Source: Spinactinospora alkalitolerans (GTDB lineage: Bacteria; Actinomycetota; Actinomycetes; Streptosporangiales; Streptosporangiaceae). From it: DNA of 64,000 nt. Positions within the stretch are counted from its first letter, which is position 1, and each line of letters starts with the position of its first letter. The notes under the pieces are model-generated. The model was given only the letters and a program-made list of their open reading frames with translations. It was not told the origin of the DNA and searched no databases. Made by a program: the position numbers and the translations under genes. This document shows positions 1 to 64,000 of this stretch, in pieces. The DNA is taken from contig NZ_JACCCC010000001.1 of NCBI RefSeq assembly GCF_013408795.1, positions 5,208,001 through 5,272,000 on the forward strand. Direction: 5' to 3'.

Positions 1-36
1 GCCGAGCGGGCATCGCCTAGGAACAGCCGATGCGGG

Positions 37-2043
37 CTACTCGGCGTCGGTCTCCCATTCCGTCGGCTCTTCGGTGGGGCGGTCCTCCTCCGACGGGGAC
101 GCCTCCTCCTGCTCGGGCCGGTGCCACGGGTTGCCCTCGACCTCGGGGACCAGTTCGCCGAAGGTGACCCAGTGCATGCACACGTCGGCCTCCTGGGTCT
201 GGACCAGGAGCTGGGTGCCGGCGCCGCCGACCGGGACGAACCAGGAGGCGCCGTCCGGGGCGGCGGGCAGCGTGGTGGGCACCCAGGCGTCGCCGACCAC
301 CAGGGCCGCCTGCGTCTCGACCTCGGAGGTGTAGGCGATCCCCGCGACCAGGCTCGGCCCGCCCAGCGATTCGACCGGCCACATCGCCTGGCCGCCGAAG
401 GTGGCGATGCACTCCTCGCCCTCGGGCGGGCCGAAGAAGGCGCTGTCGGGTGCGGGCCTGGCGTTGACCAGGTAGCCGGCGTCGTTGAACACCAGCGGGG
501 CCTTGGACGGCTGCGGCGCGGCGATCCGCTCGGCGACGCCCTCCCCCGCCAGCGGGCTGAGCACATGGGAGCTGAGCCGCCGCGAGCCGTTCCAGGGCAG
601 CACGATGTCGGCGGGCACCGGGCGCGGGTAGATCCCGGCCTCCTCCGGCACGGCCTGCATCGACATCCGCACGGTGTCCAGGTACCAGCGCACCCGGTCG
701 CCGGAGAGGGTGTCGGCGTAGGTGTACATCGAGTAGCTCGCCGCCGCGAGGAAGCCCGCCGTGCCCAGCGCCACCACGTCGCGCACCCGCCCTGGGTCGG
801 GCCTGCGCCGGTACACGCCGTCGCCCTCCTCTTCGGCGGACATGAAGGCGAAGGCGAGGCAGAGCGCGAAGACCAGCGCGGCGTCGGCCACGTAGCGCGG
901 GTCGTAGCCCACGAGCTCCTGGTAGCGCCCGCGCGCGATCAGCGTCGGAACGATGTCGACGCACACCAGGTAGCCGGCGAGAAGTGCCCAGGCGCGCCAG
1001 GCGCGGCGCCGGAACAGCAGGCTCAGCACGACCAGCAGCCCCAGCACCGCCCACGCGACCGCGAGCACGACCCGGTCCGGCTCCAGCAGCCCCCCGGCCG
1101 GGGTGACCGGGCCCCACTGGATCGGCCCGCCGACGGCGCCGACGGGGAACGTCTCCCCCAGCAGCCGGCCGGCCATGCTCACCGAGACGTCGAACTCGGG
1201 CGCGCCGGCGCCTTCCCCGTCCGCGCTGTCCTGCTTGGACAGGTACAGCAGCCCGTGGCCGACCGACAGCGCAGCCATGCCCACCCAGAACCACAGCCGG
1301 TTCTCCAGCGCCGTGACGACGACCCGCGGGAACCGGCCCCGCGTGAGGAACGCGGCCGCGACCGCGAACAGCAGCGGAGGCAGGAACATCGCCTTGACCG
1401 AGAACGACATGCCGAGCACCACGGCGCCCGCGGCCATCCAGGCGAACCTGGGCTCCCCGGTGCGCAGGTGGCGCACCGTCCACAGCAGCGCCAGCGCGGT
1501 GGCGAGCTGGAACGGCACGGCGTTGAGCGCGGCCGACCACCAGGTGAGCACCGGCAGCGTGAGCGGAGCGTAGACGTAGACCACCAGCGGCGCCAGGACG
1601 GCCCAGCGCCGCCCGAAGACCACCCACAGCAGCCGGAAGACCGCCACCGAGGCGCCGCCCTGGAACGCCAGCATGACGCCGGCGGTCAGCGCCCAGTTGT
1701 AGGGCGCGATCGCGGTCTGGACGTAGACCAGCAGCATCGCGCCGGGCATCAGGTGGCCCTTGTGCAGGTCGGTCAGGTAGTCGAAGGTGAGGGTGGATGA
1801 CGCCGCGCGCGCCACGAACAGGAAGTCGTCCTCGACGAAGTAGGCCGAGCGCAGCACCCAGCCCTTGAGGACCAGCGAGGCCACGATGAGCAGGCCGCCC
1901 AGCAGCACCAGGCGGTCCCGGCCGATCTCGGGCCACCACAGCGTCGGCGGCGCCCCCCGCTCCGGCGGCCGCCCCTCCTCCTCGGAGCGCTCCGGCTTGA
2001 CGGCACCGCCTGAGGGAGTGTCAGAATAAAACACGTTCCACAT
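37..2043 (-). CDS. Polytopic membrane protein, GT-C glycosyltransferase-like
   Basis: About 668 residues with many hydrophobic segments after a charged N-terminus. The first loop after the first membrane segment carries an acidic pair (AYFVEDDF), the usual place of the catalytic carboxylates in GT-C, polyprenyl-phosphate-sugar-dependent transferases. The tail after the last segment is acidic, proline-rich and probably extracytoplasmic. The start is uncertain. I chose the ATG at 2043, with a GATATT -10-like box just upstream and no clear ribosome site; an in-frame GTG at 2088 is the alternative but would run into the divergent methyltransferase leader. It is first in a series of envelope-glycan genes, so a sugar transferase for a wall polysaccharide is likely. 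The substrate cannot be read from the sequence. Confidence 0.6.
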   Translation of the reverse strand: MWNVFYSDTPSGGAVKPERSEEEGRPPERGAPPTLWWPEIGRDRLVLLGGLLIVASLVLKGWVLRSAYFVEDDFLFVARAASSTLTFDYLTDLHKGHLMPGAMLLVYVQTAIAPYNWALTAGVMLAFQGGASVAVFRLLWVVFGRRWAVLAPLVVYVYAPLTLPVLTWWSAALNAVPFQLATALALLWTVRHLRTGEPRFAWMAAGAVVLGMSFSVKAMFLPPLLFAVAAAFLTRGRFPRVVVTALENRLWFWVGMAALSVGHGLLYLSKQDSADGEGAGAPEFDVSVSMAGRLLGETFPVGAVGGPIQWGPVTPAGGLLEPDRVVLAVAWAVLGLLVVLSLLFRRRAWRAWALLAGYLVCVDIVPTLIARGRYQELVGYDPRYVADAALVFALCLAFAFMSAEEEGDGVYRRRPDPGRVRDVVALGTAGFLAAASYSMYTYADTLSGDRVRWYLDTVRMSMQAVPEEAGIYPRPVPADIVLPWNGSRRLSSHVLSPLAGEGVAERIAAPQPSKAPLVFNDAGYLVNARPAPDSAFFGPPEGEECIATFGGQAMWPVESLGGPSLVAGIAYTSEVETQAALVVGDAWVPTTLPAAPDGASWFVPVGGAGTQLLVQTQEADVCMHWVTFGELVPEVEGNPWHRPEQEEASPSEEDRPTEEPTEWETDAE

Positions 2044-2141
2044 ACTGCTGCGAATATCGCCGCAGGTCCATAGCAGTGGGCGAATCACAACAGGAACAGG
2101 CTTCAGCCAGGTTCTTCCGGTGGTGTGACCAGGGAGCGGAC

Positions 2142-2891
2142 ATGAGCCTCGACGAAGTCCGCAGGGACTGGACCCGGCTCGGATCGGCCGAACCGCTGTG
2201 GGCGGTCTGCGTCGATCCTACGAAGCGCGGCGGCGGCTGGGACGACGAGGACTTCCTCGCCTCCGGCGCGGCCGAGATCGACGGTGCGGTCGAACGACTG
2301 GCCGAACTGGGCATCGCGCCGGGGCGCGGCCGCGCCCTCGACTTCGGCTGCGGCGCCGGCCGGCTGTCCAACGCGCTGGCCGCGCACTTCGACGCGGTCG
2401 TCGGCGTGGACATCTCCGCCCCGATGCTGGCCGAGGCGCGCCGCCTGGACCGCAGCGGCGGCCGGATCGAGTTCCGGCTCAACGACGCCCCCGACCTGGG
2501 GACGCTGGACTCCGACTCCTTCGACCTCGTCTACACCGACCTCGTCCTGCAGCATCTGCCGCCCGAACTGGCGCGCGGCTACCTCTCGGAGTTCGCCCGC
2601 GTGGTCCGGCCGGGCGGGGCCATGGTGATCGGCGTGCCCGCCCGTGAGCGCCGCACGTTCAAGGGCCTGGTCTTCCGCTACGCCCCGCTGGCGCTGATCC
2701 GCTTCGGCCAGCGCGCGCTCCTGCGCTACCCCGCTCCGATGCGCATGCACACCCTCGCGCCGGAGCGGCTGCGCGCGCTCATGGCGGAGCGCGGCGCCCG
2801 CGTCGTGCACTCGGAGGAGTACTGGGGCGGCGACCACTGGCAGCACCTGCGCCACTTCGTCACCGTCGACGCGTCCGGGGAGCCGGCATGA
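2142..2891 (+). CDS. Class I SAM-dependent methyltransferase
   Basis: A 249-residue Rossmann methyltransferase. Motif I is DFGCGAGR (about residue 68), followed by the acidic strand VVGVDIS, then a DLVYTDLVLQHL motif and a post-motif RPGGAMVIGVPA. This is the methyltransf_11/25 pattern, common in small-molecule and glycan O-methyltransferases. The ATG at 2142 is preferred because AGGGAG lies just upstream; an ATG at 2076 would overlap the divergent gene region. The stop overlaps the next start (ATGA), so the two methyltransferases are translationally coupled. With glycosyltransferases on both sides, modification of an envelope sugar is plausible, but that is inference. Confidence 0.75.
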   Translation: MSLDEVRRDWTRLGSAEPLWAVCVDPTKRGGGWDDEDFLASGAAEIDGAVERLAELGIAPGRGRALDFGCGAGRLSNALAAHFDAVVGVDISAPMLAEARRLDRSGGRIEFRLNDAPDLGTLDSDSFDLVYTDLVLQHLPPELARGYLSEFARVVRPGGAMVIGVPARERRTFKGLVFRYAPLALIRFGQRALLRYPAPMRMHTLAPERLRALMAERGARVVHSEEYWGGDHWQHLRHFVTVDASGEPA

Positions 2892-3649
2892 GTCTCCTGC
2901 ACCGCCCCGGCGGCGGCACCGCCCCGTTCCGCGCCACGCTGGGGCGCTCGGTCCGGCTCTTCTCGGCGTTTCGCAGGGAGCAGAGCGACCCGGACCTCTT
3001 CTACGGGACGCTCGCCCGCGACACCGTCGCCCAACTGTGCGGCTACACCGACCTGGACGGCGCGCTGCTGGTCGACGTCGGCGGCGGCCCCGGCTACTTC
3101 GCCGACGCGCTGCGCGCGGCCGGGGCGCGCTGCGTGTGCGTCGACGCCGACGCCGGGGAGATGCGGCTGCGCGGCGGCGAACTCCCCGACACCGCGCTGC
3201 TGGGCAGTGCGCTGGACCTGCCGGTGCGCACCGGCTCGGTGGACGTGTGCTTCTCCTCCAACGTGCTGGAGCACGTGCCCGACCCAGCCCGGATGGCCGA
3301 CGAGATGGTCAGGGTGACCCGGCCCGGCGGCCTCGTCTACCTCTCCTACACGCTGTGGCTGTCCCCCTGGGGCGGCCACGAGACCTCGCCGTGGCACTAC
3401 TTCGGCGGCGACTACGCCGCCCGGCGCTTCACCCGCAGGAACGGGCGGCGGCCCAAGAACGACTACGGCTCGACGATGTTCGCGGTCTCCGCCCGCGCGA
3501 TGCTCGCCTGGGCGCGCCGCCGCACCGACGTCGAGGTCGTGGAGGTCCTGCCCCGCTACCTGCCGTCCTGGCTCAAGCCCGTCGTCCGCGTCCCGGGCCT
3601 GCGCGAGGTCGTCACCTGGAACCTGCTGCTGGTACTGCGGAAGCGTTAG
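2888..3649 (+). CDS. Class I SAM-dependent methyltransferase, second of a pair
   Basis: A 253-residue methyltransferase with motif I VDVGGGPGYF (about residues 58-67), acidic strand CVCVDAD, and the VDVCFSSNVLEHVPDP segment typical of the methyltransf_11 family. The C-terminal part is basic and aromatic (KNDYGSTMF) and ends in a hydrophobic helix, as in methyltransferases beside polysaccharide gene clusters. Its ATG overlaps the stop of the upstream methyltransferase by four bases, so both are made from one message. About 80 bp separate it from the toxin-antitoxin pair downstream. The substrate is unknown. Confidence 0.72.
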   Translation: MSLLHRPGGGTAPFRATLGRSVRLFSAFRREQSDPDLFYGTLARDTVAQLCGYTDLDGALLVDVGGGPGYFADALRAAGARCVCVDADAGEMRLRGGELPDTALLGSALDLPVRTGSVDVCFSSNVLEHVPDPARMADEMVRVTRPGGLVYLSYTLWLSPWGGHETSPWHYFGGDYAARRFTRRNGRRPKNDYGSTMFAVSARAMLAWARRRTDVEVVEVLPRYLPSWLKPVVRVPGLREVVTWNLLLVLRKR

Positions 3650-3699
3650 ACAGCAGCGCTTCCCCTAAAGAGATACCCACAAGTTCCACACTCCGATAT

Positions 3700-3716
3700 C
3701 CTTGCTACATGCAAGG
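3700..3716 (+). promoter_or_regulatory. Inverted repeat upstream of vapBC, likely autoregulatory operator
   Basis: CCTTGC and GCAAGG flank a 5-nt spacer, ending 10 bases before the antitoxin ATG and overlapping its AGGAGG ribosome site. VapB-type antitoxins repress their own promoter by binding such repeats. A TTCCAC hexamer at 3683 could be the -35. This is inference from position and symmetry. Confidence 0.4.
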
Positions 3717-3726
3717 AGGTGTCGAC

Positions 3727-3933
3727 ATGGCAAAGACCAGTATTGATATCAGCATGGACAAAGCCCGCATCGCCCAGGAGGTGCTGGGCACCACCACGCT
3801 GAAGGCGACAGTGGACGCCGCCTTGGACGCGGTGATCCGCGAAGCGGCCCGGGAGAAGTTCATCACCCGCGCCAAGTCCGGGGCGTTCGCCGAGCTCCTC
3901 GATCCCGGGGTCGAACAGAAGATCTGGTCGTGA
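3727..3933 (+). CDS. VapB-type antitoxin
   Basis: A 68-residue protein opening with MAKTSIDISMDKARIAQEVL, the short beta strand plus helix of ribbon-helix-helix antitoxins of the DUF2191/VapB group (typical TTLKATVDAAL segment). Its C-terminal half (FAELLDPGVEQ) would wrap and block the toxin. The ATG follows AAGGAGGT. Its TGA overlaps the toxin GTG (GTGA), the usual coupling of such pairs. Expected role: neutralise the PIN toxin and repress the operon. The target of the system cannot be inferred. Confidence 0.8.
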   Translation: MAKTSIDISMDKARIAQEVLGTTTLKATVDAALDAVIREAAREKFITRAKSGAFAELLDPGVEQKIWS

Positions 3934-4343
3934 CCGGCTACCTCGCAGACAAGAGCGCACTTGCCAGAATGCATCTCGAACCAGTGGCCACGGTGCTGGA
4001 ACCACTCATCCGACGCGGACTGGTCCACGTCTGCTCCGTGACGGAGATCGAGCTGTTGTATTCCGCGCGCGACATCGACGACTACCGGGAGCTCAAGACC
4101 GAGATTCGCTGTTCCTATCCCTGGTCTCCAACAGGGGAGCACCTCTGGCAACGAGCACTGGAGATCCAGGAGGAGCTGGCCGCACGAGGGCATCACCGCT
4201 GTGCCGGGGTTCCGGATCTGCTCATCGCCGCCACCGCGGAGCAGCATGGACTCACGGTTGTGCATTATGACTCTGATTTCGACACGATTTCCCAGGTCAC
4301 CGGGCAGATCACCGAGTGGGTGGTACCGGCGGGCACCGTCTAA
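3930..4343 (+). CDS. VapC-type PIN-domain ribonuclease toxin
   Basis: A 137-residue PIN domain. The acidic metal ligands are visible: D7 in YLADKSAL, E39/E41 in TEIELL, D96 in VPDLLIAA and D114/D116 in HYDSDFD. VapC toxins cut specific RNAs, often tRNA, when freed from VapB. It starts at GTG overlapping the antitoxin stop. The gene converges with the DUF3068 gene and the two stops overlap (4340-4343), so there is no room for a terminator between them. All ligands are present, so an active enzyme is expected. Confidence 0.82.
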   Translation: MTGYLADKSALARMHLEPVATVLEPLIRRGLVHVCSVTEIELLYSARDIDDYRELKTEIRCSYPWSPTGEHLWQRALEIQEELAARGHHRCAGVPDLLIAATAEQHGLTVVHYDSDFDTISQVTGQITEWVVPAGTV

Positions 4344-5386
4344 TCCCTTTCGGAACCGCTTCCGGCCGGCCCCTCGCCGTCCTCCTCCGCGTGCCCTCGG
4401 CGGGCCCAGGTCCCGGTGCGGGCCAGGCCGGTGAGGGCGAGCAGGACGCCGAACGCGGCGAAGGCGGCCGGGAGGGTACTGCGCGTCAGCGTCAGCAGGC
4501 CGGCCCTGCGTTCGGCGTTGTCGACGTTGGCGCCGATCCGGTGGTCCGGCATGCTCAGGTCGGCCTCCAGGGCGACGCGCTCGGCCCCGCCGTCGCCGGT
4601 GCGCAGCGTCTCGCGGCGCTGCTCGGCGGCGTCGAGCAGGTCGCCGCTGACCGGCTCGACCCAGTAGGTGCGCACCAGCTCCACCCAGCGCGTGACCCGC
4701 ACCGTCCCGGAGCGGTCCAGGCCCATCACCTCGGCGGGGACCTCGTGGGCCGAGTCGGGCACCTGGGCGGGCTCGACGGTCTGGACGTAGCGGCGCGCCG
4801 CGAGACCGCCGACCTCGTCGACGGCCTCCAGCCGCATCGGGGGCGCGGCGCGCACGTCGGCGTCGTAGAACGGGTACTCCTCGGCCTCGGCCCCGGCGGG
4901 CCAGCGCAGGACCAGGCCGGCCTGGCGCACCGCGCGGTCGCCGTCGACGTGCTCGCCGCAGCAGTTCACCGCCATCGCTGTGGAGCGGTCCACGATGACG
5001 CGCCGGTCCACGTGGTCGATCATGCCCGCCGAACTCGCGGTGTCGACCGACATCTCCCAGGTGACCCAGTCGGGGTTGCCGGGCGTGACCCGGCCGGTGA
5101 GCTCGGTGCGCCGCGCGATGTCGACGTCGTCGCGGGTCTCCCAGGTGGTGGTGTCGAGGTAGGAGCCGGACTCGTCCTCCAACTGCCACACCGCGTCCAG
5201 GTCGCCGGGCAGTGCCGCCATCTGCGGGTGGACGTGGAAACGCAGCAGCGGCGCGAGGGTGAGCAGGAACGCCCCCGCCGCGACGAGCAGCAGCCCGAGG
5301 TTGCGGCGCAGCGAGCCGGGGGGCCGCGGCGGCGGCGCTGCGCCGTCACCGGTGCGCGCCCGCTCGCGCCGGACCGCCGCGGTCAC
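4340..5386 (-). CDS. DUF3068 (PorA-like family) membrane-anchored protein
   Basis: A 348-residue protein with a basic N-terminus, one membrane segment (LGLLLVAAGAFLLTLAPLLRF), a large extracytoplasmic domain and a second membrane segment near the C-terminus (LPAAFAAFGVLLALTG), ending in a charged tail. The domain carries DUF3068 features, for example the TTTWETRDDVDIARR region and PFYDADVR before EAVDEVGGL. The GTG start at 5386 overlaps the aftD stop (GTGA), so it is coupled to the arabinofuranosyltransferase-like gene. Pfam links this family to the PorA porin, but function in organisms without a mycomembrane is not established. Confidence 0.72.
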   Translation of the reverse strand: MTAAVRRERARTGDGAAPPPRPPGSLRRNLGLLLVAAGAFLLTLAPLLRFHVHPQMAALPGDLDAVWQLEDESGSYLDTTTWETRDDVDIARRTELTGRVTPGNPDWVTWEMSVDTASSAGMIDHVDRRVIVDRSTAMAVNCCGEHVDGDRAVRQAGLVLRWPAGAEAEEYPFYDADVRAAPPMRLEAVDEVGGLAARRYVQTVEPAQVPDSAHEVPAEVMGLDRSGTVRVTRWVELVRTYWVEPVSGDLLDAAEQRRETLRTGDGGAERVALEADLSMPDHRIGANVDNAERRAGLLTLTRSTLPAAFAAFGVLLALTGLARTGTWARRGHAEEDGEGPAGSGSERD

Positions 5387-8300
5387 GCCCGCACCTCCTC
5401 GGGGACGGACTCGGGCAGCGCCCGCGCGCCGCGCCGCGCCGGTGCGCGCGGGGAACGGCGCCCGGGCCGGTCGAACCGGCCGAGGGAGACGACGACCCTG
5501 GCCAGCGCGGGCAGGCACAGCACCTGCGGCACCCAGCCGCGCAGCGGCTCCGACAGCAGGCCGCTGATGTCGTGGAACGGCAGGTGGATCCCGAGGTAGG
5601 TGCCCGCGGCCAGGGACAGCCCGGCCAGTCCGAGCGAGAACAGGGCGGTCCACGGCCCGGCCGCGCGGCGCAGCACGGCCGTCACCGCATCGGGCCGCCG
5701 CTCCCTGGCGTGCCGCTTGGTATCGGCCGGGCGGCGCGCCGCCCACCACGCGGCGGACAGCGCGGCGCCGATGACCGCGACGCCGGCCGCCCCGGCCACC
5801 CACAGGCCGAACAGCAGCGCGAGCGGGACGAGCAGGGGCGTGCGCAGGCGCGCGGGGACGGCCGAGGGCAGCGCGAGCGACGCCGGGGACGCCCGCCCGC
5901 GGCGCGGCCGCGCCAGGGCCAGCACCGCGACCGCCAGCGCGAGCACCCCGCCCACGACGAGGGCGGCGTGGTAGGCGGCGTCGGGGGTGTAGCGCAGGGT
6001 CACCGTTCCGGCGGTGCCCGCGGGCAGCTCCCACGCCTGCTTCCAGCCGTCCAGGCGCACCGGGGTCAGCGGGGCGTCCCTCCCTTCGACGGTGGCCTCC
6101 CAGCCCTCGTTGAAGTTCTCGTTGACGACGAGGTAGGAGTCCTCCTCGGCGTTCTGACCGCTCACGGTGAACCGGCGCTCGCCCGGGCCCCACTCCGCCA
6201 TCGCCTGCACGCCGGCCATGGTCACCGGCGCGCGCTCGCCGACGTCGGCGTCGCGCACGACGGCCGAGCGCACCCGGTACTGGTTGCCGGCCTCGACCAC
6301 GACCCGGTTGCGCCCTTCGGACAGGGTCAGGTCGGTGCAGCTCTCGTACTCCAGCGGCCGCCCGGCGAACTGGTCCTCCAGCGTCCCGCCGACGATGCGG
6401 GTGTCCACGCGCGAACCGTTCACCCGCAGCGCCGGGCCCAGGCCGCACGCCGAGCGCACGGGCTCGTCCCCGACCCGCTCCAACGGCTCCACGTCGGGCA
6501 GCGCGATCCGCCGCACCTCCAGCGGCTGCCCTTCGGGCGGGTCGAAGGTGACGGTCAGCTCGTCGGTCCTGACCGGGTCGAAGGCCAGTCGGCCGCTGCC
6601 GTCGAGCCAGCCCTCGCGCACGGTCGAGCCGGTCTCGACGGTGACCTTGACCGGCCTGGTGACGCTGTCGGCGCGGGGGAAGTCCACCTGGATTCCGTTG
6701 AGCCGGACGCGCTCGCCCAGCTCCACATCCAGCGACGGCGTCGCCTCGCCGGGGTCGGGGTACCAGACGGTGGCCGGGTCGTCGTCGAAGGCGTTGCGGC
6801 CCATCGCGGCCGGGTGCCGCACCGAGGTCGAGGACGCGGTGACCTCGAGGTGGCCGCCGGCCCGGTTGGCCGCGTTCGCCACCGCGCCGGGGTCGGCGGC
6901 GACGACCTGGCCGCTGACGACCTGCTCGCCGCCTGCCGCGCCCTCCGACAGCGTGAAGGAGCGGTCGACGGTGTGGGCGCCCTCGCCCTGGACGGCCAGG
7001 TCGCGGTTGCACACCCAGACCTTCGAGCCCTCCATGCAGCCGGGTGCGGTGCCGACGGAGCCGGTGAGCACGGTGGTGCCGGCGCCGCCGGGCACGCCGG
7101 GGACCTCGACGGTGCGCCCCGGCTCCAGCCCTGGAACGGTGATCGAGGTGATGCCGACCCGGGTGCCGAAGCGGTACTCCGGCTCCCAGGCGAGCTCGTC
7201 GACGCGGATCCGCAGCGTCGACGTGCGCCCCGGCGGGGCGGTGAGCTCCTGCGGTTCGGCCGAGCCGTCGACCGCGACCGAGGTGCTGCCGGTGTCGGTG
7301 GCCACGGTGACCTCCGAGGGCGGGGGCTCGCCGGGGATCTGCTCGAACGCCGCGGTCAGCCCGCTGACGTCGCGCGGCTCGGTGAACTCGATCTCCAGCC
7401 ACTCGCCGTTGGCCCCCTTGAAGCCGCTGGAGCGCCACGAGGTGTTCTCGGCGTCGTCCAGCGCGGCGTAGGGCATCCGGCCGGGGTCGCGGGTGCCCGC
7501 GCCGGCCGACGCGCCGGCCTCCGACGACGACGCGGTGACCGAGGCGATGCCGTCGTAGGCGGCCACCGAGGTGTAGGGCCGCCAGGCGGGGTCCATGACG
7601 TCGGGAGCCGGCGCGTCGCGCCGCTCCTCGTCGGCGGTCAGCGTGTTGGTGACGTTGCGCCGCACGTCGGAGTAGACGACCTCGCGGCGGCGCGCGGTGT
7701 CGGTGACGACGGTGTCGTCCGGCCCGATCCGCTCGGCGCCGGGGTCGTCGCCCAGAAGCACCGGGCGGTCGTCGTTGAGCAGGCCCTGCTCGGCCAGTGC
7801 GAGCAGGGCCTCCGGTCCCCCGGTCACCCGCAGCGCCCCGTCCTTGGGCACCGTGCCGACCGGCGGCGCGGCGTCGCGCACGGCGTAGACGTCGACGGCC
7901 CGGTAGGGCTGGTCGTACCAGCGGGCGGCCGGCAGGGGGTCGAGCGAGCCGACGACGGGGCCGAAGGCGCGCACGTGGTCGATGCCGGGCGAGTCCCCCA
8001 GCGCCTGGTGGACGCGGGCCGGCCAGCCGCCGTTGTTGCCGCTGCGCTCCAGGTCGTTGCGGACGATCAGGTACCGCACCCCCATGCGGGCGAGCGTGTC
8101 GGCGAGCCCCTCGGAGCCGCGCCCGGAGGAGATCCGCTGGTCGATCTCCTGGGTGAGCCGCGAGACGCCGGCCGAGCCCCACGGGATGATCTGGTGGTTG
8201 GTCCAGGAGCTCTCCAGCAGCGGCTGCATGGGCTCGTCCATCGGGCGGCCCCACAGGTACTCGCCGCGCGCGGAGCCGGGGACGGCCATGGTCATGCCGC

Positions 8301-9678
8301 CGCCGCCCTGGGCGTCGATCCAGTCGGTGACCTCGTACCAGTGGTCGGGGATCCGGGCGAATCCGCCGCGGGTCGCGCCGCCGACCGTGGCCAGCGGGGT
8401 CAGGGTGGCCAGCACCGCGACCGCGCACGCTCCCGCGGCGGCGCGCCGGGCGGTGCCGCGCGGCACCGCCGGGACGCGCAGCGGGCCGATGCGCCCGGCG
8501 GCGCGTCCGGCGACGGCCGTCGGCAGGTGGGCCAGGCCCAGCACGAGCGGCAGCCGGATGAGGGCGTCGAACTTGTGGATGTTGCGGAACGGGCTGAGCG
8601 CGCCGTCGAACATGGCCTGCATGAACGGCGCGAGCGGTCCGGTGAGGTCCCCGGTGTGGCCGGCCACGACGATCGCGGTGCCGGTGAGCACCGAGACGAT
8701 CAGGAACAGCCGCTCCGGCAGCCGCCGGTCGACCAGCCCGACCAGTCCGAGCCCGGCGACGAGCGCGGTGACCAGGATGAGCCACGGGGTGTTGGCCAGT
8801 TCGGAGCCGGCGGGCAGCGCGACCTCGCCCTGGGCCGGCACGTAGCCCATCCAGTTGGACGTGCCGCGTAGCGCGTTGACCAGTGAGGTCACGCTCGTGG
8901 TGGTCGCGGCGTCCTCGGTGAAGGGCATGAACGAGAACACGTAGCGGCCCATGAGCAGCAGCGGGACCAGCCACCAGAACGACACCAGGAGGATCGCCGC
9001 CAGCCACCAGCCCAGCAGCCGCCGCCTGCGCGGCCCCTTGGCCCGGGTCAGCAGGTACAGCAGCGGCACGACCAGCACCGCCAGCTCCGACGCGGCGTTG
9101 GTGCCGCCGCAGAACAGGAACGCCAGGCCCGACAGCATCGCCGCGCGCATCGGAGAGGCGCCCCGCGCGGCCCCGTGCACCAGCGGCAGCAGCACCCACG
9201 GCAGCAGCATCGTGGGCTGGAGCTCGGCGGAGTTGTAGGAGAGCAGGGTCAGCACGCGGGGCGCGAGCGCGTAGGCGACCCCGGCGACGATCCGGGTGTG
9301 GGAGGTGCCGATGCCGAACGCGCCGGCCAACCGGACCGTGCCGAGGAACGCCGCGCACATCAGCACGGCCATCCACAGCCGCTGCACCACCCATTCGGGC
9401 ATGTCCAGCGCGATGAACAGCGCGTGGAAGGGCCCGTTGGGGAAGAAGTAGCCGTAGGCCTGGTTCTGCAACTGCCCGAAGTAGGAGCCGTCCCACAGGT
9501 GCAGCGCCCGTTCCAGGAAGCCGAACGGGTCGATCGTCAGGTCGATCTTGGTGTCGCCGACGATCTTCGTCGGGTCCAGGCTGAACGCCACGGCGCAGAG
9601 CAGCAGGCAGACGGCGAACAGCTTGAGCCGGTGCAGCAGCGCGCCGTCCGGCCCGGCACCGGCGGACCCCGGCGTCAC
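5383..9678 (-). CDS. aftD: AftD-like alpha-(1->3)-arabinofuranosyltransferase
   Basis: About 1431 residues. The N-terminal third is a polytopic GT-C core (DUF3367/AftD type): a GDTKIDLTIDPFGFL loop followed by segments such as YALAPRVLTLLSYNSAELQ and SPFRNIHKFDALIRL. The middle is extracytoplasmic and includes two discoidin-like (F5/8 type C) carbohydrate-binding regions, around EWLEIEFTEPRDVSG and SLDVELGERVRLNGI. Further membrane segments close the protein. In mycobacteria AftD adds arabinofuranose from decaprenyl-phosphoryl-arabinose to envelope glycans; here the acceptor is unknown. The GTG at 9678 overlaps the stop of the upstream glycosyltransferase and its own stop overlaps the DUF3068 start, so three genes are coupled. 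Length matches the family. Confidence 0.82.
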   Translation of the reverse strand: MTPGSAGAGPDGALLHRLKLFAVCLLLCAVAFSLDPTKIVGDTKIDLTIDPFGFLERALHLWDGSYFGQLQNQAYGYFFPNGPFHALFIALDMPEWVVQRLWMAVLMCAAFLGTVRLAGAFGIGTSHTRIVAGVAYALAPRVLTLLSYNSAELQPTMLLPWVLLPLVHGAARGASPMRAAMLSGLAFLFCGGTNAASELAVLVVPLLYLLTRAKGPRRRRLLGWWLAAILLVSFWWLVPLLLMGRYVFSFMPFTEDAATTTSVTSLVNALRGTSNWMGYVPAQGEVALPAGSELANTPWLILVTALVAGLGLVGLVDRRLPERLFLIVSVLTGTAIVVAGHTGDLTGPLAPFMQAMFDGALSPFRNIHKFDALIRLPLVLGLAHLPTAVAGRAAGRIGPLRVPAVPRGTARRAAAGACAVAVLATLTPLATVGGATRGGFARIPDHWYEVTDWIDAQGGGGMTMAVPGSARGEYLWGRPMDEPMQPLLESSWTNHQIIPWGSAGVSRLTQEIDQRISSGRGSEGLADTLARMGVRYLIVRNDLERSGNNGGWPARVHQALGDSPGIDHVRAFGPVVGSLDPLPAARWYDQPYRAVDVYAVRDAAPPVGTVPKDGALRVTGGPEALLALAEQGLLNDDRPVLLGDDPGAERIGPDDTVVTDTARRREVVYSDVRRNVTNTLTADEERRDAPAPDVMDPAWRPYTSVAAYDGIASVTASSSEAGASAGAGTRDPGRMPYAALDDAENTSWRSSGFKGANGEWLEIEFTEPRDVSGLTAAFEQIPGEPPPSEVTVATDTGSTSVAVDGSAEPQELTAPPGRTSTLRIRVDELAWEPEYRFGTRVGITSITVPGLEPGRTVEVPGVPGGAGTTVLTGSVGTAPGCMEGSKVWVCNRDLAVQGEGAHTVDRSFTLSEGAAGGEQVVSGQVVAADPGAVANAANRAGGHLEVTASSTSVRHPAAMGRNAFDDDPATVWYPDPGEATPSLDVELGERVRLNGIQVDFPRADSVTRPVKVTVETGSTVREGWLDGSGRLAFDPVRTDELTVTFDPPEGQPLEVRRIALPDVEPLERVGDEPVRSACGLGPALRVNGSRVDTRIVGGTLEDQFAGRPLEYESCTDLTLSEGRNRVVVEAGNQYRVRSAVVRDADVGERAPVTMAGVQAMAEWGPGERRFTVSGQNAEEDSYLVVNENFNEGWEATVEGRDAPLTPVRLDGWKQAWELPAGTAGTVTLRYTPDAAYHAALVVGGVLALAVAVLALARPRRGRASPASLALPSAVPARLRTPLLVPLALLFGLWVAGAAGVAVIGAALSAAWWAARRPADTKRHARERRPDAVTAVLRRAAGPWTALFSLGLAGLSLAAGTYLGIHLPFHDISGLLSEPLRGWVPQVLCLPALARVVVSLGRFDRPGRRSPRAPARRGARALPESVPEEVRA

Positions 9679-11093
9679 GTGCGGGACCGCCCGGACGGGT
9701 GGACCTCCGCCGCGATCAGCCGGGTCATCGCGGCCCCGCTGCGTTGCCAGGTGAAGTTCGCGGCCCACTCGCGGCAGGCGCGCCGGATCTCGGCGGCGCG
9801 CACCGGGTCGCCGAGTTCGGTCAGCGCGCGGTCGACGACCTTGGACAGGTCATCGCCCTCACGGACCAGCCACCCGGTCTCGCCGTCGCGCACCGAGTCG
9901 CGCAGGCCGTCGACGTCGTAGGCGACGGTGGGCACGCCCAGCCCCGCGGCCTCGATCACGGTGAGGCCCCAGCCCTCGAACTCCGAGGCGGTGACGTGCA
10001 GGACGGAGCCCGCCAGGACGGCGTTCTTCTGCTGCTCCGGCAGGAATCCGTGCAGCCGGACCCGGCCGTGCAGGCCGTGCTCGGCGATCCGGTCGGCCAG
10101 CGTGCGGCTCTCGGGGCCGCGGCCCACGACGTGGACGCGCAGGCCCGGCCAGCTCTCGCTCAGGTCGGCCGCGACGTCCACCACGCGCGCGACCCGCTTC
10201 TGCACCACGAGCCGGCCGAGGCTGACGATCGCGGGCGAGCCCATCTCCTCCTCGCTCACGGCGTGGTCGGGCGCGACGGGCTGGGACGGCGGGGCGCCGT
10301 TGTGGATCACGGTGATGGGCGCGCGCCAGCGCAGCTTCTCGCGCATGGCCCGCCTGGAGGAGTCCGAGACCGTCACCGTCGTGCAGGAGCGGTAGACCCT
10401 GCCGGCCACGCTGCCCTCGATGAACCTGCCCAGCCACGCCAGCGGGCGGCTGAAGTAGGCGTTGAACTGCAGGTCGTGCACGTGGTGGACGACGCTGATC
10501 ACGCGGGTGCGGCGCGGCAGCACCAGGCGGGAGAAGAACGGGACGCCGTTCATGCAGTCCAGCGCGGCGTGGAATTCGCGCCGCCACAGCAGCAGCCAGA
10601 GCATGACCAGGGGATAGACCGTGAACCTGGTGCCCATGCGCCGGACGACGATGCCGTCGCGGGTCTCCACCCGCGCCTGGCCGGGCTCCCGCGCGGTGAC
10701 GAACGTGACGGAGGCGCCGCGTCCGGCCAGGTGCCGGCTGATCCGCCAGGCGTACTCCTCGGCGCCGCCGGCGGCGGCCTGCCAGGGATCACGCCAGTTG
10801 ATCATCGCGATGCGCACGCCGTCGAGGCGAGGCTCGGGTCCGTGCCGCTCGGCCAGGAGGGGCTCCGGGACCGCCGAGGGCCCGCGGTCCACGGGGGCGG
10901 CGGCGCGGGCGCGCTCGACCGGGCGGCGCCGGGGCCCGGGCCGCTCCCGCCGCGCGGGGGCGAGGGGTTCGGGCGTCAGCGTGACGGGCGGGCCGAAGGA
11001 GGGGTCGTAGAGCAGGGACGGGTCGCCGGGGACGGGGCCGAGGTCGGTGCCGGGGTCGGCATGCGCCCAGAGGGGTGTCTGCTGGAAAACCAC
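9675..11093 (-). CDS. GT4-family glycosyltransferase
   Basis: A 472-residue retaining GT-B transferase. A proline/arginine-rich, probably disordered extension fills the first ~95 residues. The N-terminal Rossmann domain starts at RIAMINWRDPWQAAAGGAEEY, with the glycine loop for the acceptor. The C-terminal donor domain shows SLGRLVVQKRV and the E-x7-E region ASEFEGWGLTVIEAAGLG. The start is GTG at 11093 with CAGGAG upstream. It is coupled to aftD downstream. A cytoplasmic step building a lipid-linked or wall glycan is the likely role; donor and acceptor cannot be deduced. Confidence 0.8.
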   Translation of the reverse strand: MVFQQTPLWAHADPGTDLGPVPGDPSLLYDPSFGPPVTLTPEPLAPARRERPGPRRRPVERARAAAPVDRGPSAVPEPLLAERHGPEPRLDGVRIAMINWRDPWQAAAGGAEEYAWRISRHLAGRGASVTFVTAREPGQARVETRDGIVVRRMGTRFTVYPLVMLWLLLWRREFHAALDCMNGVPFFSRLVLPRRTRVISVVHHVHDLQFNAYFSRPLAWLGRFIEGSVAGRVYRSCTTVTVSDSSRRAMREKLRWRAPITVIHNGAPPSQPVAPDHAVSEEEMGSPAIVSLGRLVVQKRVARVVDVAADLSESWPGLRVHVVGRGPESRTLADRIAEHGLHGRVRLHGFLPEQQKNAVLAGSVLHVTASEFEGWGLTVIEAAGLGVPTVAYDVDGLRDSVRDGETGWLVREGDDLSKVVDRALTELGDPVRAAEIRRACREWAANFTWQRSGAAMTRLIAAEVHPSGRSRT

Positions 11094-11232
11094 GTGCTCT
11101 CCTGATTTTCGCCTGCGCGCCCGACGAGCGTCTGATCACCAATGGTGACGTCCAAACCACTCGGGGTAAGGGTCGGTGGGGTCGCGGCGGGGAGGAAGCG
11201 CGGCGGGCGTGCGCCGGAGCCCGAGTGGGGTC

Positions 11233-11255
11233 GGGCGGCCCCGAGGGGGCCGCCC
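11233..11255 (-). terminator. Hairpin downstream of the small exported peptide gene
   Basis: A perfect 10-bp stem (GGGCGGCCCC / GGGGCCGCCC) with a 3-nt loop lies just past the stop at 11263. No T-run follows on either strand, as is common in actinobacterial terminators. It separates this gene from the glycosyltransferase transcript start. Confidence 0.5.
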
Positions 11256-11262
11256 GGGGTGT

Positions 11263-11403
11263 CTAACGGTCGCCGTAGTTGTAGAGCGACTCGTTCACCG
11301 GCTCCGCGGACGAGGAGGCTCCGGCGGCGAACGTGGTGCCGGCGAGGGTGAGCCCCCCGGCCAGTGCCGCGCCGATGGCGCAGGCCGCGATGATCTTGAT
11401 CAT
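11263..11403 (-). CDS. Small exported peptide, 46 residues
   Basis: MIKIIAACAIGAALAGGLTL is a signal-peptide-like N-terminus: a lysine, then a hydrophobic core, followed by AGTTFAAGA, a likely signal peptidase I site. The mature part would be only about 18 residues, ending in SLYNYGDR. The ATG has AAGGAG seven bases upstream and overlaps the TAA of the long upstream ORF (TAATG). I do not recognise the family. The mature peptide could be a small wall-associated or signalling peptide. Because codon use in the preceding 150 bp looks non-coding, this gene may instead have its own promoter there. Confidence 0.55.
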   Translation of the reverse strand: MIKIIAACAIGAALAGGLTLAGTTFAAGASSSAEPVNESLYNYGDR

Positions 11404-13862
11404 TACGTGCTCTCCTTCCGCGGCACCGCTCCGCTCCGGCGGGGCGGCCGCATGGAAACGAGACTAGAACCTGATGCAGTGATTGACCAGATGATTGCCC
11501 CAACTGTAGCCAACCAGCCGGTAACTTCCAACCCTGAAAGCCGGGCAATCCCCGCTTCTACATGGTGATCCGGAATCCTCAGCAGGAGCAGGCGGGGGCC
11601 GTCACGGACCACGTCGGCATCGGCCAACTCCAGCGAGAACCTGTTCTCATCGTGGGGATCGCCGATCGCCTCCCGCTGGATGAGCACGTAGCGGATGCCC
11701 AGCTCGCCCAGGGCGGCGGCGAGACCGGGGCCCTCGCCCGGCGGCCGGTCGGGGGCGAGGAGCGGCGCGACCTCGCGCGCCAGGGGGTCCTCGCCCTCGA
11801 TGACGCGGACCTGCCCGCCCGTCTCGACTCGTAGGTCATCGTTCCACACGACGCGGCGATCGAACAGCTTCACGGCGGGATCGAGCGCGACGACGGTGCG
11901 CCCGTCCCCGCTCCAGTCGAGCCCCCGGTAGGCGCTCCAGGGCAGGGACAGCACCGCGCCCGGCGCCGGATCGGCGGCCACGGCCTGCCGCACCCGCAGC
12001 CACTCCTGCGGGTAGGACAGCGGAACCAGCCTCCCCGCAGCACCCCAGGCCAGACCGGGCAGCAGCACCAGCGGGACGAAGAGCAGCAGGACCGCCGCGA
12101 CCGCACCGGCCCGTTCGCCACCGTGCCCACTGTCCTCGGCCACAGAGGGCTTGAACCCCGGCCGAAGAAGGGATCCGCGGCGACCGGGCGATCCTCTCGC
12201 GTGGCCGAAGGCCCCTGAAGGGATCGCACTGGTGCCGCGCAGCGCACGCCGCCACCTCGTGTGCCAGGGCGCGACCATGGTTTCGGTGCGCGGTGAAGAC
12301 GCGGGCCACCGCGCCCGCCGGCCTCGGCCACCGAGCGCTCGGAACATCGACCACAGGAGGCGTGGGCCTCGACCCAAGACCCCGACCGCACACCGCCACC
12401 CCGGCCACCGGGCCGAACCCGCGGTGCCGGTCCGTGCCGACGACGTCCCGCGCGCATGTCCCCCTGGGGTGTCGAGGCCCCACGCCTCCCCGCCACGGGA
12501 GTACGCACGCTTCCGCCCACGCCCGGCTCGGGGTAGGGGTGGTCTTGACGTCCTCCAATGGCGGGCGACTCCCGTCCACGGGTCTTCGGCCACGCGAGGG
12601 AATCGCCCACCCGCGCGCATGTTCCCCTGGGGTGCCAGGACCTTGGAACCCTCTGCGGCCGAATGCGTGCGCGTCCACCCGCGCGCGAATCGAGGTGGGC
12701 GTGCCAGTCCATCCTGGAACCGAGATTCATGATCCCCTGGAGTCGAGGGCAGCGCACATGCCTCGCCCTGCCCGCCCCCGGCCGGGCCGCGCAACCACAG
12801 CACCGCCGCGGCGAAGCCGATCGCCTGCAGCAGTGCCAGCGGGGCGACGTAGAGCTGGCCGTCGCGCAGCGGGCCGAAGCCCGGCCACGCCCCGATCAGC
12901 GCCGCCAGCAGGGCGCGCCCCGGCCCGACCGTCCCCAGCAGCGCGATCGCGAACCCGGCCGCCGCGGCCAGGGACAGCCCGCGCCCATAGGCCGGACGGG
13001 GCCCGCGCCGCAGCAGCCACACCCAGCCGGCGAGCGCGCCGAGCGAGAGCAGCAGTCGGCACGCCGCGGAAAACGGCTGGTCGTAGCCTGCGGGAACGGC
13101 TTGGGCGTTCCAGATCCCGCCGAGGCTCAGCAGCGACCCGACCGCGCCGAACGGGGTGTCGGCCCGCGCGGCGAACAGCTCCACCGCCGCGGGGTCGGTG
13201 CGCGCGCCGCTGCCCAGCGCCGGCACCAGCCACGGCAGGCTCACCGCGGCCAGGCCCGCGGCCACCGAGGAGAGCGCCGCGAGTGCGCGCCGCCACGGGC
13301 GCGCCGCAGCGGCCGCCCCGGCCACGACCGCCGACAGCACCACGGAGGAGAACCCGCCGACCGCCGCGGGGACGAGCGCGACGACCAGGCGCGGCAGGTC
13401 GCGGACGCGCTCCAGCCGGACGGCCGCGCACAGCACCCAGGGCAGCCCCGCGTAGCCGAGCAGCACCGCCCACTGCCCCAGCAGCAGCCGCTCCGCGAGG
13501 TAGGGGTTCCAGACGTAGAACAGCGCCGCGGCGAGCCCCGGCAGCGCGCCGCGCCCCGGCACCAGTCGGGCCGCCCCCGCAGCCGCCAGCGCGAAGACCG
13601 CCAGCAGCACCAGCGCCTGCACCAGGTCGGCCGGCAGCACCCGGCCCAACGCGGCCACCACCGCGTCACTGGGCACCGCGCGGGGGAACCCGCCGCCGGC
13701 GCCGAGCGTCACCGCCGACAGCGGCGCGTCGGGCGCGAACACCATGTCGTAGCGCAGCGCGATGCCCGGCCCGAGCACCGGGCCCAGCGCCAGCGCCCCC
13801 GCCGCCAGGCCCACGCCCCACGGGGCGAGCCGGTGCGCCCGCGAACGCTCACCCGCCGGCAC
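11403..13862 (-). CDS. Polytopic membrane protein carrying a large in-frame repeat insertion
   Basis: The first ~365 residues form a multi-pass membrane domain with motifs such as FYVWNPYLAERLLLGQWAV, reminiscent of GT-C/AftD-related envelope proteins. From about 12770 to 12118 the frame crosses ~215 codons of arginine/glycine-rich sequence made of dispersed genomic repeats. It then resumes with a membrane segment (AAVLLLFVPLVLLPGLAWG) and an extracytoplasmic domain (LSLPWSAYRGLDWSGDGR, GIRYVLIQREAIG). The last ~50 codons before the TAA at 11403 have atypical, AT-richer third positions and may be read-through past a lost stop. The GTG at 13862 has GGTGGAG upstream and overlaps the SGNH gene by 14 bp. 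It may be a functional split-domain protein or a decaying gene. Confidence 0.55.
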   Translation of the reverse strand: MPAGERSRAHRLAPWGVGLAAGALALGPVLGPGIALRYDMVFAPDAPLSAVTLGAGGGFPRAVPSDAVVAALGRVLPADLVQALVLLAVFALAAAGAARLVPGRGALPGLAAALFYVWNPYLAERLLLGQWAVLLGYAGLPWVLCAAVRLERVRDLPRLVVALVPAAVGGFSSVVLSAVVAGAAAAARPWRRALAALSSVAAGLAAVSLPWLVPALGSGARTDPAAVELFAARADTPFGAVGSLLSLGGIWNAQAVPAGYDQPFSAACRLLLSLGALAGWVWLLRRGPRPAYGRGLSLAAAAGFAIALLGTVGPGRALLAALIGAWPGFGPLRDGQLYVAPLALLQAIGFAAAVLWLRGPAGGGQGEACALPSTPGDHESRFQDGLARPPRFARGWTRTHSAAEGSKVLAPQGNMRAGGRFPRVAEDPWTGVARHWRTSRPPLPRAGRGRKRAYSRGGEAWGLDTPGGHARGTSSARTGTAGSARWPGWRCAVGVLGRGPRLLWSMFRALGGRGRRARWPASSPRTETMVAPWHTRWRRALRGTSAIPSGAFGHARGSPGRRGSLLRPGFKPSVAEDSGHGGERAGAVAAVLLLFVPLVLLPGLAWGAAGRLVPLSYPQEWLRVRQAVAADPAPGAVLSLPWSAYRGLDWSGDGRTVVALDPAVKLFDRRVVWNDDLRVETGGQVRVIEGEDPLAREVAPLLAPDRPPGEGPGLAAALGELGIRYVLIQREAIGDPHDENRFSLELADADVVRDGPRLLLLRIPDHHVEAGIARLSGLEVTGWLATVGAIIWSITASGSSLVSMRPPRRSGAVPRKEST
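12118..12770. repeat. Cluster of dispersed palindromic repeats inside a coding frame
   Basis: Within this stretch are one unit on the plus strand (12186-12229, GGGCGATCCTCTCGCG...) and one inverted unit (about 12557-12605), both with the GGCCGAAGGCC-type inner hairpin. There are also two copies of CGCGCGCATG(T)YCCCCTGGGGTG (12450 and 12612). The segment 12121-12230 aligns over about 100 bp with the intergenic copy at 18970-19050. No transposase is present. Confidence 0.65.
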
Positions 13863-15408
13863 GGAACTCCACCGGGTCGGAGATCCCGCCCTCGACGAAG
13901 TCGAGGTGGGAGGCCACCGCGAACTCGTAGGCCCCGGCCCGCACCGTGACGCTCCAGCGGCGCTCACCGTTCACGACGCCCACGGTCGTCCACCCCTCGC
14001 CCTCGCCGGGCCCCTCGCCGTCGGGCGGCTCGCACTCCGGCTCCCGGGGCCGCTCCCCGTCGGCGGACGGTTCGGCCGCGCACTCCAGCGGACGCCGCCA
14101 CACCGCGAAGTGGCCGGCCTCCGGCACCGCGGCCCACACCAGCACGGCGTCGTCCCCGTTCTCCCTGTCCACGCGCAGCCACTCCGGCGCCTCCGGCGGC
14201 GGCTCCTCGACGGTGATCTCGACCGCCTCGGAGCGCACACCGCCGTCGTCGCCCTTGTAGGGCCGCACCATGAACGCGTACGTGGCCCCGTTGTACAGCC
14301 CTCCGATGTCGGCGCTCAACCGCGGGTCGTCCTCCGGTCCGTCCCGCTGCACCTCGGCGGAGAGCGGAACGAGCTCGTCGGGTTCGGGCCGCACCCGCCG
14401 CTGCCACACCTGGTAGCGGGTGGCGCCCGGAACCGGGTCCCAGGTCAGCCGCGCGCCGCCGTCGACGTTCTCGGCCGCGGCGACCGGCGCCGTTCGCGGC
14501 CCCACCTCCACCTCCGGCAGCGGCCGGGAGTAGGGCTCGCCCAGGCGCAGCGGCTCCGCCAGCGCGTCGGCGAACGCCGCGGCGATCTTCAGCTCGCCGC
14601 GCGCGTTGGGGTGCGTGGTGTCCCAGTTGTCCTCGGCCGGGGCGTAGTCCTCGGCCGTGTGCGCCACCACCACGGGCGAGTCCGCGCCGGTGAGCTGCTC
14701 GGCCAGCAGCGGCAGGCCGGCGTTGAACTCGGCGACGAGGGTGTTGACCTCCTCGTCGCGACCGGTGCCCCACATGGGCGTCAGCTCCCCCAGGACGATC
14801 CGCAGGTCCTCGCCGGCCACCCTGGCGGTGACCACGGCCTCGCGCAGGTGCTCCAGGGCCTCCCCCGCCGTCGCCCCCTCCTCGACCAGGTCGTTGGCCC
14901 CGGCCATCAGCAGCAGGTAGTGCGGGTCGCCCTCGGCGACCTGCTCACCGATGACGTCGGCGACGTCGGCCGCCGTGGCGCCCCACGCGCCGGCGTGCGC
15001 CCGGTCGAAGTCGGGGACGGCGTAGTCGAGGCTGCCGTCGGCGCCGGTGCCGACGTCGAGCAGGTCCTCGTGGGGCCCGACGAAGTCGACGTCGACGCCG
15101 GACTCCTCGCTCAGGTGCCGCCACAGCCGGTACCGCCAGGTGAAGTCTCCGCTGCTGCCCTGCACGACGGAGTCGCCGGCGACCATGATCCTGGCCGTTC
15201 CCTCCGGCGGCGCCGGAACCCCGCCGGAGGGCCGCGGCGCCGACGGTTCGCCGTCGGTGCGGAAGCCGCCCGCGAACGCCTGGATGACCAGCAGCGTGAC
15301 GGCCATGGCCGCCAGCGCGACCCCGGTCAGGCCCAGCGCGGTCGGCCGGAAGCGCCGCCGGTCGTCGGGGGCGTCCGGCTCCGGATCGTCGGGTTTTCCG
15401 CCGGGCAC
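13849..15408 (-). CDS. Membrane-anchored SGNH/GDSL esterase with fibronectin-III-like repeats
   Basis: 519 residues. A short cytoplasmic segment and one membrane helix (GLTGVALAAMAVTLLVIQAF) anchor an extracytoplasmic SGNH hydrolase. Block I is MVAGDSVVQG with the nucleophilic serine, block III is GANDL, and block V is DTTHPN with the catalytic Asp and His. The C-terminal half holds two fibronectin-III-like modules (GGARLTWDPVPGATRYQVW; VLVWAAVPEAGHFAVWRR). Such enzymes remove acyl or acetyl groups from wall polymers. The start is GTG, 10 bases after the acyl-CoA dehydrogenase stop, so it appears to be in that transcript. It overlaps the following membrane protein gene. The substrate is not determinable. 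Confidence 0.8.
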   Translation of the reverse strand: MPGGKPDDPEPDAPDDRRRFRPTALGLTGVALAAMAVTLLVIQAFAGGFRTDGEPSAPRPSGGVPAPPEGTARIMVAGDSVVQGSSGDFTWRYRLWRHLSEESGVDVDFVGPHEDLLDVGTGADGSLDYAVPDFDRAHAGAWGATAADVADVIGEQVAEGDPHYLLLMAGANDLVEEGATAGEALEHLREAVVTARVAGEDLRIVLGELTPMWGTGRDEEVNTLVAEFNAGLPLLAEQLTGADSPVVVAHTAEDYAPAEDNWDTTHPNARGELKIAAAFADALAEPLRLGEPYSRPLPEVEVGPRTAPVAAAENVDGGARLTWDPVPGATRYQVWQRRVRPEPDELVPLSAEVQRDGPEDDPRLSADIGGLYNGATYAFMVRPYKGDDGGVRSEAVEITVEEPPPEAPEWLRVDRENGDDAVLVWAAVPEAGHFAVWRRPLECAAEPSADGERPREPECEPPDGEGPGEGEGWTTVGVVNGERRWSVTVRAGAYEFAVASHLDFVEGGISDPVEFRAGG

Positions 15409-15417
15409 GGCCGCGGA

Positions 15418-17712
15418 CTAGGCTTCGGGGTCGCGCGGCAGGCCGAGGAGCCGCTCGCCGATGATGTTGAGCTGGACCTCGGTGGTGCCGCCGTAGATCG
15501 TCATGGAGCGGCCGAACAGCATGAAGCGGGCCCAGACGCCGGTACCGGCCGAGGTGTCCTCGCACACCGCCGCGTCGCCCTGGTGCTCCCATATGTAGTC
15601 GGCCACCCGCTGGTTGAACTCCACCCCGAGCAGTTTGCGCACGCTGGACTCGGCCCCGGGCTCGGTGCCCGACAACTGCTTCAGCGTCACCCGCAGGCCG
15701 AGCAGCTCGATGGCCTGACCCTGCGCGACCAGGCGGCCGATCTCCACGCGGGTCGCCTGGTCGGCGACGCGGCCGGGGTCCTCGGCGCAGAAGTTCAGCA
15801 GCTCGGGCACTCCGGCGCCCAGCCCCGACCCTCCGGACAGCGCCACCCGCTCGTTGCTCAGCGTGTTGCGGGCGACCTTCCAGCCCTGGCCGGGCTCGCC
15901 GATGACGCAGTCGTCGGGCACGAAGACCTCGTCGAAGAACACCTCGTTGAACAGGGTGTCGCCGGTGAGCTCGCGCAGCGGCCGCACGTCGAGGCCGGGG
16001 GCGGACATGTCCACCACGAAGTAGGTGATGCCGTCATGTTTGTCCGTTCTCCTGGCCACGCTCGCCTTCTCGCTCCGCTCCGCCGCCGACGGGGCGGGCG
16101 CTTCGCGGGACGCCGTCGACGGCTCCGCTCGCTCGTCGGCTCGCCGTTCCGGGACCTCCGAATCGGTCCTGGCCAGGCAGATCCCCCATTGCGCCAGGTG
16201 CGCGGCCGAGGTCCAGATCTTCTGCCCGGTGAGCCGGTAGCCGCCCTCGACCCGTTCCGCGCGCATCGACAGGGAGGCCAGGTCCGAGCCCGCTCCCGGC
16301 TCGCTGAACAACTGGCACCACATGAGGTCGCCGCGCAGGGTGGGGCGCAGGAAGCGCTCCTGCTGCTCGGGCGTGCCGTACCCGGCCAGCGACGGCACCA
16401 CCCACGCCCCGATCGCCAGCATCGGCCCCTTGACCCTGGCCCGGCGCAGCTCCTGATGGATGAGCACCTGCTCCAGCGGCGAGGCGTCGCGGCCCCACGG
16501 GCGCGGCAGGTGCGGCATCACCCAACCGCCCTCGCCCATGGCCGCGGAGCGCTCGCCGCTATCGGTGATGGCGGCGAGTTCGGCGACCTCGGCGCGGACG
16601 CGCTCCCGCAGCCCGTGGTCGTCCCCCGGCCCGAGTTCGATCTCCACCGGGCGCCGACCGCCCTTCAGCGCGGAGTCGGCGACCTCGGCGGCCCGGGACG
16701 CTGCGGGGCCCGCGAGGACGCGCAGCGTGGAGGCGCGGCGCAGGTAGCGGTGGGCGTCGTGCTCCCAGGTGAACCCGATGCCGCCGTGCACCTGGATGCA
16801 GTCGCGGGCGCAGGACAGCGCGGTGTCCGGCGCCACCAGGCCGGCCACCGATGCGGCGAAGCCCGCGGAGGGACCGGCGTCGTCGGCCGCGCGGGCCGCG
16901 TCCCAGACCACGGCGCGGGCCTGTTCGAGCGCGATCGCCATGCGGGCGCACTTGTGCTTGACGCCCTGGAACCGCCCGATGGGCCGGCCGAACTGTTCGC
17001 GGACCTTGGCGTAGTCGGCGGCGGCCGCGACGCACCACGCGGCCACACCGGTCGCCTCGGCGCCGATCAGCACCGCGGCGACGCCGGAGACGAGATCGCG
17101 GGACAGGCCGGTCAGGACGGCGTCCTGGGGCAGGACGGCGGCGTCGGCCCGCACGCGGGCGACGGCGCGGGTGACGTCGAGGCTGGGCAGCGGGGTGGTT
17201 TCGAGGTGCGACGCCTCCAGCACCGCCCACGCCTCGTCGTCGCCGTCGGTGAACGGGACCACGAGCAGGTCGGCGGAGGCCGCCCCCAGCACCGGGCTCA
17301 GCGTTCCGCTGACGGTGCGGGCCCCGTCGGCTCCGGTCCGCGCGGTGAGCCCGCTGGCCAGGGCGAGGGCGGCGGTGCGGGAGCCGTCGGCCAGGTCCGG
17401 CAGCAGGGCGGCGCGGGCCTTGCCGTCGGCGCACCGCGCGATCACCGCGCTCGCCAGCACCGTCGGCAGGAAGGGGCCGGGGACCAGGCCGCGGCCGAGT
17501 TCCTCCAGGGTGACGGCCAGCTCCAGCAGCCCCGCTCCCTGCCCGCCGTACTCCTCGGGCAGGTGCAGTCCGAGGAGGCCCTGGTCGGCCAGGCCGGGCC
17601 AGAACGCGGGGCGCCCATCGGGCTCGTCGACCGGGGCGGGGGCGCTGCGCCGCACCCAGCCGCGCACCGCGGCGCCCAGCTCCTCGTGTTCGCTCGTGAG
17701 CCCGATGGCCAT
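15418..17712 (-). CDS. Two-domain acyl-CoA dehydrogenase, FadE34-like
   Basis: About 764 residues with two tandem acyl-CoA dehydrogenase modules. The first runs from GLTSEHEELGAAVRGWV to about residue 370 (FGRPIGRFQGVKHKCARM, VHGGIGFTWEHDAHRYLRR). The second holds MWCQLFSEPGAGSDLASL, TGQKIWTSAAH and ERLLGLPRD near the end. This fused form matches mycobacterial FadE34/ChsE3, which acts on steroid side-chain CoA esters. The ATG at 17712 follows GAGGGAG; 41 upstream in-frame codons are not supported. A KstR-like operator lies 40 bp upstream. The second domain carries an extra ~34 residues (16040-16150) before DGITYFVVDM. A role in sterol or fatty-acid side-chain oxidation is inferred. Confidence 0.8.
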   Translation of the reverse strand: MAIGLTSEHEELGAAVRGWVRRSAPAPVDEPDGRPAFWPGLADQGLLGLHLPEEYGGQGAGLLELAVTLEELGRGLVPGPFLPTVLASAVIARCADGKARAALLPDLADGSRTAALALASGLTARTGADGARTVSGTLSPVLGAASADLLVVPFTDGDDEAWAVLEASHLETTPLPSLDVTRAVARVRADAAVLPQDAVLTGLSRDLVSGVAAVLIGAEATGVAAWCVAAAADYAKVREQFGRPIGRFQGVKHKCARMAIALEQARAVVWDAARAADDAGPSAGFAASVAGLVAPDTALSCARDCIQVHGGIGFTWEHDAHRYLRRASTLRVLAGPAASRAAEVADSALKGGRRPVEIELGPGDDHGLRERVRAEVAELAAITDSGERSAAMGEGGWVMPHLPRPWGRDASPLEQVLIHQELRRARVKGPMLAIGAWVVPSLAGYGTPEQQERFLRPTLRGDLMWCQLFSEPGAGSDLASLSMRAERVEGGYRLTGQKIWTSAAHLAQWGICLARTDSEVPERRADERAEPSTASREAPAPSAAERSEKASVARRTDKHDGITYFVVDMSAPGLDVRPLRELTGDTLFNEVFFDEVFVPDDCVIGEPGQGWKVARNTLSNERVALSGGSGLGAGVPELLNFCAEDPGRVADQATRVEIGRLVAQGQAIELLGLRVTLKQLSGTEPGAESSVRKLLGVEFNQRVADYIWEHQGDAAVCEDTSAGTGVWARFMLFGRSMTIYGGTTEVQLNIIGERLLGLPRDPEA
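16040..16150. repeat. In-frame insertion in the acyl-CoA dehydrogenase gene
   Basis: The family normally reads CLARTD...HKGITYF with few residues between. Here about 34 codons rich in Ala, Arg, Glu and Ser intervene. The insert is bordered by an imperfect direct repeat, TGGCCAGGACCGAT and TGGCCAGGAGAACGGAC on the coding strand, giving LARTD and VARRTD. This suggests insertion with duplication of the target. Its sequence is not the 12-kb repeat family. Confidence 0.5.
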
Positions 17713-17750
17713 GGCCGCTCCCTCGTCCGCCGTGTGCGATAACCCAAGAC

Positions 17751-17764
17751 TAGAACGCGTTATA
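17751..17764. promoter_or_regulatory. KstR-like TetR operator
   Basis: TAGAACGCGTTATA is palindromic and fits the TNNAACNNGTTNNA pattern known for the sterol-catabolism repressor KstR. It lies between the divergent acyl-CoA dehydrogenase gene and the DMT-type gene, 39 bp upstream of the dehydrogenase ATG. A TTGACC box (minus strand) precedes it at promoter distance. Binding is inferred from the motif. Confidence 0.5.
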
Positions 17765-17842
17765 CATGGCCGGTCAACCAGCGGGTGAGCCGGAAAATAA
17801 TCTCTTTCTTTTTCGGATTCGGGAAAGTCAATCAATGACCTC

Positions 17843-17871
17843 TTGACAAGGAGGCTGCTGAATAACAGGTT
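17843..17871 (+). promoter_or_regulatory. Sigma-70-type promoter for the DMT-family gene
   Basis: TTGACA at 17843-17848, a 17-bp spacer, then CAGGTT (close to the actinobacterial TAGGTT-type -10). Transcription would begin near 17878, 24 bases before the ATG at 17902. Confidence 0.5.
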
Positions 17872-17901
17872 CTACGTTGGGGGTGTGCCCGAAGCGGCGG
17901 A

Positions 17902-18885
17902 ATGAACAGCGCGGTCGGTCCCCCTCCCCGTACCGCGACCGGGCACACCCTCCCGCACCCCCTGGAAAGGCGGCCGTACGTGACGGGTCTGATCGCCGCG
18001 CTGATCTCCGCAGCGATCTACACCAGCGGGCTGGCCTTCGAGCAGCGGGCGCTGCACCGCGCCCCCGCCATCGGCATCCGCCGTCCGCTGCACCTGGCCC
18101 GCGTGCTGCTCGGCAACGCCCAGTGGCTGGGCGGGTGCGCGCTGGCGGCCCTCGGCAGCGTCGGCCTGATCGTCTCGCTGGGGCTCGCGCCGGTGTCGGT
18201 CGTGCAGCCGGCGTTCGCCGGCGGCATCTCGGCGATGCTGCTGGTGCTCGCGCTGCTCCTGGGGCAGCGGATCACGCGCGGCGAGCGCGTGGCCCTGGGC
18301 CTGATGCCGGTCGCGCTGCTGCTGCTCAGCCTATCGCTGGGGCCGGGCGACGCCGAGGCCGGAACCACGGCCGACGTCCCGCTGCTGCTGACCGTGAGCC
18401 TCGGGACGGTCGTCGCGTGCGTCGGCGCGATGGCCTTCGCCGCCGGCGGCGGCCGCTACGTCTCGGCCGCCACCATGGGCGGGGCCGCCGGCCTGGCCCA
18501 AGGGGTGGCCGGCCTGCAGGGCAAGGGGCTGGGCGGGCTGCTCGTCGACAACGGGCTGCCCGGCGCGATCGTCCCCGCGCTGCTGTCGCCGTTCCCCTAC
18601 CTGTACGCGGTCGGCTGGGCCGTCGGCATCGTGCTCTTCCAGACATCGATGCAGCGCGCCCGCGCCTCGGTCACCGCTCCGGTCGCCAACGTGCTGGGCA
18701 ACGTGTTCATGGTGGTCTTCGGCACGCTCGTCTTCAGCGAGGAACTGCCCTCCGACCCGCTCATGCTCGCCCTGCGCGCGCTCGGCTTCGGCCTGACGCT
18801 GGCGGTGGTGGCCCTGGTGCGCGGCAACGTCGCCCAGGCCGAGCAGGAGACCGCACGCCTGCGCGGCGCCTCCCCTCGGCCTTGA
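17902..18885 (+). CDS. DMT/EamA-type membrane transporter
   Basis: 327 residues with about nine or ten hydrophobic segments and the internal duplication typical of the drug/metabolite transporter superfamily. The segment SVVQPAFAGGISAMLLVLALLLGQ ends the first half, and SVTAPVANVLGNVFMVVFGTLVFSEELP closes the second (the E in SEE is a family hallmark). The ligand is unknown; actinobacterial relatives are annotated only as DMT transporters. The ATG at 17902 suits the predicted promoter. An in-frame GTG at 17980 preceded by GGAAAGG begins nearer the first membrane segment and is a credible alternative. Confidence 0.68.
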   Translation: MNSAVGPPPRTATGHTLPHPLERRPYVTGLIAALISAAIYTSGLAFEQRALHRAPAIGIRRPLHLARVLLGNAQWLGGCALAALGSVGLIVSLGLAPVSVVQPAFAGGISAMLLVLALLLGQRITRGERVALGLMPVALLLLSLSLGPGDAEAGTTADVPLLLTVSLGTVVACVGAMAFAAGGGRYVSAATMGGAAGLAQGVAGLQGKGLGGLLVDNGLPGAIVPALLSPFPYLYAVGWAVGIVLFQTSMQRARASVTAPVANVLGNVFMVVFGTLVFSEELPSDPLMLALRALGFGLTLAVVALVRGNVAQAEQETARLRGASPRP

Positions 18886-18889
18886 TCCC

Positions 18890-19100
18890 CGGGGGCCTTG
18901 AAACCTCACCCCAAGAACGAAGCCCCACAGTGACCAGGCGACAGCGCCCGCCACCCTCAGCCACCAAGAGTCGAGAACCTCAGCCCAAGGACGGAACCCG
19001 TGGTGACTGGGCGATCCTCTCGCGCGGCCGAAGGCCCGTGGACGGAAATCGCCCACCCGCGCGCGACTCCAACCTGAGGCCGAGGTTGAGAATCAAGGTC
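18890..19100. repeat. Intergenic dispersed hairpin repeat, two tandem partial units plus a full unit
   Basis: Two tandem related units (18899-18935 and 18968-19008) share ACCTCASCCCAAGRACG. The second continues into GGTGACTGGGCGATCCTCTCGC, the GGCCGAAGGCC hairpin and ATCGCCCACC. The ends GGGCGAT and ATCGCCC pair, so the unit can fold as one long hairpin. It lies between convergent genes and could act as a bidirectional terminator. The rest of 18886-19144 holds nothing else recognisable. Confidence 0.65.
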
Positions 19101-19144
19101 AAGATCGATGAGAGAACCGCTTCCGCGGCCCCGGCCGGCGGGCC

Positions 19145-20284
19145 TCAGTCGGCCCTTCGCACCCAGTCGCCGCGGTGCATGACGGCGGTGACCGCGAGGT
19201 CGTCGTCCAGCACGACGAGGTCGGCGCGGTTGCCCTCGGCGAGGGAGCCGACCCCGTCGAGGCCGAGGGCCCTGGCGGGGGTCGCGGCGGCGGAGCGGGC
19301 GGCGTCGGCGAGGTCCACGCCGACGTGGCGCACGGCCCGCCGGACCGCGTCGGGGAGCACGATGGTGCTGCTGGCGATCGCCCCGGTCTCGATGACGGTG
19401 GCGTTGCCGTCCCGCACCCGGACCCGCAGCCGGCCCAGGGTGTACTCGCCGTCGCCGAGGCCGGTGGCGGCCATCGCGTCGGTGATCAGCGCGACGCGGT
19501 CGGCGCCGGCCTGCGCGAAGACCATCTCCGCGATCGCGGCGTGGACGTGCACGCCGTCGTTGATGAGTTCGACGGTGACCCGGTCGTCGGCCAGCGCCGC
19601 CGCGATCGGGCCGGGCTCGCGGTGGTGCAGCGGGCGCATGGCGTTGAACAGGTGCGTGGCGACGGTGGCCCCGGCGTCGAACGCGGCGCGCGCCTGGTCG
19701 TAGGTGGCCTCGGTGTGGCCGACAGCGGCCACCACGCCTTCGGCGACCGCGGCGCGGATCAGTTCCGGCGCTCCGGGGAGCTCGGGCGCGATGGTGATCA
19801 TCCGAATGTGGCCGCGTCCGGCCTTGAGCAGGCGGTCGAACTCGGCCGGGTCGGGGTCGCGCAGCAGCGCGGGATCGTGCGCGCCGCACTTGCTCGCGGC
19901 GATGTAGGGGCCCTCAAGGTAGACGCCGTCCAGCTCACCGGCGTCCGCCAGCTCGGCCAGGGTGGTGACCTGGGCCAGCGTGTCCTCGGGCGTCGCGGAG
20001 ACGAGGCCGCCGACGACCGTCGTCACGCCGTGGGAGCGGTTGAACTCGACGACGGAGCGCGCCCGCTCGGGGTCGGCGTCGGTGAACGAGGCGCCGGCGC
20101 CGCCGTGGACGTGGATGTCCACCGTGCCGGGGAGCACCCACCGTCCGCCCAGGTCCGTCTGGTCACCGGCCTCCCGTGGGGGCCGCCCGGGGCCCAGCGC
20201 GGCGATGCGCCCGCCCTCCGTGCGCAGCCAGCCCTCCGTGACGCCGTCCGGTGTGACCAGCCGTGCGTTGGTGACCGTGCCCAT
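19145..20284 (-). CDS. nagA: N-acetylglucosamine-6-phosphate deacetylase
   Basis: 379 residues of the amidohydrolase TIM-barrel family. The metal and substrate motifs are in order: VDIHVHGG (about residue 56), EGPYI, GHTEATYDQ, HLFNAM, NDGVHVH and ITDAMAATG with the catalytic Asp. NagA converts GlcNAc-6-P to glucosamine-6-P plus acetate in cell-wall recycling and chitin use. The ATG follows AGGAGG. It is a single gene here, but the window also carries a GlcNAc-type PTS operon and a NagZ-like hydrolase near 58-64 kb, so a full uptake and recycling route is likely. No clear DasR box was seen upstream. Confidence 0.92.
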   Translation of the reverse strand: MGTVTNARLVTPDGVTEGWLRTEGGRIAALGPGRPPREAGDQTDLGGRWVLPGTVDIHVHGGAGASFTDADPERARSVVEFNRSHGVTTVVGGLVSATPEDTLAQVTTLAELADAGELDGVYLEGPYIAASKCGAHDPALLRDPDPAEFDRLLKAGRGHIRMITIAPELPGAPELIRAAVAEGVVAAVGHTEATYDQARAAFDAGATVATHLFNAMRPLHHREPGPIAAALADDRVTVELINDGVHVHAAIAEMVFAQAGADRVALITDAMAATGLGDGEYTLGRLRVRVRDGNATVIETGAIASSTIVLPDAVRRAVRHVGVDLADAARSAAATPARALGLDGVGSLAEGNRADLVVLDDDLAVTAVMHRGDWVRRAD

Positions 20285-20639
20285 CTTCCGCGCCTCCTGT
20301 GGTCGTCGTCACGCCGTTGACGGCGACAAAACCCGCCATCACGCATTGACGATAGCGCCGCCCTTGCTCATCATTGGGAACATGTCCGCCGGTGAGCTGC
20401 TCGTCCAGCGCCTGCATGTCGATCTGCGACAGCAGGCGAGCGCGCTCTGTCCGTAGCCCAGCGCCGGCCAGGGTCCTCGCGCCCTGCGCCGCTCAGGCTC
20501 CCCGCGGCTCTCGACTCCCGGCCCAGATCCTCGTGATCTCCGTGTGCACGTCGTCGTACCCGGCCGCAGGGAAATCCCTTCCATGTCGCCCACGCGCTAC
20601 GTCCTCCGGCCGCACGGCCGCTCACACCAGGAGATCTCC
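20285..20639. other. Divergent intergenic region between nagA and the FMN reductase
   Basis: 355 bases without a supported gene. A CGCCGT/ACGGCG inverted repeat (20312-20325) lies 28 bp upstream of nagA and could be an operator. TTGACG occurs at 20318 and 20346 without convincing -10 partners. Long ORFs crossing it look like shadows. Confidence 0.4.
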
Positions 20640-21161
20640 ATGACCCGGATCACCGTGCTCATCGGCGCCCCCGAAGCCCGCTCCGCCGTCCGCACCGCCG
20701 CCGTCCACGCGGCCGACACCGTCTCCGCCTACACCGACATCGACGCGGCGTCCGCCGAGGTCATCGACCTCGCCGAGCTCGGCCCCGCGCTGCTCGCCGC
20801 CACCCCGGGCAGCGACGTCACCGACGCGCTGAACCGGGTGCGCGACAGCGACGTGCTGCTGGTCGCCACGCCGCAGACGCACGGCAGCTACACCGGCCTG
20901 CTCAAGGTGTTCCTCGACCGCCTGCCCGAACTCGGGCTCGGGCACACGGTGGCGCTGCCGATGGCCGTCGTCGGCGACCTGCGCAACGGCCGCAACGTCG
21001 AGGACGATCTGCGCGTCCTGCTGTCGGACCTGGGCGCCTGGGTGGCCGAGCCGGCCCTGCTGCTGGCCCACTCCGAGCTCGCCGAGCCGCTCAGCGTCAT
21101 CACGGCCTGGGCCGAGGTCGCCGCCCCGGCGCTGAACCAGGCGCTCGCCGTCTCCGTCTGA
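20640..21161 (+). CDS. NAD(P)H-dependent FMN reductase-like flavoprotein
   Basis: 173 residues with a flavodoxin-like fold. The diagnostic segment is ATPQTHGSYTGLLKVFLDRL (residues ~80-100), equivalent to the FMN-binding and dimer region of MsuE/SsuE-type reductases, followed by LPMAVVGDLRNG. Such enzymes supply reduced FMN to two-component monooxygenases. The N-terminal phosphate-binding region (LIGAPEARSAVR) departs from the family pattern, so cofactor binding may be altered. The ATG follows AGGAG. No monooxygenase partner gene is adjacent. Confidence 0.7.
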   Translation: MTRITVLIGAPEARSAVRTAAVHAADTVSAYTDIDAASAEVIDLAELGPALLAATPGSDVTDALNRVRDSDVLLVATPQTHGSYTGLLKVFLDRLPELGLGHTVALPMAVVGDLRNGRNVEDDLRVLLSDLGAWVAEPALLLAHSELAEPLSVITAWAEVAAPALNQALAVSV

Positions 21162-21219
21162 CCGGGAGGAGCGCCGTCCCCGTGCTCCCGGCGCTTCCCG
21201 GCCCTGGAATCCTTGCGGT

Positions 21220-22263
21220 ATGGACCTTCACTCAGTACGTGAACTCTGGGACGTCGACTCGGTCTGGCTGAACACCGCCCAGTACGGGATCCCGCCGCGG
21301 GCCGGGGCCGCGGCGCTGAGCGACGCCGTCGACGTCTGGCGGCACGGCAGGGACACCCCGGCGGCGTGGGGCGCCGCGGCGGAGACCGCCCGGGAGCGGT
21401 TCGCGACGCTGGTCGGGGCCGCGCCGCCGGACGTCACCCAAGGGGCCTCGGTGTCCCAGCTGCTCGGTCCGGCCGGCCTGGCGGTGCCCGATGGAGCGCG
21501 GGTGCTCGCCCCCGAAGGCGAGTTCACCTCCAACCTCTACCCCTGGATGGCGCACGCCGACCGGGGCGTGGAGGTGGTGACGGCGCCGCTGGACAAGCTG
21601 GCCGACGCCGTCGACGAGCGCACCTGGATCGTGACGTTCAGCCTGGTGCAGTTCGCGACCGGGGAGGTCGCCCCGGTCGACGAGATCCTCGCCGCCGCAC
21701 GCCGGCACGGCGCGCTGGTCTGCGTCGACGCCACCCAGGCCGCCGGCTGGCTGCCGGTGGACGCCACGCGCTTCGACGCGCTGGTGTGCGCCTGCTACAA
21801 GTGGCTCATGGCGCCCCGCGGCCTGGCGTTCGGCTACTTCTCGCCGCGGCTGCGCTCGCTCATGCGCCCCGTCGCCGCCGGTCCCAGCGCGGCGCAGGAC
21901 CCCATGGCGTCCTTCTCCGACCCCGACATGCGCCTGTCGCGGACCGGCACCCGGTTCGACATCTCGCCGAACTGGTTCGCCGCCGTGGCGGCCGCCGTCT
22001 CCATCGGCGTCATCCTCGACATCGGCGTGCAGCGGATCCACGCCCACAATGTCGCGCTGGCCAACCGGTTCCTGACCGCGCTGGGCCGGCCCGAGGGAAA
22101 CTCCGCGATCGTCACGGTGGACGCCCCCGGCGCCGGTGAACGGCTGGCGGCCGCCGGTGTGCGGGTGGCCGAGCGGGCCGGCCGGGCCCGCGCGTCGTTC
22201 CACGTCTACACCACGGAGGACGACGTCGACCGGGCCGTGGCGGCGCTGCTCGGGACGGCCTGA
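21220..22263 (+). CDS. Class V aminotransferase (cysteine-desulfurase fold)
   Basis: 347 residues of a PLP fold-type I enzyme. The aspartate that contacts the pyridine nitrogen lies in VCVDATQAAGWLPVD. The Schiff-base lysine is in CACYKWLMAPRG. RTGTRFDISPNWF matches the substrate and phosphate region. It lacks a cysteine desulfurase Cys-loop, so it is more like the isopenicillin-N epimerase/kynureninase-type branch. It stands alone, 58 bp behind the FMN reductase, and may share its transcript. Substrate unknown. Confidence 0.75.
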   Translation: MDLHSVRELWDVDSVWLNTAQYGIPPRAGAAALSDAVDVWRHGRDTPAAWGAAAETARERFATLVGAAPPDVTQGASVSQLLGPAGLAVPDGARVLAPEGEFTSNLYPWMAHADRGVEVVTAPLDKLADAVDERTWIVTFSLVQFATGEVAPVDEILAAARRHGALVCVDATQAAGWLPVDATRFDALVCACYKWLMAPRGLAFGYFSPRLRSLMRPVAAGPSAAQDPMASFSDPDMRLSRTGTRFDISPNWFAAVAAAVSIGVILDIGVQRIHAHNVALANRFLTALGRPEGNSAIVTVDAPGAGERLAAAGVRVAERAGRARASFHVYTTEDDVDRAVAALLGTA

Positions 22264-22355
22264 CCGGCCCGGCCGCGGCGTGTCGCATCCGCGCCCGCAA
22301 CAGCACGGAGAGTAACAATACGGGCAAGGGTCATCGATTCCGTGAGGAGACCGCC

Positions 22356-22670
22356 GTGGTCTACCCGAAGCACGCCCGTCCGCTGTCGCACGCGCCCGCG
22401 GTGGCACCTCTCACCGCGCACCGCCACCTCTGTGAACTGGCGGCGGCGCTGACGCCGTACGGGGTCTGGGCCCGCGTCGTCGAGGACGGCGTGCCGTTCC
22501 TCCGGGTGAGCAACCCCAAGTCCGACTACGCCGTGGAGGAGATCCGATGCGAGGGCCGGTCCCACGAGCACGCGTTCGTGACCTCCTTCGGGCTCTACGT
22601 GGGCGGCAGCGGCAGCCCCGAACCGGCCGCCCGGCGGATCGCCCTGCTCCTCGGCGCGATCGAACACTGA
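22356..22670 (+). CDS. Small actinobacterial protein of unknown function
   Basis: 104 residues starting at GTG with GAGGAG upstream. It contains LTAHRHLCELAAALTPYGVWARVVED and a compact alpha/beta pattern (VPFLRVSNP, FVTSFGLYVGG). There is no membrane segment, signal or catalytic motif. The size and pattern recall small conserved actinobacterial proteins near regulatory genes, but I cannot name a family. A TAACAAT-like -10 lies about 40 bp upstream. It is followed at once by a dispersed hairpin repeat and the ssrA terminator, which would also end its transcript. Confidence 0.55.
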   Translation: MVYPKHARPLSHAPAVAPLTAHRHLCELAAALTPYGVWARVVEDGVPFLRVSNPKSDYAVEEIRCEGRSHEHAFVTSFGLYVGGSGSPEPAARRIALLLGAIEH

Positions 22671-22689
22671 GCCGGGGGCCGTGTCCGTC

Positions 22690-22800
22690 ATCCTTGACCA
22701 CCGAGGGCCGGACCTCAGCCGCAAGGGGTCGTGAGACCCCGGCCACAAGGGCTCGCGGAGAACGGGCGGCCCGTCGTGCGGCCGAAGGCCCGTTTTTCGC
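22690..22800. repeat. Diverged copy of the dispersed hairpin repeat
   Basis: The stretch CCCCGGCCACAAGGGCTCGCGGAGAACGGGCGG... ending in GTGCGGCCGAAGGCCCG aligns with the units at 12.1 kb and 18.97 kb. It keeps the GGCC-GAA-GGCC core, and a TTTTT run follows on the plus strand, so it can terminate transcription from the 22356 gene. Confidence 0.5.
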
Positions 22801-22834
22801 GGGAGCGCCCGGAAGGCCTCCCCCGGAAAACACA

Positions 22835-22878
22835 ACGGCCCGGGGGCCGACGATCGTAGTCGTCGGCCCCCGGGCCGT
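22835..22878 (-). terminator. Intrinsic terminator of ssrA
   Basis: A perfect 19-bp stem (ACGGCCCGGGGGCCGACGA / TCGTCGGCCCCCGGGCCGT) with a 6-nt loop begins 4 bases past the tmRNA 3' end. It is followed on the minus strand by TGTGTTTTCC. Confidence 0.9.
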
Positions 22879-22882
22879 CTCG

Positions 22883-23250
22883 TGGAGGTGGCGGGAATTG
22901 AACCCGCGTCCTTCGGTACCGCAACAGGGCTTCTCCGGGCGCAGTCTGCTCGCCGTTCTACTCGGCTCCAGCGCTCACGCAGACGTGTCGCTGACGAGCC
23001 CAGCCACGTGATTTTCCCGCTCAGGCCCCGTGGCCTGATCTGAACGGTGAGTCTCCTAACGATGCCGGATCCTGAGCCGGAGACGAGCTCAGGCCGACAG
23101 AGACGCTATCGCTTAGGCAGCGAGAGCGAACTCAGTGCGCTTGGAATTGGCACTTGTTATTTGTGCGATCGCAGGATTAACGAGGTTACAATCGCGGTCC
23201 TCGGCCCGCTTCCCCTGGAACAACCACCGAAGTCGAAACCGATCACCCCC
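22883..23250 (-). ncRNA. ssrA: Transfer-messenger RNA
   Basis: A 368-nt tmRNA on the minus strand. The 5' end GGGGGTGATCGGTTTCGACT pairs with the 3' end CACCTCC to form the 7-bp acceptor stem. The T-arm reads GGGTTCAATTCCC. CCA is not encoded. The tag frame (23113-23151) encodes ANSKRTEFALAA followed by TAA; upstream frames are closed. With SmpB it rescues stalled ribosomes and marks the product for ClpXP. In related genomes ssrA follows smpB directly; here they are 16.4 kb apart because an AICE and a PBP-like gene lie between. Confidence 0.97.
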
Positions 23251-23566
23251 TGTGGAATTTTCAACGGGCCCGTGGGCCCGGCGAGCGGGCCACCGTGGTG
23301 GCCCTACGTTTCCCAACGCTATCGGTACAACGGCCCGGGGGCCAAGTCCATTCCCGGCCCACCGAGATTTTCCCCGCGGATCCCGCCGGAGGCCTCCCCG
23401 GCTCCCCGGACGGCTTCGGGAGACGTGCACACGGTCGGGGTGCGACCGCTGCGTCCGCGGAGCGAGGCGGGAGTTCCAGGGCTCGGGGCCGCTGCGCCGC
23501 CGGCGCTGCGCGCATTACGACAGCCGACCCCCTACACGGACCCGATCCTCAGACATCAGTGAGAAA
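23251..23566. other. Non-coding region upstream of ssrA
   Basis: It contains the expected ssrA promoter on the minus strand, but no confident -35/-10 pair could be fixed. GGGCCCGTGGGCCC (23267-23280) is a GC palindrome near -20 to -30. ORFs crossing the region run through ssrA and are taken as shadows. Confidence 0.4.
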
Positions 23567-23676
23567 CCCCCGCGGGCGCGGACGGGATCCATCAACGCTG
23601 CCCGCGAGGGCGGCCGGCAGGGTCAGGCCGGCCTCGAAACAACAGGGCCTCCCCCGAGACGAGGTCCTGTTTTTCC
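23567..23676 (+). ncRNA. Candidate structured small RNA ending in an intrinsic terminator
   Basis: Three consecutive stem-loops on the plus strand: CGCGGGC/GCCCGCG (23571-23606), GGCCGGC/GCCGGCC with an 8-nt loop (23612-23633), and AACAGGGCCTC/GAGGTCCTGTT (23641-23671, one mismatch). The last runs into TTTTTCCC, a good terminator on this strand and not on the other. No ORF in a credible context ends here. The promoter is not identified. The attL core starts 24 bases downstream. It could alternatively be only a terminator for an unrecognised transcript. Confidence 0.35.
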
Positions 23677-23699
23677 CGACTGGCCCGCAACCCCCTTTA

Positions 23700-23746
23700 C
23701 GGGCTCAGTCATAGGGGAAGACGCGACCGGCCCCCGGGGAGGTTGC
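23700..23746. repeat. attL of the AICE
   Basis: A 47-bp sequence beginning CGGGCTCAGTCATAGG and ending GGGGAGGTTGC, identical to 37561-37607. It is not the 3' end of a tRNA. The element-distal flank GCAACCCCC (23687) can pair with GGGGAGGTTGC, so the core sits in a hairpin of about 60 nt. Confidence 0.9.
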
Positions 23747-23844
23747 TCGACCTCCAAGATTTGTTCTTCCGCCCCTGGTCAGCGAGGTGCGCCCAACATC
23801 CGGAGTCCACAGGCGTCCACCGCCGTCCGGCCGCATCCGCCGCT

Positions 23845-23867
23845 GTTGGCTCCCCGGTTGGCTCCCC
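23845..23867. repeat. Paired GTTGGCTCCCC repeats, likely integrase arm sites (left)
   Basis: Two copies of GTTGGCTCCCC begin at 23845 and 23857, 12 bp apart, about 100 bp inside attL. A matching pair with the same spacing lies inside attR. Tyrosine recombinases of this class bind arm-type direct repeats through an N-terminal domain. Confidence 0.55.
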
Positions 23868-24011
23868 GCCGAAGCTCTCAAACAGCCCGTGGCGTGGGGC
23901 TTTCTACGGCCATGGGACCACCTTCCCCTCGCACTGTTCGGCCGTCTGCGGGCATCTCACGAAGCCGCTTTCCGATCATGCAGGCCCTTCCCATCACTTT
24001 CACTGACAAAA

Positions 24012-24040
24012 TGACAGAATCGACAGAAAACAGTTAGGCT
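24012..24040 (+). promoter_or_regulatory. Promoter giving a leaderless transcript
   Basis: TGACAG, a 17-bp spacer and TAGGCT, with the ATG of the next gene only 6 bases after the -10. Translation would start at or next to the 5' end. Three short TGACA/CGACA repeats overlap the -35 and may bind a regulator. Confidence 0.55.
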
Positions 24041-24046
24041 TGTGGC

Positions 24047-24460
24047 ATGCTCGATGAACTGGCACGACTCATGGCCATCCAAGACCCTGCGGAACGGCTT
24101 CAGGAAGCCACTCGCCTGCTGATCGAACTGGACGAGGTGAGTCTTCGGGTCGCCCAAGTTCGCAATGAGTGCCGCGTGCTCCTGGCCGGTAACGACTCAG
24201 CGCCCCCCGCTCCAGAGGCACCCAATCTCACGGAGAACGCCCAGGCGGTACTCGACTGGATACATCGGCAGCGGATCAACAGCTTCACGCAGCGTGAGGC
24301 ATTCCGGCGCCTACCTCGTACGCGCTTTCGGAGCGTTGATGTGCTGATAGAGGCTCTGGAGATCCTTGAGGCATCCGGCCGCATCGTTCGCCGGGATGCC
24401 GCCCCACAGAACCGGCCGGGACGCCCTGCCTCTCCGGTCTTCGAGGTGCGCCGCCGCTAA
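24047..24460 (+). CDS. Small AICE protein with a C-terminal winged-helix domain
   Basis: 137 residues. The N-terminal ~55 residues are helical (LDELARLMAIQDPAERLQEA). After a PAPEAP linker, residues ~63-137 form a winged-helix-like domain (AQAVLDWIHRQRINSFTQRE, AFRRLPRTRFRSVDVLIEAL, then NRPGRPASPVFEV). That domain resembles the C-terminus of the DUF3987 protein at 34510-36027 (WIERKRPERFTARDAFRTLP...GRPPSPAYQV). It lies between the left arm sites and the iteron array and is read from a leaderless-type promoter. A DNA-binding partner of replication or excision is likely; no specific function is established. Confidence 0.6.
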   Translation: MLDELARLMAIQDPAERLQEATRLLIELDEVSLRVAQVRNECRVLLAGNDSAPPAPEAPNLTENAQAVLDWIHRQRINSFTQREAFRRLPRTRFRSVDVLIEALEILEASGRIVRRDAAPQNRPGRPASPVFEVRRR

Positions 24461-24484
24461 GCCGAAGCGGCCGCTCCCCACCCC

Positions 24485-24755
24485 GCTGACAGAAGCCCAA
24501 GAACTGACCCAACCTCTTCGCGGGATGCGTATCCGCAGCTCAGCCTGAGTCCCGCCCTAGTAAGTCCACTGCTGCCAGAACCTCGTCAAAACTTCCCGCC
24601 TGCTGACACAACCTCCTGAAGTCCCGAAGAGGCGTCTTGATGCCCGCGAGGTTTTGGCAGCACCAAAGAGGTTTTGGAGAGGTTCTGGCAGAGCCGTCCG
24701 CAGCACTCTGACCAGCACATACAGAGGCTGTGTCAGTTCTTGGGCTTCTGTCAGC
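24485..24755. repeat. Symmetric iteron array with nested inverted repeats, candidate replication origin
   Basis: Outer arms of 33 bp (24485-24517 and 24723-24755) are inverted repeats with two mismatches. Seven 13-bp units of consensus CTGMCAVAACCTC occur: plus strand at 24504, 24572 and 24603; minus strand at 24648-24660, 24668-24680, 24679-24691 and 24724-24736. Units at 24572 and 24679 are perfect inverted copies. The stretch has no gene and is less GC-rich than its surroundings. Confidence 0.8.
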
Positions 24756-24760
24756 ACCCC

Positions 24761-25126
24761 TCAGGCCGCCTCAAGCCCCAGGTAGCATCCCTCCGGGCCC
24801 ACCACGTGGCGGACGCGGTACCTCACAGCGGGATCCAGCTCGCCTGGCAGCGCGCGGGAAACGATGTGGTCGCCGTACTCGGCTCCCCAGCCGGGGGGCG
24901 GGCTCAGTCGCCAGTTCGCGCCGTCGAAGCTGAGTTCACGGATCACCTCGGGAGCGCCTTCGGTGATGTTGATCTGAAGATCTCTTTCCTCTGTCAGGAA
25001 GGGGTGGACTCCCCGCACGGTGAGAGCTGGCACGGTGTGCCAGTGCTCAGGCTCCGCCGCATCCCTGGGGAGCCACGTCGTCGCCATGACCGCGCTCGGG
25101 CGTCCGACTGAGCTGGGGATGATCAT
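24761..25126 (-). CDS. AICE protein of unknown function
   Basis: 121 residues, acidic to neutral, with no signal or membrane segment. Recognisable features are only ALTVRGVHPFLTEERDLQINI and a tryptophan/proline-rich middle (NWRLSPPPGWGAEYGDHIV). The ATG at 25126 overlaps the GNAT stop (ATGA), so it is the last gene of the leftward gntR-GNAT operon. Its stop lies 6 bases from the outer arm of the iteron array. I do not recognise the family. Its position next to the putative origin could mean a role in replication control, but nothing in the sequence shows this. Confidence 0.6.
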   Translation of the reverse strand: MIIPSSVGRPSAVMATTWLPRDAAEPEHWHTVPALTVRGVHPFLTEERDLQINITEGAPEVIRELSFDGANWRLSPPPGWGAEYGDHIVSRALPGELDPAVRYRVRHVVGPEGCYLGLEAA

Positions 25127-25674
25127 CGTGTGGAGATCCCTTCCTCGAAGACTTCATGAACGGCAGGGTCGGGAGACGCCTCATGCTCGAAGAGGGCTCC
25201 GGACCGCCGGCCGGGGACGCGCATCGTTCGCAGGTGCGTCCAGCCCCGATCGCGGTAGTACTGGTGAAGGCCCTCGTTGGTCGCCCATGCGTCCAATCGG
25301 ACCGCGGAGTAGCCCTTACGGGCCGCGTAGTCGACTCCCCACCTCAGCAGCCAACTTCCCACCCCCGGGTGATCGTCGCTGCGGGCGAGCTTGGCCACGT
25401 ACAGCGCCTTGGTCTGCTGCTCTTCGGGTGTCCAGAAGTCGGCGTCCGCTACGTCCGTGAGCAGAACCGTGGCGACGATCCGCCCCTTCGCGGCGCGCAC
25501 GACGAAGACCTCACCGCGCATGATGGCGGGCCGGATTCGGGCATCGGTCATCCAGCCCAAGGCCCATTGCTCTATCCCGCGGTTGCGCAGCCGTTGCGCC
25601 ACTTCGTTGAGCAGCGTGACGACCTCCGGAAGGTCACCTTCGCCTGCTTCGTCGATGCGCCAGGTCGGGGTCAT
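25123..25674 (-). CDS. GNAT-family N-acetyltransferase
   Basis: 183 residues with the GNAT fold. The N-terminal part reads WRIDEAGEGDLPEVVTLLNEV. The central strands include VFVVRAAKGRIVATVLLTD. The acetyl-CoA loop is the GVGSWLLRWGVDYA segment, a variant of Q/RxxGxG/A. ARKGYSAVRLDAWATNEGLHQYYRDRGW is the classical motif B region. The ATG at 25674 overlaps the GntR stop. Substrate unknown. It is the second gene of the repressor operon, an unusual place for an acetyltransferase. It may modify an element or host factor, or be simple cargo. Confidence 0.75.
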   Translation of the reverse strand: MTPTWRIDEAGEGDLPEVVTLLNEVAQRLRNRGIEQWALGWMTDARIRPAIMRGEVFVVRAAKGRIVATVLLTDVADADFWTPEEQQTKALYVAKLARSDDHPGVGSWLLRWGVDYAARKGYSAVRLDAWATNEGLHQYYRDRGWTHLRTMRVPGRRSGALFEHEASPDPAVHEVFEEGISTR

Positions 25675-26423
25675 GCCGACATCTCGTAGCGCAGCTCGTG
25701 GGTGTCCCCCGGCCAAATGGTCACCGTGGCCTTGACGGGCCGCTCCTCCGTGTGGCCGATACGGATTTGGCGAAGGACGGCGATGCCCGGTCCAAGGCCG
25801 AGCTTGGCCGCCTCATCGGGCGTGGCCGGACTCCATCTGAGCCGGTCTTCGTACCGCACCTGGCGGTAACCGCGTTCGGCCATCAGGGCGATAACCCCTT
25901 GCTGCACGTCAGCCGGGTTGAGAATCTCCGGGATCTCCCGCGCCAGGTCCATCGGGTAGTAGGTGTCACACAGGTTGTCGGGCAGTCCGTCCACCGAGCG
26001 AAGCCGCCGGCGCACGGCGACGGGTTCCCCGACAGGGACTTGCAGCCAGTCGGCAAGGTCTTCGTCTGCGTTCACCACGCCGACATCGATGACCTGTCCG
26101 GCGCTGCGGTTCTGCTCAGCGACATCGGTCACCCAGGCGTCGACGCCGGAGGTGATGCGCCGGTCCACCTGCTCCGTCTTGCTCGCATAGACGTAGAGCG
26201 TTCGACGGTCGCGTACGCGTCGACCTGCCCTTGTGTTGCCCGAAGTGATCAGGCCCTCATGGAGCAGGAGGTCATAAGCCTTGATCACCGTGTTGCGGCT
26301 GATCTTGCGGTCTTCGGCCAGTTCTCGCTCAGGGGGCAGCTTGTGGCCCGGTCCCCATTCGCCGCTGCTGATGTTCTGGCGCAACTCGTCGGCGAGTTGC
26401 ACATACAGCGGTTGCTCTGCCAT
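25671..26423 (-). CDS. GntR-family repressor with UTRA domain (KorSA-like)
   Basis: 250 residues. The N-terminal winged helix-turn-helix (LADELRQNISSGEWGPGHKL, PPERELAEDRKISRNTVIKA) is followed by a UTRA-type effector domain (QVPVGEPVAVRRRLRSVDGL to RPVKATVTIWPGDTHELRYE). In pSAM2-type elements KorSA, of this family, represses the transfer/replication activator gene. Two palindromes built on TTTGGAT/ATCCAAA flank the divergent promoter 41-138 bp upstream and are its likely operators, so it probably controls both its own operon and the rightward whiB-transfer operon. The ATG has GAGGGGTG upstream. Confidence 0.85.
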   Translation of the reverse strand: MAEQPLYVQLADELRQNISSGEWGPGHKLPPERELAEDRKISRNTVIKAYDLLLHEGLITSGNTRAGRRVRDRRTLYVYASKTEQVDRRITSGVDAWVTDVAEQNRSAGQVIDVGVVNADEDLADWLQVPVGEPVAVRRRLRSVDGLPDNLCDTYYPMDLAREIPEILNPADVQQGVIALMAERGYRQVRYEDRLRWSPATPDEAAKLGLGPGIAVLRQIRIGHTEERPVKATVTIWPGDTHELRYEMSA

Positions 26424-26463
26424 GTGACACCCCTCTTGACCAGCGCGTTCTAAAAAATCACTG

Positions 26464-26562
26464 GTTTGGATGGATCCAAACTAGCAAAACCCTTGACGCT
26501 CCCTGCGAGCGCATGCCAATAATTGGAGCCATCCAAAGGCGCCAAACCTTTGGACGGCTCCC
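26464..26562. promoter_or_regulatory. Divergent promoter region with two GntR-type operators
   Basis: GTTTGGATGGATCCAAAC (26464-26481) is a palindrome. At 26525-26562, GGAGCCATCCAAAGG and CCTTTGGACGGCTCC form 15-bp arms with one mismatch. A TTGACG at 26493 with AATAAT at 26518 would drive the rightward genes between the two operators, with a long 19-bp spacer. Confidence 0.6.
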
Positions 26563-26634
26563 AAGTGGAGCGTTGGCACTGCGGTCCCTGCTCCATAGCC
26601 ACCAGCAGGGGCCGCCCGACTCAGGAGGTATCGA

Positions 26635-26919
26635 GTGCCGATCGACCCCATGCAGATGAGCACCGCACGGTTGGAGCGCGCGCTGCTCGCCGAACCGCGG
26701 GTGTGCGGGGAGCAGATGGAGCTGTTCTTCGCCCCCGAGGGTGAGAAGCCGACCGCGCGCATCCTGCGGGAGCAGGCCGCCGCGGTGCTGTGCGCGGACT
26801 GCCCGGTGCGCTCGCTGTGCTTCGAATACGCCGCTCGCATCCGCCCCGAGCACGGCATCTGGGCCGGATGCACCGCCGGTGAGATCGCGGTCTTCAGCGA
26901 CGTGGACGAGGTGGCCTAA
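26635..26919 (+). CDS. WhiB-like iron-sulfur regulator
   Basis: 94 residues. Four cysteines fit the WhiB cluster pattern: C24, C53, C56 and C62 (C-x28-CxxC-x5-C), followed by the GIWAG turn and a short tail lacking the usual basic DNA-contact stretch. WhiB-like proteins carry a 4Fe-4S cluster and act with sigma factors. The start is GTG with AGGAGG. It is the first gene downstream of the operator-controlled rightward promoter and overlaps closely with the next gene. A role in activating transfer or replication genes, in place of the pSAM2 activator Pra, is possible. Confidence 0.85.
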   Translation: MPIDPMQMSTARLERALLAEPRVCGEQMELFFAPEGEKPTARILREQAAAVLCADCPVRSLCFEYAARIRPEHGIWAGCTAGEIAVFSDVDEVA

Positions 26920-26921
26920 AG

Positions 26922-27683
26922 ATGCCCACCCGCGCTTTCACCGCCCCCGTCGCCGGTCCGCTCACCCTCGACATCACCGCCGCGCAGATGGAGCTGATCG
27001 TCAGGGTCGTGCCCGGTCTGCCTGAGGCGTCCCTGAGCCTGAACGGCCCTGCCGAGATCGTTGACGGCGCCGCCGCGCGTATCAGCGGCGGCCGCTGGAT
27101 GGTCACCCTGCCCGACCCCGAGCCCACCGTCGTCGCCACCGGCGGGACGGTCTTCACCAACACCGGGGTCGGCACCGTCGTCACCGGCACGGTGATCAAC
27201 GGCGGAATCATGACCACCAGCGGGACGACCATCATCAACGGCACCGTGGTCAGCGGCGGCAGGACGGCTGAGCCGGTCACCGCGGTGGTGCAGATGCCCG
27301 AAGGATCGGCGCTGCGCTCACGCATCGCCAACGGCGCGGTGCGCACCACCGGCCACCTGGCCGAGGTCGACCACCAGGGCCACAACACCTCGCTGCACGT
27401 CGACAGCGCCACCGACGTCACCGCCGAAACCCACAACGGCCACCTCGACATCGACCGGGCCATCGGCACGGTCGACGCCGACACCCACAACGGCGGCATC
27501 ACCGTAGCCGCCACCGGCACCCACACCCAGACCCGCACCCACAACGGGCCGGTCGACATCACCGCCGCCAGCGACGGCCCGATCTCCGCGCGCACCCACA
27601 ACGGCCCCATCACGGTGCACACCAACGGCCACCGGCCCAACGTGCGCACCCGCACCCACAACGGCGCCGAACGCGTCCTATAG
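26922..27683 (+). CDS. Repeat protein with THNG motifs, predicted beta-helix
   Basis: 253 residues. The N-terminal ~60 residues are mixed. The middle is a glycine/threonine/valine run (TVFTNTGVGTVVTGTVINGG) with a ~13-residue pattern. The C-terminal 110 residues contain five THNG turns (ETHNGHLDI, DTHNGGITV, RTHNGPVDI, RTHNGPITV, RTHNGAERV) about 15-20 residues apart. Such regular spacing suggests a right-handed parallel beta-helix, as in DUF4097-type proteins. There is no signal peptide, so it is probably cytoplasmic. It starts 3 bases after the WhiB stop. Function unknown. Confidence 0.6.
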   Translation: MPTRAFTAPVAGPLTLDITAAQMELIVRVVPGLPEASLSLNGPAEIVDGAAARISGGRWMVTLPDPEPTVVATGGTVFTNTGVGTVVTGTVINGGIMTTSGTTIINGTVVSGGRTAEPVTAVVQMPEGSALRSRIANGAVRTTGHLAEVDHQGHNTSLHVDSATDVTAETHNGHLDIDRAIGTVDADTHNGGITVAATGTHTQTRTHNGPVDITAASDGPISARTHNGPITVHTNGHRPNVRTRTHNGAERVL

Positions 27684-27720
27684 CCCCTACCAGCCCCACG
27701 AAGACAGGGAGAAACCCGCC

Positions 27721-27903
27721 ATGGCCTTGTTCAGCAACAGTGCCAAGACCGACCACACCGTCACCGGCGACGTCAAGCGCATCGAGCGCAAGAACGGCGC
27801 CACCGTCGTCACCCGCCCCGACGGCAGCACCGAGACCTACGAAGGTTCGGTGACCGTGCAGGCGACCACCGTGACCGGTGGCATCAACAGCCGCAGGAAG
27901 TAG
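27721..27903 (+). CDS. Small AICE protein of unknown function
   Basis: 60 residues, basic, mostly predicted beta (VTGDVKRIERKNGATVVTRP, YEGSVTVQATTVTGG). The ATG follows AGGGAG. It resembles the beta-repeat style of the preceding protein in composition, and may be a partner or fragment of the same kind. There are no catalytic residues or membrane segment. It ends 14 bases before a GGGGCCGCC/GGCGGCCCC hairpin (27917-27950). Confidence 0.55.
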   Translation: MALFSNSAKTDHTVTGDVKRIERKNGATVVTRPDGSTETYEGSVTVQATTVTGGINSRRK

Positions 27904-27987
27904 CCGGACATGCCAAGGGGCCGCCTCACCGACCAAAGCACGGCGGCCCCCGGCGCTCCCGATCACGAAACCGAAGGAGCACCACCA

Positions 27988-28293
27988 ATGTCGCACACCG
28001 ACCCCACCGCCGCACAGCAGCGGGCCGCGCGCGTGCTGGTCACCCTGCTCGGTACCGGTCTGCCGCCCGCGGACTGGAGCCTCAGCCAGATCATTCCCGA
28101 CGAACTGACCGGACACCTGGAGCGCGGCGGCACCGCGGGCTTGCAGGCGTGGGCCGAGGCCTTCGGTGCCGAGGTGGACTGGCAGCGCCACCGGGGATGC
28201 CGGCCGCGGGTCATCTTCGAGGTCAACGGCGTGAGCGTGCAGGTGTGGACCTACCTGCCCGAGCTCGATGAGTCCGCCGGAGGTGAGCGGTGA
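27988..28293 (+). CDS. Small AICE protein of unknown function
   Basis: 101 residues. ATG 27988 is chosen because AAGGAG lies 9 bases upstream; the longer frame from 27910 runs through a hairpin and lacks a ribosome site. It contains QQRAARVLVTLLGTGLPPAD and a C-terminal VIFEVNGVSVQVWTYLPELD. No known domain is recognised. Its TGA overlaps the start of the next gene (TGATG), placing it in the transfer operon. A diverged copy of the hairpin leader seen at 33074 and 36010 precedes it. Confidence 0.6.
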   Translation: MSHTDPTAAQQRAARVLVTLLGTGLPPADWSLSQIIPDELTGHLERGGTAGLQAWAEAFGAEVDWQRHRGCRPRVIFEVNGVSVQVWTYLPELDESAGGER

Positions 28294-28781
28294 TGGCCTT
28301 CGACCTGGCGCCGATCCTGCCCACAGTCGAGCCGACGCTGTTCGCCCCAGTGTTCGTGGCGCTGTTCGCCGCACACCAGGTGGGCGACCACTGGGTGCAG
28401 TCCTCCTGCCAGGCCGCCACCAAGGCCCGGCCCGGGTGGGCCGGGCGTGCCGCCTGCGCCCGCCACGTCGCCTCCCTGGCGCTGACCAAGGTCATCGCCC
28501 TGGCGGTGGTGGCGCTGGTGCTGGGCCTGGACATCCACCCCGCGGCCGTCGGGCTCGCGCTGGCCGTGGACGCAGGTTCGCACTACTGGGCCGACCGGCG
28601 CACCACCCTGGCGCGCCTGGCCCAGCGGGTGGGCAAGGGCGAGTTCTACACCCTGGGCGCACCCCGGCCCGGCCACGACGACGCCCCGCACCTGGGCACC
28701 GGCGCCTACGCCCTTGACCAGTCCTGGCACGTGGCCTGGCTGCTGGTGGCCGCCCTGATCACCACGATCGGCGGCGCCTGA
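28293..28781 (+). CDS. DUF3307-like membrane protein
   Basis: 162 residues with about four hydrophobic segments. The signature is VALFAAHQVGDHWVQSSCQA, matching the histidine/aspartate motif (AHxxGDxxxQ) of the DUF3307 family found in plasmids and integrative elements. VDAGSHYWADRRTTLARLAQ is a second His/Asp motif. The function of the family is not known. The start is ATG in a TGATG overlap; the GTG three bases earlier is equally possible. The stop overlaps the next ATG. Position in the tra operon suggests a role in transfer or spread through mycelium. Confidence 0.65.
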   Translation: MAFDLAPILPTVEPTLFAPVFVALFAAHQVGDHWVQSSCQAATKARPGWAGRAACARHVASLALTKVIALAVVALVLGLDIHPAAVGLALAVDAGSHYWADRRTTLARLAQRVGKGEFYTLGAPRPGHDDAPHLGTGAYALDQSWHVAWLLVAALITTIGGA

Positions 28782-28963
28782 TGGAACCCGTCGTCTACAT
28801 CACCCTCGGCATCCTGCTGGCCCTGGCCGCCACCACCGCGGTGAAGAAGGTCCGCGCCGCCCGCAAGCGTGCCGCCGCCCGGATCCGCCGGTTGGCCGGC
28901 CCCCACGTGGTGGCCCGCACCAACAACCGCCGCCGCGCCGCCCGCAAGGGGGTCCGGCGATGA
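28781..28963 (+). CDS. Small membrane protein in the transfer operon
   Basis: 60 residues: one N-terminal membrane helix (VVYITLGILLALAATTAV) followed by a very basic tail of about 40 residues rich in Arg and Lys. It starts in a TGATG overlap with the DUF3307-like gene and overlaps the next start by ATGA. Small single-pass Spd proteins help spread of Streptomyces plasmids; this is a plausible but unproven equivalent. Confidence 0.55.
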   Translation: MEPVVYITLGILLALAATTAVKKVRAARKRAAARIRRLAGPHVVARTNNRRRAARKGVRR

Positions 28964-29154
28964 CCACGACCGACATGGTGCGCCAGGCCGGAGCGCTGGC
29001 CCTGCTGCTGGTGCTGGCCCTGACCCTGGCGGTCACCCTGCTGCGGCTGCTGTCGCTGCCGCTGGCCGTGGCCGCCCTGGCCCTGGACACCGCCGCCGAC
29101 CTGGCAGCCGCGCCCCTGACCGCCGCTGAACGCCACGCCGGAGGTGACCGATGA
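28960..29154 (+). CDS. Small membrane protein in the transfer operon
   Basis: 64 residues with one long hydrophobic stretch of about 40 residues (ALALLLVLALTLAVTLLRLL and onward), probably a hairpin of two helices, and a short acidic/polar tail. It overlaps both neighbours by four bases (ATGA), so it is tightly coupled. No homolog is recognised. Likely a Spd-like accessory of TraB-type DNA transfer, judged only by context. Confidence 0.5.
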   Translation: MTTTDMVRQAGALALLLVLALTLAVTLLRLLSLPLAVAALALDTAADLAAAPLTAAERHAGGDR

Positions 29155-30341
29155 CCACGACCACAACGGCGGCGAAGAACGACGTTGACGAGCTGGAGCA
29201 GTTGCGGCAGCGGCTGTCCCGACGCGAGGACCGCGCCCAGGTGCGCGCCCAGGTCCGCGCCGAACGCACCAAGCGGCGCGCCCAGCAGCGCCAGGAAGCC
29301 ATCCGGCGCGGCGCGATGCTGGCCGGAGAATCCGCCCGCACCCGCCACCGCATCGCCCGGTCCGGTGAGGCCCGCGCGATGCGGGTGGAACGCACCCGAG
29401 CACTAGCCCTCGGCTGCCTGCTGCCGGTCATAGCCGCCTTCGGCGGATGGAGCGCGGCTGGAGTCCAGGCCGGGATGGTGAACCTGCTGTCCCTAGACCC
29501 TGGCTCTCCGGCCGCGGCCGCGGCGTGGCTGGTCGAACCCGCACTGCTGGGGATCGTGGCCGGAGTCATCCTGATCCGCGCCCGACTCCAGTCCGCCGGA
29601 GGCGACCTGGACGCACGCGCCACCCGCATCGAGTTCGGCGCACTGGCCACCTCGATCGTGCTCAACGCCGCCGGACACTGGCCCGAAGCCTTCGACGCCG
29701 GAGCGCTGGCCGCACTGGCCGGCCACGCCCTGGGACCCATCGGCGCCGCAGGCACGGCCTACCTGATCAGCATCATTCAAGACGGCGTCGCCAGCGCGAC
29801 CCCGTGGGTCCTGGACGACGGCTCGGAAGCACCCTCCCTAGTCGACCAGGCAGACCCTGAGAGCGCTCCCCAGGACGTCCCCGAGAGCGCTCCTGGAAGC
29901 ACTGGGGCGCCGCTGCCGCCCGCACTGGACTGGGTCACGGTTCCGGCCGAGGCCCGGCACCTGCCCATCGTGGCGCGCACCGCCCCCCAGCCCCGTCCCG
30001 AGCGTCCGCAGCAGCAGAGTTCCACCGCTGACCGGCGCAAAGAACAGGACTCAGAAGCACCCCGCAAGACCCGCCCGAACAAGGGCGCCAAGATCCCCGC
30101 CGCCGCCAAGAAGCGCGCTGCCGAGGACTCTCCGCGCGCGCTCTCCGATGCAGAGCTGGCCGACCGGCTCAGCGCTCTCATCGCCACCGACGAACTGAGC
30201 GCTGATGCTCCCGTGCGGCGCATCCAGAGCGCTCTCGGGGTCGGCTTCGACCGCGCCAAGCGCGTGCTCGCCATCCACCAGGACCGCACCGAAACCGTCG
30301 TCGCTTCCGGCCTGTCGGTCGTGACCGACTCCGCCGCCTGA
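29151..30341 (+). CDS. DUF2637/SpdB-like membrane protein with C-terminal DNA-binding-like domain
   Basis: 396 residues. The first ~85 residues form a charged coiled coil (ELEQLRQRLSRREDRAQVRA). Four membrane helices follow (residues ~85-220), with the GPIGAAGTAYLISIIQDGV segment typical of DUF2637 proteins of actinomycete mobile elements. A proline-rich linker leads to a C-terminal helical domain (SDAELADRLSALIATDELSA, RIQSALGVGFDRAKRVLAIH), a typical winged or HTH module. It precedes the TraB-like gene by 19 bp with GGAGG. Probable role: membrane partner of the DNA translocase in transfer or intramycelial spread. Confidence 0.72.
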   Translation: MTTTTTAAKNDVDELEQLRQRLSRREDRAQVRAQVRAERTKRRAQQRQEAIRRGAMLAGESARTRHRIARSGEARAMRVERTRALALGCLLPVIAAFGGWSAAGVQAGMVNLLSLDPGSPAAAAAWLVEPALLGIVAGVILIRARLQSAGGDLDARATRIEFGALATSIVLNAAGHWPEAFDAGALAALAGHALGPIGAAGTAYLISIIQDGVASATPWVLDDGSEAPSLVDQADPESAPQDVPESAPGSTGAPLPPALDWVTVPAEARHLPIVARTAPQPRPERPQQQSSTADRRKEQDSEAPRKTRPNKGAKIPAAAKKRAAEDSPRALSDAELADRLSALIATDELSADAPVRRIQSALGVGFDRAKRVLAIHQDRTETVVASGLSVVTDSAA

Positions 30342-30360
30342 CCGAACCGGAGGACTGCAC

Positions 30361-32631
30361 ATGTTCCGCCCCAACCGCGAACAGCCCGACATCGAGGAAG
30401 CGCTGATCCTGGCCGAACGGGGCCGCGAAGCCGAGGTGATCGCGTTTCCCACCGGCGCCCGCCCCACCCAGGTGCCGCCCGCCGGCCCTGAGGCGCCGGC
30501 CACGCAGGTGACCGAGGTCCCCGCCGACGCCGATGCCGAGACCGCCCTCGGCGAGATCGTCGACGACGGCGAGGTTCTCAAGGGCGAGGTCGTCCGGGTT
30601 GACCGCGACGTGGACGCGTTCGTGGCTCAGCGCGGCGATTGGCTGGCCGATCTGGCCGAGCGCAAGAAGAGCGCCCGCCCGATCGTTCCGGCCTACCTGC
30701 GCACCCGTGAGGAGGCCGCACAGACCGCCAAGTGGGTGGCCGACTACTACGCTCACGTGCTGGCCTATCAGGCCACCCGCGCCCCGCTGTATCTGCTGCG
30801 GCTGCTGGGCCGCTCCCCGCGGGGTGCGGGCCGGGCGCTGACCGCGTGGGGCCGCTGGGTCGCCGATGCCGAGTCCAAGCCGCTGCGCCAGGCCGCCGCA
30901 CAGCGGGGCTCAACCGGGGAATACATGGTGCTCTCGCGCGAGCGCAACGTGCGGGTGCGCACCCGCGCCACGCTTTCGGCCGGCACCGCCGCGGTGGTGC
31001 TGGTGACCGCGCTCATCGCCGCTCCGACCACGCCGGGCTGGGGTCCGTGGGTGGCGGTGTGGGCGCTGCTGACCACGCTCGGGGCCTTCGGCGGGAAGAA
31101 GGACGTGCCGCTGATCAACCGCGCGGTGCTGCCCGCCAAGGTGACCAAGCTCGACAGTGACGCGGTGCTGCGGGCGCTGGGCTCGCTGGGCATCGCCGAG
31201 ATCAACAAGGCGCTCGGCCCGAAGGGCAGCGGGATCACCTTCACCGCGCCCATCACCCGCGACGGCCCCGGGTGGCGCGCCGAATTGGACCTGCCCTACG
31301 GCGTCACCGCTTCTGCGGTGGCGGAGAAGCGCAAGGAGCTGGCTTCCGGTCTGCGGCGCAACCTGGGCTGTGTGTGGCCTGAGGCCGAAACCGAGGAGCA
31401 CCCCGGCCGCCTGGTGCTGTGGGTGGGCGACCTGCCGATGAACAAGGCCAAGCCCGCGCCCTGGCCGCTGCTCAAGACCGGCAAGGCCTCCATCTTCGAG
31501 CCGCTGCCCTACGGGGTGGATCAGCGCGGCCGCCCGGTGGCCATTCAGCTCATGTTCGCCAACCTGCTCATCGGCGCCATCCCGCGCATGGGCAAGACCT
31601 TCGGCCTGCGGGTGCTGTTGCTGGCCGCCGCCCTCGATGTCCTGGTTGAGCTGCGGATCTTCGAGCTCAAGGGCACCGGTGATCTGTCGATGCTCAGGCA
31701 GGTCTGCCACGACTACGGCCAGGGCTTCAGTGACCCGGTGCTTGAACGTGCGCTGCTGAGCCTGCGGGAGGTCCGCAAGGAGCTGCTGCGCCGCGCCGAC
31801 GTCATCGCCAACCTGCCCCGCGACATCTGCCCGGAGAACAAGGTCACCCCCGAGCTGGCCGCCAAGAAGACGCTGGGGCTGCACCCGATCCTCATCGGCA
31901 TCGACGAATGCCAGATGCTGTTCGAGCACAAGCAGTACGGCGAAGAGGCCGGCGCCATCGCCGAAGAGATCATCCGCCTTGGGCCCGCGCTGGGCATCAT
32001 CCTGGTGGTGGCCACCCAGCGCCCCGACAAGGACGCCATCCCCACCGGCGTGGCGAGCAACGTGGGTCTGCGGATGTGCTTCAAGGTCACCGGCCAGGTC
32101 GAAAACGACATGGTGCTGGGCACTTCCAGCTACAAGAACGGGTTGCGCGCCACCACCTTCACCATGAGCGACAAGGGCATCGCCTACGCCGTGGGCGTGG
32201 CCGACGAGCCGATCATCTGCCGCTCAGCCTTCGTCGACGGCCCCGACGCCGAAAAGGTCGCCGACCGCGCCCGCCAGCTCCGCGAAGCATCCGGGCGCAT
32301 CACCGGGGTGGCCGCCGGTGAAGCCCCGACCGTCGACGAGGCGCCCGCGGCCAACCTGCTCGATGACGTCCTGGCCGCCTGGCCCACCGGCGAGACCGAA
32401 GCCTGGTGGACCGTCCTGGTGGACCGCCTGGCCGAACTCCGGCCTGAGGAGTACGGCGCATGGGCCGAGGTCACTGACGCCCGCCGCAAGGCCACCCCGC
32501 TGTCCAACGCCATGAAGTCCCAGTACGGCATCGAGGGCCGCCAGATCAACCGGCTCATCAACGGCAAGGAGACCAACCGCCGCGGTGTCGACCTCGACAC
32601 CATCACCAACGCAATCGCGGAGCGTGACTGA
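30361..32631 (+). CDS. FtsK/SpoIIIE-type DNA translocase (TraB-like)
   Basis: 756 residues. Two membrane helices lie near residues 200-240. The motor domain carries Walker A GAIPRMGKTFGL (residues 405-416; the IPRxGKT variant usual in AICE translocases), Walker B LIGIDECQMLF (~511) and the sensor VATQRPDK. The C-terminal ~90 residues form a winged-helix-like module (AMKSQYGIEGRQINRLINGK) that would recognise the transfer locus. TraB-type proteins form a hexameric pore and pump double-stranded plasmid DNA between mycelia with no relaxase. The ATG follows GGAGG. It ends the transfer operon at a strong hairpin. Confidence 0.88.
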   Translation: MFRPNREQPDIEEALILAERGREAEVIAFPTGARPTQVPPAGPEAPATQVTEVPADADAETALGEIVDDGEVLKGEVVRVDRDVDAFVAQRGDWLADLAERKKSARPIVPAYLRTREEAAQTAKWVADYYAHVLAYQATRAPLYLLRLLGRSPRGAGRALTAWGRWVADAESKPLRQAAAQRGSTGEYMVLSRERNVRVRTRATLSAGTAAVVLVTALIAAPTTPGWGPWVAVWALLTTLGAFGGKKDVPLINRAVLPAKVTKLDSDAVLRALGSLGIAEINKALGPKGSGITFTAPITRDGPGWRAELDLPYGVTASAVAEKRKELASGLRRNLGCVWPEAETEEHPGRLVLWVGDLPMNKAKPAPWPLLKTGKASIFEPLPYGVDQRGRPVAIQLMFANLLIGAIPRMGKTFGLRVLLLAAALDVLVELRIFELKGTGDLSMLRQVCHDYGQGFSDPVLERALLSLREVRKELLRRADVIANLPRDICPENKVTPELAAKKTLGLHPILIGIDECQMLFEHKQYGEEAGAIAEEIIRLGPALGIILVVATQRPDKDAIPTGVASNVGLRMCFKVTGQVENDMVLGTSSYKNGLRATTFTMSDKGIAYAVGVADEPIICRSAFVDGPDAEKVADRARQLREASGRITGVAAGEAPTVDEAPAANLLDDVLAAWPTGETEAWWTVLVDRLAELRPEEYGAWAEVTDARRKATPLSNAMKSQYGIEGRQINRLINGKETNRRGVDLDTITNAIAERD

Positions 32632-32636
32632 AACCA

Positions 32637-32661
32637 GGGGGGCGGTCCCGGGCCGCCCCCC
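32637..32661 (+). terminator. Hairpin after the TraB-like gene
   Basis: GGGGGGCGG and CCGCCCCCC form a 9-bp stem with a 7-nt loop, 6 bases past the stop codon. No T-run follows. Confidence 0.55.
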
Positions 32662-32662
32662 C

Positions 32663-32724
32663 GCTAGACCTAGCACCCCTGCTAGCGACACAAACACCGA
32701 TTCACCAGGGATGTAGCCGCTAGC
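32663..32724. repeat. Four GCTAG/CTAGC repeats downstream of traB, candidate transfer locus
   Basis: GCTAG (32663), CTAGC (32670), GCTAGC (32681) and GCTAGC (32719) within 62 bp, interleaved with two copies of CAAACACC(C)GATTC. Transfer loci (clt) of Streptomyces plasmids lie beside traB and hold short repeats read by the TraB winged helix. The rest of 32725-32928 shows nothing recognisable. Confidence 0.4.
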
Positions 32725-32928
32725 AGCCACCAGCGCAAACACCCGATTCCAGCCGCCGGAACAGGGCCGGACCCCTCCCCGGCCTGCTTGCACCCAACCC
32801 ACTGACCGTCACGAAGAGTGACAGCGCGGTCGGTGCCTCTAGCCCCGCCCGGGGCCGCGACATCTGCCAGGACGAGCGGCCCCAGGCGGTTTCCCTGCCC
32901 CGACCAGACAGCCGAGGAGGTGACCCCA

Positions 32929-33054
32929 ATGGTAAAGGCCGTCCGCCGCCTGACCGCCGCCGCCATCGTCCACAGCACGCGTGTTCTGTGCGCCTGCGGC
33001 GTCCACTACTGCCCCAGCGACCCCGCCGAGTGGGCCGCTCACAAGAACTGCTGA
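32929..33054 (+). CDS. Small Cys/His-rich AICE protein
   Basis: 41 residues with a near-ideal AGGAGGTGA ribosome site. After a basic helix, the C-terminal half has C21, C23, H26, C28, H38 and C41 (CACGVHYCPSD...HKNC), spacing that could bind one zinc ion. The size and basic N-terminus suggest nucleic-acid binding. No family is recognised. It stands between the transfer and replication operons and was too short for routine calling. Confidence 0.55.
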   Translation: MVKAVRRLTAAAIVHSTRVLCACGVHYCPSDPAEWAAHKNC

Positions 33055-33073
33055 CCCGTCGCTGACACGAGAA

Positions 33074-33131
33074 AGCGGCCCCGGCGCATAGCCACCAAGC
33101 ACCGCCGGGGCCGCGCTCCAACCGAAAGGAG
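33074..33131 (+). repeat. Duplicated hairpin leader, copy 1
   Basis: Starts AGCGGCCCCGGCGCATAGCC and runs through the ribosome site (AAAGGAG) of the RRQRL operon. It has a perfect 12-bp stem, GCGGCCCCGGCG/CGCCGGGGCCGC, with a 16-nt loop. Nearly the same 58 bp precede xis at 36010-36066, where it contains the end of the DUF3987 gene. Confidence 0.7.
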
Positions 33132-33141
33132 CACTTCCATC

Positions 33142-33192
33142 ATGACCCATCGACCCGCTACCGGCCAGATGCCCGAAGGCGGTGGCCGCTGA
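33142..33192 (+). CDS. 16-codon leader ORF coupled to the RRQRL gene
   Basis: MTHRPATGQMPEGGGR with AAAGGAG 12 bases upstream. Its TGA overlaps the next ATG (TGATG), while the next gene has no good ribosome site of its own. The likely purpose is translational coupling of the downstream gene rather than a functional peptide. Confidence 0.4.
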   Translation: MTHRPATGQMPEGGGR

Positions 33193-33605
33193 TGGCTCGC
33201 AGCGTCGCCGCGTTCCTCGACCCCGACGGCGAGCGCCACGGCATCCCGACCTACCCGTGGGGATGGGCGCGCGTCTTCGACCCCGACCTGGCCACCCGCA
33301 AGCAACTGGCCGCACTCGGACTGCGCCCGGGCGGCCAGGAGCCGGCCGCCCAGCTCATGTGGCGTTCGCGCCGCGGCACCGCCGGGGTGCGCACCGCCGC
33401 CCTGTACCGGCTGTCCCTGGCCAAACCCAAGCGCCCGATGACCGCCGCCCGCGCCCGCGCGCTGGCCGCCGCCCTGCGCGCCCGACGCACCTGCTCCACC
33501 TGCCGCCTGACCTTCGTCTACTGCCTGCCCACCTCGCTGGGCCAGTGCCCCAACTGCGAGCACGGCACCACCCCGGAAGCCTGGGAACTGGAGGAAGCCG
33601 CATGA
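33192..33605 (+). CDS. RRQRL-type zinc-binding AICE protein
   Basis: 137 residues. It matches the small AICE proteins described as RRQRL motif-containing zinc-binding proteins: ATRKQLAALGLRPGGQEPAA, LYRLSLAKPKRPMT, and a C-terminal zinc ribbon TCSTC...QCPNC (CxxC-x17-CxxC). The namesake motif itself is only approximate here. Its ATG overlaps a 16-codon leader ORF and its stop overlaps the primase-polymerase start (ATGA). Constant linkage with the replication gene suggests an accessory role in initiation, perhaps DNA binding. Confidence 0.65.
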   Translation: MARSVAAFLDPDGERHGIPTYPWGWARVFDPDLATRKQLAALGLRPGGQEPAAQLMWRSRRGTAGVRTAALYRLSLAKPKRPMTAARARALAAALRARRTCSTCRLTFVYCLPTSLGQCPNCEHGTTPEAWELEEAA

Positions 33606-34513
33606 GCGTCCGCAGCGTCCTGCCCTACGTGCTGGCCGCCGCCAAGCGCGGGTGGTACGTCTTTCCGCTGGTGTGCGGTGGCAAGCAGCCGGTGCGCCGG
33701 TTCTGCGACTGGGAGCGCCACGCCACCACCGACCCCGACCTGATCGTTCGGTTCTGGAGCGGCGGCGCGTTCAACTACGGCATCGCCTGCGGCCCGTCCG
33801 GGCTGGTGGTCATCGACCTGGACACGCCCAAGCCCGGCGAGACGGCGCCGCCGGAGTGGAGCCGCGAGGGCATCACCGACGGCGCCGACGTCTTCGCCGC
33901 GCTGGCCGAGACCCACGCCGGTGGTGAACTGCCGCTGGACACCTTCACGGTGCGCACCCGCCGCGGTGGCCTGCACCTGTACTACGCCGCACCCGCCGGA
34001 GTGCAGTACCGCAACACCGCCGGCCGCACCCCGAAGGGGCTGGGGTGGCTGATCGACACCCGCGCCCACGGCGGCTACGTGGTCGGCCCCGGCTCCCACG
34101 TGGCCGGCGCCGACGCCTCCGGCCCCTACACGGTGGAGAACGCCGCGCCGCCGGCTCCGCTGCCCGCGTGGCTGGGCGCCCTGCTCCCCAAGGAGGGGGA
34201 GCACACCACCTCCGGCCAGGTCCACCAGATGCTGGCCACCTACCGCGACGCCGCCGGATACGCCGCCGCGGCGCTGCGTGGCGAAGTCGAGCGGGTGCTG
34301 TCCGCCCGGACCGGGCACCGCAACCACACGCTCAACGCCGCCGCCTTCGCCCTGGGCACGCTGATCGGTGGCGGGGTGCTGCCCAAGCACCTCGCCGAAG
34401 ACGCCCTCCTGGCCGCCGGACAGCAGATCGGGTTGCCGCCGGCCGAATGTGAGGCCACCGTGCACAGCGGCATCCAAGCGGGTCTGCGCAAGCCGCGCGG
34501 AGGTGCCGCATGA
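33602..34513 (+). CDS. Bifunctional DNA primase/polymerase (prim-pol), replication initiator
   Basis: 303 residues. The prim-pol catalytic features are LVVIDLDTPKP (metal-binding Asp pair, ~residue 77), the GGLHLYY motif with the conserved His, and WLIDTRAHGGYVVGPGSH, the nucleotide-binding H motif. The C-terminal ~90 residues are a helical primase-C-terminal-like domain (ARTGHRNHTLNAAAFALGTL). In AICEs such proteins prime rolling-circle or theta replication after excision. The ATG overlaps the RRQRL stop, and the stop overlaps the DUF3987 start, so replication proteins are made together. Confidence 0.88.
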   Translation: MSVRSVLPYVLAAAKRGWYVFPLVCGGKQPVRRFCDWERHATTDPDLIVRFWSGGAFNYGIACGPSGLVVIDLDTPKPGETAPPEWSREGITDGADVFAALAETHAGGELPLDTFTVRTRRGGLHLYYAAPAGVQYRNTAGRTPKGLGWLIDTRAHGGYVVGPGSHVAGADASGPYTVENAAPPAPLPAWLGALLPKEGEHTTSGQVHQMLATYRDAAGYAAAALRGEVERVLSARTGHRNHTLNAAAFALGTLIGGGVLPKHLAEDALLAAGQQIGLPPAECEATVHSGIQAGLRKPRGGAA

Positions 34514-36027
34514 GCGGCACCGAGGTGCACGACCAGGATCCCGCGGAACCGTGGGAGCCCCCGGTGCCGCTGGGAGCGGCCCGGACGCTGCCCGCCTTCC
34601 CGGTGGACGCGCTCCCCGACTGGGTAGCCGCCATGGTCACCGGTGTGGCCGAGGAAACCCAGACCCCCGCCGACATGGCCGGATGCCTCGCCCTGGCCGC
34701 GCTCTCGACCGCGGCCGGCGGGCGCGCCATCGTCCAGGTCCGCGGCAACTGGTCCGAGCCGGTCAACATCTTCACCGTGGTGGCGATGCCGCCCGCCTCC
34801 CGCAAGTCCGCGGTGTTTCGCGCCATGACCGCGCCGCTGATGCGCGCGGAAAAGCAGCTCGTGGAACGAGTGCAGCCCCAGATCATCGAGGCTCAACTGG
34901 CGCGCGACGTCGCAACCGGGGCCGCGGAGAAGGCCAAGCGCCTGGCCACCGGCAGCGGCCCCGACGGCGACCCCACTCTCATGGCCGACGCCTCCGATGC
35001 CGCCATGGCTGTGGAAGCCATCCAGGTGCCGCCCCTGCCGCGGCTGATGGCCGACGACATCACCCCGGAAGCCGCCGCCTCCCTGCTGGCCGAACAGGGC
35101 GGGCGCCTGGCCGTGCTCTCCGCCGAAGGCGGCATCTTCGCCACCCTCGCGGGCCGCTACTCCGGCGTGCCCAACTTCGAGGTCTTCCTGAAAGGCCACG
35201 CCGGAGACATGCTGCGAGTGGACCGCAAGGGCGCACCCGCCGAACACGTCGAACACCCCGCGCTCACCCTCGGGCTCGCCGTTCAGCCTGAGGTCATCAG
35301 CGAGATCGCCACCGGCCCCGGATTCCGCGGCAAGGGACTGCTGGGCCGGTTCCTGTACTCGCTGCCCGCCAGCAACGTCGGATACCGCAGGATCGACCCC
35401 GACCCCGTACCCGAAGACGTCGCCGCGGTCTACGACACCCAGTTGCAGACGCTGGTGCACGCGCTGGCCGACTGGGACGATCCCATCCGGCTCCAGGTCC
35501 ACCCCGACGCCCTCAGCGCGCTCCAGAGCCATGCCGAAGTGCTGGAGACCCGCCTGCGCCCCGATAGCGGCGACCTGAACCACATCGGCGATTGGGCCGG
35601 CAAGTACATCGGCGCCGTAGCCCGTTTGGCCGCGCTCATCCACCTGGGCGCCCACCCGAGCAACGGGTGGCGCATCCCCGTCGACGCCGACACCATGGCC
35701 GCCGCGATCCGGCTGGGCGAGTACTTCACCGCCCACGCCCTGGCCACCTTCGACCACATGGGCGCCGATCCCGATCTCGCGGCCGCCCGCACCCTCATGG
35801 CGTGGATCGAGCGCAAGCGCCCCGAGCGCTTCACCGCCCGCGACGCCTTCCGCACGCTCCCGCGCGGCACCTTCCGCAAGGCCGCCGACCTGGCGCCCGC
35901 GCTCGAAACCCTCGAAGGCTACGGCTGGATCCGCCAGGAGCCCGCCCCGCCCCCCAGCAGGAAAGGAGGCCGCCCGCCCTCACCCGCCTACCAGGTCCAC
36001 CCCGACATCAGCGGCCCCGGCGCATAG
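34510..36027 (+). CDS. DUF3987-like replication protein with C-terminal winged helix
   Basis: 505 residues. The central DUF3987 core resembles primase-associated helicases (YfjI group). AMPPASRKSAVFRAMTAPL occupies the Walker A place but has a degenerate P-loop, and AVLSAEGGIFATLAGRYSG corresponds to the strand with the acidic motif. GFRGKGLLGRFLYSLP is a conserved family block. Residues ~430-505 form a winged helix (MAWIERKRPERFTARDAFRT, then GRPPSPAYQV) resembling the product of the 24047 gene. Coupled to prim-pol by ATGA, it likely works as helicase or loader at the origin. Its stop lies inside a repeated hairpin leader. Confidence 0.78.
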   Translation: MSGTEVHDQDPAEPWEPPVPLGAARTLPAFPVDALPDWVAAMVTGVAEETQTPADMAGCLALAALSTAAGGRAIVQVRGNWSEPVNIFTVVAMPPASRKSAVFRAMTAPLMRAEKQLVERVQPQIIEAQLARDVATGAAEKAKRLATGSGPDGDPTLMADASDAAMAVEAIQVPPLPRLMADDITPEAAASLLAEQGGRLAVLSAEGGIFATLAGRYSGVPNFEVFLKGHAGDMLRVDRKGAPAEHVEHPALTLGLAVQPEVISEIATGPGFRGKGLLGRFLYSLPASNVGYRRIDPDPVPEDVAAVYDTQLQTLVHALADWDDPIRLQVHPDALSALQSHAEVLETRLRPDSGDLNHIGDWAGKYIGAVARLAALIHLGAHPSNGWRIPVDADTMAAAIRLGEYFTAHALATFDHMGADPDLAAARTLMAWIERKRPERFTARDAFRTLPRGTFRKAADLAPALETLEGYGWIRQEPAPPPSRKGGRPPSPAYQVHPDISGPGA

Positions 36028-36066
36028 CCACCAAGCACCGCCGGACCGCGCTCCAACCAGAAGGAG
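36010..36066 (+). repeat. Duplicated hairpin leader, copy 2
   Basis: Begins AGCGGCCCCGGCGCATAGCC and ends at the AAGGAG of xis; about 90% identical to 33074-33131. The right arm is damaged (GGG replaced by GA), shortening the stem. The TAG stop of the DUF3987 gene is in the loop, so this is probably the parental copy. Confidence 0.7.
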
Positions 36067-36074
36067 TGCCGAAC

Positions 36075-36293
36075 ATGGAACTGCTCCCCCGGGATGCCCA
36101 GCAGCTCCCGCAAGCCCTGTACACGGTCAAAGAGACCGTGCAGATACTCCGGCTCAGCCGAAGCGAGATCTACGAGCAGATGAGCGCCGGCCGCCTGCGC
36201 TACGTCAAGGTCGGCCGCGCGCGGCGCATCTCCGAGCGCGCCATCGCGGACTTCGTCGCGCTGCTGGAACAGGAAGCCGAGGTGGCCGCCTGA
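36075..36293 (+). CDS. xis: Excisionase, MerR/HTH_17-like
   Basis: 72 residues. The winged-helix signature of AICE excisionases is clear: LYTVKETVQILRLSRSEIYE followed by GRLRYVKVGRARRISERAIA and DFVALLEQE. It binds near att sites to turn integrase toward excision. The ATG follows AAGGAG. Its TGA overlaps the int ATG (TGATG), so Xis and Int are produced together; excision is then probably set by transcription. A longer upstream frame from 35592 is a shadow of the DUF3987 gene. Confidence 0.9.
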   Translation: MELLPRDAQQLPQALYTVKETVQILRLSRSEIYEQMSAGRLRYVKVGRARRISERAIADFVALLEQEAEVAA

Positions 36294-37444
36294 TGGCGCA
36301 ACGCGCACGCCGCGGCGATGACTCCATCTACTGGGACAAGTCCAAGAACTGCTTCGTCGGTGAGGCTTCCATGGGATACACCCCCTCTGGGAAACGCCGC
36401 CGCCCGAAGGTCTACGGGAAGACCAAGACCGAGGTCCGGAACAAGCTCCGAGACAAGCGTCAGGAGCTTGAGAACGGGGTGAAGTCCTCCGCCCGGTACA
36501 CCGTGGCCGACGCGGGTCGCGACTGGCTCAAGAACGGGCTCAAGGGGCGCGATCCGGGAACCGTGAAGCTGTACGCCCACTATGTGGAGACCTGCATCAT
36601 TCCCGGTCTCGGGAAACGCGTTCTCCGGGACCTCACCGCCGATGACGTCGATGACTGGCTGGACACGCTCACCGAGCGGTACGCCACCTCGGTGATCGCG
36701 CGCCTCTTGGGTATGCTCCGGCGGATCATCCGGCAGGCTCAGCGGCGTGACAAGCTGCTCCGGAACGTGGCCGAGCTCGTGGAGGCTCCGGCCGGTACGG
36801 AAGGACGCCCGAGCAAGGCGCTCAACCTGGACCAGGCGCGGGCCGTGCTCGCCGCGGCCGCCGGGTCGCTGATCCACGCCTACATCGTCGTCTCGCTGCT
36901 GACCGGTATGCGCACCGAGGAGGCCCGGGCGCTCCGCTGGGAGCACGTCCACTTGGACCCGGGTGAGGACTCGCCTCCCTACATCGAGGTTTGGCGATCG
37001 GTGCGGAGGAAGGGCGAGACGAAGACCAGGAAGAGCCGGCGGACGCTCGCCCTGCCGCCGCTGGCCGTCCGGGTGCTGAAGGAGCACCAGGAGGAACAGG
37101 ACCGCCAGCAGTTCAGGGCCGGGGACCGCTGGAAGGACGCCGACCTGGTGTTCAGCACCCGCAACGGGACCGAGCGCGACGCTCAAGACGTCAACCGCAT
37201 GTTCAAGAGGGTGACCGAGAAAGCCGGGATCGGCCGGGACTGGAGTCCTCGGGAGCTCCGGCACAGCTTCGTCTCGCTGCTGTCCTCATTGGAGGTGCCC
37301 ATAGAGCAGATCAAGGACTTGGTCGGGCACCACCGGTCATCGACCACTGAGACGGTCTACCGGAAGGAACTCCGGCCGGTCTTGCGGCGGGGAGCGGAGG
37401 TTCTAGGGCCGCTCCTCGAAGAGGAAGAGGGGGAAAACGGCTGA
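36293..37444 (+). CDS. int: Tyrosine site-specific integrase
   Basis: 383 residues. There is an N-terminal arm-binding region (YWDKSKNCFVGEASMGYTPS), a SAM-like core-binding domain (~70-160) and a catalytic domain. It has Arg I in TGMRTEEAR (~206), LRHSF for the second box, GHHRSSTT for the His/Trp position and the nucleophile Tyr in VYRKELRP (~355). The first His of HxxR is Arg here (RELR), a variant I believe is common in actinomycete integrases. It lies 116 bp from attR, as expected. It catalyses integration and excision at the 47-bp att site. Confidence 0.93.
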   Translation: MAQRARRGDDSIYWDKSKNCFVGEASMGYTPSGKRRRPKVYGKTKTEVRNKLRDKRQELENGVKSSARYTVADAGRDWLKNGLKGRDPGTVKLYAHYVETCIIPGLGKRVLRDLTADDVDDWLDTLTERYATSVIARLLGMLRRIIRQAQRRDKLLRNVAELVEAPAGTEGRPSKALNLDQARAVLAAAAGSLIHAYIVVSLLTGMRTEEARALRWEHVHLDPGEDSPPYIEVWRSVRRKGETKTRKSRRTLALPPLAVRVLKEHQEEQDRQQFRAGDRWKDADLVFSTRNGTERDAQDVNRMFKRVTEKAGIGRDWSPRELRHSFVSLLSSLEVPIEQIKDLVGHHRSSTTETVYRKELRPVLRRGAEVLGPLLEEEEGENG

Positions 37445-37455
37445 GAAAACGGCCC

Positions 37456-37476
37456 GTAGGCTCCCTTGTTGGCTCC
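37456..37476. repeat. Paired GTWGGCTCC repeats, likely integrase arm sites (right)
   Basis: GTAGGCTCC at 37456 and GTTGGCTCC at 37468, again 12 bp apart and in the same orientation as the left pair. They lie between the int stop and attR. Confidence 0.55.
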
Positions 37477-37560
37477 ACTGTTCTGTGGGCCGACCGGGGA
37501 GCCTGCGCTTTTGGCCGGTTGACCTGCCACGGGATCCGCGCACACCAGAACTGCCCGTGG

Positions 37561-37607
37561 CGGGCTCAGTCATAGGGGAAGACGCGACCGGCCCCCGGGG
37601 AGGTTGC
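37561..37607. repeat. attR of the AICE
   Basis: Identical over 47 bp to 23700-23746, beginning CGGGCTCAGTCATAGG. It lies 41 bp downstream of the stop of the PBP-like gene, so the target site is the PBP/ssrA intergenic region. Confidence 0.9.
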
Positions 37608-37648
37608 CTGCGGGGCGCGATGATTTTCGGCTGCTGTGCCGGAGCCGG

Positions 37649-39619
37649 TCAGGTTCCCGGCGTGGTGGCCGGAACGCCGCCCACGTCGGCCTGCTCGTCG
37701 CCGGTTTCGGCCCCGATCCGCTGGACGTAGTCGAAGGGCAGGCGCTGCAGGAAGTCCGCTGCCGCGCCGATCGAGTAGCGGTAGGTGTGGGACGGGTCGG
37801 TCTCCACGGCCACGGCGAAGGCGATGTGGCCCTGGTAGCCGACGAACCATTGGACGGCGGTGTCCTCCCCGTCGATCCGCTGCTCGGCGACCCCCGTCTG
37901 ACCGTGCACCGGCACCGTGCCGACGTTGGCCGCGGAGGCGCTGCCCTCCACCACGGTGGAGCGCATCATCTCGCGCAGCGGCTCGATCGCCTCGGGGTTC
38001 AGCCGCCGCTCCTGCTGCTCCTCCTGCCGCCCGCCGCCGTCGTCGGTCACGAGTCTCGGGGCGTGCCAGCTTCCGTCGGCGACCGCGCCGGCCGCCAGCG
38101 CCATCGTCAGCGGGCTGACCCGCACCTGGCCGGCCCCGACCATGGCGGCCGCGGTCTCGGTGGTGCCGCCCGGCACGGTGAACTCGCCGCTGTAGGCCGG
38201 TACGGGCAGCCGCCACTCGCTCCCGATGCCGAAGTCGGCCGCCGTCGCGGCGAGGGCGTCGGGGTCGACCGAGTCGGCCAGGCTCGCGAAGGCCGTGGTG
38301 CAGGTGTGGGCGAAGTCGGTGGCGAGGTCGGGTCGGCCCCACAGCCCGGTGCCGTTGATGGTGGTGAACGTGCGGTCGCCGACCGTCTGCTCGGCCTCGC
38401 AGGGCACCGACCGGTCGGGGCCCGCCGCACCGGATTCGAGCAGCGCCGCCGTCGAGACGATCGTGAACGCCTCGCCCGGCAGGTACTCCTTGGTGAACGC
38501 CCCGTCGTTGTCCACGCTGCCCGGTCGGCTCGCCGAGGCGAGGATCTCGCCGTTCCTGGCGTCCAGCGCGACCAGGTGGGCGTTCTCCGGCACCAGGGAC
38601 AGCGCGCCTTCGGCCGCCTCCTGGACGGTGCCGTCCAGGGTGGTCGTGAGCGACCCGCTCTCGGCGCCCGGCCACTGGTACAGGATGTCGGTCCGCTCGC
38701 CGCCCTCGCCGAGCGTGACGATCTCGGTGGTGGCGGTGCCGGCGAGCCGCTGCTGGTAGACGCTCTGCAGGCCGCCCAGACCCACCGTGTCGCCGGCCTG
38801 GTAGGGGCCTGAGACGCGCGAGGAGACCTTGTGCTCGACCGTGCCCGCGACCTCGCCGATGACCGCGGAGGCCGACTTCGGGCTCAGCGGCATCTCGATC
38901 TGCTCGGCCTCGACGCCGGGGACGGCCTCGGCATCGTCGAGCAGCGCGGAGGCGACGTCCTTCTCGCGCATGAGGACCAGCGGCTGGAAGGCCTCGGGCG
39001 GGGCCGAGCGGACCCGGTTGAGCAGCGGGGCGGGATCCTCGTCGAGGAGCTCGGCGAGCCGGCCCACGCCGTCCTCCATGTCCGCCATGTCGGCCGGGCG
39101 GACCCCGAAAGCCACGACCTCGGTCTCGCCGACCAGCGGCTCCTCCTCGCGGTCGTAGATCTGACCGCGGTCGGGCACGTCGTAGGTGACGGCCAGCCGC
39201 TCCCCCTCGCCCAGCTCGGGGTGGATGACGCTCGGCGACCACGAGATGGTCCAGCCGCCGCCCGTGCGGGTCAGCGGCATGGAGCCGTCGTAGTTCCACA
39301 CCGGGTCGCCGATGCCGAGGTCGGCCTCGGCCTCGAACTCCGCGGTGGCGGTCTCGCCGTCCTTGGTGATCGGGCCGAGGCTCAACCGCAGCGCGGCGAG
39401 GTCGAGCTGGTCGTGCGCCTGCTCCAGCGCCGCGGCGACCTGCTCGACGTCTCCGTCGGTCTGCCGCGCGGCCGCCCGGTAGTCGCCGGCCTGCCAATCC
39501 AGCAGGAAGGTGCGGACGGCGATCTCGGGGCTGGGCTCCGCCGCGCAGCCGGTGACGACCGCCGCGGCGGCGAGGCCCACCGTGGCGGCTGCGAATCGAC
39601 GGGTATGACGGGTGGACAC
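37649..39619 (-). CDS. Penicillin-binding-protein-like lipoprotein lacking catalytic residues
   Basis: 656 residues. The lipobox VVTGC gives a lipid-anchored exported protein. A MecA_N/NTF2-like domain (PEIAVRTFLLDWQAGDYRAA), a dimerisation region and a transpeptidase fold follow. The three active motifs are all altered: SxxK is replaced in LPGEAFTIV (Ser to Glu, Lys to Thr), SxN reads TCTTAF instead of SCNTAF, and KTG reads GQTGVAE (Lys to Gln). It is therefore probably a pseudo-transpeptidase with a structural or regulatory role. The GTG at 39619 is chosen; an in-frame TTG at 39637 is the alternative. It lies 22 bp after smpB, probably in the same operon. Confidence 0.8.
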   Translation of the reverse strand: MSTRHTRRFAAATVGLAAAAVVTGCAAEPSPEIAVRTFLLDWQAGDYRAAARQTDGDVEQVAAALEQAHDQLDLAALRLSLGPITKDGETATAEFEAEADLGIGDPVWNYDGSMPLTRTGGGWTISWSPSVIHPELGEGERLAVTYDVPDRGQIYDREEEPLVGETEVVAFGVRPADMADMEDGVGRLAELLDEDPAPLLNRVRSAPPEAFQPLVLMREKDVASALLDDAEAVPGVEAEQIEMPLSPKSASAVIGEVAGTVEHKVSSRVSGPYQAGDTVGLGGLQSVYQQRLAGTATTEIVTLGEGGERTDILYQWPGAESGSLTTTLDGTVQEAAEGALSLVPENAHLVALDARNGEILASASRPGSVDNDGAFTKEYLPGEAFTIVSTAALLESGAAGPDRSVPCEAEQTVGDRTFTTINGTGLWGRPDLATDFAHTCTTAFASLADSVDPDALAATAADFGIGSEWRLPVPAYSGEFTVPGGTTETAAAMVGAGQVRVSPLTMALAAGAVADGSWHAPRLVTDDGGGRQEEQQERRLNPEAIEPLREMMRSTVVEGSASAANVGTVPVHGQTGVAEQRIDGEDTAVQWFVGYQGHIAFAVAVETDPSHTYRYSIGAAADFLQRLPFDYVQRIGAETGDEQADVGGVPATTPGT

Positions 39620-39641
39620 CCTTAGCGTTCCTTTCAACGCC

Positions 39642-40106
39642 TCAGCGCCGACGGCGGAGCGCGCGCTCGACCTCGCGCTTGGCCTCGCGCTCGGCGATGG
39701 CGTGGCGCTTGTCGTAGTCGCGCTTACCGCGGGCCAGAGCGATCTCCACCTTGGCCTTGCCGTCGCGGAAGTACAGCGACAGGGGCACCAGGGTGTGACC
39801 GGCCTCCCGGGTCTTGCCGATCAGCCTGGCGATCTCTTCGCGGTGCAGGAGCAGCTTACGCGGCCTGCGCGCCGCGTGGTTGGTCCACGTTCCCTGCGTG
39901 TACTCGGGGATGTGGACGTTCTGCAGCCACACCTCGCCGTCCTTGACCAGGGCGAAGCCGTCCACCAGGGAGGCCCGTCCGGCACGCAGCGACTTCACCT
40001 CGGTACCGGTGAGGACCAGCCCCGCCTCGTAGGTGTCGTCGATGTGGTAGTCGTGCCGGGCCCGCCGGTTCTGGGCGACGACCTTGTGTCCTTTTTCCCG
40101 TGCCAC
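39642..40106 (-). CDS. smpB: SsrA-binding protein SmpB
   Basis: 154 residues with the full SmpB beta-barrel: [35 protein letters not shown] and [12 protein letters not shown]. The C-terminal [20 protein letters not shown] helix enters the mRNA channel. SmpB binds tmRNA and brings it to stalled ribosomes. GTG start. It is 22 bp downstream of ftsX. Its RNA partner ssrA is on the same strand but now 16 kb away because of the AICE and the PBP-like gene. Confidence 0.97.
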
Positions 40107-40128
40107 TGGAGTTTTCCTTTCCGCCGCT

Positions 40129-41037
40129 TCACACCCGCAGGTAGCGCCGCAGTGTCAGGAAGGAGGCGATGGTGCACAGCAGCACACCGAGGATCATCGA
40201 CATGCCGATGACGTAGAGGACCGAGCCCATCCCCAGCGTGACGTCGAACTGGAACCACTCCTGGATCCTGTCCAGCAGGAAGAACTTCGTCGCGACGATG
40301 AACCCGGAGGCGAAGATGCCGCCGATCAGGCCGGCGATCGCGCCCTCCAGCAGGAACGGGAGCTGGATGTAGAAGTTCGACGCTCCGACGAGCCGCATGA
40401 TGCCGGTCTCCCTGCGGCGACTGTAGGCCGACAGTCGGATCGTGTTGCCGATCAGCAGCGCCGCCGCGGCGAGCTGGACCATGGCGACCGTCAGCGCCGC
40501 CCACTTCAGACCGTCCAGCAGGCCGAAGAACTGGTCGAGGACGCTCTGGTCGTTGGACACGGTGTCGACGCCGCCGCGCCCCTCGACCGCGCTCTGCACG
40601 GCGTCGTACTGGCTGGGGTCCGTGAGCTGCACGCGGAAGTTGTCCGGGATGTCGCCCTCTTCGGTGGCCTCGACGAGCGCCTCCTGGTTGGCGAAGCGGT
40701 CCTGGAAGTCCTGCCACGCCTCGGCCTGGGTGACGTACTCGACGCTGGAGACCTCGGACATCTGCTCGAGGTCGGCCTGGAGGGCGGTGCGGTCCTCCTC
40801 GGTCGCCGGCCCGTTCTCCTGGCAGGTGGTGCTGACCGAGACGTCGGTGCACAGGTAGATCGTGAGCGAAATCCGCTGGTCCCAGTACCCGCGCATCTCC
40901 GAGACCTGCTGGTTGATGAGCAGGCCTCCGCCGAAGAGGGCGAGCGAGATGGCCACCGTGGTGATCACCGCGATGGTCATCGTGAGGTTTCGGCGCAGGC
41001 CGATCCAGATCTCAGAAAGTACGAACTGTGCTCGCAT
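40129..41037 (-). CDS. ftsX: Cell-division protein FtsX
   Basis: 302 residues with four membrane segments: one near residue 25, then a ~140-residue extracytoplasmic domain, then three C-terminal segments (FtsX/MacB fold). The outer domain has two cysteines ([16 protein letters not shown]) that could form a disulfide. [20 protein letters not shown] is the conserved cytoplasmic coupling region contacting FtsE. With FtsE it activates a RipC-like peptidoglycan hydrolase at the septum. ATG start, 83 bp downstream of ftsE. Confidence 0.95.
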
Positions 41038-41120
41038 GATGTGTTAAGGGTCCATCCTTGTGGGGCTTCGCCGCGCTCCGCGGCCGGCACTGGAGCGCAC
41101 GGCCGGCCCGCGTCCTAGTC

Positions 41121-41810
41121 CTAGTACGCCTGGCCGTAGACACCACGCGACTGGTCCCGGACGACCTGCCCCTCCTCGAGTTCGATGACGCGCTTGCGCA
41201 TCGAGTCGACGATCGCGGCATCGTGGGTCGCCATGACGACGGTCGTTCCGGTCCGGTTGATTCGGTCGAGCACCTTCATGATGCCGATCGAGGTGGCGGG
41301 GTCGATGTTTCCGGTGGGCTCGTCGGCCAGCAGGATCTGCGGCCGGTTCACGAAGGCCCGCGCGATGGCGACCCGCTGCTGCTCGCCGCCCGACAGCTCG
41401 TCGGGCATGCGGTTGGACTTGCCCTCCAGGCCGACCAGCTCCACGACCTCCGGGACCACCTTGCGGATGAACCGGCGGGGCTTGCCGATGACCTCCAGCG
41501 CGAACGCGACGTTCTCGAAGACGTTCTTGTTCGGCAGCAGGCGGAAGTCCTGGAAGACGCAGCCGATGCGGCGCCTCAGGTGCGGGACCTTCCAGTTGGA
41601 CAGGCGCGCGAGGTCTTTGCCCGCGACGTGGACCCTGCCCTTGCTGGGCTTCTCCTCCTTGAGGACAAGCCGCAGGAACGTTGACTTACCCGAGCCCGAA
41701 GGTCCGACGAGGAAGACGAACTCGCCCTTGTCGACGTCGATCGAAACCTCGTCGAGAGCGGGGCGTTTCTGGGTCGGGTAGACCTTGGTGACGGTATCAA
41801 AGTGGATCAC
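41121..41810 (-). CDS. ftsE: Cell-division ATPase FtsE
   Basis: 229-residue ABC ATPase: Walker [10 protein letters not shown] (~36), Q-loop CVFQDFRLL, signature LSGGEQQR, Walker [10 protein letters not shown] and H-loop ATHD, all intact. GTG start without a clear ribosome site, perhaps leaderless or started nearby. Partner of FtsX. The 295 bp upstream (41811-42105) separate it from prfB and should hold the promoter; no convincing -35/-10 was found. Confidence 0.96.
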
Positions 41811-42105
41811 AGGAGCATCACAAGGTTCTCGAAGGTTGGGGCGCCCAGGCGGATGTGGCTCCGCTCAAGGCAGTACCGGCCACAGGGCCAATCGACAGTG
41901 TAGGGGGGAAAGCAACCCGGAATGTCCAGATCGACACGCGTCACCCGGAGTGACCACTCGGGGCGGCCGGGTAGTTTCCTTTCCCACGTTACCCCCCAGC
42001 CACGGCTGCGAGGCAACGGCGACTCGAGCATATCGGAAACGTCAACCGGTGGTAACGTTCACATATACCCGCTCCCGCGCGCTCCGGCGCGTCCTCCGTG
42101 GAGGG

Positions 42106-43221
42106 TCAGCGTCCGTCGCGCTCCTGGCTGCGGAGCCACCGGATCTCGGCGTCGACGAACTCCTCGATCTCACCGTCCAGAACGGCGCTGGTGTTGCCGG
42201 TCTCGACGTTGGTGCGCACGTCCTTGACGTTCTGGTAGGGGTGCAGCACGTAGTTGCGCATCTGGGTCCCCCAGCTGCTCGCCCCGTCGCCGCGCAGTTC
42301 GTTGATCTCGGCGCGCTCCTGCTGGCGCTTGCGCTCCAGCAGCTTGGCCTGCAGCACCGACATCGCGGTGGCCCGGTTCTGCAACTGGGACCGCTCATTC
42401 TGGCACGAGACGACGATGCCCGTGGGCGCGTGCGTGATCCGGACCGCGGAGTCGGTGGTGTTGACGCCCTGGCCGCCGGGACCGCTGGAGCGGTAGACGT
42501 CGATGCGCAGGTCGCTCTCGTCGATGTCGATGTGGTCGCTCTGCTCCACCACCGGCACGACGTCGACCCCGGCGAAGGAGGTCTGGCGGCGGTTCTGGTT
42601 GTCGAAGGGGGAGATGCGGACCAGCCGGTGCGTGCCGTGCTCGCCGCGCAGGGTGCCGTAGGCGAACGGCGCCCTGACCGTGAAGGTCGTGGACTTGATG
42701 CCGGCCTCTTCGGCGTAGGAGGTCTCGTAGACCTCCGTGGGGTAGCCGTGCCGCTCCGCCCAGCGCAGGTACATGCGCTGCAGCATCTGCGCCCAGTCGG
42801 CCGCGTCCACGCCGCCGGCCTGGGCGTTGATGCTGACCAGGGCTTCCCGCTCGTCGTAGGGGCCCGACAGCAGCGTGCGCACCTCCAGCTCGCCCACGTC
42901 CTTGCGCAGGGCCGCCAGCTCGGCCTGGGCCTCGGCCAGGGTGTCGGCGTCGTCCTCGGCCGCGGCCAGTTCGAACAGCACACCGATGTCGTCGACCCGT
43001 CGGCGGATGGCCTCGGCCCTGGTGACCTCGGTCTCCAGGTAGGACAGCCTGCGGGTGACCTTCTGGGCGTTGTCCTGGTCGTTCCACAGCTCGGGGTCGG
43101 CAGACTGCTCGCGCAGCTGTTCGATCTCCGTGCGCTTGGCATCGAGGTCCAGCACGGATTCCACGCTCGCCAGGGTCGACGAGAGTTCCTTGATCTGCTC
43201 TGCGGGGTCTAGATCTGCCAC
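42106..43221 (-). CDS. prfB: Peptide chain release factor 2
   Basis: 371 residues. The GGQ catalytic loop is in [16 protein letters not shown], and the UGA-reading tripeptide SPF is in [11 protein letters not shown]. The N-terminal coiled-coil domain is complete. The gene is continuous with no programmed +1 frameshift, as usual in actinobacteria. GTG start. Releases peptides at UGA and UAA. It begins the prfB-ftsE-ftsX-smpB block conserved in the group. Confidence 0.96.
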
Positions 43222-43342
43222 AAGGCCAGTGTAGGGGCGTCCGGAGACCGGCGGCCACGAGGACCGGCGCCCCGGCCGTTCGCGGGGGCGGGGAGGGGCG
43301 CGGCGCGGACCCGTAAGGCCGCGCGCCGCGCTCCCCGCCGGA

Positions 43343-46300
43343 TCAGCCGGAGGTCACCAGTGACCGCACCGAGCGCAGCGCCACCGACAGGGTGGCGAGG
43401 TCGAAGCGCTCGGTCTCCCAGATCTCGGAGAGCGTCTGGCCGGCCCTCCTGACCGCGGTCTCGTTCTGCTCCGTCCAGTGCGCGCGCAGCTCGTCGGGGC
43501 CCTCGCCGGAGTGCCCCGACATCAACACGTTGCGGGCGAGGTCGGCGTGGGCGGCGTAGAGGTCGTCGCGCACGGCGCCCCGCGCCATCGTGCTCCAGCG
43601 GTCGTCGCGCGGCAGGGCGATGATCCGCTCCCGCAGCCGGCTGATCTGCAATTGGTCGGCGAGGTCGAAGTAGACCTCGGCGACCTCGCGCAGCGGGCGG
43701 CCGGTCTGCTGGGAGACCTGGACCAGGTCGAACGTGGAGTAGGCCGGGACCATGCCGGCGACCCGCTCGGCGAGGTCCGCGGGCACGCCGCGCGCGGCGA
43801 ACCAGTCGCGGCGCTCGGTGAACGCCATCAGGTCGCGCCCCTGCAGCAGCTCGGGCAGTTGCGGCACGATCTCGGAGACGCCCTCGGCGAAGAACGCGAT
43901 CTCCTCGCCCAGGTCGAACAGCGACGGCCGGTTGTGCAGCAGCCAGCGGGCGGCGCGCTCGGTGAGCTTGCGCGCCTCCAGCAGCACCGCCAACTGGGTG
44001 TCGACGTCGATCCGGTGGTCGAGGGCGTCCACGGCCCGCCAGAGCTCGTCCAGCCCGAAGGCCTCCTTGGCCACCAGGTAGGCCCGCGCGATGTCGGCGG
44101 CACTGGCCCCGGTCTCCTCGTTGAGCCGGAAGGCGAACGTCGAGCCCGAGCGGTTCACCATGTCGTTGACCACGACGTTGGTGATGATCTCCCGGCACAG
44201 CGGGTGCCGCGGCATGGCGTCGGCGAAGCGCTCGCGCAGCGCCGACGGGAAGTAGCCGGTGAGCGTGCCGCGCAGGTACGGGTCGCCCGGCAGGTCCGAG
44301 CCGAGGATCTCCTCGGCCAGCGTGATCTTGGTGTAGGCGATGAGCGTGCCGAACTCCGGACCGGTCAGGCCCTGGCCGCTGGAGCGCCGCGCCGCGATGG
44401 CCTTGTCGTCGGGCAGGAACTCCAGCTTGCGCTTGAGGTGCCCGGAGCGCTCCAGCCGGCGCAGGTAGCGCGAGTGGACGTGCAGCATGCCGGTGGCCTG
44501 CTTGCGCGCCGCCGCCAGCACCACGTTCTGGTGGTGGTTGTCGCTCAGGACCAGGTCGGCGACCTCGTCGGTCATGCCGATGAAGAGCTCGTCGCGCTCC
44601 TCCTTGGAGAGCCGGCCGGCGCGGACCTCTCGGTCCAGCATGATCTTGATGTTGACCTCGTGGTCGGAGGTGTTCACGCCGGCGGAGTTGTCGACGAAGT
44701 CGGAGTTGACCCGGCCGCCGGCGAGCGCGAACTCGATCCGGGCCGCCTGGGTCAGCCCCAGGTTCCCCCCTTCGCCGACCACCTTGCAGCGCAGCTCCGG
44801 GGCGTCGACGCGCACGAGGTCGTTGGCCTTGTCGCCGACCGCGGCCTGCGTCTCGAAGGAGGCCTTGACGTAGGTGCCGATGCCGCCGTTCCACAGCAGG
44901 TCGACCGGCGCCCTGAGCACGCACTGGATGAGCTCGAACGGGGTGAGCGAGGTGACGTCCTCGTCGATGCCCAGCGCCGCGCGCACCTGCGGGGTGATCG
45001 GGATGGCCTTTGCGGTGCGCGGGTGCACGCCGCCGCCCTCGGAGATCAGCTTCTCGTCGTAGTCGGCCCAGGTGCTGCGGTTCAGCTCGAACAGCCGGCG
45101 CCGCTCGGCGAAGCCCACCGCGGGGTCGGGATCGGGGTCGAGGAAGACGTGCCGGTGGTCGAACGCCGCGACCAGCCGGATGTGCTCCGACAGCAGCATG
45201 CCGTTGCCGAACACGTCACCGGACATGTCTCCGATGCCGACGACGGTGAACTCCTGGCTCTGGACGTCGACGCCCATCTCCCGGAAGTGGTACTTCACCG
45301 ACTCCCACGCGCCGCGCGCGGTGATGCCCATGGCCTTGTGGTCGTAGCCGACCGAGCCGCCCGAGGCGAAGGCGTCGCCGAGCCAGAAACCGCGCTCGGC
45401 GGCGATCCGGTTGGCGATGTCGGAGAAGGACGCCGTGCCCTTGTCGGCCGCGACCACCAGGTAGGAGTCGTCGGCGTCGTAGCGGACGACGTCGTCGGGG
45501 TGCCGCACGTCGCCGTTGACCAGGTTGTCGGTGACGTCGAGCAGGCCGCTGATGAACTGCTCGTAGCAGGCCACCACCTCGGCCTGGACGGCGTCGCGGC
45601 CCCCTCCGGCGGGCAGCCGCTTGCAGACGAACCCGCCCTTGGCGCCGGTGGGCACGATGACGGCGTTCTTCACCGTCTGCGCCTTGACCAGGCCGAGGAT
45701 CTCGGTGCGGAAGTCCTCCGGCCGGTCCGACCAGCGCAGGCCGCCGCGGGCGACCGAGCCGAACCTCAGGTGGACGCCCTCGACCCGCGGCGAGTACACG
45801 TACATCTCGAACTTGGGCCGCGGCGCCGGCAGGTCGGGGATGCGCTGCGGGTCGAGCTTGTAGACCAGGTACGGCTTGCCGCCGACCTCGCCGTCGGCGT
45901 CGCGCTGGAAGTGGTTGGTGCGCAGCGTGGCCTCGATGGCCGCCAGGAAGGAGCGCAGGATGCGGTCCTGGTCGAGGCTGGCGACGAGGTCGAGCTCGCC
46001 GCGGACCTCCTCGGCGATGGCCTCGGAGCGCTCGTCGCGGCCGGCGCCGTGGTGCGGGTCGAAGCGCGACTCGAACAGCCGCACCAGCAGGTTGGCGATG
46101 TGCACGTTGGCGACGAGCACGTCGGCGATGTAGGCCGGGGTGAAGGTGCTGCCGGTCTGGCGCAGGTACTTGGCGTAGGCGCGCAGGATGGTGAGCTGGC
46201 GCCAGGTCAGGCCGGCCCGGATCACCAGCGCGTTGAAGCCGTCGGACTCGCCCTGGCCGAGCCACAGCGCGGTGAACGCGTCCTCGAACAGGAACTTCAG

Positions 46301-48226
46301 CCGGTTCTGCGCCATTTCGGTCGACTCGATCGGGGCCAGGCCGAAGTCGTAGATCCAGGCGCGGGCCGGGGCGCCCGGGGCCGGGCGCCCGCCGGCGCCG
46401 GTGACGCCGTAGGGCCGCTCGTCGACGACCTCGACGCCCATGTGCTCCAGCAGCGGCAGCACGCGCGACAGCGAGACGGGCTCGCCCGTGCGGTACATCT
46501 TGAACCGCCACTCGCCGGGGCCGGCGTCGGCCGGGCGGTAGAGGTTGACCGCGACCTCGTCGTCGCCCAGCGCGTCGATGCGGGAGATGTCGTCGACGGC
46601 GGTCTCGGCGCCGTTGTCGACCTTGTAGCCCTCGGGCAGCGCGTCGCCGTAGGCCTTCAGCAGTGCGGTGGCGCGGTCGGCGCCGAAGCGCGCGGTCAGC
46701 TCGGCGGAGAGGTCGTCGTTCCAGGACCGCGTGGCCTTGGCGACCTCGGCCTCCAGGGCCGCGTGGTCGAGGTCGGGCAGCGCCCGCCCCCGCTCGGCGC
46801 GCACCACCAGGTACAGTCGGGCCAGCGGGGCGGAGCCGACCATGACGCTGTGGTCCATGCTCGCGCCCTTGAACGCCTTGGACAGGACGTCCTGGATGTC
46901 CAGGCGGACCTGGGTGTTGTAGCGGTCGCGCGGCATGTAGACCAGGCACGACATGTAGCGCCCGTAGACGTCGCGGCGCAGGAAGAGCTTGGTGCCCCGG
47001 CGCTCGCGCAGCCGCAGCACGCCCAGCACGATCTGGTAGAGCTCCTCCACCGGCACCTGGAACAGCTCCTCGCGCGGGAAGCCCTCCAGGATCTCGATGA
47101 GGTCCTTGCCGTCGTAGCTCTCGGCGTCGAACCCGGCCAGCTCCAGGACCTCGGCCTGCTTGCGCTCCAGGATCGGGATCTGGGCGATGCTGGTGGTGAC
47201 CGCCTCGTGGGTGAACAGGCCGAGGAAGCGGCGCTCGCCGACGACCCGGCCCCGCGCGTCGAACCTCTTGACGCCGATGTAGTCGAGGTACTTGGGGCGG
47301 TGCACCGTGGCACGGGAGTTGGCCTTGGTGAGCACCAGCACGTGCGGCGCCCGCGCCCGCGCGCTCACCTCGGGGGGCAGCGCCGGGGTGCTCTCCGCCA
47401 TCGGCGCGTCCAGACGCTGCAGACCGAGGCCGGTGCCCGCGAGGGGCCGCAGCGTGTCGTTGCCGTCGTCGTCCTGGACGAGCGTGTACTCCCGGTAGCC
47501 CATGAAGGTGAAGTGCCGGTCGGCGGCCCAGCGCAGGAACTCGGCGCTCTCGGTGATCTCGCGCGGATCGACCCCGGCGGCGTTGAGCGCGTCGGCGGAG
47601 TCGGAGACCTCGTCGGCGAGCAGGACGGCGCGGCTGCGCATCTTCGCGGCGTCCTCGTCGACGTGGCGGACGTCGGTGAGGACCCGCTCCAGGTCGGCCT
47701 CCAGGTCCCTGAGGGCCGCGGGGTCGGCCTGCCGGTCGATTTCAAGGTGCATCCAGGACTCGGCCAGCGGAGCGAGCGTGTACTCGGCGGGCTCGACCTC
47801 GACGAGCCCGCCGGTCAGGTCGCGTTCGACCCGCAGCTGGGGGTGGATGATCAGCTGGACCCCGATGTCGTGCCGGGCCAGCTCCATGGTGACGGAGCTG
47901 ACCAGGAACGGGGCGTCGTCGGTCACGATGTCGACCACGGAGTGCCCGACGTCGCGGCCGATCTCGGCGCTGTCGGGGGTGAAGGCCCTGACCTTGGCCC
48001 GGCCCTGCCCTCGGTGCGCCCCGAGGTTCCAGTGCGCCATCGCGGGGCCGCAGATCTCGGCGTTGCCGCGCTCCTTGAGCTCTTCGGGGGCGACGTGTCG
48101 GTAGTACAGCCGGAGGAAGTGCTCGATCCGGCCGAGCTCGTGCGGTGATCCGCCGGATGGCTCGGACCACTCCGTGACCGCGTCACGCAGTAGCTGGTCC
48201 TTCACGGCGTCAGACTGCCCGGACAT
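43343..48226 (-). CDS. gdh: NAD-specific glutamate dehydrogenase, 180-kDa class
   Basis: 1627 residues. A long N-terminal regulatory part (ACT-like segments, [19 protein letters not shown]) precedes the dehydrogenase core: [35 protein letters not shown] with the catalytic Lys, and [15 protein letters not shown] for NAD binding. A C-terminal helical domain follows. This is the GDH_2 family described from Streptomyces; it deaminates glutamate to 2-oxoglutarate, mainly in catabolism. The ATG at 48226 follows AAAGGAG and gives the usual length; the frame continues upstream to 48409. It may act with pruA (52738), which makes glutamate from proline. Confidence 0.95.
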
Positions 48227-48608
48227 GTGCGATCTCACTCCTTTGTGAGCCGTCGGGGGTTGGCTGTGCTCGTCCCTCTGCCCGGAATCCTGCCCGGACA
48301 TCGGGTGATGTGAACTGTGCTGGCTCATGGGGCCGCCGTGAATCGGGCGGCCGTTCGCCGCGTTGTCGGATTCGGTGAACCGGCAACCTGTGCGCACAGG
48401 TCGAGGCATCGGTGGATGGACGTCCTTGTCCGTTCCATGCCATGGCCCAGGCTACTGCGTTTCGCGGCGCCCAACAGTGATCAACACCACTAACGGTGCG
48501 TTTCGCACATTAGGAGCGGATTGCTCGTGAGATCTCTTCATCTGCGACGGTACGCGGGGGATCCGCGCCGTTCCACGGGCCGACCGCATCCGGACAGCGC
48601 ACCGGACA
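48227..48608. other. Intergenic region with candidate gdh promoter
   Basis: On the minus strand TAGCCT (48449-48454) is a good -10 with TGTTGG 16 bp upstream. This predicts a 5' leader of about 215 nt, within which alternative in-frame gdh starts occur (48409, 48328). No other element is recognised up to 48608. Confidence 0.4.
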
Positions 48609-50090
48609 TCATCGCAGGACGCAGCCGCCGTCGCCCAGGACCGTGACCCGGTCGCCGAGCGGCCACGCCCCGGCGCGCGCCGGGTCCTCCCCGCCGCCGG
48701 GCCCCGCCGGGTCGACCGGCATCGAGGGCATCGGGCGGGTGATGATCGGTCCGCCGTCCCTGAGCTCCACCCGGGCGCCCAGGCAGCGGGCCGCGATCAC
48801 CCCTGCGCGCGCCGGCAGCAGCGGCGAGGGGCCCGCGAGCTCGGCGCACAGTTCGGCGCAGGCCCACGCGGGCCCCAGCAGCACGTCGCGCTTGACGTCG
48901 CGGTAGACCCAGGCCGACGTCTCGGGCGACGGCGTCGGGCCCCAGGAGCCGATGCCGCGCAGCCGCTCCAGCGCCAGCCCGTCCGCCCCCGCGCCGGCGC
49001 GCGCGCACGCGTCGAGGTGCCGGGCGTCGAGGCCGAGATGGTCGGCCCCCTCCTCGTCGGCGATCCGCCAGAGCCGCCCCGGCTCCGGTCCGGCGTCGCC
49101 GCTGTCGTACAGGAGCACGGTCGCGCCGGCCAGCAATCCGCCGACCAGGTGGTTCCACGTCGTCGAACCGGTGTCGGCCTGCAGGAGGAGGACGTCGCCC
49201 CGACCGATGTCGCGGTGCAGGACGAGCGTCTTGAGATGCTCCAGGACGATGCCGCCGTGGCCGTGCGCGACGGGGCGGGGCGCTCCGGTCGCGTCGGCCG
49301 CGTCCAGGACCCACAGCGGGTGGTCGAAGCCGACCGCGGTGTAGGCCGGCTCCCTGGCCGCGCCGCCGGCGCCGAGGTCGGCCCAGGCGACGGCGCCGGG
49401 AAGGTCTCCCACGACGGTCGGCGGGCCGGTCGGCGCGGACCGGAGCTCCTCGGCCGCCGCGGGATCGGAGGTGAACAGCACCTTGGGGCCGATCCGGGCG
49501 GGGGCGGCGGCCCCGGTGCCGGGCCCGGGCGGGCGGACCGACCAGACCGCCCCGATGGCCGCGGCGGCCAGGAAGGCGATCAGCGCCTCGGGGGCGTTGG
49601 GCAGGCGGCCGGCCACGTGGTCGCCCTGCTCGACACCGAGGTCGCGCAGCCCTGCGGCGACGCGCGCGGTCTCGGCGGCGAGTTCGGCCCAAGTGATCGC
49701 GGTGCGTCCGCCGGAGGCCGAGCGGGCGATGACGGCCGGGGCGCCGGGGTTGGTGCGGGCGTGCCGCAGCGCGTTGCGCGCGTAGTTGAGGGTCGCCCCG
49801 GGGAACCAGCGGGCGCCGGACGCCGCCGCGTCGCGCACCGGTCCGGCCCCGCGCTCCCCCGCGACGCCGAAGTAGGCCCAGACCGACTCCCAGAACGCGT
49901 CCACCTCCGTGACCGACCACCGCCACAGCTCCCCGTAGGAGCCCAGCAGCAGCCCCCGGTCGCGGGCCAGCCAGTCCATGTAGGCGGTGACGCGGGCGTT
50001 CTCGCGTTCGGCTGTGCCGGGTTCCCACAGCAGCGCCCGGTCCGCCTTCGTCGAGGGGGGTGCGGGGGACGCGGCGGGTTCGGTCGGCAT
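48609..50090 (-). CDS. Degenerate, truncated acetoacetyl-CoA-synthetase-like protein
   Basis: About 493 residues that align with the first three-quarters of acetoacetyl-CoA synthetase: WFPGATLNYARNALRH, HGHGGIVLEHLKTLVLH and TTWNHLVGGLLAGATVLLYD are family blocks. Two things are wrong. The AMP-binding P-loop YSSGTTGxPK reads DAADATGAPR, and the protein stops after GDRVTVLGDGG, so the ~150-residue C-terminal domain with the catalytic lysine is absent. The reading frame is otherwise clean. It is probably inactive as a ligase: either a pseudoenzyme or a recently degenerating gene. The ATG at 50090 has GGAGG 11 bases upstream. No downstream remnant of the C-terminus was recognised. Confidence 0.65.
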   Translation of the reverse strand: MPTEPAASPAPPSTKADRALLWEPGTAERENARVTAYMDWLARDRGLLLGSYGELWRWSVTEVDAFWESVWAYFGVAGERGAGPVRDAAASGARWFPGATLNYARNALRHARTNPGAPAVIARSASGGRTAITWAELAAETARVAAGLRDLGVEQGDHVAGRLPNAPEALIAFLAAAAIGAVWSVRPPGPGTGAAAPARIGPKVLFTSDPAAAEELRSAPTGPPTVVGDLPGAVAWADLGAGGAAREPAYTAVGFDHPLWVLDAADATGAPRPVAHGHGGIVLEHLKTLVLHRDIGRGDVLLLQADTGSTTWNHLVGGLLAGATVLLYDSGDAGPEPGRLWRIADEEGADHLGLDARHLDACARAGAGADGLALERLRGIGSWGPTPSPETSAWVYRDVKRDVLLGPAWACAELCAELAGPSPLLPARAGVIAARCLGARVELRDGGPIITRPMPSMPVDPAGPGGGEDPARAGAWPLGDRVTVLGDGGCVLR

Positions 50091-50184
50091 GGCGGCATCA
50101 TCCTCCGTGCGCGTTCGGCTGCGGCGGTCCACCGCTTCTCATGCCAGCGCGCCCCGGACGCCAAACCTTGCGCCGGGGCTGGTT

Positions 50185-50904
50185 TCAGGTGGCGCCGGGG
50201 TCCTCCGTCGCCGACCGGATCGCGTTCAGCAGCGCCTGCGGGTCGGTGAGGTCGTCGAGCACGTGGACGGCTCCGGCCGCGCGCAGCTGCGACTCGGTGG
50301 CCGACCCGCTGACGACCGCGATCGGCGTGGCCCTGCCGATGCAGGCGGCCTCGACGTCGCGCACCGACTCGCTGATGTAGACCGTGCTCGCCTCGGGGAA
50401 CGCCCGCCCGTGGGCCTCTTCGGCGCGCATCCGGGTGAACTGGATGAGGCTGGCCTTGGGGTAGTGCTCGGAGCCGAAGCCGCCGATGCTCAGGTCCAGG
50501 TGGCCGTCGAGCCCGAACGCGGCCAGCTTGGCGACCGCGTTGGACATGATCGTGCCCGTGACGACGCTCTGGAGGGTGTCCTCCAGCCGCCCGACGGCGG
50601 CCAGCGCCGCCTCGGCGCCGGGCATGGCGCGGCCCTTGGCCTGGAGCCGGTCGCGGCGCCGGGCGAACGACTCCCCCAGCGCATCGGTGAAGTCGGGCAG
50701 CGGGTCGGTATCGGGGTCGATCCCGACGTCGTTGCGCGCCAGGAACTCGAAGAAGATCTCGGAATCGGTGCGCCCCGCGGTCGGTGCCAGGTAGACCAGC
50801 GGGCTGCCGGTGACCTTCTCGAAGGCCTCGGCGTAGGCCGCGCGCATCACCTGGGCGACGTCAACGAGGGTGAGGTCGATATTCCACAACACCAGCCGGC
50901 TAAT
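50185..50904 (-). CDS. HAD-like protein with substituted nucleophile
   Basis: About 239 residues with the HAD cap-type fold. Motif I reads LVLWNIDLTL: the nucleophilic Asp (WDIDxTL) is Asn (AAT codon). Motif II Thr (SVVTGTIMSN) and motif III Lys (HYPKASL) are kept, but motif IV is VYISESVRDV instead of a GDxxxD type. Phosphatase activity is doubtful. The start is unusual. AAGGAG (50911-50916) is followed after 6 bases by ATT AGC CGG CTG GTG, so an ATT start at 50904 fits best; the first GTG (50892) is too far, and upstream in-frame codons to 51018 lack family similarity. Confidence 0.6.
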   Translation of the reverse strand: MSRLVLWNIDLTLVDVAQVMRAAYAEAFEKVTGSPLVYLAPTAGRTDSEIFFEFLARNDVGIDPDTDPLPDFTDALGESFARRRDRLQAKGRAMPGAEAALAAVGRLEDTLQSVVTGTIMSNAVAKLAAFGLDGHLDLSIGGFGSEHYPKASLIQFTRMRAEEAHGRAFPEASTVYISESVRDVEAACIGRATPIAVVSGSATESQLRAAGAVHVLDDLTDPQALLNAIRSATEDPGAT

Positions 50905-51068
50905 GGGAGGCTCCTTGGGTGCTCGAGGGGGCCGTCCTTGCTCGTCTATAGTGCCGCACGGTCGGCTCCCCGACCGGACGGAGCCCGCGGGAACCGGCGG
51001 GCGGTCCGCCCCGTCCACATCAGTGGCGCGGCGGGGTCGGCGCCCGCGCGGTCCGCGCCGGTGGCGGG

Positions 51069-51106
51069 GAGCACGGTCGGCGGCGCGCCGCCGACCGCGG
51101 CCGTGC
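51069..51106. repeat. Large palindrome upstream of the coiled-coil gene
   Basis: CGGTCGGCGGCG/CGCCGCCGACCG (51074-51097) is a perfect 24-bp palindrome, bordered by GGAGCACGG and CCGTGCTCC. A smaller CGGTCGG/CCGACCG repeat lies at 50958. Terminator or operator cannot be told apart. Confidence 0.45.
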
Positions 51107-51164
51107 TCCGGGACGCGCCCCGGACCATCCCCCTGACCTGCGCGGACGAACGGACGGAGACACG

Positions 51165-52718
51165 ATGGTCGATTCGGACCTCGGCGGCCTGATCGCCGAC
51201 GCGCGGCAGAACCGCAGGCTGGACGCGCTGCAGGAGGAGCTCTCCAGCGCCAGGGCCAACGCGCGCGCCCAGGACCGGCGGCTGCGCTCCGAGCTCAGCC
51301 GGGTCCAGGGGACGCTGGAGCAGCGGTTGGACCGGATGTCGGCCAGCTTCGACGCCTTCGTCGAGCTCAGCGACGTGCGTGCGCTGCTCGCCATGTTCGA
51401 CGAGCCCGCGCTGGCCCGGCACCGCGCCGGCCAGCTCCTGGACGGCACCGCACCCGCCTCGCTGGAGCTGCCGGACGTGCCCGGCTACTGGCTGGTGCCC
51501 GCCGCCCGGGGGCTGCACGTCGCGCTGCGCGGCGACGTCGGCGCCGCCCGGCGCCACTTCACCGAGGCCGCCCAGCGCGACGCGCTGAGCAGCGGCGTGT
51601 TCGCCCTGCTCGGGACGGCGACCGCCGGACCGGGCCCCGATCCCGGGCGCGCGGCCCCGTTCGCCGACTGGATCCTGCCCCGGCTGCTGCCGGAGCTCCC
51701 CGACGAGGTCGCCCGCGACCAGCGGGCGCTGTGGCTGCTGGCCGCCGACGGCCTCCTGGGCGCCGGCGCGCGGGAGCTGCTGCACGGGCACGCGGCCGCC
51801 GCCCTGGACCGCGGGACCGACCCCTCCGCCGACGTCGCCTTCTGGGAGGCCTTCGAGCCGACCGGGGACGTGCCCAAGGCGCCGAGCGGCCTCGAGGGGA
51901 CCCGGGCCGTGCTGGAGCAGACGGGCGCGGCCTCCCGGCTCGCCGCGCTGCGCGCCTGGCTGGAGGAGTCGTTGCGGGCCGGGGAGGAGGCGCCGGCGCC
52001 GGACCCCTCGGTGGCGGAGACGCTGCGGCTGCTGGTGGCCGAGGGCAGCGCCGAGGAGGTCCCCCTGCTCGTCCGGGTCGCGCAGTTGCGCCGGGTGGTG
52101 GAGAGCAACGGCGGGGCCTCCCCCGATGAACCGGTGCCGACGTGGCGGGACCCCGCCGGGGAGACCCTCGCCCTGCTTCGCGAGGACGCCGCCGGCTCCG
52201 GCGTTCCCGCGGCGCGGCGCGCGTTCGCCATCGGCGTGCACGCCCCGCGGATCCTCGCCGCGGCCGAACGGCTCGCCGCTCAGGGGCGCAGGACCCCTGA
52301 CGACGCGGCCGTCGCCGTGCACCGCCGGCACCGGGTGACCGTCACCGGGCGGGGCCCCGACGACGCGGAGCTGCGCGCGGCCGAGGCCCGGCTGGAGCGG
52401 GAGTACGCCTACAGCGGGAAGGGCAACCTCTACGCCGCCATCAGCGCGGGCGCAGCGGTCGTGCTGGCCGTGGTCGCGTTCGCGGTCGAACCGGGGATCC
52501 ACGTCCTGACCGTCGCCGCCGCCGCGGTGGCGGTGTGGCAGTGGCTGAAGGGGCAGCGGGAGCGGGACGGCGCGGCCGAGGCCCTCGAGCACGAGCGGGC
52601 GCGGCTGCGCGCGCGGGTGGCGGCCGGGGCCGCGAACTGGCGGGACCTGACCGAGCGCGCGAACGCGCTGGCGGCCGGGGCCGGCCGCGACCTCGCCGCG
52701 ATCCGCGCCCTGCTCTGA
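51165..52718 (+). CDS. Coiled-coil membrane protein of unknown function
   Basis: 517 residues. The first ~65 residues form a coiled coil (LQEELSSARANARAQDRRLR). A long alanine-rich helical region follows, with TPR-like helices in places (GDVGAARRHFTEAAQRDALS). Near residue 425 there are two membrane helices (AAISAGAAVVLAVVAFAV and VLTVAAAAVAVWQWL), then a C-terminal coiled coil (EALEHERARLRARVAAGAAN). No enzymatic motif is seen. Topology would put both coiled coils in the cytoplasm. It is read alone behind a large palindrome, and converges with pruA across a small hairpin. Confidence 0.65.
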   Translation: MVDSDLGGLIADARQNRRLDALQEELSSARANARAQDRRLRSELSRVQGTLEQRLDRMSASFDAFVELSDVRALLAMFDEPALARHRAGQLLDGTAPASLELPDVPGYWLVPAARGLHVALRGDVGAARRHFTEAAQRDALSSGVFALLGTATAGPGPDPGRAAPFADWILPRLLPELPDEVARDQRALWLLAADGLLGAGARELLHGHAAAALDRGTDPSADVAFWEAFEPTGDVPKAPSGLEGTRAVLEQTGAASRLAALRAWLEESLRAGEEAPAPDPSVAETLRLLVAEGSAEEVPLLVRVAQLRRVVESNGGASPDEPVPTWRDPAGETLALLREDAAGSGVPAARRAFAIGVHAPRILAAAERLAAQGRRTPDDAAVAVHRRHRVTVTGRGPDDAELRAAEARLEREYAYSGKGNLYAAISAGAAVVLAVVAFAVEPGIHVLTVAAAAVAVWQWLKGQRERDGAAEALEHERARLRARVAAGAANWRDLTERANALAAGAGRDLAAIRALL

Positions 52719-52721
52719 AAG

Positions 52722-52737
52722 CCCCGCGCCCGCGGGG
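52722..52737. terminator. Bidirectional hairpin between convergent genes
   Basis: CCCCGCG and CGCGGGG around a 2-nt loop (shorter stem in practice), directly between the stop at 52718 and the pruA stop at 52738. Confidence 0.4.
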
Positions 52738-54369
<1,632 letters not shown>

Positions 54370-54474
54370 ACGAGGCCTCCCGGCCGGATCGCGGCAGAAC
54401 GCCCGGGCCCGAGAACCGCACCACGCCCCGGACCCGCGTTTTCGGCAACCCCTACCCGCAGACGCCCCGTCCGT

Positions 54475-54560
54475 ATCGCTGAGCCGCAAGCTCCGCGGTG
54501 ACTGGGCGATCCTCTCGCACGCCACTTTCGAGCCGGGGCGGGCCTGACAGACCCCCTTGG
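54475..54560. repeat. Partial copy of the dispersed hairpin repeat
   Basis: CCGCGGTGACTGGGCGATCC and the following CTCTCGCAC match the units at 12.18 kb and 18.99 kb, but the second half diverges. It lies upstream of pruA and downstream of the DUF6912-like gene; the rest of 54370-54594 is featureless. Confidence 0.5.
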
Positions 54561-54594
54561 GCCGGGGTCGGAGGTCAAGTCCGAGATCGCCGCG

Positions 54595-55059
54595 CTACTC
54601 GTACAGGTACTTCAGCTCCTGGGTGGCGAACCACATCAGTTCGTGGTCGTCCTCGTGGCCGGCTCCGGGGGTGGCGGCGGCCGCGGCGATGTCGTCGGCC
54701 GCGGCCTCGTCGTCGACGTGGGCGGAGGCCACCCGCTTCAGCGGGACCGCTCCCGTGACGGTGACCAGGGCCGGGTGGCCGTCGCCCCCGGTGTCCGGCG
54801 CGCGCACGGCGGCCTCGGGGATGTCGGCGGCGATGACGACGCGGCGCCGGGGCGCGGCGCCGTCGGCCGCCAGCAGGCGCAGGGAGGCGTCGGCCGCCGC
54901 GCGCAGCGCCTCGTACTCCAGCTCCTCCCCGTCGCCGTCGCCGTGCTGCTCCCGCAGCGCCGGGGTCACCGCGAAAGCGGCGAGCGGCTCGCCGCGGACG
55001 GCGCCCTCGGCGAGGGCCGCTGCGAGGGCCGGAAGGGTGCTGGGCAGGTAGATGCGCAT
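54595..55059 (-). CDS. DUF6912-like protein
   Basis: 154 residues. It begins MRIYLPSTLPALAAALAEGA and ends ELMWFATQELKYLYE, the conserved ends of a small actinobacterial family that I place as DUF6912. The middle carries EYEALRAAADASLRLLA and RRRVVIAADIP. There is no signal or membrane segment; acidic overall. Function unknown. The ATG at 55059 matches the family start; an ATG five codons earlier is possible. No ribosome site is evident. Confidence 0.65.
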   Translation of the reverse strand: MRIYLPSTLPALAAALAEGAVRGEPLAAFAVTPALREQHGDGDGEELEYEALRAAADASLRLLAADGAAPRRRVVIAADIPEAAVRAPDTGGDGHPALVTVTGAVPLKRVASAHVDDEAAADDIAAAAATPGAGHEDDHELMWFATQELKYLYE

Positions 55060-55162
55060 CGTGGAACTCGGCATTTCAGGTTTCGGGCGGTCGTGGATCA
55101 GCTGTCACGCCGAGTGTGCCAAAGACGCGGGCGCGGCCGCGCGCCGCGGCCGCGCCGCACCG

Positions 55163-55825
55163 TCACTTCGACATCGCCTCGAGTTCGATCCCGCAGGCCT
55201 CCTCCAGTCGGATCCGGGTCTCCTCGGGGTCCCGGTGCAGGATGCCGACCATGCCCAGCTCGACCGCGGCCGAGACGTTGTGGTCGATGTCATCGATGAA
55301 CACGCACTCCTCGGCCCGCAGCCCGACCAGCTCCAGGGCGTGGGCGAAGATCTCCGGCTCGGGCTTGCGCATGCCGACTTCGCCGGAGATGACCACGGCG
55401 TCGAAGGTGTCGGCGAAGCGATCGCGCGGGTAGCCGTTGCCCCAGGAGTTCGACAGCAGGCAGGTGCGCACGTCCTGGCGGCGCGCCTGGCGCAGGGCCG
55501 CGTACATCTCCTCCACCGGCAGGAAGCCCGAGAACATCCGGGTGAGCAGCCCGTCGTGGGGCACCGCGCCGCCGTCGACCAGCCGCAGCTCGGCGGCGAG
55601 TCGGCGTTCGAAGTCGCCGGGATCGACCTCGCCGCGCTCCAGCGCGTGGATGGGGTTGGCCGCCGCGCCGCCGGCGTAGGCGCCCTGCACCCATGAGCGC
55701 ATGACCGTGCGGTACAGATCGCTGTCGATGCCGTCGGCTTCGAGCCAGGCCGCGATCGTCTCGGGCAGCGGCGACGTCAGGACGCCGCCCCAATCGGTGA
55801 TGATGCCGCGACACGTGCTGGACAT
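55163..55825 (-). CDS. HAD-superfamily hydrolase
   Basis: 220 residues. Motif I is ITDWGGVLT (nucleophile Asp; the second position is Gly as in many sugar or epoxide-hydrolase-type HADs). Motif II is CLLSNSWG, the Lys motif is GMRKPEPEIF, and the acidic motif is VFIDDIDHNV. This is the subfamily IA v3 pattern with a small cap. The substrate is not predictable. The ATG at 55825 has GGAGG upstream. It is divergent from the acyl-CoA dehydrogenase gene, with 141 bp between. Long upstream ORF extensions are shadows. Confidence 0.8.
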   Translation of the reverse strand: MSSTCRGIITDWGGVLTSPLPETIAAWLEADGIDSDLYRTVMRSWVQGAYAGGAAANPIHALERGEVDPGDFERRLAAELRLVDGGAVPHDGLLTRMFSGFLPVEEMYAALRQARRQDVRTCLLSNSWGNGYPRDRFADTFDAVVISGEVGMRKPEPEIFAHALELVGLRAEECVFIDDIDHNVSAAVELGMVGILHRDPEETRIRLEEACGIELEAMSK

Positions 55826-55933
55826 TCCATCGCCTCCGTCCACTCGGCCCTGGGGTGGGCACGAGAGCCTTCCCCGCGGTTCCCGTTCTGAATCCTCGGC
55901 CGGGACCGGGGCCGGGAATCCACCCTGGACAGT

Positions 55934-55960
55934 ACCGACCAGTCGGTCGGGTGGCATACT
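55934..55960 (+). promoter_or_regulatory. TetR-type operator and leaderless promoter
   Basis: ACCGAC-CA-GTCGGT (55934-55947) is a palindrome of the kind bound by TetR repressors of acyl-CoA genes. It precedes CATACT (55955-55960), a -10 box only 6 bases from the ATG at 55967, so the message would be leaderless. Confidence 0.5.
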
Positions 55961-55966
55961 CGGGGC

Positions 55967-57166
55967 ATGGACTTCGAGCTCAGTTCCACGGCCCGCGAGT
56001 ACCTGGCCGATCTGCAGGAATTCATGGACCGGCACGTGTACCCCGCGGAGCCCGTCTACCACGCGTGGCGCGCCGCGGCCGGCCACGACAACCACGACCT
56101 GCCCCCGATCATGGAGGAACTCAAGGCCGAGGCCCGCAGGCGGGGCCTGTGGAACCTCTTCCTCCCCGATGTCGGCGGCCTGAGCGTCACCGACTACGCC
56201 CCGCTCGCCGAACTCACCGGCCGCTCCCCCGTGCTCGCCCCGCAGGCGCTGAACTGCTCGGCGCCCGACACGGGCAACATGGAGGTGCTGCACATGTTCG
56301 GCACCGAGGAGCAGCGCAAGCAGTGGCTGGAGCCGCTGCTCGACGGCAGGATCCGCTCGGCGTTCGCGATGACCGAGCCCGACGTCGCCTCCTCCGACGC
56401 CACCAACATCGCCACCTCCATCACCCGCGACGGCGACGACTACGTCGTCAACGGCCGCAAGTGGTGGATCAGCGGCGCCGCCGACCCGCGCTGCGAGATC
56501 CTCATCGTCATGGGCAAGACGGACCCCGACGGGCCGGCGCACCGGCAGCAGTCGATGATCCTGGTGCCGCGCGACACCCCCGGCCTGGAGATCGTCCGCT
56601 CGCTCCCCGTCTTCGGCTACCAGGATCAGGAGGGCCACTGCGAGCTGCGGTTCACCGACGTCCGGGTGCCCGCCGCCAACCTGGTCGCCGGGGAGGGCGA
56701 CGGCTTCATGATCGCCCAGGCCCGGCTCGGCCCCGGCCGCATCCACCACTGCATGCGCGCCATCGGGATGGCCGAGCGCGCGCTGGAGCTGACGGCCCGC
56801 CGCGCGGTCGAGCGCGTCGCCTTCGGCGGGCCGCTGGCCGAACAGGGCGTGGTCCAGCAGCAGATCGCCGAGTCGCGGCTGGCCATCGAGCAGGCCAGGC
56901 TGCTGGTGCTCAAGACGGCCTGGCTGATCGACAACCGCGGCACGAAGGAGGCGCGCACCGAGATCTCGGCGATCAAGGTGGCGGCGCCCCGGGTGGCCGT
57001 CGAGGTGATCGACCGGGCGATCCAGATCCACGGCGGCGGGGGCGTCGGCGACGACTTCCCGCTGGCGGAGATGTACGCGCACGCGCGGGCCATGCGCATC
57101 TTCGACGGCCCCGACGAGGTGCACCTGCGCTCCCTCGCCCGGCAGGAGATCAAGCGGTACCGCTGA
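55967..57166 (+). CDS. Acyl-CoA dehydrogenase
   Basis: 399 residues, complete. The FAD/substrate motif is FAMTEPDVASSDATNI, followed by GRKWWISGAADPRCEIL. The QDQEGHCELRFTDVRVP strand and the C-terminal AIQIHGGGGVGDDFPLAEMY with RIFDGPDEVHLRSLARQEI match the FadE/ACAD10-11-like branch that acts on longer or branched acyl-CoAs. Expected reaction: alpha,beta-desaturation of an acyl-CoA with transfer to ETF. It probably has no 5' leader (see promoter). It is followed by a strong terminator and so is monocistronic. Confidence 0.88.
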   Translation: MDFELSSTAREYLADLQEFMDRHVYPAEPVYHAWRAAAGHDNHDLPPIMEELKAEARRRGLWNLFLPDVGGLSVTDYAPLAELTGRSPVLAPQALNCSAPDTGNMEVLHMFGTEEQRKQWLEPLLDGRIRSAFAMTEPDVASSDATNIATSITRDGDDYVVNGRKWWISGAADPRCEILIVMGKTDPDGPAHRQQSMILVPRDTPGLEIVRSLPVFGYQDQEGHCELRFTDVRVPAANLVAGEGDGFMIAQARLGPGRIHHCMRAIGMAERALELTARRAVERVAFGGPLAEQGVVQQQIAESRLAIEQARLLVLKTAWLIDNRGTKEARTEISAIKVAAPRVAVEVIDRAIQIHGGGGVGDDFPLAEMYAHARAMRIFDGPDEVHLRSLARQEIKRYR

Positions 57167-57181
57167 CGCCGCGGACCTGCG

Positions 57182-57213
57182 GGGCGCCCGCGGGCGGAGT
57201 CCCGCGGGCGCCC
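57182..57213 (+). terminator. Terminator after the acyl-CoA dehydrogenase gene
   Basis: A perfect 13-bp stem (GGGCGCCCGCGGG / CCCGCGGGCGCCC) with a 6-nt loop, 16 bases past the stop. No T-run. Confidence 0.65.
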
Positions 57214-57301
57214 GAGGTCCGGGCTCGCACGAGGAGTCGGCCGCCGCGGCAGCCGACCGAACCGGCCCGGCCTGAACGGCGCATTGCGGACGGACGCAAC
57301 C

Positions 57302-57321
57302 GAACCCGGAATTCCGGGTTC
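57302..57321. promoter_or_regulatory. 20-bp perfect palindrome, possible operator
   Basis: GAACCCGGAATTCCGGGTTC lies 142 bp upstream of the Uma2 gene and 136 bp after the acyl-CoA dehydrogenase stop. The sequence from 57322 to 57462 is AT-richer, as in promoters, but no clear hexamers were assigned. Confidence 0.4.
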
Positions 57322-57462
57322 ACCGGCTCCCTGCCGCCTTGATACGGCTCTGACCTGGAGCATCGACTTTCGACAAAGCCGAATCGAACTCATGTTCCCA
57401 GAATCGGCTCCGGGCCGCTCGGATTGCGTGCATGCTGGCCGTCATGAACCTGAGGAGGCAAG

Positions 57463-58139
57463 ATGAGTGTCATGACTCTGAGCGAGACCGAACTCGGTCT
57501 GCCCGCCGACCGGCCGCTGACCGTGGAGGACCTGGAGCACACCCCGGACGACGGCCGGAGGTACGAACTGGTCGACGGGAGGCTTGACGTGTCGTCGGCC
57601 CCCGCGCAGCCGCACACCCGGGCGGAGACCCGGCTGACCTGGCTTCTCGCCACCGTCGCCCCTGACGAGTTCGAGGTCCAGTCAGGCCCCGGCGTCACGT
57701 TCAACGCCAAGAGGACCCACCACCGCATTCCCGATGTCGCGGTCAAGAGGAGCGAACCGCTGGAGGTCCCGCACCTGACCCGTCCCCCGTTGCTCGCGGT
57801 CGAGGTGGTCTCCCCCGAGAGCATCCTGCGCGATCACCACACCAAGAAGCGTGAGTACGCGAACTTCGGGGTGCAAGCGTACTGGCTGATCACGCCGTCG
57901 CTGGACAAGCCCGACATCATCGAGTTCCGGCTGGAGGACGGGGAGTTCATCGAGGTGCGGCAGGCCGTGGGGTCCGACGTCTTCGAGACCGACTTCCCGT
58001 TCCCCGTCCGGATCGTCCCCGAATGGCTGGTCGCCGACGGCGACTGGCGCGCCGGCATCGGCGGGCCCGAGGCGGACGGTTCGGAGCCCCGGGACGGCGG
58101 AGAGGCGGCGGAGGACGGCCCCGGAGGCGCGGAAGGGGA

Positions 58140-58146
<7 letters not shown>
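57463..58146 (+). CDS. Uma2-family (DUF820) putative nuclease
   Basis: 227 residues. The restriction-endonuclease-like core is clear: RRYELVDGRL, VQSGPGVTFNAKRTHHRIPD with the first acidic residue (PDVAV), and the LLAVEVVSPESILRD strand with the E-x-S pattern, then KKREYANFGVQAYWLI with the Lys. Uma2 proteins are abundant in actinobacteria and cyanobacteria, often in many copies; their role is not settled. The last 35 residues are an acidic, disordered tail. The ATG has AGGAGG. The stop overlaps the convergent GH3 gene by 7 bp. Confidence 0.8.
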
Positions 58147-59804
<1,658 letters not shown>

Positions 59805-59956
59805 GAGGATCTTCCGGTGGGGGGCGGTGGGTGCGGAACGGCGAGGTGAGCACGTTCCGCACCCACGATAGCGGCGGCGGTGCCCGAAAGCGCTCCACCG
59901 CCGCCGCCCCGCCGCGGTCGGGGCCCCTTGCGCGGTGGACGCGCGCAAGGGGGCTG

Positions 59957-61651
59957 CTACAGCCCGAACTCCGCCAGGCCGGGGAGCCGGTCGCGGGCGG
60001 CCCGCCGGGCGGCCTCGGGGGTCCGCGCCGCGCGGGCGGCCGTTGCGGCGTCCCCGCACTGCTCCAGGCTGCTGTGCGCCAGTGCGGCGCGCACCAGCGG
60101 CAGCGCCGTGGCGCCCATCGACAGGGAGGTGACCCCCAGGCCGACGAGGACGCAGGCCAGCACCGGGTCGGCGGCGGCCTCGCCGCAGACCCCGCACTCG
60201 CGTCCGGCGCCGGAGGCGGCCGACGCGGTCAGCGCCACCAGGTCCAGCACGCCCGGCTGCCACGAGTCCTGGAACCTGCTCAGGCCCCCGATCTCGCGGT
60301 CGGCCGCGCACGCGTACTGCGTGAGGTCGTTGGTGCCGATGCTGAAGAACCCGGCGGACTCGGCCAGGTGAGCGGCGCGCAGGGCCGCCGCGGGAACCTC
60401 GACCATGATGCCGGCCTGCTCGATGCCGGCCCCGGCCGCGGCCGCGGCGAACCACTCGGCGTCCTCGGCGTCGGTCACCATGGGCGCCATCACCTGGAGC
60501 CGGGCATCGGTGTCGCGCTCGGCCTCGGCCAGCGCGGCGAGCTGGGTCCGCAGCATCTCCGGGAAGCGCCGCATCATCCGCAGGCCGCGCTCGCCCAGCG
60601 CGGGGTTGGGCTCGGCGGCCGGCGGAGGCAGGAACGCCAGCGGCTTGTCGGCGCCGGAGTCCAGCGTGCGCACGACCACCTTGGCCCCGGGGAACGCCTC
60701 CAGCACCGCCCGGTACGCGGCCAACTGCTCCTCGCGGGTGGGCGCGTCGGCCCGGTCCAGGAACAGGAACTCCGTCCGGTACAGGCCCACGCCCTCGGCG
60801 CCGTTCTCCAGCGCGGCCGGCAGGTCCTGGGGCCCGCCGATGTTGGCCAGCAGCGGGACCCGGTGGCCGTCGGAGGTCCGCCCCGGCCCCTCGCTGCGGG
60901 CGGCCGCGGTGGTCCGGGCCGCGGCCCTGGCCTCGGCCTGCTCGACGAACGCGGGGTCCGGGTCGCGCACGACCTCGCCGGTGGCGCCGTCGACCAGCAG
61001 GGGGACGCCGTCCGCGATCTCCTCCGAACCGGCGCAGGCCACCACGGCCGGCAGTCCCAGGGAGCGGGCCAGGATCGCGGTGTGGCTGGTCGGCCCGCCC
61101 TCGCGGGTGACGAACGCCAGCACGCGCTCGGGGTCGAGCAGCGCGGTGTCGGCCGGGGCGAGGTCGTGGGCGAGGAGGACGAAGGGGGTCGCCGATTCGG
61201 GGACGCCCGGCACCGGGACGCCCAGCAGCCGCGCGACCACGCGGTCGCGCACGTCGTCGAGGTCGGCGACGCGGGCCGCGAGGTAGGCGCCGGCGCTCGC
61301 CAGCACCTCCCGGTAGGCGGTGAAGGCCTCGAACACGGCCCGCGCGGCCGAGGTGCCCTCGCCCACGCGGCGCTCGACGTCCCCGGCCAGGGAGGGGTCG
61401 CGCGCCATCAGCGCCTGGGCGTCCAGGACCTCCTGGGCGTCGCCGCCGGCGCGCTCACCGCGGTCGGTGAGGTCCTGGGCGGTCTCCTCCAGCGCGGAGG
61501 CGGCCCGGGCGGCCTCCGCTGCGGCGTCGCCGCCGTGGCGCTCGCCCTCCGGGGGCTCGGGCACCGCCCGCGCCAGCCGCAGCGCCGGCCCGAAGCCGAC
61601 GCCGGAGCTGACCCCGACGCCGGTCAGCGTGTCGGTCATGGCGGTTCCCAT
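59957..61651 (-). CDS. ptsI: PTS enzyme I (phosphoenolpyruvate-protein phosphotransferase)
   Basis: 564 residues. The phosphorylated His is in TREGGPTSHTAILARS (~residue 190). The PEP-binding barrel shows LYRTEFLFLDRADAPTREEQ, LGERGLRMM and FSIGTNDLTQYACAADRE with the C-terminal Cys motif ECGVCGEAAADP. It takes phosphate from PEP to HPr. The ATG at 61651 overlaps the HPr stop (ATGA); an ATG four codons later is possible. It is the last gene of the PTS operon. Confidence 0.95.
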   Translation of the reverse strand: MGTAMTDTLTGVGVSSGVGFGPALRLARAVPEPPEGERHGGDAAAEAARAASALEETAQDLTDRGERAGGDAQEVLDAQALMARDPSLAGDVERRVGEGTSAARAVFEAFTAYREVLASAGAYLAARVADLDDVRDRVVARLLGVPVPGVPESATPFVLLAHDLAPADTALLDPERVLAFVTREGGPTSHTAILARSLGLPAVVACAGSEEIADGVPLLVDGATGEVVRDPDPAFVEQAEARAAARTTAAARSEGPGRTSDGHRVPLLANIGGPQDLPAALENGAEGVGLYRTEFLFLDRADAPTREEQLAAYRAVLEAFPGAKVVVRTLDSGADKPLAFLPPPAAEPNPALGERGLRMMRRFPEMLRTQLAALAEAERDTDARLQVMAPMVTDAEDAEWFAAAAAGAGIEQAGIMVEVPAAALRAAHLAESAGFFSIGTNDLTQYACAADREIGGLSRFQDSWQPGVLDLVALTASAASGAGRECGVCGEAAADPVLACVLVGLGVTSLSMGATALPLVRAALAHSSLEQCGDAATAARAARTPEAARRAARDRLPGLAEFGL

Positions 61652-61908
61652 CAGCTCTCGTTGGCGATCTCGGTGAGCCTGTCGAGGAGCTCCTCCGCTC
61701 CGTCCCCGTCCGCGGTGAGGACGATCTCGTCGCCCTGGCGGACGCCCAGGCCCATCACCGCCAGGATGCTCTTGGCGGACACGGCGGCGCCGTCGCCCTT
61801 CGCGACCGTCACCTCGCCGCCGGCCTTGGACGCGGCCTGGACGAACAGTGCCGCCGGCCGGGCGTGCAGCCCGACCTCGGACTCGACCTTCACGCGGCGC
61901 TCTGCCAC
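61651..61908 (-). CDS. ptsH: Phosphocarrier protein HPr
   Basis: 85 residues. The active His15 is in GLHARPA, and the loop SAKSILAVMGL has Ser47 at the regulatory position used in Firmicutes (no HPr kinase is expected here). GTG start with AGAGGTGG. It carries phosphate from enzyme I to EIIA. Located between the HAD gene (23 bp upstream) and ptsI (overlapping). Confidence 0.95.
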   Translation of the reverse strand: MAERRVKVESEVGLHARPAALFVQAASKAGGEVTVAKGDGAAVSAKSILAVMGLGVRQGDEIVLTADGDGAEELLDRLTEIANES

Positions 61909-61931
61909 GGTTCCACCTCTTCTTGCTCGCT

Positions 61932-62612
61932 TCAGGGTCGGGGGACGATCCGAGGCCAGTCCACCTCGGTCAAATGGTCGACGACGAGGTCGGCCCGGTC
62001 CAGCGCCGGCCGCTCGTGGGTCGTGGTGATGCCCACGACCCGCATGCCGGCGCTCTTGCCGGCCTGGACGCCGGCGGGGGTGTCCTCGAAGACCACGATG
62101 TGCTCGGGCGCGTAGCCCAGGATCTCGGCGCCGCGCAGGTAGCCCTGCGGGTCGGGTTTGCCCTCGCTGACGTCGCCGGCCGTCACCAGGCCCTTGAACA
62201 GCTCGCGCACGCCCAGGTCGGTCAGCGCCAGCTCGGCCCAGTCCCGGCCGGCCGAGGTCACCAGCGCGAACGGGACGCCTTCGGCGTGCAGACGGCGCAG
62301 GAACGCCACCGACTCCGGCAGGTGCTCCACCGGGGGCAGGTCGGGGTCCTGGCCGTAGACCCGCAGTTCGGCGATGAGCACGTCCAGTGTGATGCCGGGG
62401 AGCAGCTCGGGGTGGTCGGCCAGCACGTCGGTGCCGCGCCGACCCATGAACTTGTGCAGCAGCTCCCTGTCGTAGGGGACGTTGTGCGCGTCCAGCAGCT
62501 TGGCCCAGGTGGCCAGGCTGCGCGGTTCGCTGTTGATCAGCGTGCCGTCCAGGTCGAACAGCGCGGCGCGGGGCGGGGTCAGGTCTTCGGAGAGGTCCAC
62601 GATTGCACTCAC
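61932..62612 (-). CDS. HAD phosphatase, beta-phosphoglucomutase-like
   Basis: 226 residues. Motif I is ALFDLDGTLINSEP, then a helical cap (ATWAKLLDAHNVPYDRELLH), motif II VTSAGRD, motif III GKPDPQGYLRGAEIL and motif IV VVFEDTPAGVQAG, all intact. This is the sugar-phosphatase/beta-PGM subfamily. GTG 62612 overlaps the EIIA stop; an ATG two codons earlier (62618) is possible. Placed inside a PTS operon, it may relieve sugar-phosphate stress by dephosphorylating excess substrate. That role is inference. Confidence 0.85.
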   Translation of the reverse strand: MSAIVDLSEDLTPPRAALFDLDGTLINSEPRSLATWAKLLDAHNVPYDRELLHKFMGRRGTDVLADHPELLPGITLDVLIAELRVYGQDPDLPPVEHLPESVAFLRRLHAEGVPFALVTSAGRDWAELALTDLGVRELFKGLVTAGDVSEGKPDPQGYLRGAEILGYAPEHIVVFEDTPAGVQAGKSAGMRVVGITTTHERPALDRADLVVDHLTEVDWPRIVPRP

Positions 62613-63055
62613 GCCCATTGGAACAGCAGATCGCCCTGCTCGATTTCCCCGGTGCCCGCGCGGGAGATCACGTCGCCGTCGGCGTCCAGCGCGACGATCG
62701 GCACGATCGGCGACAGGCCCCGCGCGGTGACGTCGGCGGGGTTCCACCGGATCATCGGCCGGCCCGCCTCGATCTCGGCGCCCTCCTCGACGAGCTTGTC
62801 GAAGCCCGCGCCGTCCAGCTTCACCGTGTCGATGCCCAGATGCACCAGGACGCCCCGGCCGCCCTCCCCGAGCAGGACGAATGCGTGCGCGTGCAGCTTG
62901 GCGACCTTGCCGGTGACCGGCGCGACCGCCTCCTGGAGCCCGTCCCTGGGCCTGATGGCGGTGCCGGGTCCCACCATCCCCTGCGCGAACACGGGGTCGG
63001 GAATCTCGGACAGCCCCACTGCGGTGCCCGATACGGGCGAAAGCACGGAGAGCAT
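62609..63055 (-). CDS. crr: PTS glucose-type EIIA component
   Basis: 148 residues with the EIIA-Glc barrel: VLSPVSGTAVGL, a donor-binding His57 in KLHAHAFVLLG, and the phosphorylated His72 in VHLGIDTVKLDG. It passes phosphate from HPr to EIIB. In Streptomyces the homolog Crr also affects carbon regulation and antibiotic production. The ATG follows AGGAGG. Confidence 0.93.
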   Translation of the reverse strand: MLSVLSPVSGTAVGLSEIPDPVFAQGMVGPGTAIRPRDGLQEAVAPVTGKVAKLHAHAFVLLGEGGRGVLVHLGIDTVKLDGAGFDKLVEEGAEIEAGRPMIRWNPADVTARGLSPIVPIVALDADGDVISRAGTGEIEQGDLLFQWA

Positions 63056-63120
63056 GGTGCAGCCTCCTCTTCGAAGGCCGAGCGCGACCGACGCGGCCGC
63101 GCCCCGGCGTCGTCGTCGGA

Positions 63121-63357
63121 TCAGTCGAGCAGGTCGTTGATGTCGTCGGTCAGCGAGTCGGCCTCGGGCCCCACCACGACCTGGACGACGTTGCCGGAGA
63201 TCAGCACGCCGTGCGCACCGGCCGCCTTCAGCGCGTCCTGGTCGACCTTCCCGGGGTCGCCGACCTCGGTGCGCAGGCGGGTGATGCACGCTTCGATGTC
63301 CTCGATGTTGCCGGCGCCACCGAGCCCGGCGACGATCGCGGATGCCTTGTCGGCCAT
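63121..63357 (-). CDS. PTS EIIB component (GlcNAc/glucose family)
   Basis: 78 residues. The phosphorylated Cys24 is in IEDIEACITRLRTEV, the EIIB-Glc/NagF motif, and the C-terminal LISGNVVQVVVGPEAD matches the family. It gives its phosphate to the sugar at the membrane EIIC, which is not in this window. The ATG follows AGGGAGGT. It is the first gene of the visible PTS operon, so EIIC must be encoded elsewhere. Confidence 0.9.
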   Translation of the reverse strand: MADKASAIVAGLGGAGNIEDIEACITRLRTEVGDPGKVDQDALKAAGAHGVLISGNVVQVVVGPEADSLTDDINDLLD

Positions 63358-63472
63358 GTCTACCTCCCTCTGGGATCCACCGGCGTGCGGACCGGTGGAC
63401 GGTGAAAGCTGCGGATCTCAGCTGAGCTTAAATCCCATGGAACGGATGGCCACAGGGGGTGGCCCGGGACGG
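63358..63472. promoter_or_regulatory. Upstream region of the PTS operon
   Basis: It contains CCACCGG/CCGGTGG (63378-63399, 8-nt loop), and the palindrome CTCAGCTGAG (63417-63426) next to GATTTAAGCT on the minus strand, possibly a -10 with an operator. The hairpin might end the SIS gene transcript. No DasR consensus is seen. Confidence 0.4.
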
Positions 63473-64000
63473 CTACGACGTCTGGGTCACCTTGCCCAGG
63501 CCGCGCGGCGCGTCGGGGTCGTAGCCCAGCCGCCGGGCGAGCCGTTCGGTGATGAGCTGGGCCGGGACGATGAGGCTGATCGGGGCCAGCCACTCGGGCA
63601 GGTCCGGAGCGGGCAGGCAGAGGTCGCAGGCCCCGGCCAGCGCCGAGCCGCCGCCGATGCCGTAGGCCGGGGCCCCGTTGGCGACGACGCGCTCGGCCAG
63701 CGCGACCGTCCCCTGCAGCGTGGGTCCGGACCCCGCGGCCACCAGGATGGCCGGGGTCTCGGCGTCGACGACCGCGATCGGGCCGTGCAGCAGGTCGGCG
63801 TAGGACAGCCCCATGGCGTGCAGGTAGCAGGCCTCCTTCAGCTTCAGCGCCGCCTCGAGCGCGGTGGAGAAGGCCATGCCGCGCCCGGAGACGACCGCTC
63901 CGTGCACGCCGACGAGCCGCTCGACGATCTCGTCCAACTGCTCGCCCGGCTCGGCCAGCGTCTCCTCGATGGCGTCGGGGACCCGGTTCAGCTCGTCGGC
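63473..64000 (-). CDS. SIS-domain sugar isomerase/deaminase-like protein, 5' part outside window
   Basis: The last 175 codons of a longer gene; the frame stays open to 64000. It matches the second SIS domain of GlmS/AgaS/FrlB-type enzymes: VVSGRGMAFSTALEAALKLK, EACYLHAMGLSYADLLHGPI and the end LARRLGYDPDAPRGLGKVTQ, typical of glucosamine-6-phosphate-using SIS proteins. Next to PTS and amino-sugar genes it may convert glucosamine-6-P to fructose-6-P. The N-terminus is needed to tell isomerase, deaminase and synthase apart. Confidence 0.82.
   Translation of the reverse strand, partial: ADELNRVPDAIEETLAEPGEQLDEIVERLVGVHGAVVSGRGMAFSTALEAALKLKEACYLHAMGLSYADLLHGPIAVVDAETPAILVAAGSGPTLQGTVALAERVVANGAPAYGIGGGSALAGACDLCLPAPDLPEWLAPISLIVPAQLITERLARRLGYDPDAPRGLGKVTQTS

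Follow-up and report, generated by a model that had tools for sequence, protein, structure and literature searches.

Evidence for an old and conserved pseudo-transpeptidase at the ftsEX-smpB locus in a family of Streptosporangiales

The question raised by this locus is what a penicillin-binding protein (PBP) is kept for once its catalytic motifs are gone. The window, i.e. the whole analysed stretch of 64,000 nucleotides from Spinactinospora alkalitolerans, carries a gene for a class B PBP-derived lipoprotein (Table 1). An earlier note on this DNA had claimed that the SxxK, SxN, and KTG motifs of this protein are all altered, that a clean frame, the length, the lipoprotein signal, and the NTF2-like domain are nevertheless kept, and that the gene adjoins ftsEX-smpB. 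All of this was borne out. On the DNA and in the alignment to active PBPs the three motifs read EAFT, TCT, and QTG, the GTG start at 39619 opens an intact reading frame of ~656 amino acids on the minus strand that ends at 37649 (an alternative TTG start upstream, at 39637, would give 662 amino acids), and the neighbours smpB, ftsX, ftsE, and prfB were confirmed. Thus, judged by its motifs the window protein is not a class B PBP enzyme; judged by its fold it is a class B PBP, with the PBP_dimer and Transpeptidase domains above the Pfam cut-off, and it belongs to the MecA_N-type subgroup, with the NTF2-like MecA_N domain preceding the pedestal. A lipobox Cys follows the signal peptide and is nearly invariant (at least 90% in a 68-row alignment); in L073, L078, and L080, three members of the catalytically dead clade described below, it is missing and anchoring may differ. 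From the loss of the motifs, low-affinity acylation by beta-lactams is predicted to be absent. The genome has eight Transpeptidase matches, the window gene included, and the solved proteins closest to the window protein in sequence are PBP3 from B. subtilis and PBP5 from E. faecium.

Table 1. Positions within the window of the pseudo-transpeptidase gene, its domains and altered motifs, and the surrounding features.
Feature	Position	Strand	Evidence or remark
Pseudo-transpeptidase lipoprotein (class B PBP-derived)	37649..39619	-	ORF, Pfam, DNA check
MecA_N (NTF2-like) domain	39203..39529	-	Pfam 50.7 bits, cut-off 22
PBP_dimer (pedestal) domain	38696..39178	-	Pfam, above cut-off
Transpeptidase domain, predicted fold intact, catalysis lost	37760..38575	-	Pfam, AlphaFold2, Foldseek, VIA-align
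EAFT replacing SxxK	38462..38473	-	DNA and alignment to active PBPs
TCT replacing SxN	38297..38305	-	DNA and alignment to active PBPs
QTG replacing KTG	37892..37900	-	DNA and alignment to active PBPs
smpB, syntenic neighbour	39642..40106	-	Pfam, synteny
ftsX, syntenic neighbour	40129..41037	-	Pfam, synteny
ftsE, syntenic neighbour	41121..41810	-	Pfam, synteny
prfB, syntenic neighbour	42106..43221	-	Pfam, synteny
ssrA (tmRNA), downstream neighbour in relatives	22882..23250	-	Split from the pseudo-PBP here by the mobile element
Putative structured RNA, ~158 nt	within 23580-23746	-	Covariance model; follows the pseudo-PBP and precedes ssrA in the majority of examined family genomes
Candidate sigma-E-like promoter GCAACC-N17-CGTCTT, RNA start	23718-23746 and 37579-37607	-	Motif search
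Integrated mobile element, ~14 kb	23700-37607		47-bp identical flanking repeat

The explanation tested first was recent decay, i.e. pseudogenisation in this strain with the gene now drifting, to which the change of all three motifs in the window may point; it was rejected by the clade-wide pattern. From the window's family 163 genomes were drawn (150 + 13) and 110 (70 + 40) were examined, so that 67 of the 68 genera in the 150-genome draw are represented; G104, where the best match was weak, and G039, where the gene is split over two contigs, were left aside. L048 was dropped as a second copy of L046, and the genomes behind L042 and L045 also appear as L087 and L102. An apparent gene loss in G055 was dismissed as an assembly cut, the contig ending inside the gene with 171 bases matched at 77%. 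The family, which we take to be the Streptosporangiaceae of GTDB, includes Marinactinospora (in NCBI Nocardiopsidaceae, Streptosporangiales), Nocardiopsis, Marinitenerispora, and Allonocardiopsis. The dead gene lies beside smpB in all 110 examined genomes, the frame being open over at least 616 amino acids in 40 of them and the alignment full-length in the other 70, and in one genome of a second family of the order (L147) the gene is dead as well. The comparison with orthologues that the earlier note had suggested gave a uniform answer, as none of the 110 family genomes keeps the Lys of SxxK or of KTG (0/111 for each over the dead clade); in active relatives these residues are found in 60/60 and 59/60 sequences, L186 being the exception. 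Other catalytic residues survive sporadically in the dead clade, i.e. the Ser of SxxK in 11, the Ser of SxN in 27, and the Asn of SxN in 3 of the 111 members. If all five positions (S, K, S, N, K) are counted together, 71 of the 111 keep none, 39 keep one, and a single member keeps two, and 59 of the 60 active relatives retain all five.

Orthologues with intact motifs (STFK, SCN, KTG) do exist. Three of them (L148, L149, and L150) belong to a third family within this order, L151 and L153 represent two families from other orders, and in all five genomes the gene follows ftsE-ftsX-smpB; they share with the dead protein the locus, the length (640-663 amino acids), a lipobox-like start, and the three domains, but not the loss of the motifs. 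The earlier note had held that intact orthologues at this locus would indicate recent decay; since they are confined to other families, the loss is rather old and single. A tree calculated for 35 dead and 60 active sequences (95 rows) by a quick search with SH-aLRT support, after removal of the motif columns, agrees with this: a branch with a support of 100 sets all dead rows apart, so that one change is needed, and since active PBPs in general carry the motifs, this change is a loss. Catalysis is thus, as far as alignment and tree allow us to say, a function lost once, in the common ancestor of the window's family and its sister family.

The gene did not drift after this loss. The ratio dN/dS, determined according to Nei-Gojobori (NG86) for 12 close pairs and rough at this G+C, is 0.20-0.58 for the dead gene and 0.15-0.70 for its transpeptidase domain. 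In the four pairs that could be compared with the active paralogue (the other eight, among them G112-G045, were excluded as the paralogue sequence was lacking for at least one genome and the query fell on another gene or on the dead gene itself) the values are 0.20/0.58/0.29/0.52 for the dead and 0.37/0.48/0.28/0.47 for the active gene, and the neighbours reach 0.07-0.33 (ftsX) and 0-0.23 (smpB) in the same pairs. By these estimates purifying selection on the dead gene is about as strong as on the active paralogue and weaker than on ftsX and smpB. Selection for a non-catalytic protein, as suggested in the earlier note, is therefore supported by the presence of the dead gene in 110/110 family genomes and one more, by the single loss, and by purifying selection; with catalysis lost throughout the clade and selection maintained, the protein qualifies as a conserved pseudoenzyme. 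Open frames or full-length alignments in 110 genomes that lack the same residues, the single loss on the tree, and purifying selection make recent pseudogenisation in this strain extremely improbable.

Moreover, selection does not act on the same parts of the dead and the active protein. The closest full relative within the window's genome is the paralogue L004 (G000:C1, ~3.78 Mb), which comprises MecA_N, PBP_dimer, and Transpeptidase and is 36% identical over the matched part; it lies elsewhere in the genome, its motifs SAFK, SCN, and KTG are intact, and conservation among the active paralogues resides in the transpeptidase domain. Where both genes occur in one genome (14 genomes, giving 91 pairs that are not independent), the identity of MecA_N is 0.683 among dead versus 0.552 among active proteins (higher in the dead protein in 89/91 pairs), that of the pedestal 68% versus 65% (66/91), and that of the transpeptidase domain 0.571 versus 0.684 (4/91). 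Seven disjoint pairs yield the same picture, with MecA_N higher in the dead protein in 7/7 and its transpeptidase domain lower than that of the paralogue in five, equal in one, and higher in one. In a broader set the identities of MecA_N, pedestal, and transpeptidase domain are 0.51/0.41/0.42 for 24 dead and 0.33/0.42/0.52 for 17 active rows. The number of columns conserved to at least 95% is 23 (dead) and 6 (active) in MecA_N and 32 and 50 in the transpeptidase domain, a count that is weaker than the paired control as there is more diversity, and there are frequent gaps, among the active rows. These comparisons show, at the level of domain identities, a shift of constraint away from the transpeptidase domain and towards the NTF2-like domain at the N-terminus, i.e. 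the dead protein has been re-centred on its N-terminal half.

The transpeptidase domain is nevertheless predicted to keep its fold. AlphaFold2 models of the dead protein (68 sequences; pLDDT 90.5, pTM 0.86) and of the active orthologue L148 (17 sequences; pLDDT 89.4, pTM 0.81) agree in that the first motif begins the same helix (residues 382-396 in the dead and 401-415 in the active protein) and the third motif lies in the same strand (571-582 and 586-595). The best Foldseek matches are PBP5 (PBP5fm), PBP3 from B. subtilis, and PBP2a (E values 1e-37 to 1e-32) with TM-scores of 0.55-0.67, which means that the domain arrangement of the window protein is not closely superposed on theirs. VIA-align of residues 146-633 gives Z values of ~40 to transpeptidases from Atopobium and Eggerthella and 38.9 to PbpA from M. 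tuberculosis. The kept fold and two cysteines beside the active site (conserved in 110 and 111 of the 111 dead and in 60/60 active proteins, and possibly linked by a disulfide), with the Cys in the middle of the SxN motif present in 111/111, could suggest that the protein is still an enzyme that carries out a different chemistry in the old pocket. We consider this quite improbable, as the SxN-motif Cys is also found in 60/60 active relatives and is thus ancestral rather than new, and as no residue has become fixed in the column of the old Ser, where at least 12 kinds occur, the column of the KTG Lys being occupied by Q, V, I, or L.

Known relatives illustrate what such a protein may do. PBP3 from B. 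subtilis, PBP5 from E. faecium, and PBP2a from S. aureus share the order of the three domains with the window protein; they are, however, active low-affinity transpeptidases, whereas the window protein has none of the motifs. In PBP2a the N-terminal region helps to form an allosteric site that senses peptidoglycan, and titles of PDB entries matched by Foldseek name PBP2a allosteric-site complexes. The lipoprotein PBP-lipo from M. abscessus is presumably homologous to the window protein. According to the sections available of the respective report, PBP-lipo, like the window protein an actinobacterial lipoprotein PBP, acts at the septum but requires its catalytic serine, a mutant of which failed to rescue (PMC9170245). 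On the other hand, as described in the part consulted of a study on B. subtilis, catalytically inactive PBP2B supports division while the MecA_N-type PBP3 supplies catalysis (PMC5656894). PBP2B is a class B PBP that can support division without catalysis, as may be the case for the window protein, but its inactive form was made in the laboratory by mutating an active enzyme, and for the dead clade inactivity is the natural state.

The dead PBP most likely has a structural or sensing function rather than an enzymatic one. More specifically, we regard it as moderately probable that the protein is an old pseudoenzyme that acts as non-catalytic, lipid-anchored scaffold or sensing adaptor. A MecA_N-type class B PBP lipoprotein would have lost its D,D-transpeptidase activity once and would then have been retained; secreted and anchored to lipid, it would rely on the half made up of MecA_N and pedestal instead of on catalysis, serving as scaffold or peptidoglycan-sensing adaptor for a wall-synthesis complex or the FtsEX division complex. 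Active paralogues would perform the cross-linking in its place, and the transpeptidase domain would persist as a folded body, possibly binding substrate or a partner. A protein whose N-terminal half is kept and whose chemical half is lost could be a sensor or scaffold. Against this explanation count the PBP-lipo mutant, which indicates that catalysis can matter in such proteins, the evolution of the gene, which by the estimates above is faster than that of ftsX and smpB, and the seven disjoint pairs, two of which do not show the lower conservation of the transpeptidase domain.

A possible septal site, the putative role in septal wall synthesis proposed in the earlier note, and a possible link to FtsX are suggested by the gene order and by the protein family; the order by itself does not establish a link to FtsX. 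The pseudo-PBP is fixed at x in the locus prfB-ftsE-ftsX-smpB-x-ssrA in 65/65 neighbourhoods (62 genomes in addition to the window) and in 40/40 further ones, and in the remaining seven examined family genomes it shares one stretch with smpB. In L049-L053 and other loci the gap between ftsX and smpB holds ~1.2 kb extra, room for one gene. smpB and prfB are housekeeping genes with unrelated functions. The position between smpB and ssrA in relatives might suggest that the dead protein serves translation rescue instead of the cell wall. This is very improbable, as the protein has a lipobox and PBP domains that are all extracytoplasmic, and as smpB-ssrA works without a dead PBP: in 19 genomes of other families no PBP match lies within 1.5 kb of smpB (two of the stretches being shortened by contig ends), and in seven of these 19 ssrA follows smpB within 1.5 kb.

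In most family genomes examined the space between the pseudo-PBP and ssrA contains a putative structured RNA on the same strand, represented in the window by a stretch of ~158 nt at 23580-23736. The median distance from the stop codon of the PBP gene to the start of the RNA is 66 nt (40 loci, rough rule) and that from its end to ssrA 182 nt (41 loci). A covariance model built from 23 sequences matches 48 of 55 family loci outside its main set (the misses being L046, L077, L085, L218, L222, L242, and L244) and 0/6 loci of other families; with stricter filters it matches 4/4 family genomes and 0/56 other genomes of the class, and the RNA occurs once in the window's genome. In 64 aligned matches 108 cells are changed on both sides of a kept pair, versus 35.6 in shuffles and 4-11 with partners slid, the alignment being one fitted to the structure. 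Rfam gave no match at gathering thresholds and only a chance-level match at E up to 5, and we found no RNA upstream of ssrA described in the open-licence literature; the parts consulted of a Planobispora rosea transcriptome study mention neither the dead gene nor the RNA (PMC8269224).

At the start of the RNA AAC-N17/18-CGTC is found in 64/64 matches (63 with 18) versus 858 of 50,000 random 100-nt pieces, GCAACC being present in 60 and CGTCTT in 56 of the 64; the -10-like part lies within the RNA model and the -35-like part outside. The spacing of 17-18 was taken from a table of S. coelicolor promoters, a spacing of 15-17 giving 1/64, and the sigma-E promoters in the sections consulted of that source, e.g. 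that of the cwg operon, have the same form (PMC6767563). By its motif the candidate promoter is thus sigma-E-like. An envelope-stress promoter of this kind directly downstream, although it would serve the RNA and not the dead gene, and the fully kept transpeptidase fold would fit a decoy or sensor protein whose pocket binds beta-lactams or muropeptides non-covalently and does not react with them. We regard this as rather unlikely, as the columns of the pocket vary freely over the dead clade and as, measured against the active paralogue, conservation is lowest in the transpeptidase domain.

In the window a mobile element, presumably AICE-like, splits the pseudo-PBP from ssrA, its neighbour in relatives. 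It encodes a tyrosine integrase, an HTH_17 protein, and DUF3987 and Prim-Pol proteins, and is flanked by a direct repeat of 47 identical bases (23700-23746 and 37561-37607). The att core is the candidate sigma-E-like promoter of the RNA and not a tRNA; as the repeat spans exactly that promoter, a complete copy stands at both junctions. The element also contains an exact 35-bp direct repeat (33074-33108 and 36010-36044) and, near its left end, a 33-nt inverted repeat (24485-24517 and 24723-24755; 94% complementary, 205 nt apart).

Returning to the sensing adaptor, one may speculate that an NTF2-centred adaptor, derived in one step from an active wall lipoprotein, and a sigma-E-type (envelope-stress) RNA set right after its gene form a clade module at ftsEX-smpB-ssrA that couples division, wall stress, and ribosome rescue, an idea we consider doubtful.

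Taken together, the alignments, tree, and selection estimates argue for a real, old, and conserved pseudo-transpeptidase that is new as far as the open-licence literature reaches, where we did not find the dead PBP family described. As the proteins pass the Pfam cut-off, automatic annotation calls them penicillin-binding transpeptidases, and these antibiotic-producing actinobacteria are consequently credited with one beta-lactam target too many. To our knowledge, most inactive class B PBPs described so far are point mutants made in the laboratory. The family described here is a natural experiment on a PBP without catalysis that spans 67 genera and has its control in the intact orthologues found at this locus in other families; it offers a direct route to asking what PBPs do besides catalysis.
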